From the NCBI GenBank assembly GCA_017302015.1, contig JAFLEE010000028.1:1-53936 (forward strand): a stretch of 53,936 nt of DNA, read 5' to 3'. The stretch comes from Spirochaetota bacterium (lineage in GTDB: Bacteria; Spirochaetota; UBA12135; COTS27; JAFLEE01). The notes beneath the pieces are model-generated. The model was not told the origin of the DNA. It saw only the letters and a list, made by a program, of their open reading frames with translations, and searched no databases. Position 1 is the stretch's first letter; each line of letters starts with the position of its first letter. Shown piece after piece: positions 1 to 53,936 of the stretch. A program made the translations under genes and the position numbers.

Positions 1-405
1 CTTTTTACCGATCCCCGCGATGAACTCGCCGGAGAGGCGCATGCCGACCCGTGGGGGGGCTTCGATCTCGGTCTCCTCCAGGCGGAGGACGGCTTTCACC
101 GCATCCACGAGCGCGCCGAGGATGAAATGTTCCCCGCCATCGCTCGCCTCGACGATGATGATGGAGGTCGCGATGGTGGCCTCCCGGGCGTGAAGGCCGA
201 ACTTCAGCCTCAGGTCGACCACCGGGACGACGCCTCCGCGGAGGTTGATCACCCCCACCATGAAGGGAGGGGTCTTCGGCACCCGGGTGATCCGGGCGAC
301 CTCGAGGACTTCCCGGACGCCGAGCACGGGGAAGGCGTACTGCTCCTGGCCCAGGAGAAAGGAGAGGTATTGGCGGGAGGCGACCGCGCTGGGGGTGGCG
401 TTCAT
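1..405 (-). CDS. cheW: CheW chemotaxis coupling protein, C-terminus cut by window edge
   Basis: The frame is open from the ATG at 403-405 to the window edge, giving 135 residues that end in the conserved GEFIAGIGK region. It matches the second CheW at 7942-8451 closely along its length, with the same VINLRGGVVPVVDLRLKF and RLSGEFIAGIGK stretches. CheW is an SH3-like adaptor that links MCP tips to the kinase CheA at the cytoplasmic membrane. The start lies 9 bp after the stop of the MCP at 415-2277, with a purine-rich GGGGAA just ahead, so the two are one transcription unit. The end of the gene lies outside the window. Identity is clear; only its full length is unknown. Confidence 0.95.
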   Translation of the reverse strand, partial: MNATPSAVASRQYLSFLLGQEQYAFPVLGVREVLEVARITRVPKTPPFMVGVINLRGGVVPVVDLRLKFGLHAREATIATSIIIVEASDGGEHFILGALVDAVKAVLRLEETEIEAPPRVGMRLSGEFIAGIGKK

Positions 406-414
406 GGGGTTCCC

Positions 415-2277
415 CTATTCGGGCTTGAAATCCCGGTCTTCGGCATCGCCGGGATTGCGCAGGTCGAGGTGGATCCCGGCGGATTTCGCGGGGGTCATCG
501 CCACGGCGGCGGGCGCGCTCCCCGATTTCATGTCCCGGTTTTTCGCCCCACCGGCGGGGCCGCCGAGTGCCGGCGCCTTCCCGTTGCCGTTGACCGGCGG
601 GTGGTGGGGGCCGGATGCGGGCGAGGGGACGTGTCCCGACCAGGAGACGCCTTTGCGGGTCGCCCCGATGGCCGCGGCCCCGTTTTCTCCGGCGTCGAGT
701 TTGAAGAACGAGATGGTCTCCCGGAGTTGGAGGGCTTGGCCGGATAGTTCCTCGGCCGTGGCGGCGACCTCCTCGCTGCTGCTCGCATTCTGGGCGGCGC
801 CCGTGCTGAGTTGCTGGGCCACGCCGCTGACCTGCTGGATGGCGCTACTGACCTGCTGGACGGCCTGGTTGATCTGCTGCGCGCCGTTATTCTGCTCGTT
901 CGAGGCGGCGCTGATCTCGGCCACGAGTTCGGCCGTCTTCTGGATGTCGGGCACGAGGCGCCCGAGCATCGCGCCGGCCGCCTCGGCGATCTCGACGCTG
1001 GATTTCGAGAGTTCCTCGATCTCGCCCGCGGCCGACTGGCTGCGCTCGGCGAGTTTTTGCACCTCGCTCGCCACCACGGCGAACCCCTTCCCGTGCTCCC
1101 CGGCGCGGGCGGCCTCGATGCTGGCGTTGAGCGAGAGCAGGTTCGTCTGGCGCGCGATCTCCTGGATGATGGCGACCTTGTGGGCGATCTCCTTCATGGC
1201 CTTAACCGTCTGCTTGACCGTCTCGCCGCCCTCCCGGGCATCGGCGGCGCTCTTGGCCGCGATCTTTTCGGTCTGGCGGGCGTTCTCGGCGTTCTGGCGG
1301 ATGGTGGCGCTCATCTCCTCGATGGAGGAGGAGGCCTCCTCCATCGAAGTGGAGACCTCCTCCGCCGAGGAGGAGAGTTCCTCGACATTGGAGGCCTGCT
1401 CGGTGGCCCCCTGGGACAATTCCTCGGAGGAGGCGCCCATCTGTTCGCTGCCCGTGGCCACATTGGCCCCCGCCTCCTTCACGCTATAGATGATCTCCTT
1501 CAATTTGCCCAGCATCTCGTCCAGGGCCCGGGCGAGCACGCCCAATTCGTCGGCGCGTTTGAGAGCGAGGCCGTCGATTCGGACCCGCAAGTCGCCCTTC
1601 GAGATCGCTTCGGCGAAGAGGACTCCTTGGCGGAGAGGACGGATGATGGACCGGGTGAGGAGGATTCCCGTAACGATCGCCGTCAGGAACCCAAAAACGA
1701 GGAGAGCGATGACGAGCTTCAAGGCGAGGTGGGCCCTTTGGGAATTCTCCTCGGAGATGGATTTTGCATCCTCCACGCGGTTTGAAAGCATCGCTTCGAG
1801 CGACGCATTCAAGTCCATCGCATGGGACTGCCCTCGCAAATCGAAGAGGTCGCTCGATGCTTTCAGGTTGCTTGATAGGGATAATCGGCCCAGTTCCGGG
1901 ATGATATCCTCGAGTTGCGAGAGATTCTTCGAGAATTGGGAGAATTGGTCCCGATCTTTTTGGTCGACGAGGGTCTCTTGATATCGTGCCATCTCCTGGT
2001 GGATCACCGTCTGCGCTTTCCGGACCGCTTCCAGATCCTCTTCGACGACCTTTCGTATGGTCTCCATCGACATCGCATCGAGTTTGCCGATTAATTCGTG
2101 GGTGGATCCGTTGATTCGTGCCAAATTCACGAGCGGAATCGTGCATTTTTCGTAGAGATAGGTATCGGCGTCGTCGATGCGCGTTACTTGAACGCTGCCG
2201 ATGACACCGATGAGGGCGGCGATGCAAGCGACTGAGATGAATCCGGTGAGTATTTTGGCGCCAATGCCGCGTTTCAT
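415..2277 (-). CDS. Methyl-accepting chemotaxis protein (transmembrane)
   Basis: This 620-residue receptor has a membrane helix at about 5-29, a helical ligand-binding domain of the 4HB type at about 30-183, a second membrane helix at about 184-208, and a HAMP domain to about 265. A long coiled-coil signalling domain follows, with the hairpin tip around residues 370-395 ([16 protein letters not shown]). An Ala/Pro/Gly-rich linker leads to a C-terminal tail, [11 protein letters not shown]...DFKPE, that resembles the tail of the MCP at 8467. It should sense a periplasmic ligand and control CheA. It is the first gene of a unit whose sigma-54-like promoter lies at 2352-2366, and it is followed by cheW. 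The ligand cannot be told from sequence. Confidence 0.95.
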
Positions 2278-2351
2278 GTGCCACCCCTTATTCGATCGTT
2301 TTTGTGTCAGTATTACCGATTAACGATAGATATTCCGTGTCAAGAATACGG

Positions 2352-2366
2352 GCATATTTCGTGCCA
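2352..2366 (-). promoter_or_regulatory. Sigma-54-type promoter for the MCP-cheW unit
   Basis: Read on the minus strand the site is TGGCACG-AAAT-ATGC. It keeps the diagnostic GG at -24, GC at -12 and ten bases between them, and differs from TGGCACG-N4-TTGC at one position. The predicted start of transcription is near 2340, about 60 bases before the MCP start codon. An NtrC-family activator gene ends just upstream, and an enhancer-like palindrome lies about 100 bp upstream. Confidence 0.7.
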
Positions 2367-2446
2367 TGGTTTCATCCTGCCTTTTGGCTCATCATCCGAG
2401 GTTTTAAAGATAACCCGGATAAAAATAGGGCCATTTTGCGGATTTG

Positions 2447-2462
2447 GCGCAACAAATTGCGC
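2447..2462. promoter_or_regulatory. Candidate enhancer (UAS) for an NtrC-type regulator
   Basis: The sequence GCGCAA-CAAA-TTGCGC is a perfect 6-4-6 inverted repeat. A further TTGCG half-site lies at 2436-2440. Its centre is about 102 bp upstream of the -12 element of the promoter at 2352-2366, a usual distance for enhancers of sigma-54 activators. The same CGCAA-N4-TTGCG pattern stands upstream of the other sigma-54-type promoter, at 15283-15296. Confidence 0.55.
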
Positions 2463-2493
2463 AAAGTGAAAATCGAAGAGAACGCGGACTTGT

Positions 2494-3882
2494 TTAGACG
2501 CTTTTCCCGATTTCGATGCCGAGTTTTTTCATGCGGCGCAGGAGCGTATAGATGGTGATCCCGAGGCTTTCCGCGGTGCGGGTCTTGTGGAACGCGTTGG
2601 CCCGCAGGGCGTTTTCGATGGCAATGCGTTCCGGATCGTAGGTCCGGTCGCGTTTCCCGCTTTTTGGCTCCATTGGGGAGGATACAGAGGGGATCGCGAG
2701 GTCTTCGGCAGTAATCTGGGAACCGGGGGAGAGAATCAATGCCCGTTCCATCATGTTGCGAAGTTCGCGGATATTTCCCGGGAACGGGTGGTCGCGGAGG
2801 CGTTGCAACGCGCCGTCGGTCAACGTCGGGGGCTCTCTCCCCATGCGCGCGGCCCCGAGGGCGAGGAAATGGGCGACGAGGGCGGGGAGATCGTCCGGCC
2901 GTTCCCGAAGGGGAGGAATGCGGATCTCGACGGTGGCCAACCGGTAGAAAAGATCGTCGCGGAAACGGCCTTCGGCCCGGAGGCGGGCGAGGTCCTGGTG
3001 GGTGGCGCAGACGAGGCGAAAATCGACGCGGATTTCCCGCGGATCCCCGAGGCGGCGCACCGTACGCTCCTCGAGCGCGCGCAAAAGTTTGGACTGGGCC
3101 TCGAACGGTAGATCGCCCACTTCATCGAGGAAGAGGGTCCCGCCATGGGCCTGTTCGAAGAATCCCGCGCGATCCTCATGGGCGCCCGTGAAGGAGCCCT
3201 TGCGGTGGCCGAAGAACGACGATTCCATCAAAGCCTCGGGGATCGCGCCGCAATTCACCGCGACGAAGGGGCCACCGCTGCGGCTCCCTGCGTGGTGGAG
3301 GAAGCGGGCCATGATCTCCTTCCCCGTGCCGCTCTCGCCCGTGAGGATGACGGAGCAGTCGGGCGACGCCGCGCACCGCGCGACCCTGGAAACGGCGGTG
3401 CGGAACGCCGCGGCCTTCCCGATGATCGGGCCGACTTTTTCGAGGAGTTGCGGTGGGTAGGGCGCCTGCGCCGTCCCTTCCACAACGGGAGGTGAGGCCT
3501 GGGCGAGGTAGCGTCGGGTGCGGCGGATGGCGGCCACGGCCTCGCGGCCCTTGAAGGGCTTGCGGAAGAAATCGCTCGCGCCGCCGCGGAGGGAGGCCAG
3601 CACGGTATCCATGTCCCCGTGGCCGCTCATCATGATGACTTCCAGATCGGGGCGAACGGATTTAATGCGCGTGAGGAGTTCGGTGCCGTCCATCTCCGGC
3701 AATCTCACGTCCAAGAGGACGGCATCCACCCCGCCCTCCCCGAGGGCTTCGAGGGCAGCGGTGGGGGTCGCCGCCGAACGCACCGCGAACTCCTCCAGAA
3801 GGAAGTATTCCCCGAGTTCGCGCCGGACTGCCTCCTCATCGTCTACAATGAGCACGCAAAAAGGAGGCGATGCGGGGTTCAA
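2494..3882 (-). CDS. NtrC-family sigma-54-dependent response regulator
   Basis: The 462-residue protein has a receiver domain (about 8-125, acidic pair D14/D15, phospho-acceptor D58), an AAA+ sigma-54 activation domain with Walker A GESGTGKE, and a C-terminal Fis-type helix-turn-helix. The sigma-54 contact loop reads GSFTGA rather than GAFTGA. I chose the TTG at 3880-3882: it overlaps the kinase stop as TTGA, has GGAGG just upstream, and starts the protein directly before the receiver domain. The kinase at 3879-6011 is the obvious partner. Its recognition helix (LGITIYTLLRRMKK) is nearly the same as that of the regulator at 22457, so both may bind the same DNA sites. Targets in the window are probably the two sigma-54-type chemotaxis promoters, by inference. 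Confidence 0.92.
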   Translation of the reverse strand: MNPASPPFCVLIVDDEEAVRRELGEYFLLEEFAVRSAATPTAALEALGEGGVDAVLLDVRLPEMDGTELLTRIKSVRPDLEVIMMSGHGDMDTVLASLRGGASDFFRKPFKGREAVAAIRRTRRYLAQASPPVVEGTAQAPYPPQLLEKVGPIIGKAAAFRTAVSRVARCAASPDCSVILTGESGTGKEIMARFLHHAGSRSGGPFVAVNCGAIPEALMESSFFGHRKGSFTGAHEDRAGFFEQAHGGTLFLDEVGDLPFEAQSKLLRALEERTVRRLGDPREIRVDFRLVCATHQDLARLRAEGRFRDDLFYRLATVEIRIPPLRERPDDLPALVAHFLALGAARMGREPPTLTDGALQRLRDHPFPGNIRELRNMMERALILSPGSQITAEDLAIPSVSSPMEPKSGKRDRTYDPERIAIENALRANAFHKTRTAESLGITIYTLLRRMKKLGIEIGKSV

Positions 3883-6011
3883 GGCGCCTCCGGGAGGGAA
3901 ATGCGCACGAGGGTCGGTCCGTCCGCCGCGCTCTCGATGTCGATGGTCCCGCCCATATCTTTGATGATGCCCTGGCACAGGGCGAGGCCGAGGCCCGTGC
4001 CTTGGCCCACGGGCTTGGTGGTGAAAAAGGGCTCGAAGAGCCGGTGGCGGATCGCCGGGGGGATCCCGACGCCGTTGTCGCGGATTTCGCAGAGTACCCG
4101 TTGCCCGTCGCGGGCAAGGCGTAGCTCGACGCTCGGTCGATATTCCACCGCGCCCGCGCGTGCGCGCGTCTCGACGGCGTCTTTCGCGTTGGTGAGGAGG
4201 TTGAGGAGGACCTGCTCGAGATCGAAGGGGTTGCCGAGGACGCGTAGGGGCGTTTCCTCGGCCCTCACCGCGAAGGCGACCTGGTGGCGCGCGAATTGGG
4301 CCGCCATGAGGGAGGTGGCGCCTTCCAGGCTCTCCCGTGGATCGAAGGGGCGCGGGGGCTCTCCCCGGCGTTCCCGGCTGAACGCGCGCACGTGCTCGAT
4401 GAGGCGTTGGATCCGGGCGACGTAGCCTTCCACGTGGGCGAGTTTTCCGTCGAAAAGCGCTCCGTCGGCCGGGCCCCGGGATAAGCGTTTTCGAAGCGTT
4501 TCGCACGCCATGCTGATGCCCTGGAGGGGTTGGGTGATTTCGTGGGCCATCCCCGCGGCGAGGGTTCCGAGGGCGAGGATTTTATCGTTCTCCAGGAGCT
4601 GGGTGGCGTGCTGGCGGCGTTCCGCCTCGAGGCTTTCGCGTTCGCGGACATCGAGAAGGCTTAAGCGCAGGACGCCGCGCCCCACGGCCGGCAGGCGGAC
4701 GACACGAATCTCGCAGGGGATGATGGCCCCTTGGCGGTCCTGGATGGGGGTGATGAAGGGGGCGGGCCGCTCCTCGAGGATCACATCGAGGCAATTGGCC
4801 AGGAACTCCCGCACCGCCGAGCCGGGGGCGTCCTTTTTGGAGGCGGCATCGAAGGCCTCCCTGGATCCGTAGCCGAAGAGAGCGATGGCCGAGGGATTGG
4901 CGTCACGGATCTCCCCGTTCTCGGGGTCGAACATGAGGATCGCATCGGGGGCCGATTCCAGGAGGATGCGGAAACGGCTCTCGTTCCGCACCAAGTTCTC
5001 GTACAGGCGTGCTTTGGTGATGGCGAGGCGGACGGTGGAGGTCAGCAGGGGGAGGATGGCGCGCAACTCGACGGTGATCCCGTCGACTTCTTCCGCGGCC
5101 GCGAAAAGGATGCCGAGGCATTCCTCCTCGAACACGATGGGCACGCATAAAAGGGCGCGGATGGGATCGTGGTCGAGGCAATCGCAGCCTTTTTGGCCCA
5201 TCGGGGGGAAGTCCTGGAGATTGGAGGAATAGAAAGGCTCCCGGTTGAGGATGGCATCGTGAAGGGGCGTGCCCCGGAGGTCGGACCTTTGGCCCGCGCA
5301 ATGGTGATCCCGGCCAGGGCTTCGGGCAAAGCAGTGGTAGGAGCCCGTCTCGGCGCGCAGGAGGAGACACCCCGGCCTCGGGGTGAAGTTCTGGAGGAAT
5401 TCGAGGATACATCCGGCGATCTGCCCTTCGTCCAGTAAGAAGAGCCGGTTTTGGAACAGGGAAATCGCCTGGAGAAGATCGCGTTGGGCTTTGAGGTCGC
5501 GCTCCCGCTTGCGAAGGCGTTCCTCGACGGCGATCCGATCCGTGATGTCGATCCCGAACGATAGGGTGCCGACGACCTTTCCCTCCCGCACGAGGTGGCT
5601 ATTGCGCCAGGAAAGCGTTCGGATCTGGCCGCTCTTCGTCTGGATGGGGCCCTCGAAATGGCGGAGCGGGTCGCCCTGGGCGATCTTCTGGAACGCTTGC
5701 GAAGCCCGGGGGGCGAGGTCGGGAGGCACGGCGGCCCGGATCCAATCCGTCCCGAGCATTTCGCCCCTCAAATAGCCGGTGATCTCCTCCGCGGCGCGGT
5801 TGAAGAGAACGACGCGCCCCCCAAGATCGAGGCCCACCACCATGGCGTCGGCGGTCTCGAGCATGCGCTCCGAAAATGCATGGGCCTCCTGGAGCGCCGT
5901 CTGGCTCCGCAGGAGGCGCCTGGTCTGCCGCCAGGAAATGGCGATGGCCGCGAAGAGTAGCGCGATGGCGCTGACGAGGACGAGATCGTGGGGATTCGGT
6001 TCGAGGGTCAC
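3879..6011 (-). CDS. NtrB-like sensor histidine kinase, PAS-GAF-PAS
   Basis: The start is the GTG at 6009-6011, which overlaps the cheB stop as GTGA and has GGGGAGG upstream, giving 710 residues. One membrane helix at about 9-27 is followed by a PAS domain (about 50-160), a GAF domain (about 190-335), a second PAS (about 345-460), a HisKA domain with the phospho-histidine H490 in AHEITQPL, and an HATPase with N608, DNGVGI (645-650) and GTGLGL (671-676). The GAF domain is rich in Cys and His (C215, H226, C227, H236, H237, C238, C276, C278, H281), unlike the paralogous kinase at 19941, which suggests metal or redox sensing. It should phosphorylate the overlapping regulator. The layout is certain; the signal is not known. 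Confidence 0.93.
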
Positions 6012-7078
6012 GCCGAGCGCGCCCTCCCCAGCACGTATTCGGTGATGCGCCCCAGGGGAAGCACGACATCCACCCCCCCCATCTTGATCGCCTCCTTCGG
6101 CATGCCGAAGATCACGCAACTCTCCTCGTCCTGGGCCACGTTATGGGCGCCGCACTCGTGCATCTCGAGCATGCCCCGGGCGCCGTCGTCGCCCATGCCG
6201 GTGAGGATCACGCCGAGGGCGTTGGCGCCGGCGTAGCGCGCCGCGGAGCGGAAAAGAACGTCGACCGAGGGGCGGTGGCGGTTGACCAGGGGGCCGTCCT
6301 TCACCTCCACGTAATAGCGGGCCCCGCTTCGCTTGAGGAGGAGGTGGCGGTTCCCCGGGGCGATGAGCGCGTGGCTGCGCAGCACCGAGTCGCCGTCCTG
6401 GGCTTCCTTCACGTTCACCTGGCAGAGTTCGTTGAGGCGGTCGGCGAAGGAGCGGGTGAAATTCTCGGGCATATGCTGGACGATGACGATCCCCGGGGTG
6501 TCGAGGGGAAGGGCGGTGAGCAGTTCGCGCAGCGCCTCGGTGCCCCCGGTGGACGCCCCGATCGCCACGACCTTCTCGGTGGTCTGGATCATGGCGCGGC
6601 TCTGGGCCTTGGCCAGGATGACGTCGGCTGAGAGTTTGGGTTCGACCGCGCCGAGGGGGCGGCGGCGGTCGAGTCGGGCCTTGGCGGCGGATTTCACGGC
6701 ATCGATGAGGTGGATGCCCGATTCTTCGAGGAATTGCCGCGTGCCTAATTGCGGTTTGGTGATGATGTCCACCGCCCCGAGTTCCAGCGCACGCATCGCG
6801 GTCTGGGATCCCTCGGCGGTGAGGCTCGAGCAGACCACCACGGGGATCGGGTGCTGGGCCATGAGTTTCTTGAGGAAGGTCAGCCCGTCCATGCGGGGCA
6901 TCTCGATGTCGAGGGTGATGACGTCGGGGGCGATCTCGCGCATGCGCTCGGCGGCGAGGTAGGGGTCGGCGGCGAGGCCGATGACCTCGAGTTCGGGATC
7001 GCTCTGGAAGATGGCCTCGAGGGTCTGGCGCACCACGGCCGAATCGTCGACGATGAGCACCTTGATGCGGGGATTCAT
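6008..7078 (-). CDS. cheB: CheB protein-glutamate methylesterase
   Basis: The 356-residue protein has an N-terminal receiver domain (D11/D12, phospho-acceptor D57) and a C-terminal methylesterase domain. The catalytic triad is visible as S176 in GASTGG, H202 in QHMP and D298 in GMGDDG. CheB removes methyl groups from MCP glutamates and deamidates glutamines, counteracting CheR for adaptation. Its start overlaps the cheR stop (ATGA) and its stop overlaps the kinase start (GTGA), so translation of all three is coupled. Length is normal for the family. Confidence 0.97.
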
Positions 7079-7932
7079 GGGGCCTTCCGGTAGAGGGTGG
7101 GCTCGATCTGTTCCAGGCCGTGGGCGAAGCCGAAGATCGATTCGGAGTGGCCGAGGAAGAGGTGGCCCCCGGGGGCGAGGTGCTCTTTGAGGCGGCCGAT
7201 GATGCGCTCCTGGACCGCCTTCTCGAAATAAATCAGCACGTTGCGGAAGAAGATGAGGTGCATGCCGTGGGGGGCGGCATAGACTTCGTCCATGAGGTTG
7301 AGCACGCGGAAGCGCACCTGGGCGCGCAGGGCGGGCGCGATGCGCACGAGGCCTTCTTTCGCGTCGCTCCCGCGAAGCAGATAGCGGCGGCGGAAGGCCT
7401 CGGGGATTGGTGCGGCCGTGTCCTCGTGGTAGACCGCGCGAAGGGCCCTTTGGATGGCGGGCTCGGACACATCGGTGGCGAGGAGGTTGAAATCAAGTGG
7501 CACGGCGCGCGAGGCGCGGTAATCATCGAGCACCATGGCGAGGGTGTAGGGTTCTTCTCCGGTGGAGCAGCCGCAGCTCCACGCCAGGAGGGGTGCGGCG
7601 CTCCCCACACCCCGGGCGAGGAGTCCGGGGAGGACCGTGGCGGTGAGGGTTTCAAAGTGCTGGCGCTCCCGGAAAAACTCAGTCTTATGGGTGGAGACGA
7701 GGTCGCTGAAGAAGGGGAACTCTTCGACGCGCCCGACCTCGCCGCAAAGGTAATCCCAATAGGCCTCGAAACTATCGAGCCCCAGGGCCCTCAGGCGTTT
7801 CGAGAGCCGGCCCTCCAGCAGCGACTTCTTGCTCGGGGGGGTCTTGATGCCGAATTGGGCCTCGATGAACTCGCCCAGGCGGGCGAGGAGTTCGTCGCTT
7901 AAGGTGAAGCACCCGGGGGCGGCCTGGGCCAT
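7075..7932 (-). CDS. cheR: CheR MCP glutamate methyltransferase
   Basis: The protein has 285 residues, the usual CheR length. An N-terminal all-helical domain is followed by a SAM-dependent methyltransferase domain. Family motifs include THKTEFFRE, the SAM-binding [16 protein letters not shown] and FFRNVLIYF. It methylates glutamates on the MCP signalling domain and sets receptor sensitivity with CheB. The gene lies between cheW (9-bp gap) and cheB (ATGA overlap). The downstream-encoded adaptation enzyme CheD is not present in this window. Confidence 0.97.
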
Positions 7933-7941
7933 GGGACGCCC

Positions 7942-8451
7942 TCAGGCTTCTTGGGCGTCGCTTTGCGCGCTCGCTTCGGCGACGGCGTCCATTTCCTTCC
8001 TGGAGAAGACGCGGTCGGAATCCAGGAGGATGACGAAGGTACCCCCCTTCTTCCCGATCCCCGCGATGAACTCGCCGGAGAGGCGCATGCCGACCTTGGG
8101 CGCCTCCTCGATCTCGCCGCCGTCGAGGCGGATGACGGCCTTCACCGCGTCGACCAGGGCGCCGATGACGAAGGTCTCCCCCTCCTGGGACGCCTCCACG
8201 ATGATGATGGAGGTGTCGACGGTGGCTTCGGTCGCCGGCAGGTCGAACTTCAGGCGGAGGTCGACCACGGGCACCACGCCCCCGCGTAGGTTGATGACGC
8301 CGACCATGAAGGCGGGGGTCTTGGGCACCTTGGTGATGCGCGTGACCTCCAGCACCTCCCGCACCTTGAGGACTTCGAAGGCGAAGAGTTCCTTGTCGAG
8401 GAGGAAACTGAGGAATTGCCTGGATTCGGTGCTCGTTTTCGCTTTGTCCAT
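7942..8451 (-). CDS. cheW: CheW chemotaxis coupling protein
   Basis: The 169-residue CheW has the conserved VREVLEV, INLRGGVVPVVDLRLKF and LSGEFIAGIGKKGGTFVILLD stretches. I chose the ATG at 8449-8451 because GGGAG stands five bases upstream; an in-frame ATG four codons earlier (8461-8463) has no ribosome site and lies three bases after the MCP stop. It couples the neighbouring MCPs to CheA. It is a close paralogue of the partial CheW at the left window edge, and both follow an MCP gene directly, which suggests an ancestral duplication of an MCP-cheW pair. Confidence 0.96.
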   Translation of the reverse strand: MDKAKTSTESRQFLSFLLDKELFAFEVLKVREVLEVTRITKVPKTPAFMVGVINLRGGVVPVVDLRLKFDLPATEATVDTSIIIVEASQEGETFVIGALVDAVKAVIRLDGGEIEEAPKVGMRLSGEFIAGIGKKGGTFVILLDSDRVFSRKEMDAVAEASAQSDAQEA

Positions 8452-8466
8452 GGGGTCTCCCATCGC

Positions 8467-10137
8467 TCAGTATTTCTTGAAATCGCCGTCTTCGTGGTCG
8501 CCGGGGTTCGAGAGGTCGAGTTGGATGCCGCCGGGTTTCACGGGGGTCATGCCCCCGGTGGCCTTGGCGCGGGCGACCTGGGGGCGGGCGGCCGCGTGGG
8601 GAAGCCGCGCCACGGGGGCCCGGGCGGCGGCGGGGTTCGCGCGGTCCTCCTCGATTCGGAAGAAGCCGATGGTCTCCTGGAGTTGCATGGCCTGGGAGGA
8701 GAGTTCCTCGGCGGTGGAGGCGATCTCCTCGGCCCCGGCGGCGTTCTGCTGAACGACCCCGGAGAGCTGCTGCATGGCGTTATTGATCTGCTGGGCGCCG
8801 TTATTCTGCTCGGCGCTCGCGGCGTTGATCTCGGCCACCAGTTCGGCGGTCCGCTGGATATCGGGGACGAGTTTTTCGAGCATGGTGCCGGCCTTCTCGG
8901 CCACCTCCACGCTCGATTTGGACAGTTCGCCGATCTCTCCGGCGGACTGCTGGCTGCGTTCGGCGAGCTTCTGGACCTCGCTGGCGACGACGGCGAAGCC
9001 CTTGCCGTGCTCGCCGGCCCGGGCCGCCTCGATGCTCGCGTTGAGGGAGAGCAGGTTGGTCTGGCGGGCGATCTCCTGGATGATGGAGACCTTGTCGGCG
9101 ATGGATTTCATGGCCGCGACCGTGCGCCGCACGGCCTCGCCCCCGTCCTTGGCGTCGGTGGCGCTCTTGGTGGCGATCTTCTCGGTTTGGCTCGCGTTGT
9201 CGGCGTTCTGGCGGATGGTGGCGGTCATCTCCTCGATGGAGGCGCTCACCTCCTCGACGCTCGCCGATTGCTCGTTGGCCCCCTGGGAGAGTTCCTCGGA
9301 GGAGGTGGACATCTGCTCGCTGCCGGCGGCCACGTTCCCGGAGGCCTGCTTGACCCCGGCGACCACTGAGGTGAGTTTCTGGAGCATGGCGTCGAGGGCC
9401 TTGGCGAGATCGCCCACTTCATCCTTTTGGTTGCGGTACTTTTCATTGAGGCGAATCATGAGGTTCCCCGCGGCGATCTCGCCCGCGAAGCGCACCCCGG
9501 CCCCCAGGGGCACGGTGATGGTGCGGGAGATGAGGATCCCGGAGAGGAGGCTCAAGAACACCCCTGCTAGGGCGAGGGCGATGCCGGTGGTGGTCGTCTG
9601 TGATATTTGCGTGTCAAATTCCTGGTCGGATTTCGCCTGCTCGGCGAGAAGCGATTGGGTGTATTTATTAAGCGGTTCTTCATAAGTGAGGAGAAGGGCG
9701 TCCATTTCGCCGTCCAAGGTTTCGATCGCCTTGGTGTCATTAGCGATAGCCGCTGCGAGGATCTTGTTCTCGTAGAGGAAGAGGATTTTTGCGAGCGCAG
9801 CCGAAGCATCGGCGATCCATTTTTTCTCCGTGGGAGTGTCGGCGATGCGAGTGAGGTCCTGGATATCGTCGAGGCATTCCTTCTTGACGGCGGCCCAGCG
9901 CGTGGCGGCATCCTTGAAGTCGCGGTTGATGATGGTGTCGGCCACGACCCGATAAATTTTATTTCCCATGCCGGCCCCTTCTTGGGCGGTCACCCCATCT
10001 TTTGTACGTCTACCGCCCTCATCCTGCATCGCGGAGAAACGTTTGAATTGGGTATAGTTGTAGATTGTCAACCCGCCCATGATGAGAAGGAGGAATCCAA
10101 AGCCGAGGGCGAGTTTCAATCCGATGCTGAATCTCAT
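8467..10137 (-). CDS. Methyl-accepting chemotaxis protein (transmembrane)
   Basis: I start this 556-residue receptor at the ATG 10135-10137, which has AAGGAG six bases upstream; longer forms add 21 unlikely residues. A membrane helix at about 7-25 is followed by a helical periplasmic domain, a second membrane helix, HAMP and the long signalling coiled coil with the [16 protein letters not shown] tip. The Ala/Pro-rich linker ends in [11 protein letters not shown]...DFKKY. The last five residues, DFKKY, fit the aromatic-x-x-aromatic pattern of CheR-docking pentapeptides. It lies between the outer-membrane-like gene and cheW in the main operon. A weak TTGACT-N17-TATTCA promoter may lie at the end of the upstream gene. 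Confidence 0.95.
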
Positions 10138-10165
10138 GCCAATCTCCTTAGAATGAATATTATGC

Positions 10166-10747
10166 CTAAAAAGTGTAGTCAATGCTGACCAGGGGTTCAA
10201 GCCCCAGGGTCGCCGGGGCGCTGGCGAGGCCGAGGTTGAACTTCAACTTCAAGCCGAGGTTCCATTTTCCCCATTCGAAGGTATAGCCAGGCACCAGGGA
10301 GACCTTGCCGAAGCCGAAGGCCCCGAAATCCAAGTAGGTGAACTCGCCCTGGAGCGACCATTTTCCGAGGCCCACATTGAGGTAGACGAACCCCCCGAGG
10401 CCGATGGGCGAGGCGAAAGTGAGGCTATTATCGTTTCCGAAGGTCAGGCCGAGGTTGGCCTTCTCATTGAGGGTCACGCCGTACTCTTCGATCAGTTCCA
10501 ATTGGGTGGGGCCGCCCCAGGGCGCGAGGGGGAACCCGTAGGCCAGGGAAAGGACGAAGCCCGAGCCGGCCACGTCCCAATTGAAGTAGGGCTTGAGTGA
10601 GAATTGGAAGCCCGCGCTGGGGTAGGTGAGAAGGTCCCCGAAACTCGATTCCACCCCGAGGGTGAAGGCATGGCCCCCCTTTTCGCCCGCCCAGGCCGGG
10701 AGGGTCAGGAAAATCGCGAGGAGGATGGGAAGGCGTTGTGGTTTCAT
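10166..10747 (-). CDS. Predicted outer-membrane beta-barrel protein inside the che operon
   Basis: The 193-residue protein begins with a signal peptide ([20 protein letters not shown], cleavage near residue 20). The rest is rich in alternating hydrophobic and polar residues, glycine and aromatic residues, with no Cys, and it ends in phenylalanine (IDYTF), as outer-membrane barrels typically do. I do not recognise a named family. The start overlaps the cheA stop as ATGA, so its translation is tied to the chemotaxis kinase, an unusual position for an envelope protein. It could be a porin-like channel or a periplasmic lipocalin-like barrel; the barrel reading is an inference from composition. 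Confidence 0.7.
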
Positions 10748-12864
10748 GGGAGCACCTGCGTGGGGGTCTTAGCCCGCTCGCCGGCGATGGCGTGGCGGGC
10801 GATGGCGTTCACGTCGAGGATGAGGGCGACCGTGCCGTCGCCCAGGATGGTGGCCCCCGCCACCTCGTCGGTCTGCCCGAAGGCGGCGCCCAGGCTCTTG
10901 ATGACCGTCTGGTGCTGACCGAGCACGTCGTCGACGACCACGCCCATGCGCCGTCCGCCGATGCGCGCGACCACCATGCGTTCGATGGGAGGGCGGTTCC
11001 CGGCGATGGCGAAATGCTCCCTCAGGCGGATATAGGGCACCATGTCCCCACGGAGGTCGACGACCTCGCTGCCGTTGCCGGTGGCCAGGATGGCCGGGGT
11101 GAGGTCGACGCACTCGTCGACGGCGCTCAGGTTGAGCACGTAGAAGTCGCCCCCGATGCGGGAGAGGAGGCCGTCGATGATGGCGAGGGTGAGGGGGATG
11201 CGCAGCGCCATGCGTGTGCCCAGGCCGGCCTTGGAGGAGACCTCCACGGTCCCGCGCAGGCGCTCCACGTTCTTCTTGACCACGTCCATCCCCACCCCGC
11301 GGCCGGAAACGCTCGTCGCCTTGGCGGCGGTGGAGAATCCCGGGAGGAAGATGAGTTGGATGATCTCCTGTTCGCCCAGTTCCGCCCCCTCCTTCACGAG
11401 GCCCTTTTCCACCGCTTTGGCGAGGATGCGCTCGGGACGGAGGCCCCCCCCGTCATCCTCCACCGACAGCAGCACGTGGGCGCCCTCGTATTCGGCGGAG
11501 AGGGTCACCGTTCCCACCGCCTGCTTCCCGGCGGCGGCGCGCGCGGGAGCGTCTTCGATGCCGTGGTCCACCGCATTGCGCAGGATATGCATGAGGGGGT
11601 CTTTCAGGGCATCGATGACGTTCTTGTCGAGTTCGGTCTCCGCCCCGCGGAGCACGAGGTTCACATCCTTCCCCACCTCGTGGGAGACGTCGCGCACGAG
11701 GCGGTGGAAGCCGCGGAACATCTCCTCCACCGGCACCATGCGCATGCCCATGGCGGTATCGCGCAAGTCGCCGCTCAAGCGGCCGAGGGCCTCGGAAAGG
11801 GCGCGGAAATCGCCGTCGGCCTTGCGGGCGGCGGTCTGGTGGAAGCGCGAGTGGAGCGTCACGATTTCGCCCACGAGGTTGACGAGGGCGTCGATCTTCT
11901 CGCTCTTCACCCGGATGCTGGCGTGGCTCTGCTCCTCGCGGCGGCGGTCGTGGACCGCCTTCAGGGCCTCCTGTTCGGTGAGGGCCTGGGCGAGGTGGGC
12001 GTTCTCGACGAGCCCCTTCTCGAGGGCGATCTCGCCGAAGCGCTTACGGTCCCTCAGGATCTCCTCGAGGGCTTCCCGGGTGAGGTGGCCCCGCTCGAGG
12101 AGGATATCGCCGATGCGGCGCACCCCATCGCCCGAGGTGAGTTCCCCGTCGACCGCTTCGATGCGCAGGTCGCAGAAATCCACCACGAAGATGAAGGCGT
12201 CGCGGATGGCGTCCTCCCCGCGGTCGGTGCGGAGCACCAGGCACCACGAGGTCAGGCAGCGTTCCGGGTCGAAGGAATCGAGGGGACCGACCTCGGGGGT
12301 GGCGAAGACCTGCAGGTCTCCCAGGCCCCGGAGTTCCTCGAACAGGGCGAGGGGATTGCTGCCGCGCAGGAAGAGGTCTTCTTTCGGGATGAAATGGATG
12401 AGGAAGGTCTTGGCCGCCTCCAGGGGCGCGCCGGGGGAGGCGGGGCCCGGCGCGGGAGCGGGGGAGGTCGTGGGAGGCGCGGAGGGGGCGCCTCCCACGT
12501 TCCGCAGGGATTCGACGAGGGGCCTTGTCGATTCGGGGGGGACCTCGGCGCCCGGCTCGAGCATGAGCGCCACATGGTCGCAGGCGGCCAGGGTGAGGTC
12601 GATGATGGCCTTGTCGGCCTTGAGTTCGCCCTTGCGCATGCGGTCGAAGAGCGCCTCGAACTCGTGGGCGAACCCCGAGAGGGCGGAGAAGCCGAACATG
12701 GCCCCCGACCCCTTGAGCGTGTGCAGGGCGCGGAAAATCTGGTTCACCGTCTCGAGGTCGTGGGGCGCGCGCTCGAGGTCGACGAGCAGGTGCTCCATGC
12801 GCTCGACGAGCTCGTGGGCTTCCTCCCGGAACGTTTCGGCGAGTTTGGCGGGATCCAAGGCCAT
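10744..12864 (-). CDS. cheA: CheA chemotaxis histidine kinase
   Basis: The 706-residue kinase starts with an HPt domain whose phospho-histidine is H48 in ALHTLKGSG. A Pro/Ala linker (about 123-148) leads to an atypical P2-like region (about 150-248). A helical segment at 249-302, built like the N-terminal domain of type II secretion ATPases (IGDILLERGHLT... then FGEIALEKGLV), comes next. The dimerisation helices (about 317-385), the HATPase core with HILRNAVDHGIED, DDGGG and GRGVGMDVV, and a C-terminal CheW-like domain complete it. It transfers phosphate to CheY and CheB in response to MCPs. It sits 9 bp after the STAS gene. Confidence 0.97.
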   Translation of the reverse strand: MALDPAKLAETFREEAHELVERMEHLLVDLERAPHDLETVNQIFRALHTLKGSGAMFGFSALSGFAHEFEALFDRMRKGELKADKAIIDLTLAACDHVALMLEPGAEVPPESTRPLVESLRNVGGAPSAPPTTSPAPAPGPASPGAPLEAAKTFLIHFIPKEDLFLRGSNPLALFEELRGLGDLQVFATPEVGPLDSFDPERCLTSWCLVLRTDRGEDAIRDAFIFVVDFCDLRIEAVDGELTSGDGVRRIGDILLERGHLTREALEEILRDRKRFGEIALEKGLVENAHLAQALTEQEALKAVHDRRREEQSHASIRVKSEKIDALVNLVGEIVTLHSRFHQTAARKADGDFRALSEALGRLSGDLRDTAMGMRMVPVEEMFRGFHRLVRDVSHEVGKDVNLVLRGAETELDKNVIDALKDPLMHILRNAVDHGIEDAPARAAAGKQAVGTVTLSAEYEGAHVLLSVEDDGGGLRPERILAKAVEKGLVKEGAELGEQEIIQLIFLPGFSTAAKATSVSGRGVGMDVVKKNVERLRGTVEVSSKAGLGTRMALRIPLTLAIIDGLLSRIGGDFYVLNLSAVDECVDLTPAILATGNGSEVVDLRGDMVPYIRLREHFAIAGNRPPIERMVVARIGGRRMGVVVDDVLGQHQTVIKSLGAAFGQTDEVAGATILGDGTVALILDVNAIARHAIAGERAKTPTQVLP

Positions 12865-12873
12865 GGAGGGCTC

Positions 12874-13224
12874 CTAGGCGGCGGAGGGCTGGTGGAACGG
12901 GCAGGCCGTGGTGGACCCGGGGCACTGCGCGCGGCGGAAGAACCCGGAGCGTTCGACGGCCTGGCGCACCGCGGCCGAGAGGCGGTGGTTGACGCATTCG
13001 AGGGTGCGGTGCTCGCGCTGGAAGTACCGGTGCGCCGATTCGAGGATCTGGAGGAAGGAGATATCGCACGCCGTCACCCCCTCGCACGCGAGCCGCAGGC
13101 GTTTCGCGCGGGCGGCGCAGGCGAGGAGGGCGTCGCGGAGCGCGCGCGCCTGTCGGATGTCGGCTTCGCCGGTCAGGGTCAGGGTGGCGGTCTCGCCGTC
13201 GAACTCGGATCGGATCTCGAGCAT
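12874..13224 (-). CDS. STAS-domain protein in the che operon
   Basis: The 116-residue protein has a STAS fold pattern: an N-terminal beta segment (TLTLTGEADIRQARALRDALL) and the central CDISFLQIL loop, in which the serine of the D-x-S element corresponds to the phosphorylatable serine of anti-anti-sigma factors. The C-terminus has extra Cys and His (CPGSTTACPFHQ). In rhizobial che operons a STAS protein (CheS) next to cheY and cheA promotes dephosphorylation of the kinase/CheY pair; the same position here suggests a similar role, by analogy only. It lies 13 bp after cheY and 9 bp before cheA. Confidence 0.82.
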   Translation of the reverse strand: MLEIRSEFDGETATLTLTGEADIRQARALRDALLACAARAKRLRLACEGVTACDISFLQILESAHRYFQREHRTLECVNHRLSAAVRQAVERSGFFRRAQCPGSTTACPFHQPSAA

Positions 13225-13237
13225 GGGGGCCCCCGGT

Positions 13238-13600
13238 TCAGCCGATGACGCGCTTGACGGTCTCTTTGAGCTTATCGGGCGTGAAGGGCTTCACCAGCCA
13301 GGCGGTCGCCCCGGCGGCCTTGCCCTCGGCCTGCTTGCCGGCGTCGCTCTCGGTGGTGAGCACGACGACGGGGATGAACTTCGTCTTCTCCCCCGCGCGC
13401 ATGGCCTTGATCAGTTCGATGCCGGTCATCCCGGGCATGTTGATGTCGGTGATGACGAGCTTCAGGGCGTCGCCCATTTTCGCCAGCGCGGCCTGGCCGC
13501 CGTCGGCCTCCACCACCTCGTAGCCGTCCTCGGAGAGGGTGAAGTTCACCATCTGCCGCATGGAGGGCGAGTCGTCGACGATGAGGATCTGCTTGCCCAT
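13238..13600 (-). CDS. cheY: CheY chemotaxis response regulator
   Basis: This is a single receiver domain of 120 residues with D9/D10, phospho-acceptor D52 (VITDINMPGMTG), the T83 switch region and K104 (LVKPF), all standard for CheY. Phospho-CheY would bind the flagellar switch. It lies between the MCP at 13609 and the STAS gene, with gaps of 8 and 13 bp. No CheZ or CheX phosphatase was found in the window, so the STAS protein or unlinked genes may handle dephosphorylation. Confidence 0.96.
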   Translation of the reverse strand: MGKQILIVDDSPSMRQMVNFTLSEDGYEVVEADGGQAALAKMGDALKLVITDINMPGMTGIELIKAMRAGEKTKFIPVVVLTTESDAGKQAEGKAAGATAWLVKPFTPDKLKETVKRVIG

Positions 13601-13608
13601 GATTGCTC

Positions 13609-14898
13609 CTAAGCCTTGGGGGGCGTCTGGCCCCCGAGGGATTCCTTCAGGATGTCCATCTCTTCTTTCATCGTGTAGAAGCCGGCGAGCCAGGCGGCGA
13701 TGGCGTCGCGGTTGGATTGGGGGGCGGCGTTGCCGGCGTAGGGCTCGAGGCCCGCGCCGAGTTCTCCCAATTGGGCGCGCACCTGGGTCAGCGGCTCGAG
13801 CACGTGCTCCACCCTCTGGCGGATGATGTCGTGGAACTGCATGGAGATGACGGCCTCGCTGGTGTTCTTGGCCAGGGATTCGGCGTCGCGCCGCAGCCCT
13901 TCCATCTCGCCGCGGATCGACTCGATGACGCCGTTGATGCGCCCCACGGTGCTGGCGAAGAGGTGCTCCGCGTCGCCCGCCTGGCGCGCCACGGTCGCGG
14001 CCCCCGATTCGATCTCCCGGTGGATGTCGCGGGCGGTGGCCGTCATGTCGGAGAGGATGCTCTTGATATCGTGGGCCGTGCGCTCGGTGAGTTGGGAGAG
14101 TTTGCGCACCTCCTGGGCCACCACGCTGAAGCCCTTGCCGTGGACGCCGGCGCGGGCGGCCTCGATGCCTGCGTTGATGGCCAGCACATTGGTGCGGTCG
14201 GCGATCTCGGCGATGGAGTGGAGGTGGGATCCGATGCGCTCGGACTGCTGGATGATGCGCCCGACCGAGTCGAGGTTGCGCCGGCTGACGTCGCCGGCCT
14301 CGCGCACGTTGGCCACGAGGGCGTTGAGCGCCGTCTTGGTGGAGTCGAGGACGTTCCCCCCGCCGCCGAACTCGTCGCCGGAGAGGGAGGCGAAGACCGA
14401 CTCGGTCTTCGCGGATTGGCTCTTGGCCTTGGCGTGGATCTCGAAGAAAGCCGCCCCGATGGTGGCCGCGGTGGTCTCGATCTGGCTGCGCACGGAGGCG
14501 AGCTGGGAGAGGAGCACGCCGAGGCCGAGGGTCTTGCCCCGCAGGTCGGGCGGGATGCGCTCCAGGGCCTGGGTGAGTTCCTCCATGCGGGAGAGGGGTT
14601 CCGCTTTCGCCCGTTCGAGGCGCTTCTCGAATTCATCGGCTTGCCGCCTCAGTTCCTCTTGGTGCTGCGCTTGGCGCAGGCGCTCCTTCTCGATGAGGCC
14701 GTCGATTTCCCGGCCGAGGGCGGCCGTCTCGCGTTCTTTTTCCCTAAGGCGGCGCCACAGGGGCGGCAAGGGCAAGAACCAGCATAAGAGCGCGAGCGCC
14801 GCAGCGCCGATGCGTAGCCCGGGATGGGGAAGGAGCGCGCTGGCGAGCGCCAGGAGGGCCCCGCAGGCGGTGAGGATGAGGACCGAGCGGGGTTTCAT
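13609..14898 (-). CDS. MCP-type signalling protein without periplasmic domain
   Basis: The 429-residue protein has two closely spaced hydrophobic helices at the N-terminus (about 5-24 and 29-45), a coiled coil (about 50-110) and a divergent MCP signalling domain with [27 protein letters not shown]. There is no HAMP domain and no extracellular sensor domain, so it should sense an internal or membrane signal. The later part ([20 protein letters not shown]) is typical of cytosolic-sensing MCP relatives. It lies second in the supra-operon, 12 bp after the small CxxC protein and 8 bp before cheY, comparable to the internal chemotaxis protein IcpA at the head of rhizobial che operons. Confidence 0.9.
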
Positions 14899-14910
14899 GG
14901 ACGGGGTCGG

Positions 14911-15126
14911 TCAGCAGGCTTCGCGGATGACTTGGCGATGGAACAGGTGGGATCCGTCTTCCTCGACCCGGGCTTCCGCCGGAACGCCCTGCTTGAGGAG
15001 ACGGGTGAAACAAGAGAAGCAGACGGCATGGGTATGGTCTTCTTGGTGGAAATAGCCGGCGAGGGGATGGGCCCGCGCGCCGCAAAGGCTGCAAACCTGA
15101 TGGTTTTCATGGCGGATGGTTTCCAT
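14911..15126 (-). CDS. Small double-CxxC (zinc-ribbon-like) protein, first gene of che operon
   Basis: The 71-residue protein starts at the ATG 15124-15126, preceded by a G-rich ribosome site; a longer form from 15159 is less likely because it would begin almost at the predicted transcription start. It holds two CxxC pairs (CSLC near residue 11 and CFSC near residue 36) separated by a His-rich stretch (HPLAGYFHQEDHTH), and ends in Cys. This is the pattern of a small zinc ribbon. I recognise no family. As first gene of the sigma-54-controlled chemotaxis operon it may be a regulatory or assembly factor, which is conjecture. Confidence 0.7.
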   Translation of the reverse strand: METIRHENHQVCSLCGARAHPLAGYFHQEDHTHAVCFSCFTRLLKQGVPAEARVEEDGSHLFHRQVIREAC

Positions 15127-15155
15127 GTGGCCCCCTATTCCTATGGAAAAGAGGA

Positions 15156-15170
15156 GCATGAATCATGCCA
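15156..15170 (-). promoter_or_regulatory. Sigma-54-type promoter for the chemotaxis supra-operon
   Basis: On the minus strand the site reads TGGCATG-ATTC-ATGC, keeping GG-N10-GC at -24/-12. Transcription should start near 15144, giving a leader of about 18 bases that carries the ribosome site of the small CxxC protein. It resembles the site at 2352-2366 (both end in ATGC) and has a matching enhancer-like repeat upstream at 15283-15305. Confidence 0.65.
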
Positions 15171-15282
15171 GCTACTTGGAGAAAAAGGGCTGGAGTTCGG
15201 GTCAATGTGTAAATGTTGGATGACAGTGAATATGGAAACAAGGGGTGGCGCAGGCCTTTTATGGAAGCGTCCCCAGTTATAC

Positions 15283-15305
15283 CGCAAAAGATTGCGATTT
15301 CGCAA
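15283..15305. promoter_or_regulatory. Candidate enhancer (UAS) with three half-sites
   Basis: The sequence is CGCAA-AAGA-TTGCG-ATTT-CGCAA, three alternating half-sites each four bases apart. The first pair repeats the CGCAA-N4-TTGCG element at 2447-2462. The pair is centred about 133 bp upstream of the -12 element of the promoter at 15156-15170. That is 31 bp, close to three helical turns, further than in the other unit. The site also lies about 50-75 bp upstream of the divergent argB promoter. Confidence 0.55.
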
Positions 15306-15357
15306 GCTAAACAGGCCGAATATCCCCAATTTGCGCGAATCTTGGCGATCCGACTCA

Positions 15358-15386
15358 TTGAAAGAGCAGGGCAGAAATCGTATAAT
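15358..15386 (+). promoter_or_regulatory. Sigma-70 promoter for the argBDF operon
   Basis: TTGAAA at 15358-15363 and a perfect TATAAT at 15381-15386 are separated by exactly 17 bases. Transcription would begin near 15393, about 50 bases before the argB start. It is among the best sigma-70 matches in the window. No obvious ARG box or attenuator is visible in the short leader. Confidence 0.8.
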
Positions 15387-15443
15387 TTGAGTCCCCCTCT
15401 GCCGACCATGTAATAGAAGATACAGAAAAATTACGGTTTTCCC

Positions 15444-16310
15444 ATGCCCCAAAGCGAAGCCTCCCAAAAAGCTAGGGTCCTCATCGAGGCCCTGCCCTAT
15501 TTCCGGCAATTCCGGACCCAAACCATGGTGATCAAGATCGGCGGATCCATCATGGATGACGAGGCGATGCTGCGCCTCCTGGTGAAGGACGTCCTCCTCA
15601 TGCACTGGACAGGCATCAAGCCCGTCCTCGTCCACGGCGGGGGCAAGCACATCACCCAACTCATGGCGCGCCTCGATATGAAGGCCGAGTTCGTGGAGGG
15701 CCTTCGGGTCACCGATAAGGAGACCATGGACGTCACCCAAATGGTCCTCTCGGGGCTCATCAATAAGGACATCGTCTCCATGATCCAGCGGGAAGGGGGC
15801 CGGGCCGTGGGCGTCTCGGGCCGCGACGGCAACCTCATCCGGGCGAAAAAAATGGTGAAGCCGGGCGTCGACATCGGCCAGGTGGGCGAGATCACGGCCA
15901 TCGACACGGGCCTCCTCGAGACCCTCGACGGCTCGGGCTTCATCCCCGTGGTGTCCCCCATCGGCGGCGACGGCGACGGCGTGAGCCTCAACATCAACGC
16001 CGACACGGCCGCCACCGAGATCGCCGTCGCCCTCAAGGCCGAGAAACTCATCTTCATCACCGACGGCAACGGCGTCCTCTCCGACCTCCGCGACCCCGAT
16101 TCCGTCATCTCGCGTATCCGGCCCGAGGATGCGCCGGCCCTCGAAGCGAAGGGCCTCGTCTCCAAGGGCATGATCCCCAAGATCCGGTCGAGCATCGAGG
16201 CCCTCTCCCGGGGCATCCGCAGCGTGCACATCATCGGGGGCAAGATCCCCAATGCGCTGCTGCTCGAACTCTTCACCGAGGCCGGCATCGGAACCCAATT
16301 CATCCCCTGA
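15444..16310 (+). CDS. argB: Acetylglutamate kinase
   Basis: The 288-residue enzyme phosphorylates N-acetylglutamate, the second step of arginine synthesis. Visible family motifs are VIKIGGS (phosphate loop), PVLVHGGGKHI, the arginine-pathway NINADTAA substrate loop and the C-terminal SIEALSRGIRSVHIIGG. The N-terminal extension (about 24 residues before VIKIGG) resembles the helix found in arginine-sensitive, hexameric ArgB enzymes, so feedback inhibition by arginine is plausible. No strong ribosome site precedes the ATG. It heads an operon with argD and argF, with argJ located elsewhere next to recA. Confidence 0.97.
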   Translation: MPQSEASQKARVLIEALPYFRQFRTQTMVIKIGGSIMDDEAMLRLLVKDVLLMHWTGIKPVLVHGGGKHITQLMARLDMKAEFVEGLRVTDKETMDVTQMVLSGLINKDIVSMIQREGGRAVGVSGRDGNLIRAKKMVKPGVDIGQVGEITAIDTGLLETLDGSGFIPVVSPIGGDGDGVSLNINADTAATEIAVALKAEKLIFITDGNGVLSDLRDPDSVISRIRPEDAPALEAKGLVSKGMIPKIRSSIEALSRGIRSVHIIGGKIPNALLLELFTEAGIGTQFIP

Positions 16311-16383
16311 CGCGGTGCGGGGGCAACCCGGGCCACGGCCCCTCCCCGCGCGGGAGCGGCCCGCGGCCCCAAGGATACGCGAC

Positions 16384-17583
16384 GTGAGCACGAAAAAGAC
16401 CCTCCAACAATTCAACGACCATATCTTCCATACCGTCGGCCGCGACCCCCTGTGGTTCACGGGGGGCAAGGGCGCCACCCTCGTCGGCTGCGACCGCAAG
16501 AGCTATGTCGACTTCTTCTCCGGCATCGCCGTGAACAACCTGGGCTACGGGCACGCCGCTCTGGCCAAGGCCGCCGCCGCCGCCCTCAAGAAGCCCTGGC
16601 ATAGTTCCAACATCTTCCTCATCCCGGACCAGGCGCAACTGGCGGCCCTCATCCAGAAGCACTCCTTCCCCGGGCGCAGTTTCTTCGCCAATAGCGGCGC
16701 GGAGGCCAACGAGGCGGCCTACAAGTTCGCCATCAAGCGGGGCCGGATGCTGCGGACCGACAAGGTCGAAATCGTCGCCGCCAAGGATTCCTTCCACGGG
16801 CGGACCATGGGCGCCCTGTCGCTCACGGGCCAGCCGAAGTACCAGGATCCCTTCGCGCCCTTCCCCGGGAACGCGCGCTTCGTCGCCTTCAACCATCTCG
16901 CCGAACTCGAGGCGGCGGTGAACGAGAAGACCGCCGCGGTCTTCCTCGAACCCGTGCAGGGCGAGAGCGGGGTGCACGTCGCCACCCAGGCCTACCTGAA
17001 GAAGGCCCGGGAACTCTGCGACCGGCACAAGGCCCTGCTCATCTACGACGAGGTCCAGTGCGGCTGCGCGCGCACCGGCAAACTCTTCGGCTGGGAGCAC
17101 ACCGGGGTCGCGCCCGACGGCTTCACCCTGGCCAAGGGGCTCGGGGGCGGACTCCCCATCGGCTGCTTCACCGCCGCCGAGGCCTATAAAGACGTCTTCG
17201 CCGCGGGCGACCATAATAGCACCTTCGGCGGCGGGCCGTTCGTCACGGCGGTGGCCCTCGAGGCCTTCAAGACCTACAGCAAGGCCGCCTTCCTCAAGCA
17301 GGTCGTCGCCCGGGGCCAGGACCTCCGCCACGGCCTCGAGACGCTTCGGGCCCGGTTCCCGGCCGCCCGGGAAGTGCGGGGGCGGGGTCTCATGCTCGCT
17401 GTGGATTTCGTGCCCGGCTCCGTCTCCACCGACAAGGTGCGCCTGGCGTGCCGGGGGAAGGGACTCCTCGTCAATAGCATCCACAACCACATCCTGCGGA
17501 TCATCCCCCCCCTGGTCATCACGCGGGCCGAGATCGACAAGGGCCTCGCCATCCTCGAACAGGCGATCCGGGATTCCGTATGA
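16384..17583 (+). CDS. argD: Acetylornithine aminotransferase (class III PLP enzyme)
   Basis: I start at the GTG 16384-16386 because AAGGA lies eight bases upstream and the protein then begins at the family N-terminus; upstream in-frame starts lie inside argB. The 399-residue enzyme shows NSGAEANEAA, the dyad DEVQCG and the PLP lysine in TLAKGLGGGLPIG, followed by the NSTFGG loop. It converts N-acetylglutamate semialdehyde to N-acetylornithine in arginine synthesis. Its stop overlaps the argF start (ATGA). Its position between argB and argF supports ArgD over related ornithine or GABA aminotransferases. Confidence 0.95.
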   Translation: MSTKKTLQQFNDHIFHTVGRDPLWFTGGKGATLVGCDRKSYVDFFSGIAVNNLGYGHAALAKAAAAALKKPWHSSNIFLIPDQAQLAALIQKHSFPGRSFFANSGAEANEAAYKFAIKRGRMLRTDKVEIVAAKDSFHGRTMGALSLTGQPKYQDPFAPFPGNARFVAFNHLAELEAAVNEKTAAVFLEPVQGESGVHVATQAYLKKARELCDRHKALLIYDEVQCGCARTGKLFGWEHTGVAPDGFTLAKGLGGGLPIGCFTAAEAYKDVFAAGDHNSTFGGGPFVTAVALEAFKTYSKAAFLKQVVARGQDLRHGLETLRARFPAAREVRGRGLMLAVDFVPGSVSTDKVRLACRGKGLLVNSIHNHILRIIPPLVITRAEIDKGLAILEQAIRDSV

Positions 17584-18503
17584 GCACCCATTCCCAGGCC
17601 CTGCGCGACCGGAAAGACTTCATCGGGTTCGAGGCGTCCAGCGGGGACGAGATCCGCTTCCTCCTCTCCCATAGCGCCGTGGTGAAGGCGCGGGGCCGGC
17701 GCGGCCCGCGGCCCCTCGCCGGCAAGACGGTGGCGCTCATCTTCAACAAGAGTTCCACCCGCACCCGGGTCTCTTTCGAGACCGCCATCGTCCAACTCGG
17801 GGGGCATCCCATCTACCTGGCCCAGCGCGACCTCCAACTCGGCCGGGGCGAGACCGTCGCCGACACCGGCCGCGTGCTCGAGCGCTACGTCGACGCCGTG
17901 GTCATCCGCACCTATAGCCACGACGAGGTCCTCGACCTCGCCAAGAGCACCCGGGTGCCGGTGATCAACGGGCTCACCGACTACAACCATCCCTGCCAGA
18001 TCCTCGCCGACCTGCTCACCGTCCAGGAGGTCAAGGGGAGGATCGACGGGCTCAAGATCGCCTTCGTCGGCGACTTCAATAACGTCGCCAATACCTGGGC
18101 GGTGGCCTGCGAGAAGCTCGGCATCGCCTTCTCGGCCGGCTGCCCCGAGGGCTACGGCCCGGGCGAGGCCGTGCGCCGCCTGGCCCCGTCGATGGCCGTC
18201 TCCGCCGATCCCCGGGCCGCCGTCGCGGGCGCCGATGTGGTGTATGCCGACACGTGGGTGAGCATGGGCCAGGAGGAGGAGAAGGAGAAGCGCCTCTCCA
18301 TCTTCAAACCCTTCCAGGTCAACGGGGCCCTCATGGCCGCCGCCAAGCCCGATGCCATCTTCCTCCATTGCCTGCCGGCGCACCGGGAAGAGGAGGTCAC
18401 GGGCGAGGTGATGGACGGCCCCCGCAGCCACGTGTGGCAGGAAGCCGAGAACCGCCTGCACGTCCAGAAGGCGCTCCTCGAACTGCTCATGGGGGAAGGC
18501 TAG
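17580..18503 (+). CDS. argF: Ornithine carbamoyltransferase
   Basis: The 307-residue enzyme carries the carbamoyl-phosphate loop SSTRTR, the [18 protein letters not shown] segment and the ornithine loop HCLPAHR. These distinguish it from aspartate carbamoyltransferase. It forms citrulline from ornithine and carbamoyl phosphate. Translation is coupled to argD by an ATGA overlap, and the ung start follows two bases after its stop. Confidence 0.97.
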
Positions 18504-18505
18504 GG

Positions 18506-19186
18506 ATGGGCGATCGGAAGATCCAACTCGGCGAGGGTTGGTTGCGCGAACTCGCCCCCGAGTTCGAGACGCCCCCGATGGAGCGCCTGCGCGCCTTCCT
18601 CGTGGAGGAGATGAAGAAGGGCCCCGTCTATCCCCCGGGGCCCCTCATCTTCAACGCCTTCAACACGACCCCCTGGGAGAAGGTGCGCGCCGTCATCCTC
18701 GGCCAGGATCCCTACCACGGCCCCGACCAGGCCCATGGCCTCTGCTTCTCGGTGCGCCGGGGCATCCGCCATCCCCCCTCCTTGCGCAATATCTTCCAGG
18801 AACTTTCCGACGACCTCTCCATCCCGCCGCCGATCTCCGGAGACCTCACCCCGTGGGCCGAGCAGGGGGTGCTGCTGCTCAATAGCGTGCTCACCGTGCG
18901 CGCCCACCAGGCCCAATCCCATGCGAATCGGGGTTGGGAGGCCTTCACCGACCGGGTCATCGAGATCCTCAATGAAAAGAAGGAACACCTCGTGTTCCTT
19001 CTTTGGGGCGGTCCGGCCCAGAACAAGGCCCATACCATCGACCCCCGGCGCCACCTGGTCCTCAAATCGCCCCATCCGTCGCCGCTTTCCGCCCATCGGG
19101 GTTTTTTCGGCTGCCGCCATTTCTCCATCGCGAACGAGTACCTGGCCTCCCACGGCCTCGGGACGATCGATTGGCGTTTGGACTGA
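18506..19186 (+). CDS. ung: Uracil-DNA glycosylase, family 1
   Basis: The 226-residue enzyme removes uracil from DNA for base excision repair. The water-activating motif GQDPYH (66-71, D68) and the DNA-intercalation loop [13 protein letters not shown] are both intact, as is the LLLNSVLTV segment. I start at the ATG 18506-18508, two bases after the argF stop, with GGGGGAAGG upstream. It is the last gene of the arg operon, and its stop lies nine bases from that of the convergent gene at 19196. Confidence 0.96.
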
Positions 19187-19195
19187 GCCGGGCGC

Positions 19196-19618
19196 TCAGG
19201 GGTACTTGACCCGCACTTCGGCCCGGCCGCCGCTGGGCCCCACCTCCACCCGGTAATCGCGGAATTGGGGAGGGCCCATGGGCGTCTTCTCCCCGGAAAA
19301 TCCGGCGCCCTCCGTGGGGAGGACGAGGAATTTGAAGTCGAGTTTGTCGTTGCGGTTCTCGTCGTGGTACACGGCGACGGCATGGGGCCCCGCCGTCAGG
19401 TTGGAGAAAACGACCCGTTTCTCCCCGGCCTCCGCAGTCGTCTTGATCGTCTTCAGGGCGAGGCGCGCTTTTGGGAAACTTTTCGAATCGTTCCAGAGGA
19501 GCACGAGGAGCGGCCCCTCTCGATTGGTTTGGATCCCGCGGATCTGCACTTCCAAATGCTGGGCCAGGAGCGCAGACGATAGAAGAAAACTGAGCGCCAT
19601 AACGTGCATCGGTTTCAT
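19196..19618 (-). CDS. Secreted DUF2141-family protein
   Basis: The 140-residue protein starts with a signal peptide (about 1-19, ending LLSSALLAQ). The core has the DUF2141 signature: a beta-sandwich pattern with AVYHDENRNDKLDFKF followed by PTEGAGFSGE. The family has no known enzymatic role; the D/N-rich loop looks able to bind calcium or another metal, which is an inference. It converges on ung with a nine-base gap and no clear terminator between them. Confidence 0.85.
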   Translation of the reverse strand: MKPMHVMALSFLLSSALLAQHLEVQIRGIQTNREGPLLVLLWNDSKSFPKARLALKTIKTTAEAGEKRVVFSNLTAGPHAVAVYHDENRNDKLDFKFLVLPTEGAGFSGEKTPMGPPQFRDYRVEVGPSGGRAEVRVKYP

Positions 19619-19940
19619 CCTGAGAAAATGCCCCTGGAACGGCCCATAGGCAAGCCGACCTCCGCGGGTTTAGGGAATGCTTTCCGTGGGAGGACGCGGC
19701 TTCGCCGACTCCCTTGGTGGAAGTTATTCTGGCGCCTGGCTTACCTATTCCTTGGAGCCTGCATGGAGCAAAGCGCCGACATGACCGCAATCAGGATTGA
19801 CATGGCCCGCCCGAACGGCGAATTCCGGGGCGCTTGGGGGATTTTTGGGAGAATGATCGGCAATGCCCTTTTCCAGGTTTATAATAGAGGATGCTTCGCG
19901 GGAATCATCCAGTCGCCCTAATGGGGCATCGGATGGCCGG
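19619..19940. other. Intergenic region between divergent genes
   Basis: The 322 bp separate the minus-strand DUF2141 gene from the plus-strand kinase. A perfect TATAAT lies at 19880-19885 and could serve the kinase, but no good -35 stands 16-18 bp upstream. A perfect TTGACA at 19797-19802 lacks a matching -10. No CGCAA-N4-TTGCG enhancer element was found here. I see no gene or RNA. Confidence 0.4.
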
Positions 19941-22460
19941 ATGAATTGGCCCCAACCGCTCCTCCATAGCCCCCCGGGGAGTCTCTGGCTTTGGCTGACG
20001 GGATTCGTCGCCATCGCCCTGCTCGCCTACGCCTTCCACCGCGCCCTCCAAAGGCGGCGGACGGCCGAATGGGCGCGCCATAGCCAGCGCGTTTTTTCCG
20101 CCGCCTTCCAGAATAGTCCGGTCCTCATGGCCATCAGCCGCGGGGAAGGGGGCGCCCTCCTCGAGGCGAACGAGCGCTTCCTGGCGGTGTTCGGTTACGG
20201 CAAGGAGGAACTCCTCGGCCGCACGATCCTCGAGCTCGGCCTCATCCCCGATCCCGCCGCTCGGGAGGCGATCCTCGAGGTTCTTCGGGAGCGGGGGCGG
20301 GTGAGCGGCTTCGAACTCCCATTGGCGACGAAATCAGGCCAGCGGCTCTGGGGGTCCTTCTCGGCCCAGGCCATCGAATTGGCCGGGGAACCCTGCCTGC
20401 TCATCGTCCTGAGCGATATCACCGAGCGCAAGCGGATCGAGGAGGCCCTGCGCGAAAGCGAGGCCCGCTTCCGGACCCTGGCCGACCATACCACCGACCT
20501 CATCGCGTGCTTCTCCCTCGACCACCGCCTCCTCTATGCCAGCCCCGCCGCGCTGCGCTTCATGGGCCGTCAGGCGGAGGACGTGCTGGGCCGCACGGCG
20601 GCGGAGATGGGCATGGGGTTCGACGACCTCGGCCTCAACGAGGGGGCCCTGCGCCACGCCCGAGAAACCGGCGAACCCCACCAGGTCGATTTTTCCGTCC
20701 GAAGGGGGGAGCTCACGCGCCATTTCAATTGGCGTCTCGTCCCCGAGTTCGACGCCGGGGGCCGCCTGGTGAGCATCCTCACCACGGCCCGCGATATCAC
20801 CGACCTGCGCCGGCGCGAAGGCGACCTCGACTTCCAGCGGCGCCTCATGCAGTCCCTGGCCGTCTTCCAGAACAAGCTCTTCCTCCAGGACGAGATGGGG
20901 ATCCTGCGCCTCACGCTGGAGTTCATCGCGCGCTTCGTGCCGGTGGCGCGCGCCATCGTCCTCGGGCCCCAGGGGTTGGCGCGGCGCTACACCCTCGTCG
21001 GCGGGGCGTTCACGGCGGGCGAACTGCCCGTCGAGAGCCTCGAGGGGATGCTCCAGAAGCGGATCATGGATCACCGGGAACCGATGTCGGTGGACGAGGT
21101 GGACCGCGAAGCCGGCCTCCATCCCGCCGAAAGGCAGAGCGCCCTGAAAGACGGCGTGCGCTCTTTCTTCGCCATCCCCATCGTCTTCGAAGACCTTTGC
21201 CTGGGCCTGCTCTACGCGGGCGACCGCGAGGCCGCGGGCGTGCCCCAAGACCTGCGGAACATCATGCCGCTCCTCTCCTCCATCGCGGGCATCGCGCTCA
21301 AGAAGGCCCAACTCTACGACGAGGCCCGGCACAACGAGGCGTGGTACCGGACTCTTCTGGAGAACGCCCCCGATGGCCTCGTGATCTTCGACCTCTGCGC
21401 CTGCCGCATCCTCGAGATCAACGCGCAGGCCCTCGCCCTCTTCGGGCTGCCGGCGGGGGAAGGCGCCGATCTCCCGCCGCCGGGTTCGCCGCCGAGCGGG
21501 CTCGACCGGTTCCTCGCCGAGCATTACGAACGCTTCGTCCTCGAACCGCGGGACCGATTCGAGAGCCGCATCCTCCACAGCGGGGGGCGCAGCATCCCCT
21601 GCGAGGTGCGCACGGTCCACCTCCCCCCCGAACCGGGGCTCGTGGTGCGCATCAGCCTGGCGGACGCCAGCGAGCGCGAACGGGCCGAGGCCGCGCGGCA
21701 ACGGCAGGCCCAGGGGCTCATGCAGGCCGACAAACTCCTCGCCTTGGGCGAGCTCGCCGCGGGCCTGGCCCACGAGATCACCCAACCCCTCTCGGGCATC
21801 GCCTTGGCCTCCCAACTCCTCCTCAAGCAGGCGGAATCGGGGGCGATGGAACCGGAACGCTTCGCGAAGAAATTGCACGACATCGGCACCTACGTCGACC
21901 GCGTGCGCCATCTCATCGAGCACGTGCGCACTTTTTCCCGGGAACGGCGCGACGACGGCCGGGGACTCTTCGACCTGCGCGAGAGCGTGCGGCGGGCCGT
22001 CTCGCTCACGGGGACCCAATACGAGAACCACCAGATCTCCCTGGAGGTGGACTGCGGGGAGCGCCCCCTCGCGGTGCGGGGCAACGCCTACGCCCTCGAG
22101 CAGGTGGTCCTCAACCTGCTCTCGAACGCCAAGTACGCGGTGGAAAAGCGCGCCCAGGCGGAGGGGGACGGCTTTCGCCGCTCGATCTCGGTGAAGACCC
22201 TCGCCGTCGGCGGCGATCGGCAACTCGAGGTGCTCGATAACGGCACCGGGATCCCCGAGGCCGTCCGCCACCGGCTCTTCGAGCCCTTCTTCACCACCAA
22301 GCCGGTGAACGAGGGAACGGGCCTGGGGCTCTCGGTGAGCTACGGCATCGTGAAAAATATGGGCGGGGAGATCCGCTTGGAGAGCCGCGAAGGGGAGTAC
22401 ACCCGGGTGGTCGTCTCGTTCCCGGGCCCCGACCCGCACGACGGGGAGCGCTCGCCATGA
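19941..22460 (+). CDS. NtrB-like sensor histidine kinase, PAS-PAS-GAF-PAS
   Basis: I start at the ATG 19941-19943 so that the membrane helix (about 14-34) lies near the N-terminus as in the paralogous kinase at 3879; an in-frame ATG at 19863 would lie upstream of a TATAAT. The 839-residue protein has PAS domains at about 50-165, 170-290 and 463-575, a GAF domain at about 305-455, a HisKA domain with H611 in AHEITQPL, and an HATPase with DNGTGI and GTGLGL. Its GAF domain lacks the Cys/His cluster seen in the other kinase, and it has one extra PAS. It overlaps the regulator start by ATGA, forming a two-component pair. Confidence 0.92.
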   Translation: MNWPQPLLHSPPGSLWLWLTGFVAIALLAYAFHRALQRRRTAEWARHSQRVFSAAFQNSPVLMAISRGEGGALLEANERFLAVFGYGKEELLGRTILELGLIPDPAAREAILEVLRERGRVSGFELPLATKSGQRLWGSFSAQAIELAGEPCLLIVLSDITERKRIEEALRESEARFRTLADHTTDLIACFSLDHRLLYASPAALRFMGRQAEDVLGRTAAEMGMGFDDLGLNEGALRHARETGEPHQVDFSVRRGELTRHFNWRLVPEFDAGGRLVSILTTARDITDLRRREGDLDFQRRLMQSLAVFQNKLFLQDEMGILRLTLEFIARFVPVARAIVLGPQGLARRYTLVGGAFTAGELPVESLEGMLQKRIMDHREPMSVDEVDREAGLHPAERQSALKDGVRSFFAIPIVFEDLCLGLLYAGDREAAGVPQDLRNIMPLLSSIAGIALKKAQLYDEARHNEAWYRTLLENAPDGLVIFDLCACRILEINAQALALFGLPAGEGADLPPPGSPPSGLDRFLAEHYERFVLEPRDRFESRILHSGGRSIPCEVRTVHLPPEPGLVVRISLADASERERAEAARQRQAQGLMQADKLLALGELAAGLAHEITQPLSGIALASQLLLKQAESGAMEPERFAKKLHDIGTYVDRVRHLIEHVRTFSRERRDDGRGLFDLRESVRRAVSLTGTQYENHQISLEVDCGERPLAVRGNAYALEQVVLNLLSNAKYAVEKRAQAEGDGFRRSISVKTLAVGGDRQLEVLDNGTGIPEAVRHRLFEPFFTTKPVNEGTGLGLSVSYGIVKNMGGEIRLESREGEYTRVVVSFPGPDPHDGERSP

Positions 22461-23845
22461 ACCCGTTCCGGGTGCTCATCATCGACGACGAGGACGTCAT
22501 CCGCCGGGAACTCGGCGAGTTCCTGGCCGACGCGGGTTTCGAGATCCTCGAGGCGGCCACCCCTTCCCGGGCCTTCTCCGTGCTCGACGCCCAGAAGGTC
22601 GATGTGGCCATCCTCGACGTGCGGCTGCCGGAGATGGACGGCATCGAGGTGCTGCGCCGCCTCAAATCCGAATCGCCCGAACTCGAGGTGATCATGATGA
22701 CCGGCCACGGGGACATGGAGACCGTGGTGGCCGCCCTGCGCCTGGGCGCCTCCGACTTCTTCAAGAAACCCATCGAGGGCCCCGAGGTCCTCGCGGCCAT
22801 CGAGCGCACCAAGCGCTTCCTGCTCCTCCAGGGGCAGGTGCGCACCCTGGAGGCCAATTACGCGGGGCTCTCGGGGGAGGTGGTGAAGCAGGTGGGCGAG
22901 ATCGTGGGGGCGAGCGCCGCCATGCGCCGGGTGGTCGATCTGGCCCTGCGGGCCGCCAAGAGCCCGGACACCGGGGTCATCATCACCGGCGAGAGCGGGA
23001 CGGGCAAGGAGCTCCTCGCCCGCGTGCTGCATTTCGCCTCGACCCGGGGCGACCGGCCCTTCCTCGCCGTCAATTGCGCGGCGATCCCCGAGACCCTGGT
23101 GGAGAGCGAGTTCTTCGGCCACAAGAAGGGCGCGTTCACCGGCGCCCATGAGGACGCGGCGGGTTATTTCGAGAACGCCCAGGGCGGCACCCTCTTCCTC
23201 GACGAGATCGGCGACCTCTCCCTCCCCGCCCAATCCAAACTCCTGCGGGTGCTCGAGACCCGGGTCGTGCGGCGCATCGGGGGCAGCCGCGACCTGCCCG
23301 TGGAGTTCCGCGTCGTTTGCGCCACCCACCGGAACCTGCTCCAGAGGGTGAAGGAGGGCCAATTCCGGGAAGACCTCTATTACCGCCTGGCCACCCTGGA
23401 ACTCCAGGTGCCCCCCTTGCGCGAGCGCATGGAAGACCTCCCCGCGCTCCTCGAGTTCTACGTGAAGGCGTTCGCCGCGCGCCTGGCGAGGCCGGTGCCC
23501 GCCATCGATGCGGCGGTCGCCCCCTCCCTGGCCCCCTATCCGTTCCCGGGCAATATCCGGGAACTGAAGAACATGGTCGAACGCGCGGTCATCCTTTGCG
23601 AGGGAGACCGCCTGTTGCCCGAGCATTTTTCCCATCCCCCCGCGGCTCCCCTGGCTTCCGCCGAGATCGCCCCTGAGGGGGAATTAAGCGGCGACCTGGC
23701 CGCCAAGGAAAGCCGCGCCCTCTCCGAGGCCCTGCGCGCCTGCGACTTCAACAAGACGCAGGCGGCCAAGCGCCTGGGCATCACGATCTTCTCCCTTTTG
23801 AGGAAGATGAAGAAGCACGGGCTCGAGGTCGACAAGCGCCTCTAG
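22457..23845 (+). CDS. NtrC-family sigma-54-dependent response regulator
   Basis: The 462 residues hold a receiver domain (phospho-acceptor D54 in AILDVRLPEMDG), an AAA+ domain with Walker A GESGTGKE, an intact sigma-54 contact loop GAFTGA and Walker B LFLDEIGDL, and a Fis-type helix-turn-helix at the C-terminus (LGITIFSLLRKMKK). Length and layout equal those of the regulator at 2494, and the recognition helices differ only by conservative changes, so the two may share DNA sites. Translation is coupled to the kinase. The target promoters are unknown; the two sigma-54-type chemotaxis promoters are candidates. Confidence 0.94.
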   Translation: MNPFRVLIIDDEDVIRRELGEFLADAGFEILEAATPSRAFSVLDAQKVDVAILDVRLPEMDGIEVLRRLKSESPELEVIMMTGHGDMETVVAALRLGASDFFKKPIEGPEVLAAIERTKRFLLLQGQVRTLEANYAGLSGEVVKQVGEIVGASAAMRRVVDLALRAAKSPDTGVIITGESGTGKELLARVLHFASTRGDRPFLAVNCAAIPETLVESEFFGHKKGAFTGAHEDAAGYFENAQGGTLFLDEIGDLSLPAQSKLLRVLETRVVRRIGGSRDLPVEFRVVCATHRNLLQRVKEGQFREDLYYRLATLELQVPPLRERMEDLPALLEFYVKAFAARLARPVPAIDAAVAPSLAPYPFPGNIRELKNMVERAVILCEGDRLLPEHFSHPPAAPLASAEIAPEGELSGDLAAKESRALSEALRACDFNKTQAAKRLGITIFSLLRKMKKHGLEVDKRL

Positions 23846-23867
23846 GGCCGGGCGCGGGGCCCGATAT

Positions 23868-23873
23868 TATAAT
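23868..23873 (+). promoter_or_regulatory. TATAAT immediately before metF
   Basis: A perfect TATAAT ends five bases before the metF ATG, with no recognisable -35 element 17 bp upstream. If used, transcription would start at or just after the ATG, giving a leaderless or nearly leaderless mRNA. There is also no ribosome site before metF. Confidence 0.35.
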
Positions 23874-23878
23874 GGCCC

Positions 23879-24739
23879 ATGCGCATCACCGACGTCTTCA
23901 AGGTCCAGGAACACACCTTCTCCTTCGAGTTCTTCCCGCCGAAGGATAACGTCGACGCCCTCGCCCTGGGCGCCACGATCGGCGAATTGCGGCACCTGAA
24001 GCCCTCGTTCATTTCCGTCACCTACGGGGCGGGCGGGTCCACCCAGCGAACGACCTTCGATGTCTGCCGCTACATCCAGGACCGCCTCGAGATCCCGGCC
24101 ATGGCCCACTACACCTGCGTGGGGGCCGACGCGGCCCAATTGCGCGAGGGCCTGGAATACCTGAAATCCATCCGGGTGAAGAACGTGATGCTCCTGCGCG
24201 GCGACGCCCCGAAGGGCGAAACCTGGAAAACCGTCGCGGGCGGCTTCTCCCACGCCGACGAGCTCGTCGCCCAGGCCCGGGCGATGGGCGACTTCTGCAT
24301 CGGGGTGGCGGGCTACCCCGAAAAGCACGGGGAAGCGGTCTCCGCGGAGGCCGATCTGGCCCACTTGAAGCGCAAGGTCGATGCGGGGGGCGATTTCATC
24401 GTGACCCAACTCTTCTTCGAGAACCAGCATTATTTCAATTTCGTGAAACGGGCCCGGGCCGCCGGCATCGCCGCCCGCATCCTCCCCGGCATCATGCCCA
24501 TCACCAATTTCAAGCAGATTAGGCGCATGGCCGAACTCTCGGGCGCCGAGATCCCCAAAGTGCTCCTCGATCGCCTCACGCCGATCCAAGACGACCCGGT
24601 GGCCGTCTACAAGGCCGGCGTCTCCTGGGCCATCCAGCAATGCATCGACCTCCTCAGCGGCGGCGCCCCCGGCATCCACTTCTACACCCTCAACAAAAGC
24701 AAAGCCACCATGGACATTTACCGGGTGGTGGCAGGATAG
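23879..24739 (+). CDS. metF: 5,10-Methylenetetrahydrofolate reductase
   Basis: The 286-residue TIM-barrel flavoenzyme reduces methylene-THF to 5-methyl-THF. Family marks are FSFEFFPPK, SVTYGAGGS, LRGDAP and TQLFFEN. It is the compact bacterial type without a C-terminal regulatory domain. A second, fused MetV-MetF protein is encoded at 34718, so the organism has two reductases, perhaps one for methionine supply and one for a one-carbon pathway. The stop codon lies in the first copy of a 62-bp tandem repeat. Confidence 0.96.
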   Translation: MRITDVFKVQEHTFSFEFFPPKDNVDALALGATIGELRHLKPSFISVTYGAGGSTQRTTFDVCRYIQDRLEIPAMAHYTCVGADAAQLREGLEYLKSIRVKNVMLLRGDAPKGETWKTVAGGFSHADELVAQARAMGDFCIGVAGYPEKHGEAVSAEADLAHLKRKVDAGGDFIVTQLFFENQHYFNFVKRARAAGIAARILPGIMPITNFKQIRRMAELSGAEIPKVLLDRLTPIQDDPVAVYKAGVSWAIQQCIDLLSGGAPGIHFYTLNKSKATMDIYRVVAG

Positions 24740-24895
24740 CAGGAAGCTATCTAACCGGATCGCCGCGCCCGGAAGGCGCGATGAGCGATCCGGCAGGATA
24801 GCAGGAAGCTATCTAACCGGATCGCCGCGCCCGGAAGGCGCGATGAGCGATCCGGCAGGATAGCAGGAAGATATCTAACCGGATCGCCGCGCCCC
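24730..24895. repeat. 62-bp tandem repeat, about 2.7 copies, with nested hairpins
   Basis: Copies begin at 24730, 24792 and 24854, the last one truncated after about 42 bases. Each full unit has a small hairpin GATAGC-AGGAA-GCTATC and a larger one with outer arms CCGGATCG/CGATCCGG enclosing CGCGCC-CGGAA-GGCGCG. The two complete copies are identical; the third carries one substitution that weakens the first hairpin and lacks the right half of the second. The array starts inside the metF stop codon region and may end metF transcription or act as an RNA-stabilising or REP-like element. Confidence 0.85.
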
Positions 24896-24896
24896 C

Positions 24897-24925
24897 TTGA
24901 TTGGCCCCAGATTTTCTATTAGATT
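24897..24925 (+). promoter_or_regulatory. Possible sigma-70 promoter for the NTF2-like gene
   Basis: TTGATT at 24897-24902 and TAGATT at 24920-24925 are 17 bases apart, each matching consensus at four or five of six positions. It lies directly after the tandem repeat, about 110 bases before the next gene. The match is moderate. Between it and the gene I see nothing else. Confidence 0.4.
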
Positions 24926-25036
24926 GTCTTATAGGTGCATCCAGAAGTCAGGCAGGCCCATGCGACCGTGTCCCTGCGGTTTTGGTGGGCCAATTGACGG
25001 AATGGAAGTCTAGGGTGAAAATCTACCGGTAATGCC

Positions 25037-25477
25037 ATGGATCGAGTGATTACCACCAAAGAGCAGGTCCGCGACCTTTGGACCCTCGTCTACCATCCGG
25101 GGAAAAAACCCGATTGGTCGCATATCATCCCCTATTACCATCCCGAGATCCTCTTCCGCGATTCGGTGCAGACGATCCGCGGGATCCAGAAGTTCACGGC
25201 CATGACCGAGCGGTTGGCCAGGCGGTCCGCGACCCTCGAGATGGATATCCGCAATATCGCCCAGTCGGAAAAGACGATTTTCCTCGAATGGATCATGACC
25301 CTGCGGTATAAAAACTTGCCGAAATCTTCCGTCTACGGCTCCAGCCGCATCACCCTCGACGCGGCCGGGAAAATCATCGAGCAGCGCGACTATTACGACC
25401 TCTGGGGCGATATCTTCGATCATCTCCCCGTGGTCGGCCGCCTCTACCGCTGGATCATGTTCTGGTGGTTCGGCTGA
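25037..25477 (+). CDS. NTF2-like (SnoaL-type) protein
   Basis: The 146-residue protein has the cone-shaped NTF2 fold pattern: N-terminal helices, then IIPYYHPEILFRDSVQTIRG, a typical family stretch, then beta strands ending in a DYYDLWG motif. Related proteins are isomerases, hydrolases or non-catalytic ligand binders, so the exact activity cannot be told. The C-terminus (RWIMFWWFG) is strongly hydrophobic. It stands 66 bp before the first of two membrane-anchored paralogues and probably shares their operon. In several bacteria NTF2-like genes neighbour SDR and FAD-oxidoreductase genes in lipid-related clusters, as here. Confidence 0.75.
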   Translation: MDRVITTKEQVRDLWTLVYHPGKKPDWSHIIPYYHPEILFRDSVQTIRGIQKFTAMTERLARRSATLEMDIRNIAQSEKTIFLEWIMTLRYKNLPKSSVYGSSRITLDAAGKIIEQRDYYDLWGDIFDHLPVVGRLYRWIMFWWFG

Positions 25478-25543
25478 GCCGGGCCACCCGGTCGCCAAAC
25501 TTCGATTCGCCTGCCACATCACCCACCCCACGAAGAGAGCGCC

Positions 25544-26551
25544 ATGGCTGATCCCATCCTAGACGACGAACCGTTCATCCGGAATGTGGAATCGCTCATC
25601 GAGCCCGGCGAGGTCAGCCGCCTCTTTTTCTTCCAGGAATTCAAGCGCTTGCTGCCCCCCGCCCTATTCAAGTGGGCCCTCGCCCGAACCTCCCGCAAGA
25701 CGCCCCATATGGGCTTCGTGATCGAACCCTATAGTTTTTTCCTCTTCTTCAAACTCAAGGACATCGAGAGGGCGAAGTCCTACCTGCCGCCGCGCTATGA
25801 ACTCCGCAAGGCTCGGGTCTTCGAGGAGGACGAACCGGACACCTACCTCGGCATGGGGGTCTTCAACGCCCGAGCCAGCGCCTTCTGGGGGACCCGGCAC
25901 GAGTCCTACCTCATCGCCGAAGACAAGCAGACGGGGCTCCTCTCCTGGATCTTCATCGATATCTTGAGCGATACCCTCATCGCCCTCCCTTCTAGGGGCG
26001 TGGCCGACGCGAACTGCTCCCGCGCGCTCTTCACCACCACGTCTCGGGGCGAGATCTACCTGGACATGCATGAAAGGAACTCCGAACGTCGCCTAAAATT
26101 ATCCTGTTCCCTGCAAGGGGGCACGCTGCGGAAGCCGGACCAAGATCTGTGGGTGATGGGGAACACTTCCATCGCGCATAGTGTGCACCTCGCCGGAAGG
26201 CGCGAAGACCCCTTCGCCGTTATCTTCGATCCCTCGGAGGTCTCCCAAGCCTTCGATATCCCGGTGGGAAACGTGCGCATCGCCGAGAATACGCTGTTCC
26301 CCGGCTTGGCGGAAGCCGAGTTGGCCAAGGTCGCCTGTTTCCCCTATGCCCAGCATTATATCGCCGATAGCCCCGGTTGCCGCACCGTCGTGAAGAACAC
26401 CGACGACATGGTCCGCGCCTACCACCGGATCGCCGGGATGCGAGGGCTTCGAACCTTCTCCACGAAGTATCTGAGGGTGCTATTCTACATCAGCCTCGTG
26501 GTGTTCCCGGTTCTCTCCGGTGTGTTGTTGACGCTGCTGCTTCTGCGCTAG
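25544..26551 (+). CDS. Uncharacterised membrane-anchored protein, copy 1
   Basis: I recognise no named family for this 335-residue protein. A soluble region with the pattern MGFVIEPYSFFLFFKL followed by YLPPRYEL resembles the N-terminal part of acetoacetate-decarboxylase-like folds, but no catalytic lysine could be placed. A single C-terminal membrane helix (about 311-334) would anchor it with the bulk in the cytoplasm. The next gene, 17 bp downstream, encodes a clear paralogue, with PHMGFVIEPYSFF matching PYMGFIVDPYCFF and further shared blocks. Co-occurrence with an FAD enzyme and an SDR suggests a role in lipid or terpenoid modification, which is inference only. Confidence 0.7.
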   Translation: MADPILDDEPFIRNVESLIEPGEVSRLFFFQEFKRLLPPALFKWALARTSRKTPHMGFVIEPYSFFLFFKLKDIERAKSYLPPRYELRKARVFEEDEPDTYLGMGVFNARASAFWGTRHESYLIAEDKQTGLLSWIFIDILSDTLIALPSRGVADANCSRALFTTTSRGEIYLDMHERNSERRLKLSCSLQGGTLRKPDQDLWVMGNTSIAHSVHLAGRREDPFAVIFDPSEVSQAFDIPVGNVRIAENTLFPGLAEAELAKVACFPYAQHYIADSPGCRTVVKNTDDMVRAYHRIAGMRGLRTFSTKYLRVLFYISLVVFPVLSGVLLTLLLLR

Positions 26552-26568
26552 GGTCGGGAGGGATCACG

Positions 26569-27585
26569 ATGGACAGGGACGCCAACCGGCAATTCATTTC
26601 CAAGACGGAGTCCTTGGTTCGGCCGAAGGACGTGACGGCCATCAGTTTCCTCGGCGATTTCAACCGCCTCCTGCCCGTGGGCGCGCAGGGCAAAGTCATG
26701 AAGCGAGGGAGCATCGATATCCCCTATATGGGCTTCATCGTCGATCCGTATTGCTTCTTCCTGGCCTATCGGATCACGGACCGAGCGGCGGCCCAGGCCA
26801 TGCTTCCCTCGGGCTATGAGCTGGCCGATGCCAGGGTTTTCGAGGGGCAACCGGCGGGCCCCCTGGTGATCGTCGGGGCATTCTCCGTGCGCACTTCCGC
26901 CTTCATCGGCAATCGCGTCGAGTTCTACATCATCGCCCGGAAGCGGGACACGGGGATGGTCTCCTGGATCATCGCCGACTACGAAACGAATACGAATAAT
27001 TACGAGCCGAAAAACGGGTTCGGGGGCTATACCGCCGATCCGGCCGTGCTCACCACGACGCCCTATGGCGAGGTGCTCGTCGACTTCGCCGGCATCCGGA
27101 GCGGGAAAGCGCTGCGGTTCACCGCGTCGCTGGAAAAAGCGGCTTGGCGCGATCTCGACCGGGAACTTTGGGTGGTAGGGAACCTCTCGGTCGATTACGG
27201 CGGGGAACTCTCCGTCGCTTCGTCGAAACCGTTCAGCCTGATCTTCGATCCCGCGCTCATGGGCAGGGCCCAAGAGATCCCCCTCGAGTGCGTGGCCCTC
27301 GCGAAGAACGACTATCTCCCCGGGCTCATCGATGCGGACCATCCCCTCTGCGCGGCGGTCTTCCCCTATAGCCAGCACTTCATCATCAAGCAGGACCTCG
27401 CCGAAAATAGCCTCCGTACGGAGGCCGACCTGGAGGGGCAAATCCTGGCGTTCCTTGGGCGCACCGGCTTCAAGACCATGACCGGGGATGCGATCAAAAA
27501 GCCCCTGCTGCGGGGTTTGCTCCTCTCCGCGGCGTTGACCTATGGGCTCATCGCCTACCTGATCATCCGGCTAAACCAGTCGTGA
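26569..27585 (+). CDS. Uncharacterised membrane-anchored protein, copy 2
   Basis: The ATG at 26569-26571 has GGGAGGGAT upstream and gives 338 residues that align from the start with the protein at 25544 (SLIEPGEV against SLVRPKDV; LPPRYELRKARVFE against LPSGYELADARVFE). A C-terminal membrane helix lies at about 312-333. The function is unknown; an acetoacetate-decarboxylase-like fold is possible. Keeping two diverged copies side by side suggests a heterodimer or two related substrates. Its last 15 bases overlap the end of the convergent FAD gene. Confidence 0.7.
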   Translation: MDRDANRQFISKTESLVRPKDVTAISFLGDFNRLLPVGAQGKVMKRGSIDIPYMGFIVDPYCFFLAYRITDRAAAQAMLPSGYELADARVFEGQPAGPLVIVGAFSVRTSAFIGNRVEFYIIARKRDTGMVSWIIADYETNTNNYEPKNGFGGYTADPAVLTTTPYGEVLVDFAGIRSGKALRFTASLEKAAWRDLDRELWVVGNLSVDYGGELSVASSKPFSLIFDPALMGRAQEIPLECVALAKNDYLPGLIDADHPLCAAVFPYSQHFIIKQDLAENSLRTEADLEGQILAFLGRTGFKTMTGDAIKKPLLRGLLLSAALTYGLIAYLIIRLNQS

Positions 27586-29199
27586 TCCGACGCGGCGAAG
27601 GATGGCGCGCGCGGCGACCTTGCCGGTGAGGATCGCGATCGGCACGCCCGAAGGGCTATAGGACCATTGACCGGCTTTGAACACATCCGGGATGGGGGTG
27701 CTCGGGGTCGAGAACAGGCCGGTCAATTGGTGGGGGACGGGGGGGCGCTCCTCCATGCTCCAACCGGTGATGGCGCCTTGGTCGGTGTTGAAGCGCTCCA
27801 TGAGGGTCACGGGGCTGGCCACATCCTGGAACAGGATCTTCGACCGCAGGCCCGGGTAGATGGAAGCCTCGAGGCTGTCGATCATGAAGCCGGCGCACGC
27901 TCGTTTCCATTCGTCATACCATCCCGCCTGCTTGACGAGGGAAAAGAGTTCGCCGTCAAAAAGCAGGCTCGCGACGAGGCCCGTCTTGCCCCTCGGCGCG
28001 AGGAGGGGATCCTTCAGGGCCGGGATGGAGATCTCGTAGGAATTATAGCGGCAATAATCGCCCAACCATCCCAAGAGCTCGGACCTCGACCGTCGCCCGA
28101 AGGCGGCCTTGAGGCGATCGAGCGCACCGCGGTGGAGGTCTCCCAGACCCCTCTTGAGCGGCGTGTAAATGAAGTGCCCCTTCGATCGGGCTGCGAAATA
28201 TTCCGGTTTCTCGTCCACCGCCAAGAAGAGGGTGAACACCGACTCGCCCGCTTTCACCGACCCGTACCGTTTCCCTTCCACGGATATTCGATGCTGCATC
28301 GAAGGGGGAAGGCCCGCCGGGTCGAGACGATGGTAGAGGCTCTTGAGGTCGGCCGACCAAAGAAGGGCGTCATAGGGCCACGACACTCCCCGGCGGTCGT
28401 GGAGCGTTTTTCGGGCCGGGTTCACGCGCACAATTTCCGTTTGGGTGTGAATCTCCCCTCCGAATTTCTCGATCGCCCCCGAGAGCGCGAGGGGAAGTTT
28501 CCCCGTCCCGCCGAGGGGGTAGAGATAATCCTGGAAATTTTCGAAGTAACCGAAGGCGAAGGGAGCGGGCGTTCCCTTGAAGAAGTGCTGGGTCACCATG
28601 TCGTTCAAGGAGGCCTGGCCCGGGGATGGGGCGAGGAGGGCGCGCTCCATGGACTCGTGATTCATGCTGGTTTGGAGGACGCTGAGCAGGAATCCGGGCA
28701 TCAACGGTAGGAATCGGGTGAAGAGGAACGGCAGGTCCGAGAGGACGTCCTTGAAGAGCGGGTTCGGCACGCGGTTGAGCCAGCGCGCGTTTCGGGAAAA
28801 ACGCTTCATCTGGACGCCGATCGCGGCGATTTCGCGTTTGGCGTCGGGAAAGAGCCGCTGGAGGGCGGCCAAATAATCGCCTAAGTTCCGCCCCGATTCG
28901 AAATGGATGGTTTCCCCCTCGATGCCGAGGGAAACCTCGCCCTTCACCAGGGGCCATTCGATCCCGAGGTCGGCGAGCATGGGCCGAAGGATGCCGGCAT
29001 TCCCGATGGCGCGGGGCCCCGTGTCGAAGACAAATCCTTCGCGCAGAAAGGAGTGGACGAGCCCGCCGATGGCGGCGGATTTTTCGAGGATCGTGACTTC
29101 CTGGCCACCGCGGAGCAGGTAGGCGGCGGCCGTGAGGCCCGACATCCCCGCGCCGACGATGAGCACGCGCCGGCGGGGAGGCTTCACGCCAGGCCGCAT
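27571..29199 (-). CDS. FAD-dependent oxidoreductase, phytoene desaturase/isomerase-like
   Basis: The 542-residue enzyme begins with a dinucleotide-binding motif (VLIVGAGMSGLTAAAYLLRGG followed by a glutamate ending the second strand) and the GGLVHSF segment of the CrtI/amine-oxidase superfamily; DTGPRAIG and the C-terminal GQWSYSPSGVPIAI complete the FAD site. Substrates of relatives are carotenoids, retinol or other hydrophobic molecules, and the exact one is unclear here. The ATG at 29197-29199 lies inside the upstream SDR gene; a GTG at 29185-29187, overlapping the SDR stop as GTGA, is an alternative start giving 538 residues. Confidence 0.85.
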   Translation of the reverse strand: MRPGVKPPRRRVLIVGAGMSGLTAAAYLLRGGQEVTILEKSAAIGGLVHSFLREGFVFDTGPRAIGNAGILRPMLADLGIEWPLVKGEVSLGIEGETIHFESGRNLGDYLAALQRLFPDAKREIAAIGVQMKRFSRNARWLNRVPNPLFKDVLSDLPFLFTRFLPLMPGFLLSVLQTSMNHESMERALLAPSPGQASLNDMVTQHFFKGTPAPFAFGYFENFQDYLYPLGGTGKLPLALSGAIEKFGGEIHTQTEIVRVNPARKTLHDRRGVSWPYDALLWSADLKSLYHRLDPAGLPPSMQHRISVEGKRYGSVKAGESVFTLFLAVDEKPEYFAARSKGHFIYTPLKRGLGDLHRGALDRLKAAFGRRSRSELLGWLGDYCRYNSYEISIPALKDPLLAPRGKTGLVASLLFDGELFSLVKQAGWYDEWKRACAGFMIDSLEASIYPGLRSKILFQDVASPVTLMERFNTDQGAITGWSMEERPPVPHQLTGLFSTPSTPIPDVFKAGQWSYSPSGVPIAILTGKVAARAILRRVGSRLV

Positions 29200-30131
29200 A
29201 GCGCCAGGCTGGCGTTCCACACCGGGCCGATCGCAGAGAGGTCGCGGGCGTGCGGCGCGGGGATCTCTTCGGCCGTCAGGTTGAAAAATTTCCCGCTGAC
29301 GCCCTCCAGGTCGGGGGATGCGGCCAAGTAGAGGAGCGCCTGGGCGGAAATTCCGGGATCCTTGGCCGAAGGCAGGATCCATCGCTCCTTCATCGCCCGG
29401 TATGCCGGCCCATTCTGGTTCCCGATATTGGAGACGACATTCCCCGGATGCATGGCATTGACCGTCACGGCGCCATCGGCGAAGGCGTCCCGGAAGCGCT
29501 GCAGGGTCAGGAGTTGGGCGGTCTTGGCGGCCCCGTAGCTCTTAAGGCCGGTGTAGCGGTGATTGCGGTAGGCCAGATCCTCCGTATGGACCCCGGTCAG
29601 GGCGAAGCGGTGCCCCTCGGAATTGACGTGGAGGATGCGCGCGCGATTCTCGCGCTTGAGGCGCGGCATGAGGAGGTGGTTGAGGAGGAACGGCGCGAGA
29701 TGGTTGACCTGGAAGACCGTTTCGATGCCGTCTTGGGTCATCGTCAACTCGGTGTGGTAGACCCCCGCATTGTGGATGAGCACATCGATGGGGTCGGCCA
29801 GCTCCAGGAGTTGCCGCGCGCATTCCCGCACGCTCTGGAGCGAGGAGAAATCCACCCCGACCGTGCGGACCTCGGCGGCGAAGGCCTTTCGCAGCTCGGC
29901 CTCGAGCGCGGCTGATTTGGCGGGATCGCGATTGAGGAGGATGAGACGCGCCCGGCGCGAGGCGAAAAGACGCGCCGTTTCCAGGCCGATGCCGGAGGTC
30001 GCGCCGCTCAGTACGACGGTTTTTTCCTTCAGGTCGGCGTCGCAGGCCTTGGGCCCCCGGCGTTCATTCCGCAAGAATTGAACCATCTCCCCGGCGCGGT
30101 AGCGGAGTAGATATCGGAAGAGTCGTTTCAT
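29184..30131 (-). CDS. Short-chain dehydrogenase/reductase, retinol-dehydrogenase-like
   Basis: The 315-residue SDR has the cofactor motif SGATSGIG (42-49), the NAG motif (HNAGVY), a catalytic serine in HVNSEG and the YGAAK active site. The basic residues after the second strand (LNRDPAK) favour NADP(H). The N-terminal 30 residues form an extra helix seen in membrane-associated retinol-dehydrogenase-like SDRs. The ATG at 30129-30131 has AAGG upstream and fits the promoter at 30169-30197. The FAD gene follows with overlapping ends, so a dehydrogenation/desaturation pathway on a lipophilic substrate is likely. Confidence 0.88.
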   Translation of the reverse strand: MKRLFRYLLRYRAGEMVQFLRNERRGPKACDADLKEKTVVLSGATSGIGLETARLFASRRARLILLNRDPAKSAALEAELRKAFAAEVRTVGVDFSSLQSVRECARQLLELADPIDVLIHNAGVYHTELTMTQDGIETVFQVNHLAPFLLNHLLMPRLKRENRARILHVNSEGHRFALTGVHTEDLAYRNHRYTGLKSYGAAKTAQLLTLQRFRDAFADGAVTVNAMHPGNVVSNIGNQNGPAYRAMKERWILPSAKDPGISAQALLYLAASPDLEGVSGKFFNLTAEEIPAPHARDLSAIGPVWNASLALCGLA

Positions 30132-30168
30132 GGAGCGCCTTTTGAAGTTCTCAGGGTCGTGCCGGATG

Positions 30169-30197
30169 ATTATAAAGGGGGAGTCGTCCAAAGACAA
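30169..30197 (-). promoter_or_regulatory. Sigma-70 promoter for the SDR-FAD operon
   Basis: On the minus strand TTGTCT (30192-30197) and a perfect TATAAT (30169-30174) are exactly 17 bases apart. The start of transcription would be near 30162, about 30 bases before the SDR start codon. Confidence 0.7.
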
Positions 30198-30569
30198 TCG
30201 CGAACGTCCTCTGGAAACCCCGTCGAATCGAGGATCGAGGAGATCGAATGCCCGGGAGGTCGATCGGGAAGAAATCGTAAACGGAGGCGCCGCGCGAAAA
30301 CAGGCGAGATCCGTCCGGGAAACGGACGGAACCGCTCGATGTTTTCGGTGTCGGGTGCCGTATGTCCTCGCCCAAGACGCGCGCGTCCGGCTGAAATTCC
30401 ATCCCCTTGCTCGAGGGGTGCGGCCCAAATTTCATTGAAATTCAGCGGGTTTCCGTCCGATAGGTGAAATTCCTCTCGACCATGTCCGATTTTCATGGCA
30501 AATTTAGATGACGCGGGCGTCCGATGATCGGCGGCGTCAACTAAAAACAATCCTTCGGAGGACCCCCCC
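30198..30569. other. Non-coding region upstream of fba
   Basis: No convincing gene is seen here. The region holds TGAAATTC three times on the plus strand (30392, 30436, 30465), one copy being part of the perfect palindrome AATTTCA-T-TGAAATT at 30428-30442. A weak TTGAAA-N17-CGATAG promoter overlaps it. Short inverted repeats lie near 30505-30530. These could regulate fba. The ribosome site CGGAGGA lies shortly before the fba ATG. Confidence 0.35.
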
Positions 30570-31520
30570 ATGATCGTCACGACCAAGGCCCTGTTCGAAC
30601 TTGCCTACGGCAAGTACGCCATCGGCGCCTACAACATCAATAACCTCGAGCAGACCATGGGCCTCTTCCAGGGCTGCATCGACAGCAAGGCGCCCTTCAT
30701 CATCCAGATCTCCAAGGGCGCGCGCAGCTACACCCACAAGAAGATGCTCGAGTCCATCATCAAGACCGCCGAAGAGGTCTTCCCCGACGCCATCTTCGCG
30801 GTGCACCTCGACCACGGCGATGAGGCCACGGCCATCGAGTGCATCAACTCGGGCTTCTACTCCAGCGTCATGATCGACGCCAGCCACGAGACCTTCGACA
30901 AGAACATCGAGATCACCAAGAAGATCTCCGACATGGCCCACGCCAAGGGCCTCGCCGTCGAGGCCGAACTCGGCATGCTCGGCGGCGTGGAAGAGCACGT
31001 CTCCGTGGCCGAGTCCGCCGCGAAACTCACCGACCCCGAGCAGGCCAAAGAGTTCATCTCGCGCTCCAAGTGCGACGCGCTGGCCTGCGCCATCGGCACG
31101 AGCCACGGCGCCTTCAAGTTCTCGGGCTCCCAGGGGCTTCGCTTCGACGTGCTCACCGAGATCCAAAAGCGCGTGCCCGGCTTCCCGTTGGTGATGCACG
31201 GCTCCTCCTCCGTCCCCGCGGACGAGGTCGAGCGCATCAACAAGGCGGGCGGCAAGATCAACGGCGCCAAGGGCGTCGATGACAACCAGTTCAAGAAGGC
31301 CGCCACCCTCGGCGTCACCAAGATCAATATCGACACCGACGGGCGCCTGGTGTGGACCCGCGTCCACCGCGAGTACTTCCGCGACAAGCCGGAGAAGTTC
31401 GACCTCCGCGACCCGGGCAAGGTGTTCATGGCCGAATACGCCAAGTTCATCGCCTCCAAGAACGTGAAACTCGGCTCCGCCGGCACCCTCGACGAGATCC
31501 GGGCGAAACTGAAGAAATAA
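30570..31520 (+). CDS. fba: Class II fructose-bisphosphate aldolase
   Basis: The 316-residue metal-dependent aldolase cleaves fructose 1,6-bisphosphate in glycolysis and runs the reverse in gluconeogenesis. The zinc and catalytic motif HLDHG is at 79-83, and later zinc and phosphate motifs are visible as GTSHGAF, VMHGSSSVP and KINIDTD. It is the shorter subclass with a long C-terminal segment ending in DEIRAKLKK. Strong codon bias and a good ribosome site suggest high expression. It is a single-gene unit ended by the hairpin at 31541-31577. Confidence 0.96.
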   Translation: MIVTTKALFELAYGKYAIGAYNINNLEQTMGLFQGCIDSKAPFIIQISKGARSYTHKKMLESIIKTAEEVFPDAIFAVHLDHGDEATAIECINSGFYSSVMIDASHETFDKNIEITKKISDMAHAKGLAVEAELGMLGGVEEHVSVAESAAKLTDPEQAKEFISRSKCDALACAIGTSHGAFKFSGSQGLRFDVLTEIQKRVPGFPLVMHGSSSVPADEVERINKAGGKINGAKGVDDNQFKKAATLGVTKINIDTDGRLVWTRVHREYFRDKPEKFDLRDPGKVFMAEYAKFIASKNVKLGSAGTLDEIRAKLKK

Positions 31521-31540
31521 GGGCCGCCCGCGGGCACCCG

Positions 31541-31577
31541 AAAGCCCCCCGTCGCGAAACGCGGCGGGGGGCTTTTT
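31541..31577 (+). terminator. Rho-independent terminator of fba
   Basis: GCCCCCCGTCGCG-AAA-CGCGGCGGGGGGC forms a long GC stem with one T-G pair and a three-base loop, flanked by AA upstream and followed by six T. It starts about 20 bases after the fba stop. Confidence 0.92.
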
Positions 31578-31623
31578 TATTGGGCACCTCAGTGTGGACG
31601 GGGACCGTGGGCGCTTTGTATCG

Positions 31624-31639
31624 GGGGGATGTATCCCCC
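31624..31639. terminator. Hairpin between convergent fba and folD
   Basis: GGGGGAT-GT-ATCCCCC is a perfect seven-base inverted repeat located 42 bases after the folD stop on the minus strand. T runs on either side are short, so terminator strength is uncertain. Confidence 0.4.
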
Positions 31640-31680
31640 ATCTTTCTCGCCACCGACTCGATCCTCGGGGAACGCCCGGA

Positions 31681-32523
31681 TCAGCGGGAGGCGGCGAGAA
31701 GGGTGTTTTCTAAAAGCATCGTGATCGTCATGGGCCCGACCCCGCCGGGGACGGGCGTGATCCATCCCGCCACCTGGGCACAGGGTGCCTCATCCACGTC
31801 CCCCGCGAGTTTGCCGTCGGGGAGCCGGTTGATTCCCACGTCGATGACCGCGGCCCCCGGGCGTACCATGTCGGCGGTGATGAAGCGGGGCTTCCCGATG
31901 GCCGCGACGAGGATGTCGGCGCGGCGGCAGAGGCCGGCGAGGTCGCGGGTTCGGGAATGGGCGAGGGTGACGGTCGCGTCCTTCTGGAGGAGGAGCAGGG
32001 CGGCCGGTTTCCCCACGATATTGCTGCGGCCCACGACCACGGCGTTCGCCCCCGCGAGGGGCACGCCGGCGTGCTCGAGCAGGCGCAGAACGCCCGCCGG
32101 GGTGCACGGGGGGAAGAGCGGCTCCCCGATCATGAGGCGTCCCACGTTCACGGGGTGGAATCCGTCCACATCCTTCGCGGGATCGATGGCATCGAGAACG
32201 GGCTTGGGGTCGATCCCCTTGGGGAGGGGAAGTTGGACGAGGATCCCGTGCACCGAGGGATCGCGGTTGAGCGATTCGACCAGGGTCAAGAGTTCTCCCT
32301 GGGATGCGGAGGCGGGAAGGCGATGCTCGCGGGAGAGGATGCCCACTTCCTGGCACGCCTTCCCCTTGTTCCTCACATACACGCGGGAGGCCGGATCATC
32401 CCCGACGAGGATCACGCAGAGGCAGGGGTGCACGCCCTTTAGTCGGAGGGCGTCGATGCGGGGCTTCAGGCCCTCCCGGATTTCCGCGGCGAGCGCCTTC
32501 CCATCGATGATGCGGGCGGCCAT
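31681..32523 (-). CDS. folD: FolD methylene-THF dehydrogenase/cyclohydrolase
   Basis: The 280-residue bifunctional enzyme interconverts methylene-, methenyl- and formyl-THF. Motifs are [14 protein letters not shown] with the catalytic lysine, VQLPLPKG, the NADP site [11 protein letters not shown] and the C-terminal [12 protein letters not shown]. It is the last gene of the one-carbon operon, nine bases after the amidohydrolase. Together with the MetV-MetF fusion and the methyltransferase-like protein it covers formyl- to methyl-THF conversion. Confidence 0.97.
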
Positions 32524-32532
32524 GGGAATCGC

Positions 32533-33837
32533 TTAGGCGTTTTCGGAGACGGGTTGGGTCCGCGCTGCGGGAATGCCGTAGGTCGCCGCGTTCGCGTCCG
32601 CTTCCATGAGCGGCTTGCGGGCTTCCTGGATGCGCCCATCGCGGGCGACGAGGCGAAGTCCGGAGAGTTTGCGCACATCCGACAAAACGGAGCCATCGAC
32701 CGCGATGAAATCCGCCGGAGCGCCGCAGGCCGGGAAGACGCGGGCGGGCAGGGCGCCGGTCCAAAGGGGCCCCTGGCGCGTGGCCATCTGGAGGAGGTCC
32801 AGGGGAGGGATGCCGGCCTCCTGCATGAGGGAGAGTTCCAACCGCACTCCGCCCCCGTGGGAGATGCCCACCCCCCCGGCGTCGGAGCCGGCCATGAGGC
32901 GCACGCCGATGGAGCGGGCGTAGCGGAGGCTCTCGGCGTGGGCGTCGAGGATGCGCCGCAGGTGGTCGCGGGTCTCGGTGTCCCAACCGCACGTGTCGAA
33001 GTGGCGCCACTGGGCGTGGACCGGGGCGAAAGTCGGCGTCCATACGAGATCTTTCTTCGCCATGAGATCGAGGGTGCCGCGGGAGACGAAGTAGCCGTGC
33101 TCGATGAAGTCCACGCCGGCCTCGGCGGCGAGGCGCACCCCCTCCTCGCCGCTGCAATGGGCGGCGACCTTCTTCCCGAGGTCGTGGGCGAGGGCGACCG
33201 CGGGCGAGAATTCCTCGGCGGTGAATTGGGGCGTCGTGGTCACCATCCCCTTTTTGAAATTGATGATGCCCGTCGGGATGAGTTTGATGAGGTGCACCCG
33301 GGGGTCGGAGGCCGCGTCTCGGATGGCATCGAGCAGGGAGGAGAGGTCGCGGGCGGGCTTCCCGAGGAAACGCCCATAGCGGCCTTCCTTGAAGCAGGCG
33401 GCGCCGGCGGCGAGGAGCCGGGGGAGGGAGGAGTCGCCCGAGGTGAGGTTCGCGGCGGCGAGGTTGATCTCGAAGGGATCGCCGAGATCGCGAAGCAAGC
33501 CGACGCCCGCGGCGTGGGCCTCGCGAAGCCGGGCGAGCGCCGCCTCTAATTCGATGGAGAAGCCCTCGGACCCGGGATCCACGCGGGCGGAGGGGGCGAG
33601 GGGCCAGGGGTTCATATAGACATGGACGTGGGTGTCCATCAGGGGCGAAAGCAGCGCCAAGCCGCGCAGGTCGAGGAGGCTCTCCGAAGCGTCGGCCGAG
33701 GGGACCGCCGACAAGGGGAGGCGCTCCGTGACGACCCCGTCGGTGACGCGGATGGAGAGCGCCTCGGTCGCGCCGTCGGCGCCGCTCCAAACGTGGTCGC
33801 AGAGGATCCGGTAGGTGCCGCCTTGGGGGAACTTCAT
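32533..33837 (-). CDS. Amidohydrolase-superfamily protein
   Basis: The 434-residue protein has the metal-dependent hydrolase pattern: the first-strand motif DTHVHVY, a metal-bridging lysine in HLIKLIPTG, the histidines in AAHCSG and IEHGYF, and the aspartate in GSDAGG. It resembles imidazolonepropionase/prolidase-type members, but substrate specificity cannot be read. Its start overlaps the stop of the methyltransferase-like gene by ATGA and folD follows closely, which suggests action on a one-carbon donor or a folate-related amide. That is inference; no such enzyme is required by the standard pathway. Confidence 0.85.
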   Translation of the reverse strand: MKFPQGGTYRILCDHVWSGADGATEALSIRVTDGVVTERLPLSAVPSADASESLLDLRGLALLSPLMDTHVHVYMNPWPLAPSARVDPGSEGFSIELEAALARLREAHAAGVGLLRDLGDPFEINLAAANLTSGDSSLPRLLAAGAACFKEGRYGRFLGKPARDLSSLLDAIRDAASDPRVHLIKLIPTGIINFKKGMVTTTPQFTAEEFSPAVALAHDLGKKVAAHCSGEEGVRLAAEAGVDFIEHGYFVSRGTLDLMAKKDLVWTPTFAPVHAQWRHFDTCGWDTETRDHLRRILDAHAESLRYARSIGVRLMAGSDAGGVGISHGGGVRLELSLMQEAGIPPLDLLQMATRQGPLWTGALPARVFPACGAPADFIAVDGSVLSDVRKLSGLRLVARDGRIQEARKPLMEADANAATYGIPAARTQPVSENA

Positions 33838-34721
33838 GCGGGGACCCCGAGGGCCGCGGCTTTGGCCTTCTCTTCCTCGCGGAAACCGGCGATATAGCGC
33901 ATGCCGTACTCATCGGTGCCGGCGCAGACGTCGGCGGAGAGGATGGCCCATTTGAGGGCGGGCAGGGTGAGGTCGGTGATGGGCGCGTTCATCCCGGCCA
34001 TGACGGCCATGGCGAGGTAATAGGAATCCAGCGTCTTGCGCTTGGGGAGCCCATGGGAGACGTTGCTGGCCCCCAGGGTGATATTGAGCCCGAGTTCCTT
34101 GCGCATGAGGCGGATCGTCTCGAAGGTGGTGCGGGCGGCCGTCATGTCGGTGGCCACGGCGATGCAGATACCGTCGAAGAGGAGGTCGTCGGTGGTGATG
34201 CCGAAGGAGGCGGCGCGGTCGATCATGCGCGCGGCGCAGGCGAGGCGCCCCGCAGCGGTGTCAGGCACGCCCTTCTCGTCGCTGGGAAGCGCGATGAGCG
34301 GGCACCGATATTGGGCGGCGATCTCGAGGATGGGCCCGAGTTTGCGCTCTTCGCCATTGACTGAATTGATGAGGGGGCGGCCGGGGGCCACCTTGAGGGC
34401 GGCGACGAGGGCCTCGGGGTCGCCGAAATCCAGGGAGAGCGGCACGTCCACCGCCTGGGCGATGAGTTCCACGGCGCGGGGGAGGGCCTCGCGCTCGCTC
34501 ACCTTCATGCCGACCATGTTCACGTTCACGATGTCGACGCCCGCGGCGACCTGGGCGAGGGCGCGCTCGACGACGGGCCCGAACTCGCCGGCCTCGACGC
34601 TTTCGCGCACCGATTTATAGCCGAGGGCGTTGCAGCGCTCCCCGATGGTCACGGTGGGGAGTTCGGGATGGATGTTGACTTCGCGGGCCTTGCCGCGGAG
34701 GATCATGTTGGCCAATTTCAT
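33834..34721 (-). CDS. Methyl-THF:corrinoid methyltransferase-like (pterin-binding) protein
   Basis: The 295-residue protein has a pterin-binding TIM barrel as in AcsE and the folate domain of MetH: the start TIGERCNALG, then VDIVNVNMVG, PLSLDFGD, LINSVNGEE, and NITLGASNVSHGLPKR. It should bind 5-methyl-THF and pass the methyl group to a corrinoid protein, or act as a domain-separated MetH piece. No corrinoid protein or CODH/ACS genes are in the window. It overlaps both neighbours by ATGA. Dihydropteroate synthase is less likely because the GASNVS motif and gene context fit methyltransferases. Confidence 0.88.
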   Translation of the reverse strand: MKLANMILRGKAREVNIHPELPTVTIGERCNALGYKSVRESVEAGEFGPVVERALAQVAAGVDIVNVNMVGMKVSEREALPRAVELIAQAVDVPLSLDFGDPEALVAALKVAPGRPLINSVNGEERKLGPILEIAAQYRCPLIALPSDEKGVPDTAAGRLACAARMIDRAASFGITTDDLLFDGICIAVATDMTAARTTFETIRLMRKELGLNITLGASNVSHGLPKRKTLDSYYLAMAVMAGMNAPITDLTLPALKWAILSADVCAGTDEYGMRYIAGFREEEKAKAAALGVPA

Positions 34722-36097
34722 CGGGCACCTTCCAGGATGGGATTTTTCGAGGGGACGGTTTTGTTCTTTTCGGCGAGCGAGCGGGCATACGAAGCGAGCT
34801 CGATGAGTTGCTCGTTCTTGGCCCCGAAGCGGGTGAGGTGGAACCCCTCGGCCGTGCGCGTCTCGACGAGGCGGCGGATGAGGCGCCGGGCAAATTCCAT
34901 CCCGGTCGCCTCGAGATCCGAGGCGGCCTCGAGTTGGGCGAAGAGGTCCGGGGGCAGGGAGACCCCCTTTAGGTGCGCCATGATCTCGAGGGGTTTTTTC
35001 TTCGTGATCACGGGGATGGAGGGGATGAGGTGGATGCGGTCCCGAAGGCCGTGCTCCTCAAGTTCGCGCACCCAGTCGATGTAGGCGTCGGCATCCGTCA
35101 CCACCTGGGTCTGGACGAACTCCATCCCGCAGGCTTCCTTCTGGGCGAGGCGCGAGAGGGCGACGTGGCGGGGCGTGGAGTAGGGGTTGATGACCCCGCC
35201 GATGAAGGGCGAGGCTCCCGGAAGGCGGCGCCCGGGGACGAAAGCGCTCCGCCCGGTGGCGCGTAGCGCCTGGAGTTCATAGATCATCTGGGAGGAATCC
35301 ATGCGGAAGACGCGGCCATGGGTCTCCTTGACCGAGACGGGCGCGCGGACCTTCGACACGGGCCAATCGCCGGTGAGGCTGAGGATATTGATGATCCCAT
35401 TTTCGTGGGCGCGGGCGACCTCGTCGAGGAAGCGGGAAGGGTCCACATCCCGTGCGCAAATCTGGAGGATGGGCTCGCCGCCCCAATGCTTGATGCGCAG
35501 GGCCGTCTCGAAGGAACTCACGGTCTCGACGCCGCCCTGGTTGCTGGTGGCGTTGAAGGCGTCGAGGTGGGGGATGAGGGCCGCCACCTCCCGATCGACG
35601 CGGCCGAAATCGGCGGCGCTTCGGGGCGAACAGACTTCGGCCGTCAATACGAGGTCCCCCGAGAGGAGGCGCCGCTCGAGGCGGCTGGCGGTGACGGGAG
35701 GCAGGGCGTGGGGCTTGGAGGGCAGTTCAGGAAAGGGGAGGGGAAGGCGGGTGGGGGCATCCGCCTTGGTGGCGAGGTTCAGGTAACTGGAGGAGCCGAG
35801 TAGGGAGGGATCGAAAGGCGCGTGGATGGGAGCCGCCGCCACGCAAGCGCTCTCCTTCTGGATCTCCATCCACACGCAGGCGCGGTCCGCATAGACCTCG
35901 CAAAGGCCGCCGAGGGTACCCCCGCAGGGGCCGTTGCGCAGCCCCTTGGGGCAATTCATCGGACATTTCATCCGGGTTTGGCTCAGGAGGCAAGATCCAC
36001 AATTCTGGCAATGAAAGAGAAGCCGTTTAACGGGAAATTCCAAGAAATTCAGGGGCCGATCCAGAAAGGCGGGGGAGGGGCCGTTTTTTAGTTTCAT
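34718..36097 (-). CDS. MetV-MetF fusion: Fe-S/zinc domain plus methylene-THF reductase
   Basis: The 459-residue protein starts with a Cys-rich domain: C30, C33, C36, C45, C49, C58, C66 and C74, with the family block CPMNCPKGLRNGPCGG. This is the MetV-type domain that in acetogens is a separate subunit of the reductase. A linker (about 85-140) leads to a divergent MetF barrel (about 145-440). The fusion probably links methylene-THF reduction to a different electron donor than the NADH-using MetF at 23879. It is the first gene of the one-carbon operon and is divergent from the PocR-AraC regulator. Confidence 0.88.
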   Translation of the reverse strand: MKLKNGPSPAFLDRPLNFLEFPVKRLLFHCQNCGSCLLSQTRMKCPMNCPKGLRNGPCGGTLGGLCEVYADRACVWMEIQKESACVAAAPIHAPFDPSLLGSSSYLNLATKADAPTRLPLPFPELPSKPHALPPVTASRLERRLLSGDLVLTAEVCSPRSAADFGRVDREVAALIPHLDAFNATSNQGGVETVSSFETALRIKHWGGEPILQICARDVDPSRFLDEVARAHENGIINILSLTGDWPVSKVRAPVSVKETHGRVFRMDSSQMIYELQALRATGRSAFVPGRRLPGASPFIGGVINPYSTPRHVALSRLAQKEACGMEFVQTQVVTDADAYIDWVRELEEHGLRDRIHLIPSIPVITKKKPLEIMAHLKGVSLPPDLFAQLEAASDLEATGMEFARRLIRRLVETRTAEGFHLTRFGAKNEQLIELASYARSLAEKNKTVPSKNPILEGAR

Positions 36098-36146
36098 GGC
36101 GAGGTCCAGAATTCCTTAAATCTAGAGTGAGTGTAATCGTGGGAAC

Positions 36147-36174
36147 TTGAAATGTTTAGGAAAAAAACTATACT
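36147..36174 (+). promoter_or_regulatory. Sigma-70 promoter for the PocR-AraC regulator
   Basis: TTGAAA (36147-36152) and TATACT (36169-36174) are 16 bases apart, each one base from consensus. Transcription would begin near 36181, about 60 bases before the regulator gene. The promoter lies in an AT-rich 144-bp gap between divergent units. Confidence 0.7.
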
Positions 36175-36196
36175 ATTAGGTATTATCATGCTGTCT

Positions 36197-36213
36197 TAAT
36201 TCTGTTAGAATTA
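36197..36213. promoter_or_regulatory. Palindromic operator candidate between divergent operons
   Basis: TAATTCT-GTT-AGAATTA is a perfect 7-3-7 inverted repeat. It lies downstream of the AraC-gene promoter and upstream of a weak minus-strand promoter (TTCTAA-N17-GATAAT) for the one-carbon operon, so a bound regulator could affect both. Confidence 0.45.
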
Positions 36214-36241
36214 CCTGTTTCATCCCCGAAAAAGCCCCAAA

Positions 36242-37525
36242 ATGCAAAAAACCGGCCTTTCAGCCCTTCGCCAAGATTTCTCCAAGAATCACCCCTACGC
36301 CATCGAAGCGGCCGCCGGAGATTGTTTCTTCAACGCATCCCAATCCTGCTTTTCCCCCTATTGCCGCCTGGTCTCCTCCCACCCGCAGGGGTATGAGAAA
36401 TGCGTCGCCCACCGCAGGCTCGCCCTGAAAACCGCCGTGGAGACGGGCCAAAAAAATATTGTGCTCTGCCATGCGGGCCTCATCACCTGCGTCTACCCGG
36501 CGATGCAGGGAGGGCAGGTGAAGGGCGCCTACTTCATGGGGAAGGTGCGCATTCGGTCCGAGTTCGAGACGGGAACAGACCCGATGCCGGCCGGGAGCGC
36601 GCCGTGGGTCAAAAGGGCGGTGCTCGAACGGGCATGGGCCCACACCCCGGTGGTCACCCCGTCCGAGTTCCGGGAAGCGAGCCGGACATTCGTCGAATTG
36701 GTGAAACGCCATATCCCCATGGAAAGCGCGAGCCTCGAGGCCAAATACCTCGCGGACCGCCAACAATCCGAGATCGCCGAAATCATCCACCGCGAGAAAA
36801 ACGCCCCAAAAACGGCGGCCTACTCGTATCCGTTGGAGCGCGAACTCCTATCGAAGGTGGGGGCGGGCGACCGGGAGGGCTCCCATAGGCTCCTCAACCA
36901 GATCCTCGGCAATATCCTGCTCGCCCATGCGGGCAACGACGCCCTCATCAAGGCCAGGGTCCTCGAACTCCTCATCGTCCTGTCCCGTTCGGGGGTGGAG
37001 GATGCGGGAAACGCCCAGGAAATTTTCGGGATCAATCAGGCCCATTCGGCCCTGGTGGTGGCTTCGGCGACCCCCACCGAGGTCTGCCTCCATGCGGGCC
37101 GGGCCCTCGACCATTTCCTGAACTCTGTCGTGCGGGGCCGATCCGAAAAGAAGCATGACGCCCTCCGCAAGGCGCTCACTTATATCGCAGCCCATTATGA
37201 GGAGAAAATCACCCTCGCCACCGTGGCCCGGGAAGCGGGCCTCTCCCCCTCGCGCCTGGCCCACCTCTTCCGGGAGCGGATGGATACGAGTTTCGGGGAT
37301 CAGGTCAGCCGGGTGCGCATCGAGCGCGCCAGGGAACTCCTCCTCTCCTCGGCCTTCACCGCCACCGAGGTCGCCTACCAGGCGGGGTTCTCCGACCAGA
37401 GTTATTTCACCAAGGTCTTCAAAAAGGTCGTGGGATTGCCGCCCAAGCGCTTCCAACTCGAAAACCGCAGGTTGAAGGATTATTACACCAGCCTCCCCGC
37501 CCCCAAATCCCGGAAAGCGGGGTGA
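36242..37525 (+). CDS. AraC-family regulator with PocR sensory domain
   Basis: The 427-residue protein has an N-terminal PocR domain (about 1-180) with conserved Cys residues (FSPYC, YEKC, VLCHAGL, ITCVYP), a middle helical region and a C-terminal AraC helix-turn-helix pair (about 310-412; AREAGLSPSRLAHLFRERM and AYQAGFSDQSYFTKVFKK). PocR domains bind small organic compounds or sense through their cysteines. It is divergent from the MetVF operon and is its likely regulator. PocR regulators often sit beside corrinoid-linked one-carbon genes, in keeping with this location. Confidence 0.9.
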   Translation: MQKTGLSALRQDFSKNHPYAIEAAAGDCFFNASQSCFSPYCRLVSSHPQGYEKCVAHRRLALKTAVETGQKNIVLCHAGLITCVYPAMQGGQVKGAYFMGKVRIRSEFETGTDPMPAGSAPWVKRAVLERAWAHTPVVTPSEFREASRTFVELVKRHIPMESASLEAKYLADRQQSEIAEIIHREKNAPKTAAYSYPLERELLSKVGAGDREGSHRLLNQILGNILLAHAGNDALIKARVLELLIVLSRSGVEDAGNAQEIFGINQAHSALVVASATPTEVCLHAGRALDHFLNSVVRGRSEKKHDALRKALTYIAAHYEEKITLATVAREAGLSPSRLAHLFRERMDTSFGDQVSRVRIERARELLLSSAFTATEVAYQAGFSDQSYFTKVFKKVVGLPPKRFQLENRRLKDYYTSLPAPKSRKAG

Positions 37526-37776
37526 GGAAGGGGCGATCGTTTCCGGGAAAGTTCCCGTCGAGATGAAGGGGAATTAGGCCCATTCTCGGCCGTCGCGCCC
37601 GTGAATGACCCCCATCGGGGCATCGCGAGGTCGGGCGAGGATTTTGGGGGGATCTGGGGCCCTGATGATAAAATTGGGCCGAATCCGGTCGGGATCCGGT
37701 CGATTCCAGAATTTGTCCCTCCCGATGTGTATAAAGGGAGTGAGGGCGATCGCCCATCCCATCAAGGACCCCCACC
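37526..37776. promoter_or_regulatory. recA upstream region with direct repeat and -10
   Basis: ATCCGGTCG occurs twice, at 37683-37691 and 37694-37702, 11 bp apart, which is about one helical turn. A TATAAA at 37730-37735 could be the recA -10; no good -35 was found. The repeat would lie just upstream of the promoter and may bind a regulator. No classical LexA box (CTG-N10-CAG or GAAC-N4-GTTC) was recognised by eye. Confidence 0.4.
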
Positions 37777-38907
37777 ATGCAAATCACCGAAAACGCCAAA
37801 AAGAAAGAAGTGCTCGAAGGCGCCATCCGCAGCCTCGAAAAGGAATACGGAAAGGGCATCATCATGCGCATGGGTGATGCCACGGCCGTCGAGGTCGAGA
37901 CCATCCCCTCGGGTTCCATCGGCCTCGATGCCGCCCTGGGCATCGGCGGCTTCCCCAAGGGCCGCATCATCGAGATCTACGGCCCCGAGTCCTCCGGTAA
38001 GACCACGCTCACCCTCCACGCCATCGCCGAGGCCCAAAAACGCGGCGGCCTGGCCGCCTTCATCGACGCCGAGCACGCCCTCGACCTCGCCTATGCCCGG
38101 GGCATCGGCGTCAATACCGACGACCTCTACGTTTCCCAGCCCTCCAACGGCGAGCAGGCCCTCGAGATCGTCGATGAACTCGTGGCCAGCCACGCCCTCG
38201 ACATCATCGTGGTCGACTCGGTGGCCGCCCTCGTGCCACAGGCCGAGATCGACGGCAATATGGGCGACCCCCAGATGGGCCTCCAGGCGCGCCTCATGAG
38301 CCAGGCGCTGCGCAAACTCACCGGGAGCGTCTCCAAGACCGGCACGAGCATCTTCTTCATCAACCAACTTCGCATGAAGATCGGCGTGATGTTCGGCAAC
38401 CCCGAGACCACCACGGGGGGCAACGCGCTGAAGTTCTACGCCTCCATCCGCCTCGACATCCGCAAGACCGACACCCTCAAAAAGGGCGACGATATCTACG
38501 GAAGCCGCGTCAAGGTGAAGGTGGTGAAGAACAAGATGGCCCCGCCCTTCCGCCAGGCCTCCTTCGACATCATCTACGGCACGGGCGTCTCCCGCATCGC
38601 CGAACTCGTCGAGATCGCGACCGAGAAAGAGATCCTCTTCAAGACGGGCTCCTGGTACTCCTTCAACGAAGAGCGCATCGGCCAGGGCGTCGACAACGTG
38701 AAGCAGTATCTCCTAGATCATCCCGAGGTCATGAAGCAGGTCGAAGAGAAGGTCGCCGCCGCCCTCCTGCCCAAGCCGACCACCGCCGAGGCCAAGGCCC
38801 GGGCCGAGGCCGATAAGGCCGCCCCCTCCCCCGAGCCCAAACCCGAAGCCAAGATGGCCCCCCTCCCGCCGAAAAAGCCGAAAGCCAATGAGGAGCTTGT
38901 TCTCTGA
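37777..38907 (+). CDS. recA: RecA recombinase
   Basis: The 376-residue protein matches RecA throughout: Walker [10 protein letters not shown] (69-77), [21 protein letters not shown] (Walker B), the L1 loop after [21 protein letters not shown] and the L2 loop [20 protein letters not shown]. It binds single-stranded DNA, drives strand exchange and triggers LexA cleavage. The C-terminus is a Lys/Pro/Ala-rich tail (about 325-376) ending NEELVL, longer and less acidic than usual. Its stop shares a base with the argJ start (TGATG), so translation of argJ depends on recA, an unusual pairing. Confidence 0.98.
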
Positions 38908-40145
38908 TGTTAAAAGCGAAATACCTCCACGACCAAGACGTCGATTACGCCCAGGGTTTTCACGCCTTCGCCCTCAACCTCGGCATCAAGAAAGAGAAGC
39001 CCGACGTGGCCATCCTCCTCTGCAAAGAGGGGGCGGTGGCCGGGGGGGTCTTCACCAAGAACCTCTTCCGCTCCTCGAGCCTCGACCACTCCCAGAAGAA
39101 GCTCAAGAACAAGATCCGGGCCCTCACGGTCTTCTCGGGCAACGCCAACGCCTGCACCGGCCCCCATGGCGAGCAGACGAACAAGATACTCGCCAAGACC
39201 ATCGCGAAGACCCTGGGGTGCAAAGACGAAGAGATCCTCCTCTCCTACACGGGCGTGGTGGGGCGCGAGTTCCCCCACGAGAAGGTCAGCGACAAGCTCG
39301 TCGAGGCCCTCCAACTCGAGACGGGCAAGCCCGGTTCCTCCGCCCGCCGCATGGAATGGGATACCGTCGAGTTCGCCAAGGGCATCCTCACCACCGATAC
39401 GCGCGAGAAGCGCATCGCCTGCGAGGTCGCCATCACGGGCAACAAGAAATTCCGCATGGCGGCCTGCGCCAAGGGCGCGGGGATGATCCACCCGAACATG
39501 GGAACGCTCCTGGCCTTCATCACCACCGACCTCGTGATGAAGGGCTCCGATTGCCAGAAACTCCTCGACCACGCCGTCACCGGGTCCTTCAACCAATGCA
39601 CGGTCGACGGCGACACCTCCACCAACGATTCCTGCTTCATGATGGCCAGCGGCCGCAGCGGGATCAAGGTCGGCGAGGGCGTGAGCCTCGAGCAGGTGCA
39701 GGAACTCGTCGACACGCTGTGCACCCACCTCGCCCGGGAAGTCGCCCGCGACGGCGAGGGCGCCACGAAGTTCATCACGGTGCAGGTCGAGGGCGCCGCG
39801 TCCCTCGAGCATGCGCGCAAGGCCGCCAAGGCGGTCGCTTCCTCGCTCCTCTTCAAGACGGCCGTCTTCGGGGCCGACCCGAATTACGGGCGCATCCTCG
39901 TCGCCCTGGGGAACGCCGGCCTCCCGCTGAAGCAGGAGCACGTCGAGGTGAACTTCGGCAAGATCCCTCTCTTCAAGCTCAATAAGGTGCAGACGGCGAA
40001 CATCTCCAAGGCCGCCGCCTACCTGAAAGAGAACAAAGAGATCGACATCAACATCTCCCTGGGCATGGGCAAGTTCCAATCCCAGGCGTGGACCTGCGAT
40101 ATCACCTACGACTATGTGAAGATCAACGCGGAATACACGACCTGA
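38907..40145 (+). CDS. argJ: ArgJ glutamate N-acetyltransferase
   Basis: The 412-residue enzyme transfers acetyl groups from N-acetylornithine to glutamate in the cyclic arginine pathway. The self-cleavage site is visible in KGAGMIHPNMGTLLAF, with the usual A-T replaced by G-T, and the threonine as the nucleophile of the beta chain. Other marks are SGNANACTG, NQCTVDGDTSTND and GADPNYGRI. It complements argB, argD and argF at 15444-18503; no argA or argE is needed if it is bifunctional. The start ATG overlaps the recA stop by one base. A strong terminator follows. Confidence 0.95.
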   Translation: MLKAKYLHDQDVDYAQGFHAFALNLGIKKEKPDVAILLCKEGAVAGGVFTKNLFRSSSLDHSQKKLKNKIRALTVFSGNANACTGPHGEQTNKILAKTIAKTLGCKDEEILLSYTGVVGREFPHEKVSDKLVEALQLETGKPGSSARRMEWDTVEFAKGILTTDTREKRIACEVAITGNKKFRMAACAKGAGMIHPNMGTLLAFITTDLVMKGSDCQKLLDHAVTGSFNQCTVDGDTSTNDSCFMMASGRSGIKVGEGVSLEQVQELVDTLCTHLAREVARDGEGATKFITVQVEGAASLEHARKAAKAVASSLLFKTAVFGADPNYGRILVALGNAGLPLKQEHVEVNFGKIPLFKLNKVQTANISKAAAYLKENKEIDINISLGMGKFQSQAWTCDITYDYVKINAEYTT

Positions 40146-40172
40146 GGGGTCGTACCATCGAATTTTCGAAAT

Positions 40173-40226
40173 CACAATTTCAGAGAATGTTCCCTCCCGA
40201 GAACATTCTCTGAAATTGTGTTTTAT
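40173..40226 (+). terminator. Terminator of recA-argJ with perfect 20-bp stem
   Basis: The arms 40173-40192 and 40201-40220 are perfect reverse complements of 20 bases, separated by the eight-base loop CCTCCCGA and followed by TTTTAT. The stem is unusually long and AT-rich for this GC-rich genome. It ends 29 bases before the next gene. Confidence 0.88.
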
Positions 40227-40249
40227 CACCCCCTCCCTCATCTCTCTCC

Positions 40250-40984
40250 ATGCCGTTCTCCCTCGCCGCCACGCCGATCTCCTCCCGCCTCATCCTCGCC
40301 ACCGGCAAGTACGCCTCCGATGCAATCTTCGCCGAGGTCCGAAGGCGCAGCGGCAGCCGCCTCGTGGTCATCGGCGCCCGTGATTTTGATGGGGCGACCG
40401 CCGGAAGCGGTGACGCGACGGACGGTGTCATGCGCCTTCCCTCGACCACGGGCGCCCGCAATGCGCGCGAGGCCGTGGCCGTGGCGGAGCGCGCCCGCGA
40501 CCTCTTTTCGACCAATTGGGTGCGGGTCCACATCCAAGGCGACGCCAGTCTCCTCCTGCCGGATCCCATCGAGACCTTTCAGGCGACGGCCGACCTGGTC
40601 GATCGCGGTTTCGTCGTGTTCCCGATGATCCAAGCCGACCCCATTCTCGCGGACGCGCTCCAGGGCCGGGGCGCCTCGGCGCTCTTCGTCCTGGGATCCC
40701 CCATGGGAAGCCTGGGCGGCTTGGAATCGCCGGCCATGCTGGAACGTCTCCTGGTCCGTTGCCGCGTGCCGGTCATCCTCGCGGGGGGCATCGCGTCCCC
40801 GTCCCAAGCGGCCGGGGCGATGGAGCTCGGCGTCTCGGCCGTCTGCGTCCACACGGCCATTGCCCTCTCGACGCAAGCGCCCCGGATGGCCGAGGCGTTC
40901 CGCCAGGCGATCGAAGCCGGCCGGGCCCACTATGAGTCGGGCCGCGAAGGCGCTTCCGGGTTGACGTCGTTCCTCGACCCCTGA
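40250..40984 (+). CDS. ThiG-like (thiazole synthase fold) protein lacking active-site residues
   Basis: The 244-residue protein aligns with ThiG across its length: SRLILATGKYAS, LPSTTGARNAREAV, LLPDPIETF, GFVVFP, LGSPMGS and MELGVSAVCVHTAIA. The Schiff-base lysine of the WxKLE motif is replaced by R92 (NWVRVHI), the following glutamate by H94, and the aspartate of the VDAGIG motif by A178 (VILAGGIASP). Thiazole synthesis by the known mechanism is therefore doubtful. No thiS, thiH or thiF gene is nearby. It may be a repurposed TIM barrel or a pseudoenzyme. It seems to be a single-gene unit. Confidence 0.85.
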   Translation: MPFSLAATPISSRLILATGKYASDAIFAEVRRRSGSRLVVIGARDFDGATAGSGDATDGVMRLPSTTGARNAREAVAVAERARDLFSTNWVRVHIQGDASLLLPDPIETFQATADLVDRGFVVFPMIQADPILADALQGRGASALFVLGSPMGSLGGLESPAMLERLLVRCRVPVILAGGIASPSQAAGAMELGVSAVCVHTAIALSTQAPRMAEAFRQAIEAGRAHYESGREGASGLTSFLDP

Positions 40985-40990
40985 TCGGCC

Positions 40991-42031
40991 CTAACGCCCC
41001 GCGCTCGCGGCGCGGAAGACGACGAACTTCGCGTAGAGGTAATTGAGGGCGAAATTGAGGAATCCGTTGAGCACTTGGGAGAACACGAACGGGATGCCCA
41101 TGTATTCCACGAACGCGATGTTCGTGCAGAACGTCACGGCGAATGAGACCGCGCGCCCCAGGAAAAAGAGCACGCCTTGCCGGCCGAACGAACCGTCCCG
41201 ATTCCCGAAGGTCCAGATCTTGTTGAGCAGGAAGGCGTACACGGTGGCCAGCGACCATCCCACCACGTAGGCGATGCGGTTGGCCACGGCGATGGCGTCG
41301 GGGAGCCCCGCGGGCTTTCCGCTGACGAGGATGTCTTTCAGGCTCCCGAGCACGCCGTGGTCGGGGAGGTTCCCGCCGGAGAGCCCCCTCAGGATGAGCA
41401 CGTTCGTCAGGGTCCCCAAGGACCAGTGGATAAGGAAGCCCGAAGAGCCCACGATCATGAACTTGAACCAATCGCGCCCCAGGAGCCATCGGGAAAGCCG
41501 ATAGGCGCGGTCCCACAGGCCGGTTCCCGAAAGGGCGACATGGAGCGCCCCGTTGAGCCCCACCGTCGCGGCGAGGAGGAGCGCGCCCGGAGGCGCGATC
41601 CGGAGGGCCAGCCAAGCGCCCACCAACGCCGTGAGCAGGGAACTGACGGGGTAGGAGATGAAGAACGGGCAACGTTCGGCGGGGAACCACGGGGTTTTCC
41701 GGGTCGCCCGGCCTAAGACGAGGGAGGGAAGCGCCGCGAGCAACGCGCTGGCGATGAACGCGGCGGTGAGGAGAATGACCCCTTGCCCGAGGGAGGCCGC
41801 CTCGGAAGGATTGGGAAATCCCCCCGGGAGTTTTGCGGTGAGGGCCGAAGGCGCGGCGACGACCGCCTCCAGGCGGCTACGGAGAGCTTCGCCGAACCCT
41901 TTCGACAACAGGAGCCAGATGGGAATGGCCGTGCTCAGGTGAAATCCCATCGCGAAAAATAGGCGGGACCATGGGGTCGTCGGTTCGTTCGTCGGTGCGT
42001 TCTCGGGGGCGCTTTTGGGGGATGGGAACAT
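40991..42031 (-). CDS. GtrA-like multi-spanning membrane protein
   Basis: I start at the ATG 42029-42031; a GTG at 42062-42064 would add 11 residues. The 346-residue protein has several N-terminal membrane helices (about 30-190) and a C-terminal GtrA-like domain with four helices (about 195-340; KFMIVGSSGFLIHW, NRIAYVVGWSLATVYAFLLNKIWTF, FALNYLYAKFVVF). GtrA-type proteins help move lipid-linked sugars across the membrane for surface polysaccharide. The gene is divergent from the ArnB-like aminotransferase, which fits a cell-envelope sugar theme. Confidence 0.82.
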   Translation of the reverse strand: MFPSPKSAPENAPTNEPTTPWSRLFFAMGFHLSTAIPIWLLLSKGFGEALRSRLEAVVAAPSALTAKLPGGFPNPSEAASLGQGVILLTAAFIASALLAALPSLVLGRATRKTPWFPAERCPFFISYPVSSLLTALVGAWLALRIAPPGALLLAATVGLNGALHVALSGTGLWDRAYRLSRWLLGRDWFKFMIVGSSGFLIHWSLGTLTNVLILRGLSGGNLPDHGVLGSLKDILVSGKPAGLPDAIAVANRIAYVVGWSLATVYAFLLNKIWTFGNRDGSFGRQGVLFFLGRAVSFAVTFCTNIAFVEYMGIPFVFSQVLNGFLNFALNYLYAKFVVFRAASAGR

Positions 42032-42144
42032 GGGCGAATGGTAAACTTTCCGGGCGATTAGCACAATATGGCATTGCGCCCGTTTCCCGTAACCCTTCCT
42101 GTCCGTCCATCATGGGCGGCGCGGCAAATCGAGGGGGCCCATCC

Positions 42145-43467
42145 ATGGGTTTGAACCCCTTGCGCGCCTTGTGGAATCGCCTCAACCGGTCTTTAAATCC
42201 GGCCTCCATCGACGTCCCCTTCCATCTTCACGATATCGGCCCACGCGAAGTTCGCGCCGTCACCCGCGTCCTGCGCTCCGCCTGGATCAATACCGGTCCG
42301 GAGACCCGCGCCTTCGAGCAAGAGTTGAAAGCCTTCGTCTTCCCGGCCGACGCCCCGAACGCCTCGGTGGTCTGCTTAAGCAGCGCCACGGCGGGCCTCT
42401 TTCTGGCCCTCAAGGCCGCGGGCATCGGGCCGGGCGACGAGGTGGTCGTCCCGGTCTGCACCTATACCGCCAGCGCCGCCGCGGTGGTGCACGCCGGCGC
42501 GACGCCGATTCCGGCGGATGTGGATGGGTGGTCGCTCCTGGGGCCCGCCCAACTCGCGCCGTGCCTCTCCCCGCGCACGCGCGCGGTCATCGGCGTCGAT
42601 CTCGGCGGGCTCCCGTGCGATGTCGTCGCCCTCAAGGCTTGCCTCGAGGCCCATCGGGGCCTTTTCCTCGGGGGCTCCCCCACCGGGCTTTGCGCTAGAT
42701 TGGGGCGCCCGCTCCTCCTCGTGGATGCCGCCCACAGTATCGGGGCCCGCATGGGTCGGCCCCTCCGTGCCGCCGCCTCCTTCCCCGACTTCGCCGTCTT
42801 CTCGTTCCATGCCGTGAAGAATGTGAGCACGGCGGATGGCGGAGCCATCTGCATGAACCTCCCCGACGGCGAGACCGCCCCCTTCGAAAAGGCGCTGCGG
42901 CTGTGGAGCCTCCACGGGCAAAGCCGCACCGCCCTGGAAAAAATGGCCCCCGGGGCCTGGAAGTACGATATCGCCGTCCCCGGCTACAAGTTCAACCTCA
43001 CCGACATCGAAGCCGCCTTGGGCCGGGTCCAATTGGCGCGCTTCCCCGAGATCGAAGCGGCGAAGCAAACAATCGCCCAACGCTACGACCGGGCCCTCGC
43101 AGAGGTCCCCCGACTCTCCATCCGCCCGCGGATGCTCGAGGCCGATACGGGCCCCGCCTGCGTGGGCGCGCGACTGGCCTCCCACCACCTCTATATGGTC
43201 AACGTGGCGGGTTGGTCTCCCGAAGACCGCGACCGCGCCATTGCCGCCGCGGCGGCCGAGGGGGTCGCCCTCAACGTCCATTATCTGCCCCTACCGATGC
43301 ACACCGCTTGGAAAGAGCGGGGGTGGCAGATGGATGCTTTCCCCATGGCCAAGGCCCTCTCCGAGAACGAAGTCTCCTTGCCGCTTTACTCGCGCATGAC
43401 CGGCTCCCAGGTCGACCGCGTGATCGAGGTCTTTTCGGGTCTCGTGAAGTCCCCATCCGCGCATTAA
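42145..43467 (+). CDS. DegT/DnrJ/EryC1 (ArnB-type) sugar aminotransferase
   Basis: The ATG at 42145-42147 has GAGGGGG upstream and gives 440 residues. The fold-type I PLP enzyme shows the N-terminal block SAWINTGPETRAFEQEL, the VVPVCTYTASA strand, DAAHSIGA and the PLP lysine K225 in FHAVKNVSTADGG. Such enzymes make amino sugars for LPS, O-antigen or protein glycans. Residues 130-190 hold a family-atypical insert with GGSPTGLCARLGRP. It is divergent from the GtrA-like gene; no other sugar genes are adjacent. Confidence 0.92.
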   Translation: MGLNPLRALWNRLNRSLNPASIDVPFHLHDIGPREVRAVTRVLRSAWINTGPETRAFEQELKAFVFPADAPNASVVCLSSATAGLFLALKAAGIGPGDEVVVPVCTYTASAAAVVHAGATPIPADVDGWSLLGPAQLAPCLSPRTRAVIGVDLGGLPCDVVALKACLEAHRGLFLGGSPTGLCARLGRPLLLVDAAHSIGARMGRPLRAAASFPDFAVFSFHAVKNVSTADGGAICMNLPDGETAPFEKALRLWSLHGQSRTALEKMAPGAWKYDIAVPGYKFNLTDIEAALGRVQLARFPEIEAAKQTIAQRYDRALAEVPRLSIRPRMLEADTGPACVGARLASHHLYMVNVAGWSPEDRDRAIAAAAAEGVALNVHYLPLPMHTAWKERGWQMDAFPMAKALSENEVSLPLYSRMTGSQVDRVIEVFSGLVKSPSAH

Positions 43468-43707
43468 AGCGAAGCGCCTCGACGCATGGGCGCGTTTGGA
43501 AATTTCGCGTTTCGTTCATTCTAGGAATCAACCGAACTCGCTGACTTCCCCAAAGGCGGGAAAACCCAAGAACCCCTATCGGCCCTGCACGGAAATGAGC
43601 GGGTCAATTCAGACCCCATTCAGGGGATTTTCTCCCCAGGTATCAAAGTCAGAATTTGCCAGAATTTCTGCGAATAAACGTAAAATGAGGGGATTTTAAG
43701 GATTCCC
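43468..43707. other. Intergenic region before the radical SAM gene
   Basis: It holds no gene. A possible promoter is TTGCCA with a TAAAAT 19 bases downstream, close to the next gene. GGGGATTTT occurs twice and AGAATTT twice near the right end. The ribosome site AAGGA stands five bases before the radical SAM start. Confidence 0.35.
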
Positions 43708-45033
43708 ATGAAGATTTTACTCATCGCCCCCGCTCCGTCTCCATTAAGTCGCGCGCCTCGGGCTCCCTCCGTCCATGTCCTCGCCCTGCACCTGCTCGCC
43801 GGAATCACCCCCGCGCCCCACCAGGTCACCCTCATCGAAGAGGGGCCGGAAAGGGTGGATCTCGACGAACCCTGCGATCTCGTGGGCATCTCCTGCTCCA
43901 CCCCGACCGTCACCCGGGCCTACCAACTCGCCGATGCGTTCCGCCAGCGCGGGCGCCGGGTGGTCCTCGGCGGGGTCCATCCGACGAAGCGGCCCGATGA
44001 GGCGCTCCTGCATAGCGATGCGGTAATCCGGGGCGAGGCCGAGGGCGTGTGGGCGGCCCTCCTCGCCGACGCCGAGAAGGGGCTCCTCCAGAAGACCTAC
44101 CAGGGGCCGACGCCGGAACTCACCGACTACGTCCCCATGAGCCGGCGGAAAGCCGCCCCGGGAAGCCTCCTCTGCGCCGTCGCCATGGAAACGACCCGCG
44201 GTTGCCCCTTCCACTGCGATTTTTGCGCGGTCACCGATTTCTACGGCAGCAAGCTCCGCCACCGCCCCACCCAACATCTCGTGCGCGACCTGCGGGAGTC
44301 CGGCGCGAGGTCCGTCGCCTTCCTCGACGATAATATCGTGGGCGATCCCCGCTACGCCCGGGAACTCTTCCGCGCCCTCATCCCGCTGGGTATCCAGTGG
44401 TCCGCCCGGGGGTCCATCGCCTTCGCGAGGCATCCCGATCTGCTGAAACTCGCCCGCGAGAGCGGGTGCGTGGCGTTCGATTGCGAGATCGAGACCATCG
44501 CCCCGTCGAACCCGAAGAATTTCACCAAATCGATGAAGGATCTCCGCGGCCTGGAAGACGGCATCCGGCGCATCCAAGACCACGGCATCCACTTGAACGC
44601 CTCGCTCCTATTCGGCTTCGATGGCGACACGAAGGCCGCCTTCCCCGAGGCCCTCGATTTCCTCTCCCGCCACCGCGTCGCCACCGCGCGCTTCGGCGTG
44701 CTCACCCCCTATCCGGGCACGCGCCTCCACGAGACGCTCAAGGCCCAGGGGCGCCTCCTCACCCTCGACTGGCGGCATTACGACGGCGACACGGTCGTCT
44801 TCCGTCCCCACCAACTCACCCCGGTGGAACTCCTCGAGGGCGTCCATTGGATGAAGCGCGAGTTCACCCGCTTCGGCGCCGTGCTCTCCCGCTATGTCCG
44901 GGGGAACGCGCGCCACCCGCTGCTCCATTTCCGCTGGAACGCGGCCCTGCGCCGCGAACTCGGCGGCCACGGCGAACGCAGCAGGACCCTCCAAAACTCG
45001 ATTCTCCCAGGTTCCACCGCGCCCATCGCCTGA
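43708..45033 (+). CDS. B12-binding-domain radical SAM protein
   Basis: The 441-residue protein has an N-terminal Rossmann-like cobalamin-binding-type domain (about 1-130; LVGISCSTPTVTRAYQLADAFRQRG, VVLGGVHPT) and a radical SAM barrel with the 4Fe-4S motif C166-x3-C170-x2-C173 (RGCPFHCDFC). A C-terminal domain (about 370-420) follows. The classical B12-ligand motif DxHxxG is not seen, so cobalamin may not bind tightly. Relatives perform methylations or ring changes on lipids, cofactors or natural products; the reaction here is unknown. Confidence 0.88.
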   Translation: MKILLIAPAPSPLSRAPRAPSVHVLALHLLAGITPAPHQVTLIEEGPERVDLDEPCDLVGISCSTPTVTRAYQLADAFRQRGRRVVLGGVHPTKRPDEALLHSDAVIRGEAEGVWAALLADAEKGLLQKTYQGPTPELTDYVPMSRRKAAPGSLLCAVAMETTRGCPFHCDFCAVTDFYGSKLRHRPTQHLVRDLRESGARSVAFLDDNIVGDPRYARELFRALIPLGIQWSARGSIAFARHPDLLKLARESGCVAFDCEIETIAPSNPKNFTKSMKDLRGLEDGIRRIQDHGIHLNASLLFGFDGDTKAAFPEALDFLSRHRVATARFGVLTPYPGTRLHETLKAQGRLLTLDWRHYDGDTVVFRPHQLTPVELLEGVHWMKREFTRFGAVLSRYVRGNARHPLLHFRWNAALRRELGGHGERSRTLQNSILPGSTAPIA

Positions 45034-45125
45034 GCGCCTCCCCCCGCGGGACGTTTTGAAATTCCTTTAGCCTTTTTTTCCCGCGCGCTCCCCGCCGCGC
45101 CTGTCGCCAAACGCGCAGAAAACGC

Positions 45126-45152
45126 TCAAGGGATTTTCCAGGATCCCGATAT
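45126..45152 (+). promoter_or_regulatory. Sigma-28 (FliA)-type flagellar promoter
   Basis: TCAA-N15-CCCGATAT matches the flagellar sigma consensus TAAA-N15-GCCGATAA at nine of twelve positions with the exact spacing. Transcription would start near 45160, about 55 bases before the flagellin ATG. A weak hairpin TACCCG/CGGGTA precedes the strong ribosome site AAGGAGG. Confidence 0.65.
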
Positions 45153-45213
45153 CCAAATCAACAAGGACGTTGATACCCGGTGAATTCAAACGGGTAGGCT
45201 CAAGGAGGACGCC

Positions 45214-46086
45214 ATGATCATCAATCACAACCTGTCTTCGATTAACGCAGGCAGGGTGTTGGCAGGGAAGAACCAGGATGTGGAGGGTTCGATGCGGTCG
45301 CTCGCATCGGGCATGCGCATCAATCGCGCGGGCGACGACGCCTCGGGAATGGCCGTATCCGAAAAGATGCGCAGCCAGATCCGCGGCCTGGCGCGCGCGG
45401 GGCAGAACGCCCTCGACGGCATCTCGTTCATCCAGACCACGGAGGGTTATCTCACCGAGACGACCAACGTGCTCCAGAGGGTGCGCGAACTGGCCATCCA
45501 GTCGTCGAACGGGATCTACACCACGGAAGACCGCATGCAGATCCAGGTGGAGGTGAGCCAGCTCATCGCCGAGATCGACCGCGTCTCCAGCCACGCCCAG
45601 TTCAACGGTCTCAATATCCTCACCGGCCGCTTCGCCCGCTACGAGGGCACGAACGTGCCCACCGCCTCCATGTGGTTCCATGTCGGGGCCAATATGGACC
45701 AGCGCCTGCGCGTGTTCATCGGCACGATGAACAGCCAGGGCCTGGGGCTCAAGAACCCCACCGGCATGGCCACCACCGCGACCTTCATCAGCATCTCCAC
45801 CCCCGACAAGGCCAACTCGGTCATCGGCCTGGTGGACAACGCGTTGAAGAAAGTGAACAAGCAACGGGCCGACCTCGGCGCCTACCAGAACCGCCTGGAG
45901 TACACCATCCAGGGCCTGAACATCGGCGAAGAGAACCTGCAGGCCGCCGAGAGCCGCATCCGCGATACCGACATGGCCAAACAGATGGGAACCCTGATCA
46001 AAGACCAGGTCCTCTCCCAGGCCGGGACGGCGATGCTCGCCCAGGCCAACATGAAGACGCAACAGGTCCTCAGCCTGCTGAAGTAG
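45214..46086 (+). CDS. flaB: Flagellin, spirochaete FlaB type
   Basis: The 290-residue protein has the flagellin N-terminal helix pair ([43 protein letters not shown]) and the C-terminal helix ([19 protein letters not shown], ending in LSLLK). The middle carries the short FlaB-type segment [13 protein letters not shown] with no large D2/D3 insert, as in spirochaete periplasmic filament cores. Export is by the flagellar secretion system, so there is no signal peptide. It is a single-gene unit with a sigma-28-type promoter and a strong terminator. The chemotaxis operon supports motility. Confidence 0.95.
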
Positions 46087-46114
46087 AAGCGGGAATCATT
46101 TAGAAGGTTCCCCG

Positions 46115-46157
46115 CGCCGCGGGGAGGGTTCACGCCCTCCCCGCGGCGTTTTTTTTT
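46115..46157 (+). terminator. Rho-independent terminator of flagellin
   Basis: CGCCGCGGGGAGGG and CCCTCCCCGCGGCG form a perfect 14-base stem with the loop TTCACG, followed by nine T. It begins 28 bases after the flagellin stop. Confidence 0.95.
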
Positions 46158-46189
46158 GCGCTTGCGGCCGGCGGCGGGTATGAAGGACC

Positions 46190-46825
46190 ATGAAGCCCGC
46201 CCTTTCTGCCTCCCCCAAACCCCGAACGTCCCCCGCGCCCGATGCCGTGGCCCTGGCCGCCGACCTCCTCGGCCTGGGCGATGGCTCCCAACCCGCCCTG
46301 AGCACCTGGCTCGGCGCCTATGCCATCGCCGACCCCTTCGCCGACTCCGCCTTCGCCTTCGACGAAAGCATCCCCGAGGCCCTCCGCCTCAAGATGCGCA
46401 CCCTTTGCGAACTCTTTAGAACCTGGCAAGACACCCTGCGCGCGCAAGACCCGCCGGTCCTGTCTTCCCCGGCGCGGGTCTTCGAGGCCGTCGCGTCCCT
46501 GGCCGTTTCCCCGGTCGAAGTCCTGCGCGTCCTCCATGTCGACTCCCGGCAAGTCCTCCTCCACGCCCACGACGCCGCCATCGGCGGCCCCAATCGCACC
46601 CGTTGCCGACCGGTCGAAATCCTCGCCCCCCTCCTGAAACGCGACGGTTCCCGGTTCATCCTGGTCCACAATCACCCCAGCGGCGATCCCCAGCCCAGCG
46701 AAGACGACCTCCACTTCACCCGCCGCCTCGAGCAGGGTTGCCGCCTTCTCGGCATCGAGTTCATCGACCACGTCGTCGTCGCCCGCGCCTCCTGGTTCAG
46801 TTTTCGCCGCGAAGGTCTTTTGTAG
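46190..46825 (+). CDS. radC: RadC-family JAMM-domain protein
   Basis: The 211-residue protein has the RadC metalloprotease-like core (about 95-205) with the JAMM motif H160-x-H162-x7-S170-x2-D173 (HNHPSGDPQPSEDD) and an upstream glutamate (E143). The N-terminal part (about 1-90) is divergent and short compared with the helix-hairpin-helix region of typical RadC. The family name reflects a withdrawn DNA-repair role; the true function is unknown. It stands alone, between the flagellin terminator and a non-coding, palindrome-rich stretch. Confidence 0.88.
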   Translation: MKPALSASPKPRTSPAPDAVALAADLLGLGDGSQPALSTWLGAYAIADPFADSAFAFDESIPEALRLKMRTLCELFRTWQDTLRAQDPPVLSSPARVFEAVASLAVSPVEVLRVLHVDSRQVLLHAHDAAIGGPNRTRCRPVEILAPLLKRDGSRFILVHNHPSGDPQPSEDDLHFTRRLEQGCRLLGIEFIDHVVVARASWFSFRREGLL

Positions 46826-47156
46826 GGGGGCGGGGTAGGGGAGCGGCCAATGGGCGGGGGCTTGCGCTTTTTGGGCGCGCCCCTGCGCCGCTCGTTCTCC
46901 GTTTCACGAGTTACCGGGCAGGGTCGGGCTGCTGCGGGCTCCGCTTCGCTTCGGCCTGCCAGAAGCTTGGTTTCATGCAAAAGGTCCATTCCTCCGGTGG
47001 CTCTTCGCGGAATGCCGAAGGGCCTTTCGGCAGGCTTCCCCTGCGCATCCCTCGCGCAAGAATCGGGGCCCTGAAGATGGAGTTTTGAAATCCCTCCCAC
47101 AGACGCCGGTCCCTGATGGTAAATTGAAGAAATTAGGGCCTTCGCCCGCCAAAACA
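46826..47156. other. Non-coding, hairpin-rich region after radC
   Basis: No gene is supported here. The region is full of GC-rich inverted repeats, for example TGCCGAAGGGCCTTTCGGCA at 47013-47032, which is a palindrome apart from wobble pairs. GCCTGCC at 46954-46960 also faces GGCAGGC at 47029-47035. These could form a structured RNA or a terminator for radC, or be a decayed element. Confidence 0.35.
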
Positions 47157-49082
47157 ATGCAGAACCCCAATATCAGCGCATTCTTGGGCTTTGCATTGGG
47201 GTCCACACTTTTGCTCTCGCTGCTAAGTTCCTGCCGCCTGGGCTCCCAAAGCCTCCCCGAAAAGCCCGCTTCGCTCCCATTGCGACTCGATGAAGATCGC
47301 TCGGCGACCTTCGGGGGCGAAAAAATTCCCCTTTTCGCCTCGAAAATCATCCAACAGGGCCCGACCCTCCACCTCCTCACCCTCCGGGAAGGCCTTTGGC
47401 ACTTGGGGCCATCCGGTCTGCGCCCCGAAGCCGATCTTCCCAAATCCCCGGTCACCCAAACGCCTAGACCCTTTTATGGATGGTGGCCCGCCGATGCCGC
47501 CGAGGGCCGCCCCGCATTCGCCATCACCAAGGCCCGTGTTTATGGGAACGCGGGCGCCGGCTGGAAAGATCTATCCGCCCAAGGCATCCGTGGCGGCACC
47601 CGGTTTTCCTCCCTCGCCTTCTACAAAGGCAGTCTCTGGGTCGGTTCCACCTTCAACGGCGTCTACCGCACCACCCGTTCCGATCCGTATAAGGTCGTTT
47701 CCCCCGGGGTCCTTTCCGAGAACCCCGGCTGGGCCCCGGCTCGGGAAGGCCTCCCCAAAGCCCAATATTCTTGGGAAGAGTATTTCTGGGATGAAATCGC
47801 CGATCTTTTCGTCTCAGACGGAGCCCTCTGGTGCCGGAGCATCCCGGGTGGCCGCCTTTGGCTCTGGTCCAGCAATTCTTGGGTACCGGTGGCGCAGCCA
47901 GAAGAAATTCTCTCCGTCATCCACGATGTCCAGGGCGGCCGATGCCATCTGATCGGTAAATCCAAGTCCTATTTCCCTATCGCCGACGTCAAGCCCGCCC
48001 TCCAGGCCGAACCACTCCCCGTCTCCGGCCAAACCGTCTTCGAAAACGGCTCGTTCACCTCCGTGGGCCAATTTTCACGGGTTTTCCCATACAAACAGCG
48101 CCGCCCCGAGCGTCCTTCCAACGCCATTCGAAGCCTATTCGTGAACCTCGATTACATCAGCGATTCCCAACTCGACCTCGTGTGCCGCTACCTTAAAAAC
48201 GGCTGGGCGAATTCCCTCGTGGTCAATTTCAAAGACGACACAGGGAACCTCATCTGGGGCCCGAATTTGCCGAAAGCCCGCGAAGTCGGGTCGGCCATGA
48301 CCCACCACCGCCTCGCGGGTTTTCTCCAGAAAATACGCCCGTATCGCCCCTGGCTTGTCGCCCGCATGGTGGTTTTCAAAGATTTCCGCCTCCACCAGTA
48401 TCAAGGGGGCCGTCTCGCCATTTGGGATTCGGTCAAAAATACCCCTTGGCGGGTGAACGACATCGAATACTGGGTCGACCCCTATTCCCAGGAGGTCCTC
48501 GAGTACAACCTGGCCGCCGCCCGTGAATTGGCCTCGCGAGCCCCCGAATTCGGCCTCCGTGAGATCCAATTCGACTATATCCGCCTCCCTTCCGACCCCG
48601 AAGTCTCCCGGGCCCAGTTCCGCCATCGAAAAGCGGGTTTCGAGCGCCATGATGCCCTCGAAGCCTTCGTCCACGGAATTCGCGACCTTCCTATCCTCAC
48701 CAGCGTCGATGTCTACGGCTATAAAGCCTTCTACCGCATGGGAAACGTCATCGGCCAAGATCTCGAGACCCTTTCCGAAGGCATGGATGTCGTCTGTCCC
48801 ATGCTTTATCCCAGCCATTTCGGCGATTCCTTCCTCCAAGACGGCCCCGACCCCCGTGAACTTCGCGTAGTTCAAACCGGCGTCGCCCGCGCCTCCCAAA
48901 TGCTCTGGGAGGGCACGAGCGTCAGGCCCTGGCTCCAAGCCTTCTCTTGGCGGGCGAAAGACTACGGGCCTCGGTATATCCAGAACCAAATTCAAGGGGT
49001 GGGAACTGTCCAAGGGGCATCGTGGGGCCTGTGGAATCCCGTCGGAGATTACGAAATTCTCGCCCAAACCTGGATCCCCTAA
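47157..49082 (+). CDS. Putative glycoside hydrolase lipoprotein (DUF4015-like)
   Basis: I start at the ATG 47157-47159, which gives 641 residues with a signal sequence ending in the lipobox-like LLSSC at residue 26; an in-frame start 24 codons upstream would put the signal too far inside. An N-terminal region with repeated WxxG-type strands (about 30-300) looks like a beta propeller. The C-terminal half (about 320-640) has the DUF4015/COG1306 pattern: LFVNLDYISD, LVVNFKDDTG, EYWVDPYSQEV, EIQFDYIRLPSD and SVDVYGYKA, a TIM barrel with likely acidic catalytic residues. Substrate is unknown; it is probably an envelope-bound polysaccharide hydrolase. Confidence 0.85.
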   Translation: MQNPNISAFLGFALGSTLLLSLLSSCRLGSQSLPEKPASLPLRLDEDRSATFGGEKIPLFASKIIQQGPTLHLLTLREGLWHLGPSGLRPEADLPKSPVTQTPRPFYGWWPADAAEGRPAFAITKARVYGNAGAGWKDLSAQGIRGGTRFSSLAFYKGSLWVGSTFNGVYRTTRSDPYKVVSPGVLSENPGWAPAREGLPKAQYSWEEYFWDEIADLFVSDGALWCRSIPGGRLWLWSSNSWVPVAQPEEILSVIHDVQGGRCHLIGKSKSYFPIADVKPALQAEPLPVSGQTVFENGSFTSVGQFSRVFPYKQRRPERPSNAIRSLFVNLDYISDSQLDLVCRYLKNGWANSLVVNFKDDTGNLIWGPNLPKAREVGSAMTHHRLAGFLQKIRPYRPWLVARMVVFKDFRLHQYQGGRLAIWDSVKNTPWRVNDIEYWVDPYSQEVLEYNLAAARELASRAPEFGLREIQFDYIRLPSDPEVSRAQFRHRKAGFERHDALEAFVHGIRDLPILTSVDVYGYKAFYRMGNVIGQDLETLSEGMDVVCPMLYPSHFGDSFLQDGPDPRELRVVQTGVARASQMLWEGTSVRPWLQAFSWRAKDYGPRYIQNQIQGVGTVQGASWGLWNPVGDYEILAQTWIP

Positions 49083-49407
49083 GTCCCTGGTGGTCAGCCC
49101 GATTCGTGGGGATCGTTCGCTGGAAGCCAAAGTCGGTTAAAGCTCGAAATCTGCCAAAATCATAATCGAACGACGTTAAACGGTGGTTTTATGCCAAATA
49201 GAGCGGTTCCTTCGCGGCGAGGGCGGCCAACGGGCAAACGTCAAACAGACTCCTAGGCCCAATAAAACGGGGTTATAACGCTTCGACTCGCAACCTGCAC
49301 AGCTTTCGCCGATGGCGGGTGGCTGAATTCCGGCCCCGAGAGCCCATCGCTCCGACCCCTCAAATTCGAATTCACCCCTCAAAAGGCCTTCCGAAATGGC
49401 AATTCAT
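49083..49407. other. Non-coding region upstream of the rRNA promoter
   Basis: No gene or tRNA is recognised. ACCCCTCAAA occurs twice as a direct repeat (49355-49364 and 49374-49383, 19 bp apart), about 100 bp upstream of the rRNA promoter. It could be a binding site for a factor acting on rRNA transcription. Confidence 0.35.
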
Positions 49408-49496
49408 GAAAAATTTGAGGTTTTACAAAGTTTTTAAACAAAAATGTGGCGATTTCTTATCCAAGCGTTGACATTTAGGGCCCCGCATACGAAAAT
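49408..49496 (+). promoter_or_regulatory. rRNA promoter with UP element
   Basis: A perfect TTGACA at 49468-49473 is followed after 17 bases by GAAAAT at 49491-49496. Upstream, 49408-49446 is an A/T-rich stretch with T and A runs in a GC-rich genome, as expected for an UP element bound by the alpha subunits of RNA polymerase. The leader would start near 49503. Confidence 0.7.
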
Positions 49497-49529
49497 ACCT
49501 CTCGCTCTGACAGAGAGATCTGTGAGACG

Positions 49530-49542
49530 CGTTCTTTGTCAA
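49530..49542 (+). promoter_or_regulatory. boxA antitermination site in 16S leader
   Basis: CGTTCTTTGTCAA resembles the rRNA boxA consensus TGCTCTTTAACA, bound by NusB/S10 to prevent early termination. A second copy lies before 23S at 51381-51393. Confidence 0.6.
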
Positions 49543-49564
49543 TAACAGACAGTGAAGAGCCCTT
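49535..49564 (+). ncRNA. 5' arm of the 16S processing stem
   Basis: These 30 bases pair with 51351-51380 at about 25 positions, including AACAGACAGTG with CACTGTCTGTT and GAGCCCT with AGGGCTC. They should form the long RNase III stem that encloses pre-16S rRNA. Between this arm and 16S the leader folds into several hairpins, among them ACCTGATTATTATCAGGT and GATGGAGCGG/CCGCTCCATC. Confidence 0.8.
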
Positions 49565-49766
49565 AAAAAAAGCGGCTCGCGACCCTTCGGGGTTTCGAGT
49601 CGACCTGATTATTATCAGGTGTGTTTGGTTGAGCCTGTTCACAGGTTCAGCCTACTCGATGGAGCGGTTTACCGCTCCATCATCGATGGACAAACTCAAG
49701 TCTCGGTAGCCGATCCTTCGGGAAAAGCCGCTGAGATGTAGAAACCACGGCTTCGGTCGTGGAATC

Positions 49767-51290
<1,524 letters not shown>

Positions 51291-51350
51291 ATTGGAGAAA
51301 CGGCTGAAAGATGTCCTTGGAACCCTCGGGTTCCGTGGATGGAGTACGCC

Positions 51351-51380
51351 GAGGGCTCAACACTGTCTGTTTTTGATAAA
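51351..51380 (+). ncRNA. 3' arm of the 16S processing stem
   Basis: This segment pairs with 49535-49564 to form the pre-16S RNase III stem. Confidence 0.8.
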
Positions 51381-51393
51381 TGTTCTTTGACAT
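51381..51393 (+). promoter_or_regulatory. boxA antitermination site before 23S
   Basis: TGTTCTTTGACAT matches the boxA pattern and the copy in the 16S leader, including the nearby CAGAC. Confidence 0.6.
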
Positions 51394-51481
51394 TCAGACT
51401 TGATTCAAGGTAACAACGATCTTCACTGGGAAGACGTGTCGAACATTTGATACAAATGACAGCTCACCTGTCAAAAGGTAT

Positions 51482-53936
<2,455 letters not shown>

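Follow-up and report, generated by a model that had tools for sequence, protein, structure and literature searches.

Which regulator controls the large chemotaxis operon in the window, by which we mean the whole analysed stretch of 53,936 nucleotides from a Spirochaetota bacterium, and does the operon share this control with other genes? The initial annotation had proposed a self-encoded sigma-54 regulon of two units. The motif TGGCATG-N4-ATGC, which it placed just before the first gene, is indeed present on the minus strand at 15170-15156 (TGGCATGATTCATGC), where it forms a -24/-12 promoter element of the type GG-N10-GC, 29 bp 5' of the ATG (15126) of operon gene 1. The CGCAA/TTGCG array with N4 spacers was likewise found upstream of it, also on the minus strand (15305-15283). 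This putative enhancer reads TTGCG-AAAT-CGCAA-TCTT-TTGCG, three alternating half-sites in 9-bp steps, and its centre lies 133 bp from the -12 GC of the promoter. We refer to this pair of elements as unit 2. Unit 1 resides in a 216-bp gap between the regulator gene of the operon and a gene for a methyl-accepting chemotaxis protein (MCP; 415-2277, minus strand; PF00015, 4HB_MCP, HAMP). It consists of the predicted sigma-54 promoter TGGCACGAAATATGC (2352-2366, minus strand), again GG-N10-GC, and the palindrome CGCAATTTGTTGCG (2448-2461, minus strand), whose centre is 102 bp away from the -12 GC. Thus, both enhancer-to-promoter distances given previously were reproduced on re-measurement. The claim that the two units share half-site and spacing holds for the N4 palindrome, which occurs in both, but not for the spacing of the third half-site: unit 1 has an exact N4 palindrome in the CGCAA...TTGCG register only, and its additional half-sites (TTGCG, 2464-2460; CGCAA, 2440-2436) are spaced otherwise. 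TTGCG-N4-CGCAA and CGCAA-N4-TTGCG are both candidates for the true dimer site. Compared with TGGCAYG-N4-TTGC, each of the two promoters exhibits a single mismatch at the first T of TTGC. The strict pattern TGGCAYG-N4-WTGC occurs only twice in the window, as does exact CGCAA-N4-TTGCG, while a first-order Markov model of the window predicted 0.09 and 0.06 sites, respectively. Paired promoter and palindrome events were obtained in none of 200 simulations with this model.

The operon comprises twelve minus-strand genes between 15126 and 2494, which either overlap or are separated by no more than 13 bp. Its first gene (14911-15126) encodes a 71-aa CxxC...CxxC protein, which looks faintly like a zinc ribbon (Zn_ribbon_NUD, E 0.006, below the cut-off). 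It is followed by genes for an MCP (13609-14898, PF00015), CheY (13238-13600, PF00072), a STAS-domain protein (12874-13224, PF13466, E 1.8e-13), CheA with Hpt, dimerisation, HATPase and CheW domains (10744-12864), a 193-aa protein with a signal-peptide-like start and no Pfam match (10166-10747), a further MCP (8467-10200, PF00015), CheW (7942-8463, PF01584), CheR (7075-7932, PF01739) and CheB (6008-7078, PF01339, above the NCBIfam CheB cut-off). The last two genes encode a PAS-GAF-PAS histidine kinase (3879-6011; PAS, GAF, HisKA, HATPase), whose start was set to GTG 6011 because there it overlaps the stop codon of the CheB gene, and an NtrC-type response regulator (2494-3882; PF00072, PF00158, PF02954). 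Elsewhere in the window, a flagellin gave a good match to solved FlaB-type flagellins, and 16S and truncated 23S rRNA genes occupy the window end (49767-53936, plus strand).

The regulator starts with TTG 3882, overlapping the kinase stop, and is composed of a receiver, an AAA+ domain and a Fis-type HTH. The phospho-acceptor Asp and the motifs GESGTGKE, GSFTGA (a variant of the GAFTGA loop) and GGTLFLDE are present, and by domains and motifs the protein belongs to the NtrC-type enhancer-binding response regulators. It is not NtrC proper, as it scored 382.8 bits with TIGR01818 compared to an equivalog cut-off of 558.6, and it stayed far under the NCBIfam cut-offs for NtrC, FlgR and FlbD. A longer ORF of 670 aa was rejected, its first 208 residues being an out-of-frame artefact; with this ORF as query, a contig scan of the genome disclosed distant NtrC paralogues only. 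The operon-encoded regulator is the probable activator of the regulon and the PAS-GAF-PAS histidine kinase its probable partner. Since this pair ends the operon, the resulting loop would be autoregulatory.

We also searched the complete genome (G000, 5.4 Mb) for the same patterns. The gene rpoN, whose presence the initial annotation had wished to see confirmed, was identified on contig C50 (PF04552, E 1.3e-46). Exact CGCAA-N4-TTGCG occurs three times in the 5.4 Mb, namely at the two window sites and at G000:C114:25852, and all three copies precede a strict GG-N10-GC promoter on the same strand and then a chemotaxis gene: the che operon, the MCP gene behind the activator gene, and an unlinked cheD (cheD1). 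The exact array of three half-sites was found at unit 2 and cheD1 only. At cheD1 it reads TTGCG-AAAA-CGCAA-TGCG-TTGCG, and the promoter TGGCATGCTTGTTGC follows in the same orientation, 102 bp from its centre, ahead of cheD. In the other register, exact TTGCG-N4-CGCAA, five sites exist in the genome, three of which (unit 2, cheD1 and a second gene, cheD2) precede a promoter and a che gene; the remaining two reside in coding sequence without a promoter. The gene cheD2 is located on contig C25 behind the promoter TGGCATAGTTTATGC, with a palindrome-to-promoter spacing of 110 bp compared to 111 bp at cheD1. Both cheD products reached 65.8 bits with Pfam CheD (cut-off 25), though neither attained the NCBIfam CheD equivalog cut-offs. 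The two cheD promoters (L115, 7757-7771; L207, 7918-7932) leave 12 bp to the first in-frame ATG, so that translation probably begins at a later codon, or else the mRNAs lack a leader.

Further members were disclosed by searches tolerating mismatches. An array search with up to two mismatches led to a second locus on C25, below cheD2: a run of four half-sites in alternating orientation stands above TGGCACCGTTTATGC, behind which a STAS-like gene follows (Pfam STAS_2, E 8.5e-5, under the curated cut-off). Contig C161 contributes a strict promoter whose upstream site, at 92 bp, has one mismatch; behind this promoter lie genes for an MCP, a CheW 65% identical to that of the operon, a histidine kinase and a regulator of the NtrC type. 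The genome contains 17 strict sigma-54 promoters including that of the che operon, and for five of them the preceding 230 bp or so contain a near-exact palindrome, while 0.28 were expected. Some of the extra sites came from loci chosen for such matches, by which the site counts are biased. Altogether, the same combination of site and promoter was found at the che operon, the MCP gene, cheD1, cheD2, the STAS-like gene and the C161 MCP cluster; the proposed regulon is thus supported and extends beyond its two original units. Near-matches on C149, C89, C124 and C141 were ascribed to chance, as they reside in or near coding sequence and lack a suitably placed promoter. Another perfect sigma-54 promoter, TGGCACGTATATTGC (G000:C94:31171, minus strand; L210, about 9186), lies before a gene for a lipoprotein-like multihaem cytochrome of the MtrC/MtrF type. 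This gene was kept out of the core regulon because it has only a one-mismatch palindrome (TTGCGAAATCTCAA) at 211 bp from the -12 GC; it is possibly a weak member.

The distances between palindrome centre and GC amounted to 102, 133, 102, 100.5, 122 and 134 bp at six sites, and two sites with a single palindrome added 92 and 81 bp. At 10.5 bp per turn all of them fall within about 2 bp of a common phase (R 0.92; p 0.0014 for six sites and 0.00014 for eight). Two sites alone, from which a location on the same DNA face had been deduced, are weak evidence of phasing, but with six to eight sites the effect is significant, and for the four sites that the initial annotation did not know p was 0.03. 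Because register and period could be chosen with some freedom, the phase lends support to the regulon, short of proof.

Conservation of both elements in a genome retaining the operon was established for one relative. An exact-array search through 392 further genomes of the phylum yielded a single match, in a genome of a different class (G146, contig C58). There the distance from the array down to a perfect sigma-54 promoter (TGGCATGGTAGTTGC) is 134 bp, compared to 133 bp in unit 2, and the array heads an orthologous che operon with the order small CxxC protein, MCP, CheY, STAS, CheA, MCP, CheW (CheY 73% and CheA 59% identical). Further along, CheR and then a kinase and regulator pair 45% identical to that of the operon are encoded, followed by a second perfect sigma-54 promoter, another small CxxC gene and an MCP gene. 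This second promoter has TTTGCA-N4-TGCAAA at 81 bp. Despite the same array, the activator of the G146 operon possesses a differing recognition helix. In G162 (contig C1; L254, 4786), a paralogous che cluster contains a kinase, an NtrC-type regulator, a perfect sigma-54 promoter and a che operon in a row. Its palindromes are different (e.g., GCCCG-N4-CGGGC), and activator and half-site may have changed together in this cluster. No comparable or near-consensus promoter was detected in front of the orthologous clusters of G088, G093, G017, G062, G070 and G081, the first four of which belong to other families. Of three genomes sharing the order or class, none has the operon. In the clusters of G088 and G093, cheD is located between cheR and cheB, where the operon described here lacks it. 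This fits a cheD that left the operon yet kept its control site.

The activator may nevertheless be another protein. It is possible, if clearly less probable than control by the operon regulator, that the regulon is real but that the main protein bound to the array is a paralogous regulator of the NtrC type, or that several compete for it, and that the loop is not closed. Two paralogues, encoded in the window at 22457-23845 and at G000:C161:64-1455, contain recognition helices (ITIFSLLRKMKK and ITIYTLIRRMKK) which are nearly identical to that of the operon regulator (ITIYTLLRRMKK) and unlike those of the other regulators compared. With helices so similar, either paralogue could bind the sites too, or instead, and the C161 cluster even has its one-mismatch site above its own sigma-54 promoter. 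On the other hand, the operon regulator gene sits inside the operon and adjoins the site of unit 1, and che-linked histidine kinase and response regulator pairs followed by sigma-54 promoters recur in relatives. The paralogue in the window, 54% identical to the operon regulator, belongs to a second histidine kinase and NtrC-type regulator pair downstream of the arg genes (19863-23845, plus strand), for which no target site was recognised.

A different regulator served by the palindromes, for example a repressor or one acting on the divergent argB operon, with the sigma-54 promoters activated in some other way, appears quite unlikely to us. The array does lie between argB and the che operon, and argB has its own strong sigma-70-like promoter (TTGAAA-17-TATAAT, 15358-15386, plus strand). 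However, the palindrome recurs before unlinked che genes and not before arg genes, and it is always found above -24/-12 elements, in helical phase and at 92-142 bp, which is usual for enhancers and not for repressor sites. That the motifs are functionless chance resemblances is hardly conceivable: although bare palindromes are genome-wide no more numerous than reversed control patterns, the signal lies in their pairing with promoters and che genes (3/3 and 3/5) rather than in their number, and the orthologous operon of G146 keeps the pair with a spacing differing by 1 bp.

Thus, we consider it very likely, judging from sequence patterns, that the region is the control region of a sigma-54-dependent chemotaxis regulon, with the operon's own regulator as the likeliest activator. 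As the sites recur at scattered che genes and at the operon of a relative, the operon-encoded activator probably switches these navigation genes together. In the proposed mechanism, the linked histidine kinase would phosphorylate the NtrC-type regulator, which would then bind the TTGCG-N4-CGCAA-N4-TTGCG array. A DNA loop of about 100-134 bp would put the regulator in contact with sigma-54 polymerase poised at the -24/-12 element, and the AAA+ domain of the regulator would open the promoter by hydrolysing ATP. Other targets of this activator would be the downstream MCP gene, the two unlinked cheD genes, the STAS-like gene and probably the paralogous MCP-cheW cluster on C161. With a common activator, receptor, kinase and adaptation proteins would be made together under positive autoregulation. 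Binding, looping, the choice of the kinase and of the paralogous activator, and the signal are what we infer here. A more far-reaching version is rather doubtful: CheA and the linked PAS-GAF kinase, whose genes share one operon with that of the regulator, might jointly set the phosphorylation of the activator, so that signalling would feed back on the expression of receptor, kinase, CheD and STAS protein through phase-locked arrays, each che cluster of the phylum having its own activator and half-site.

Chemotaxis operons have mostly been studied for signalling and less for the co-expression of receptors and adaptation proteins. In the present genome, a common enhancer appears to tie unlinked cheD and STAS genes to the operon. 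A complete regulon, with genes, activator, binding site and geometry, is predicted from sequence alone in a phylogenetically isolated lineage. It can be put to the test as an example of a che cluster driven by the two-component system that it encodes itself. The paralogous clusters provide material on the joint divergence of activator and half-site.

In the flagellar regulons of NtrC, FlgR and FlbD type, an activator composed of receiver, AAA+ domain and Fis HTH acts from a palindromic enhancer about 100 bp upstream on a -24/-12 promoter. The regulon predicted here resembles them in activator architecture, palindromic enhancer and promoter, but its targets are signalling genes and not flagellar structure genes. 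In Geobacter, che and mcp clusters have predicted sigma-54 promoters directly in front (Tran et al. 2008, PMC2577667), as do the che operon and mcp genes here; the available text of that study mentions neither a shared enhancer nor a cognate activator, whereas in the present genome the operon, an MCP gene, two cheD genes and a STAS-like gene share one array. In Myxococcus xanthus, the Che3 system is tied to the histidine kinase CrdS and the NtrC-like sigma-54 activator CrdA, which is described as timing developmental aggregation (PMC3510030). The combination of chemosensory system, histidine kinase and NtrC-like activator is the same here, but unlike CrdA the regulator is predicted to act on the chemotaxis genes themselves, its own operon among them. 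Nothing closer, in the sense of che-encoded NtrC regulators controlling che operons, was found in the open-access literature, and the wider literature may differ. Sigma-54 promoters of che genes and che-linked NtrC regulators are each known, and it is the shared, dispersed regulon that is new.
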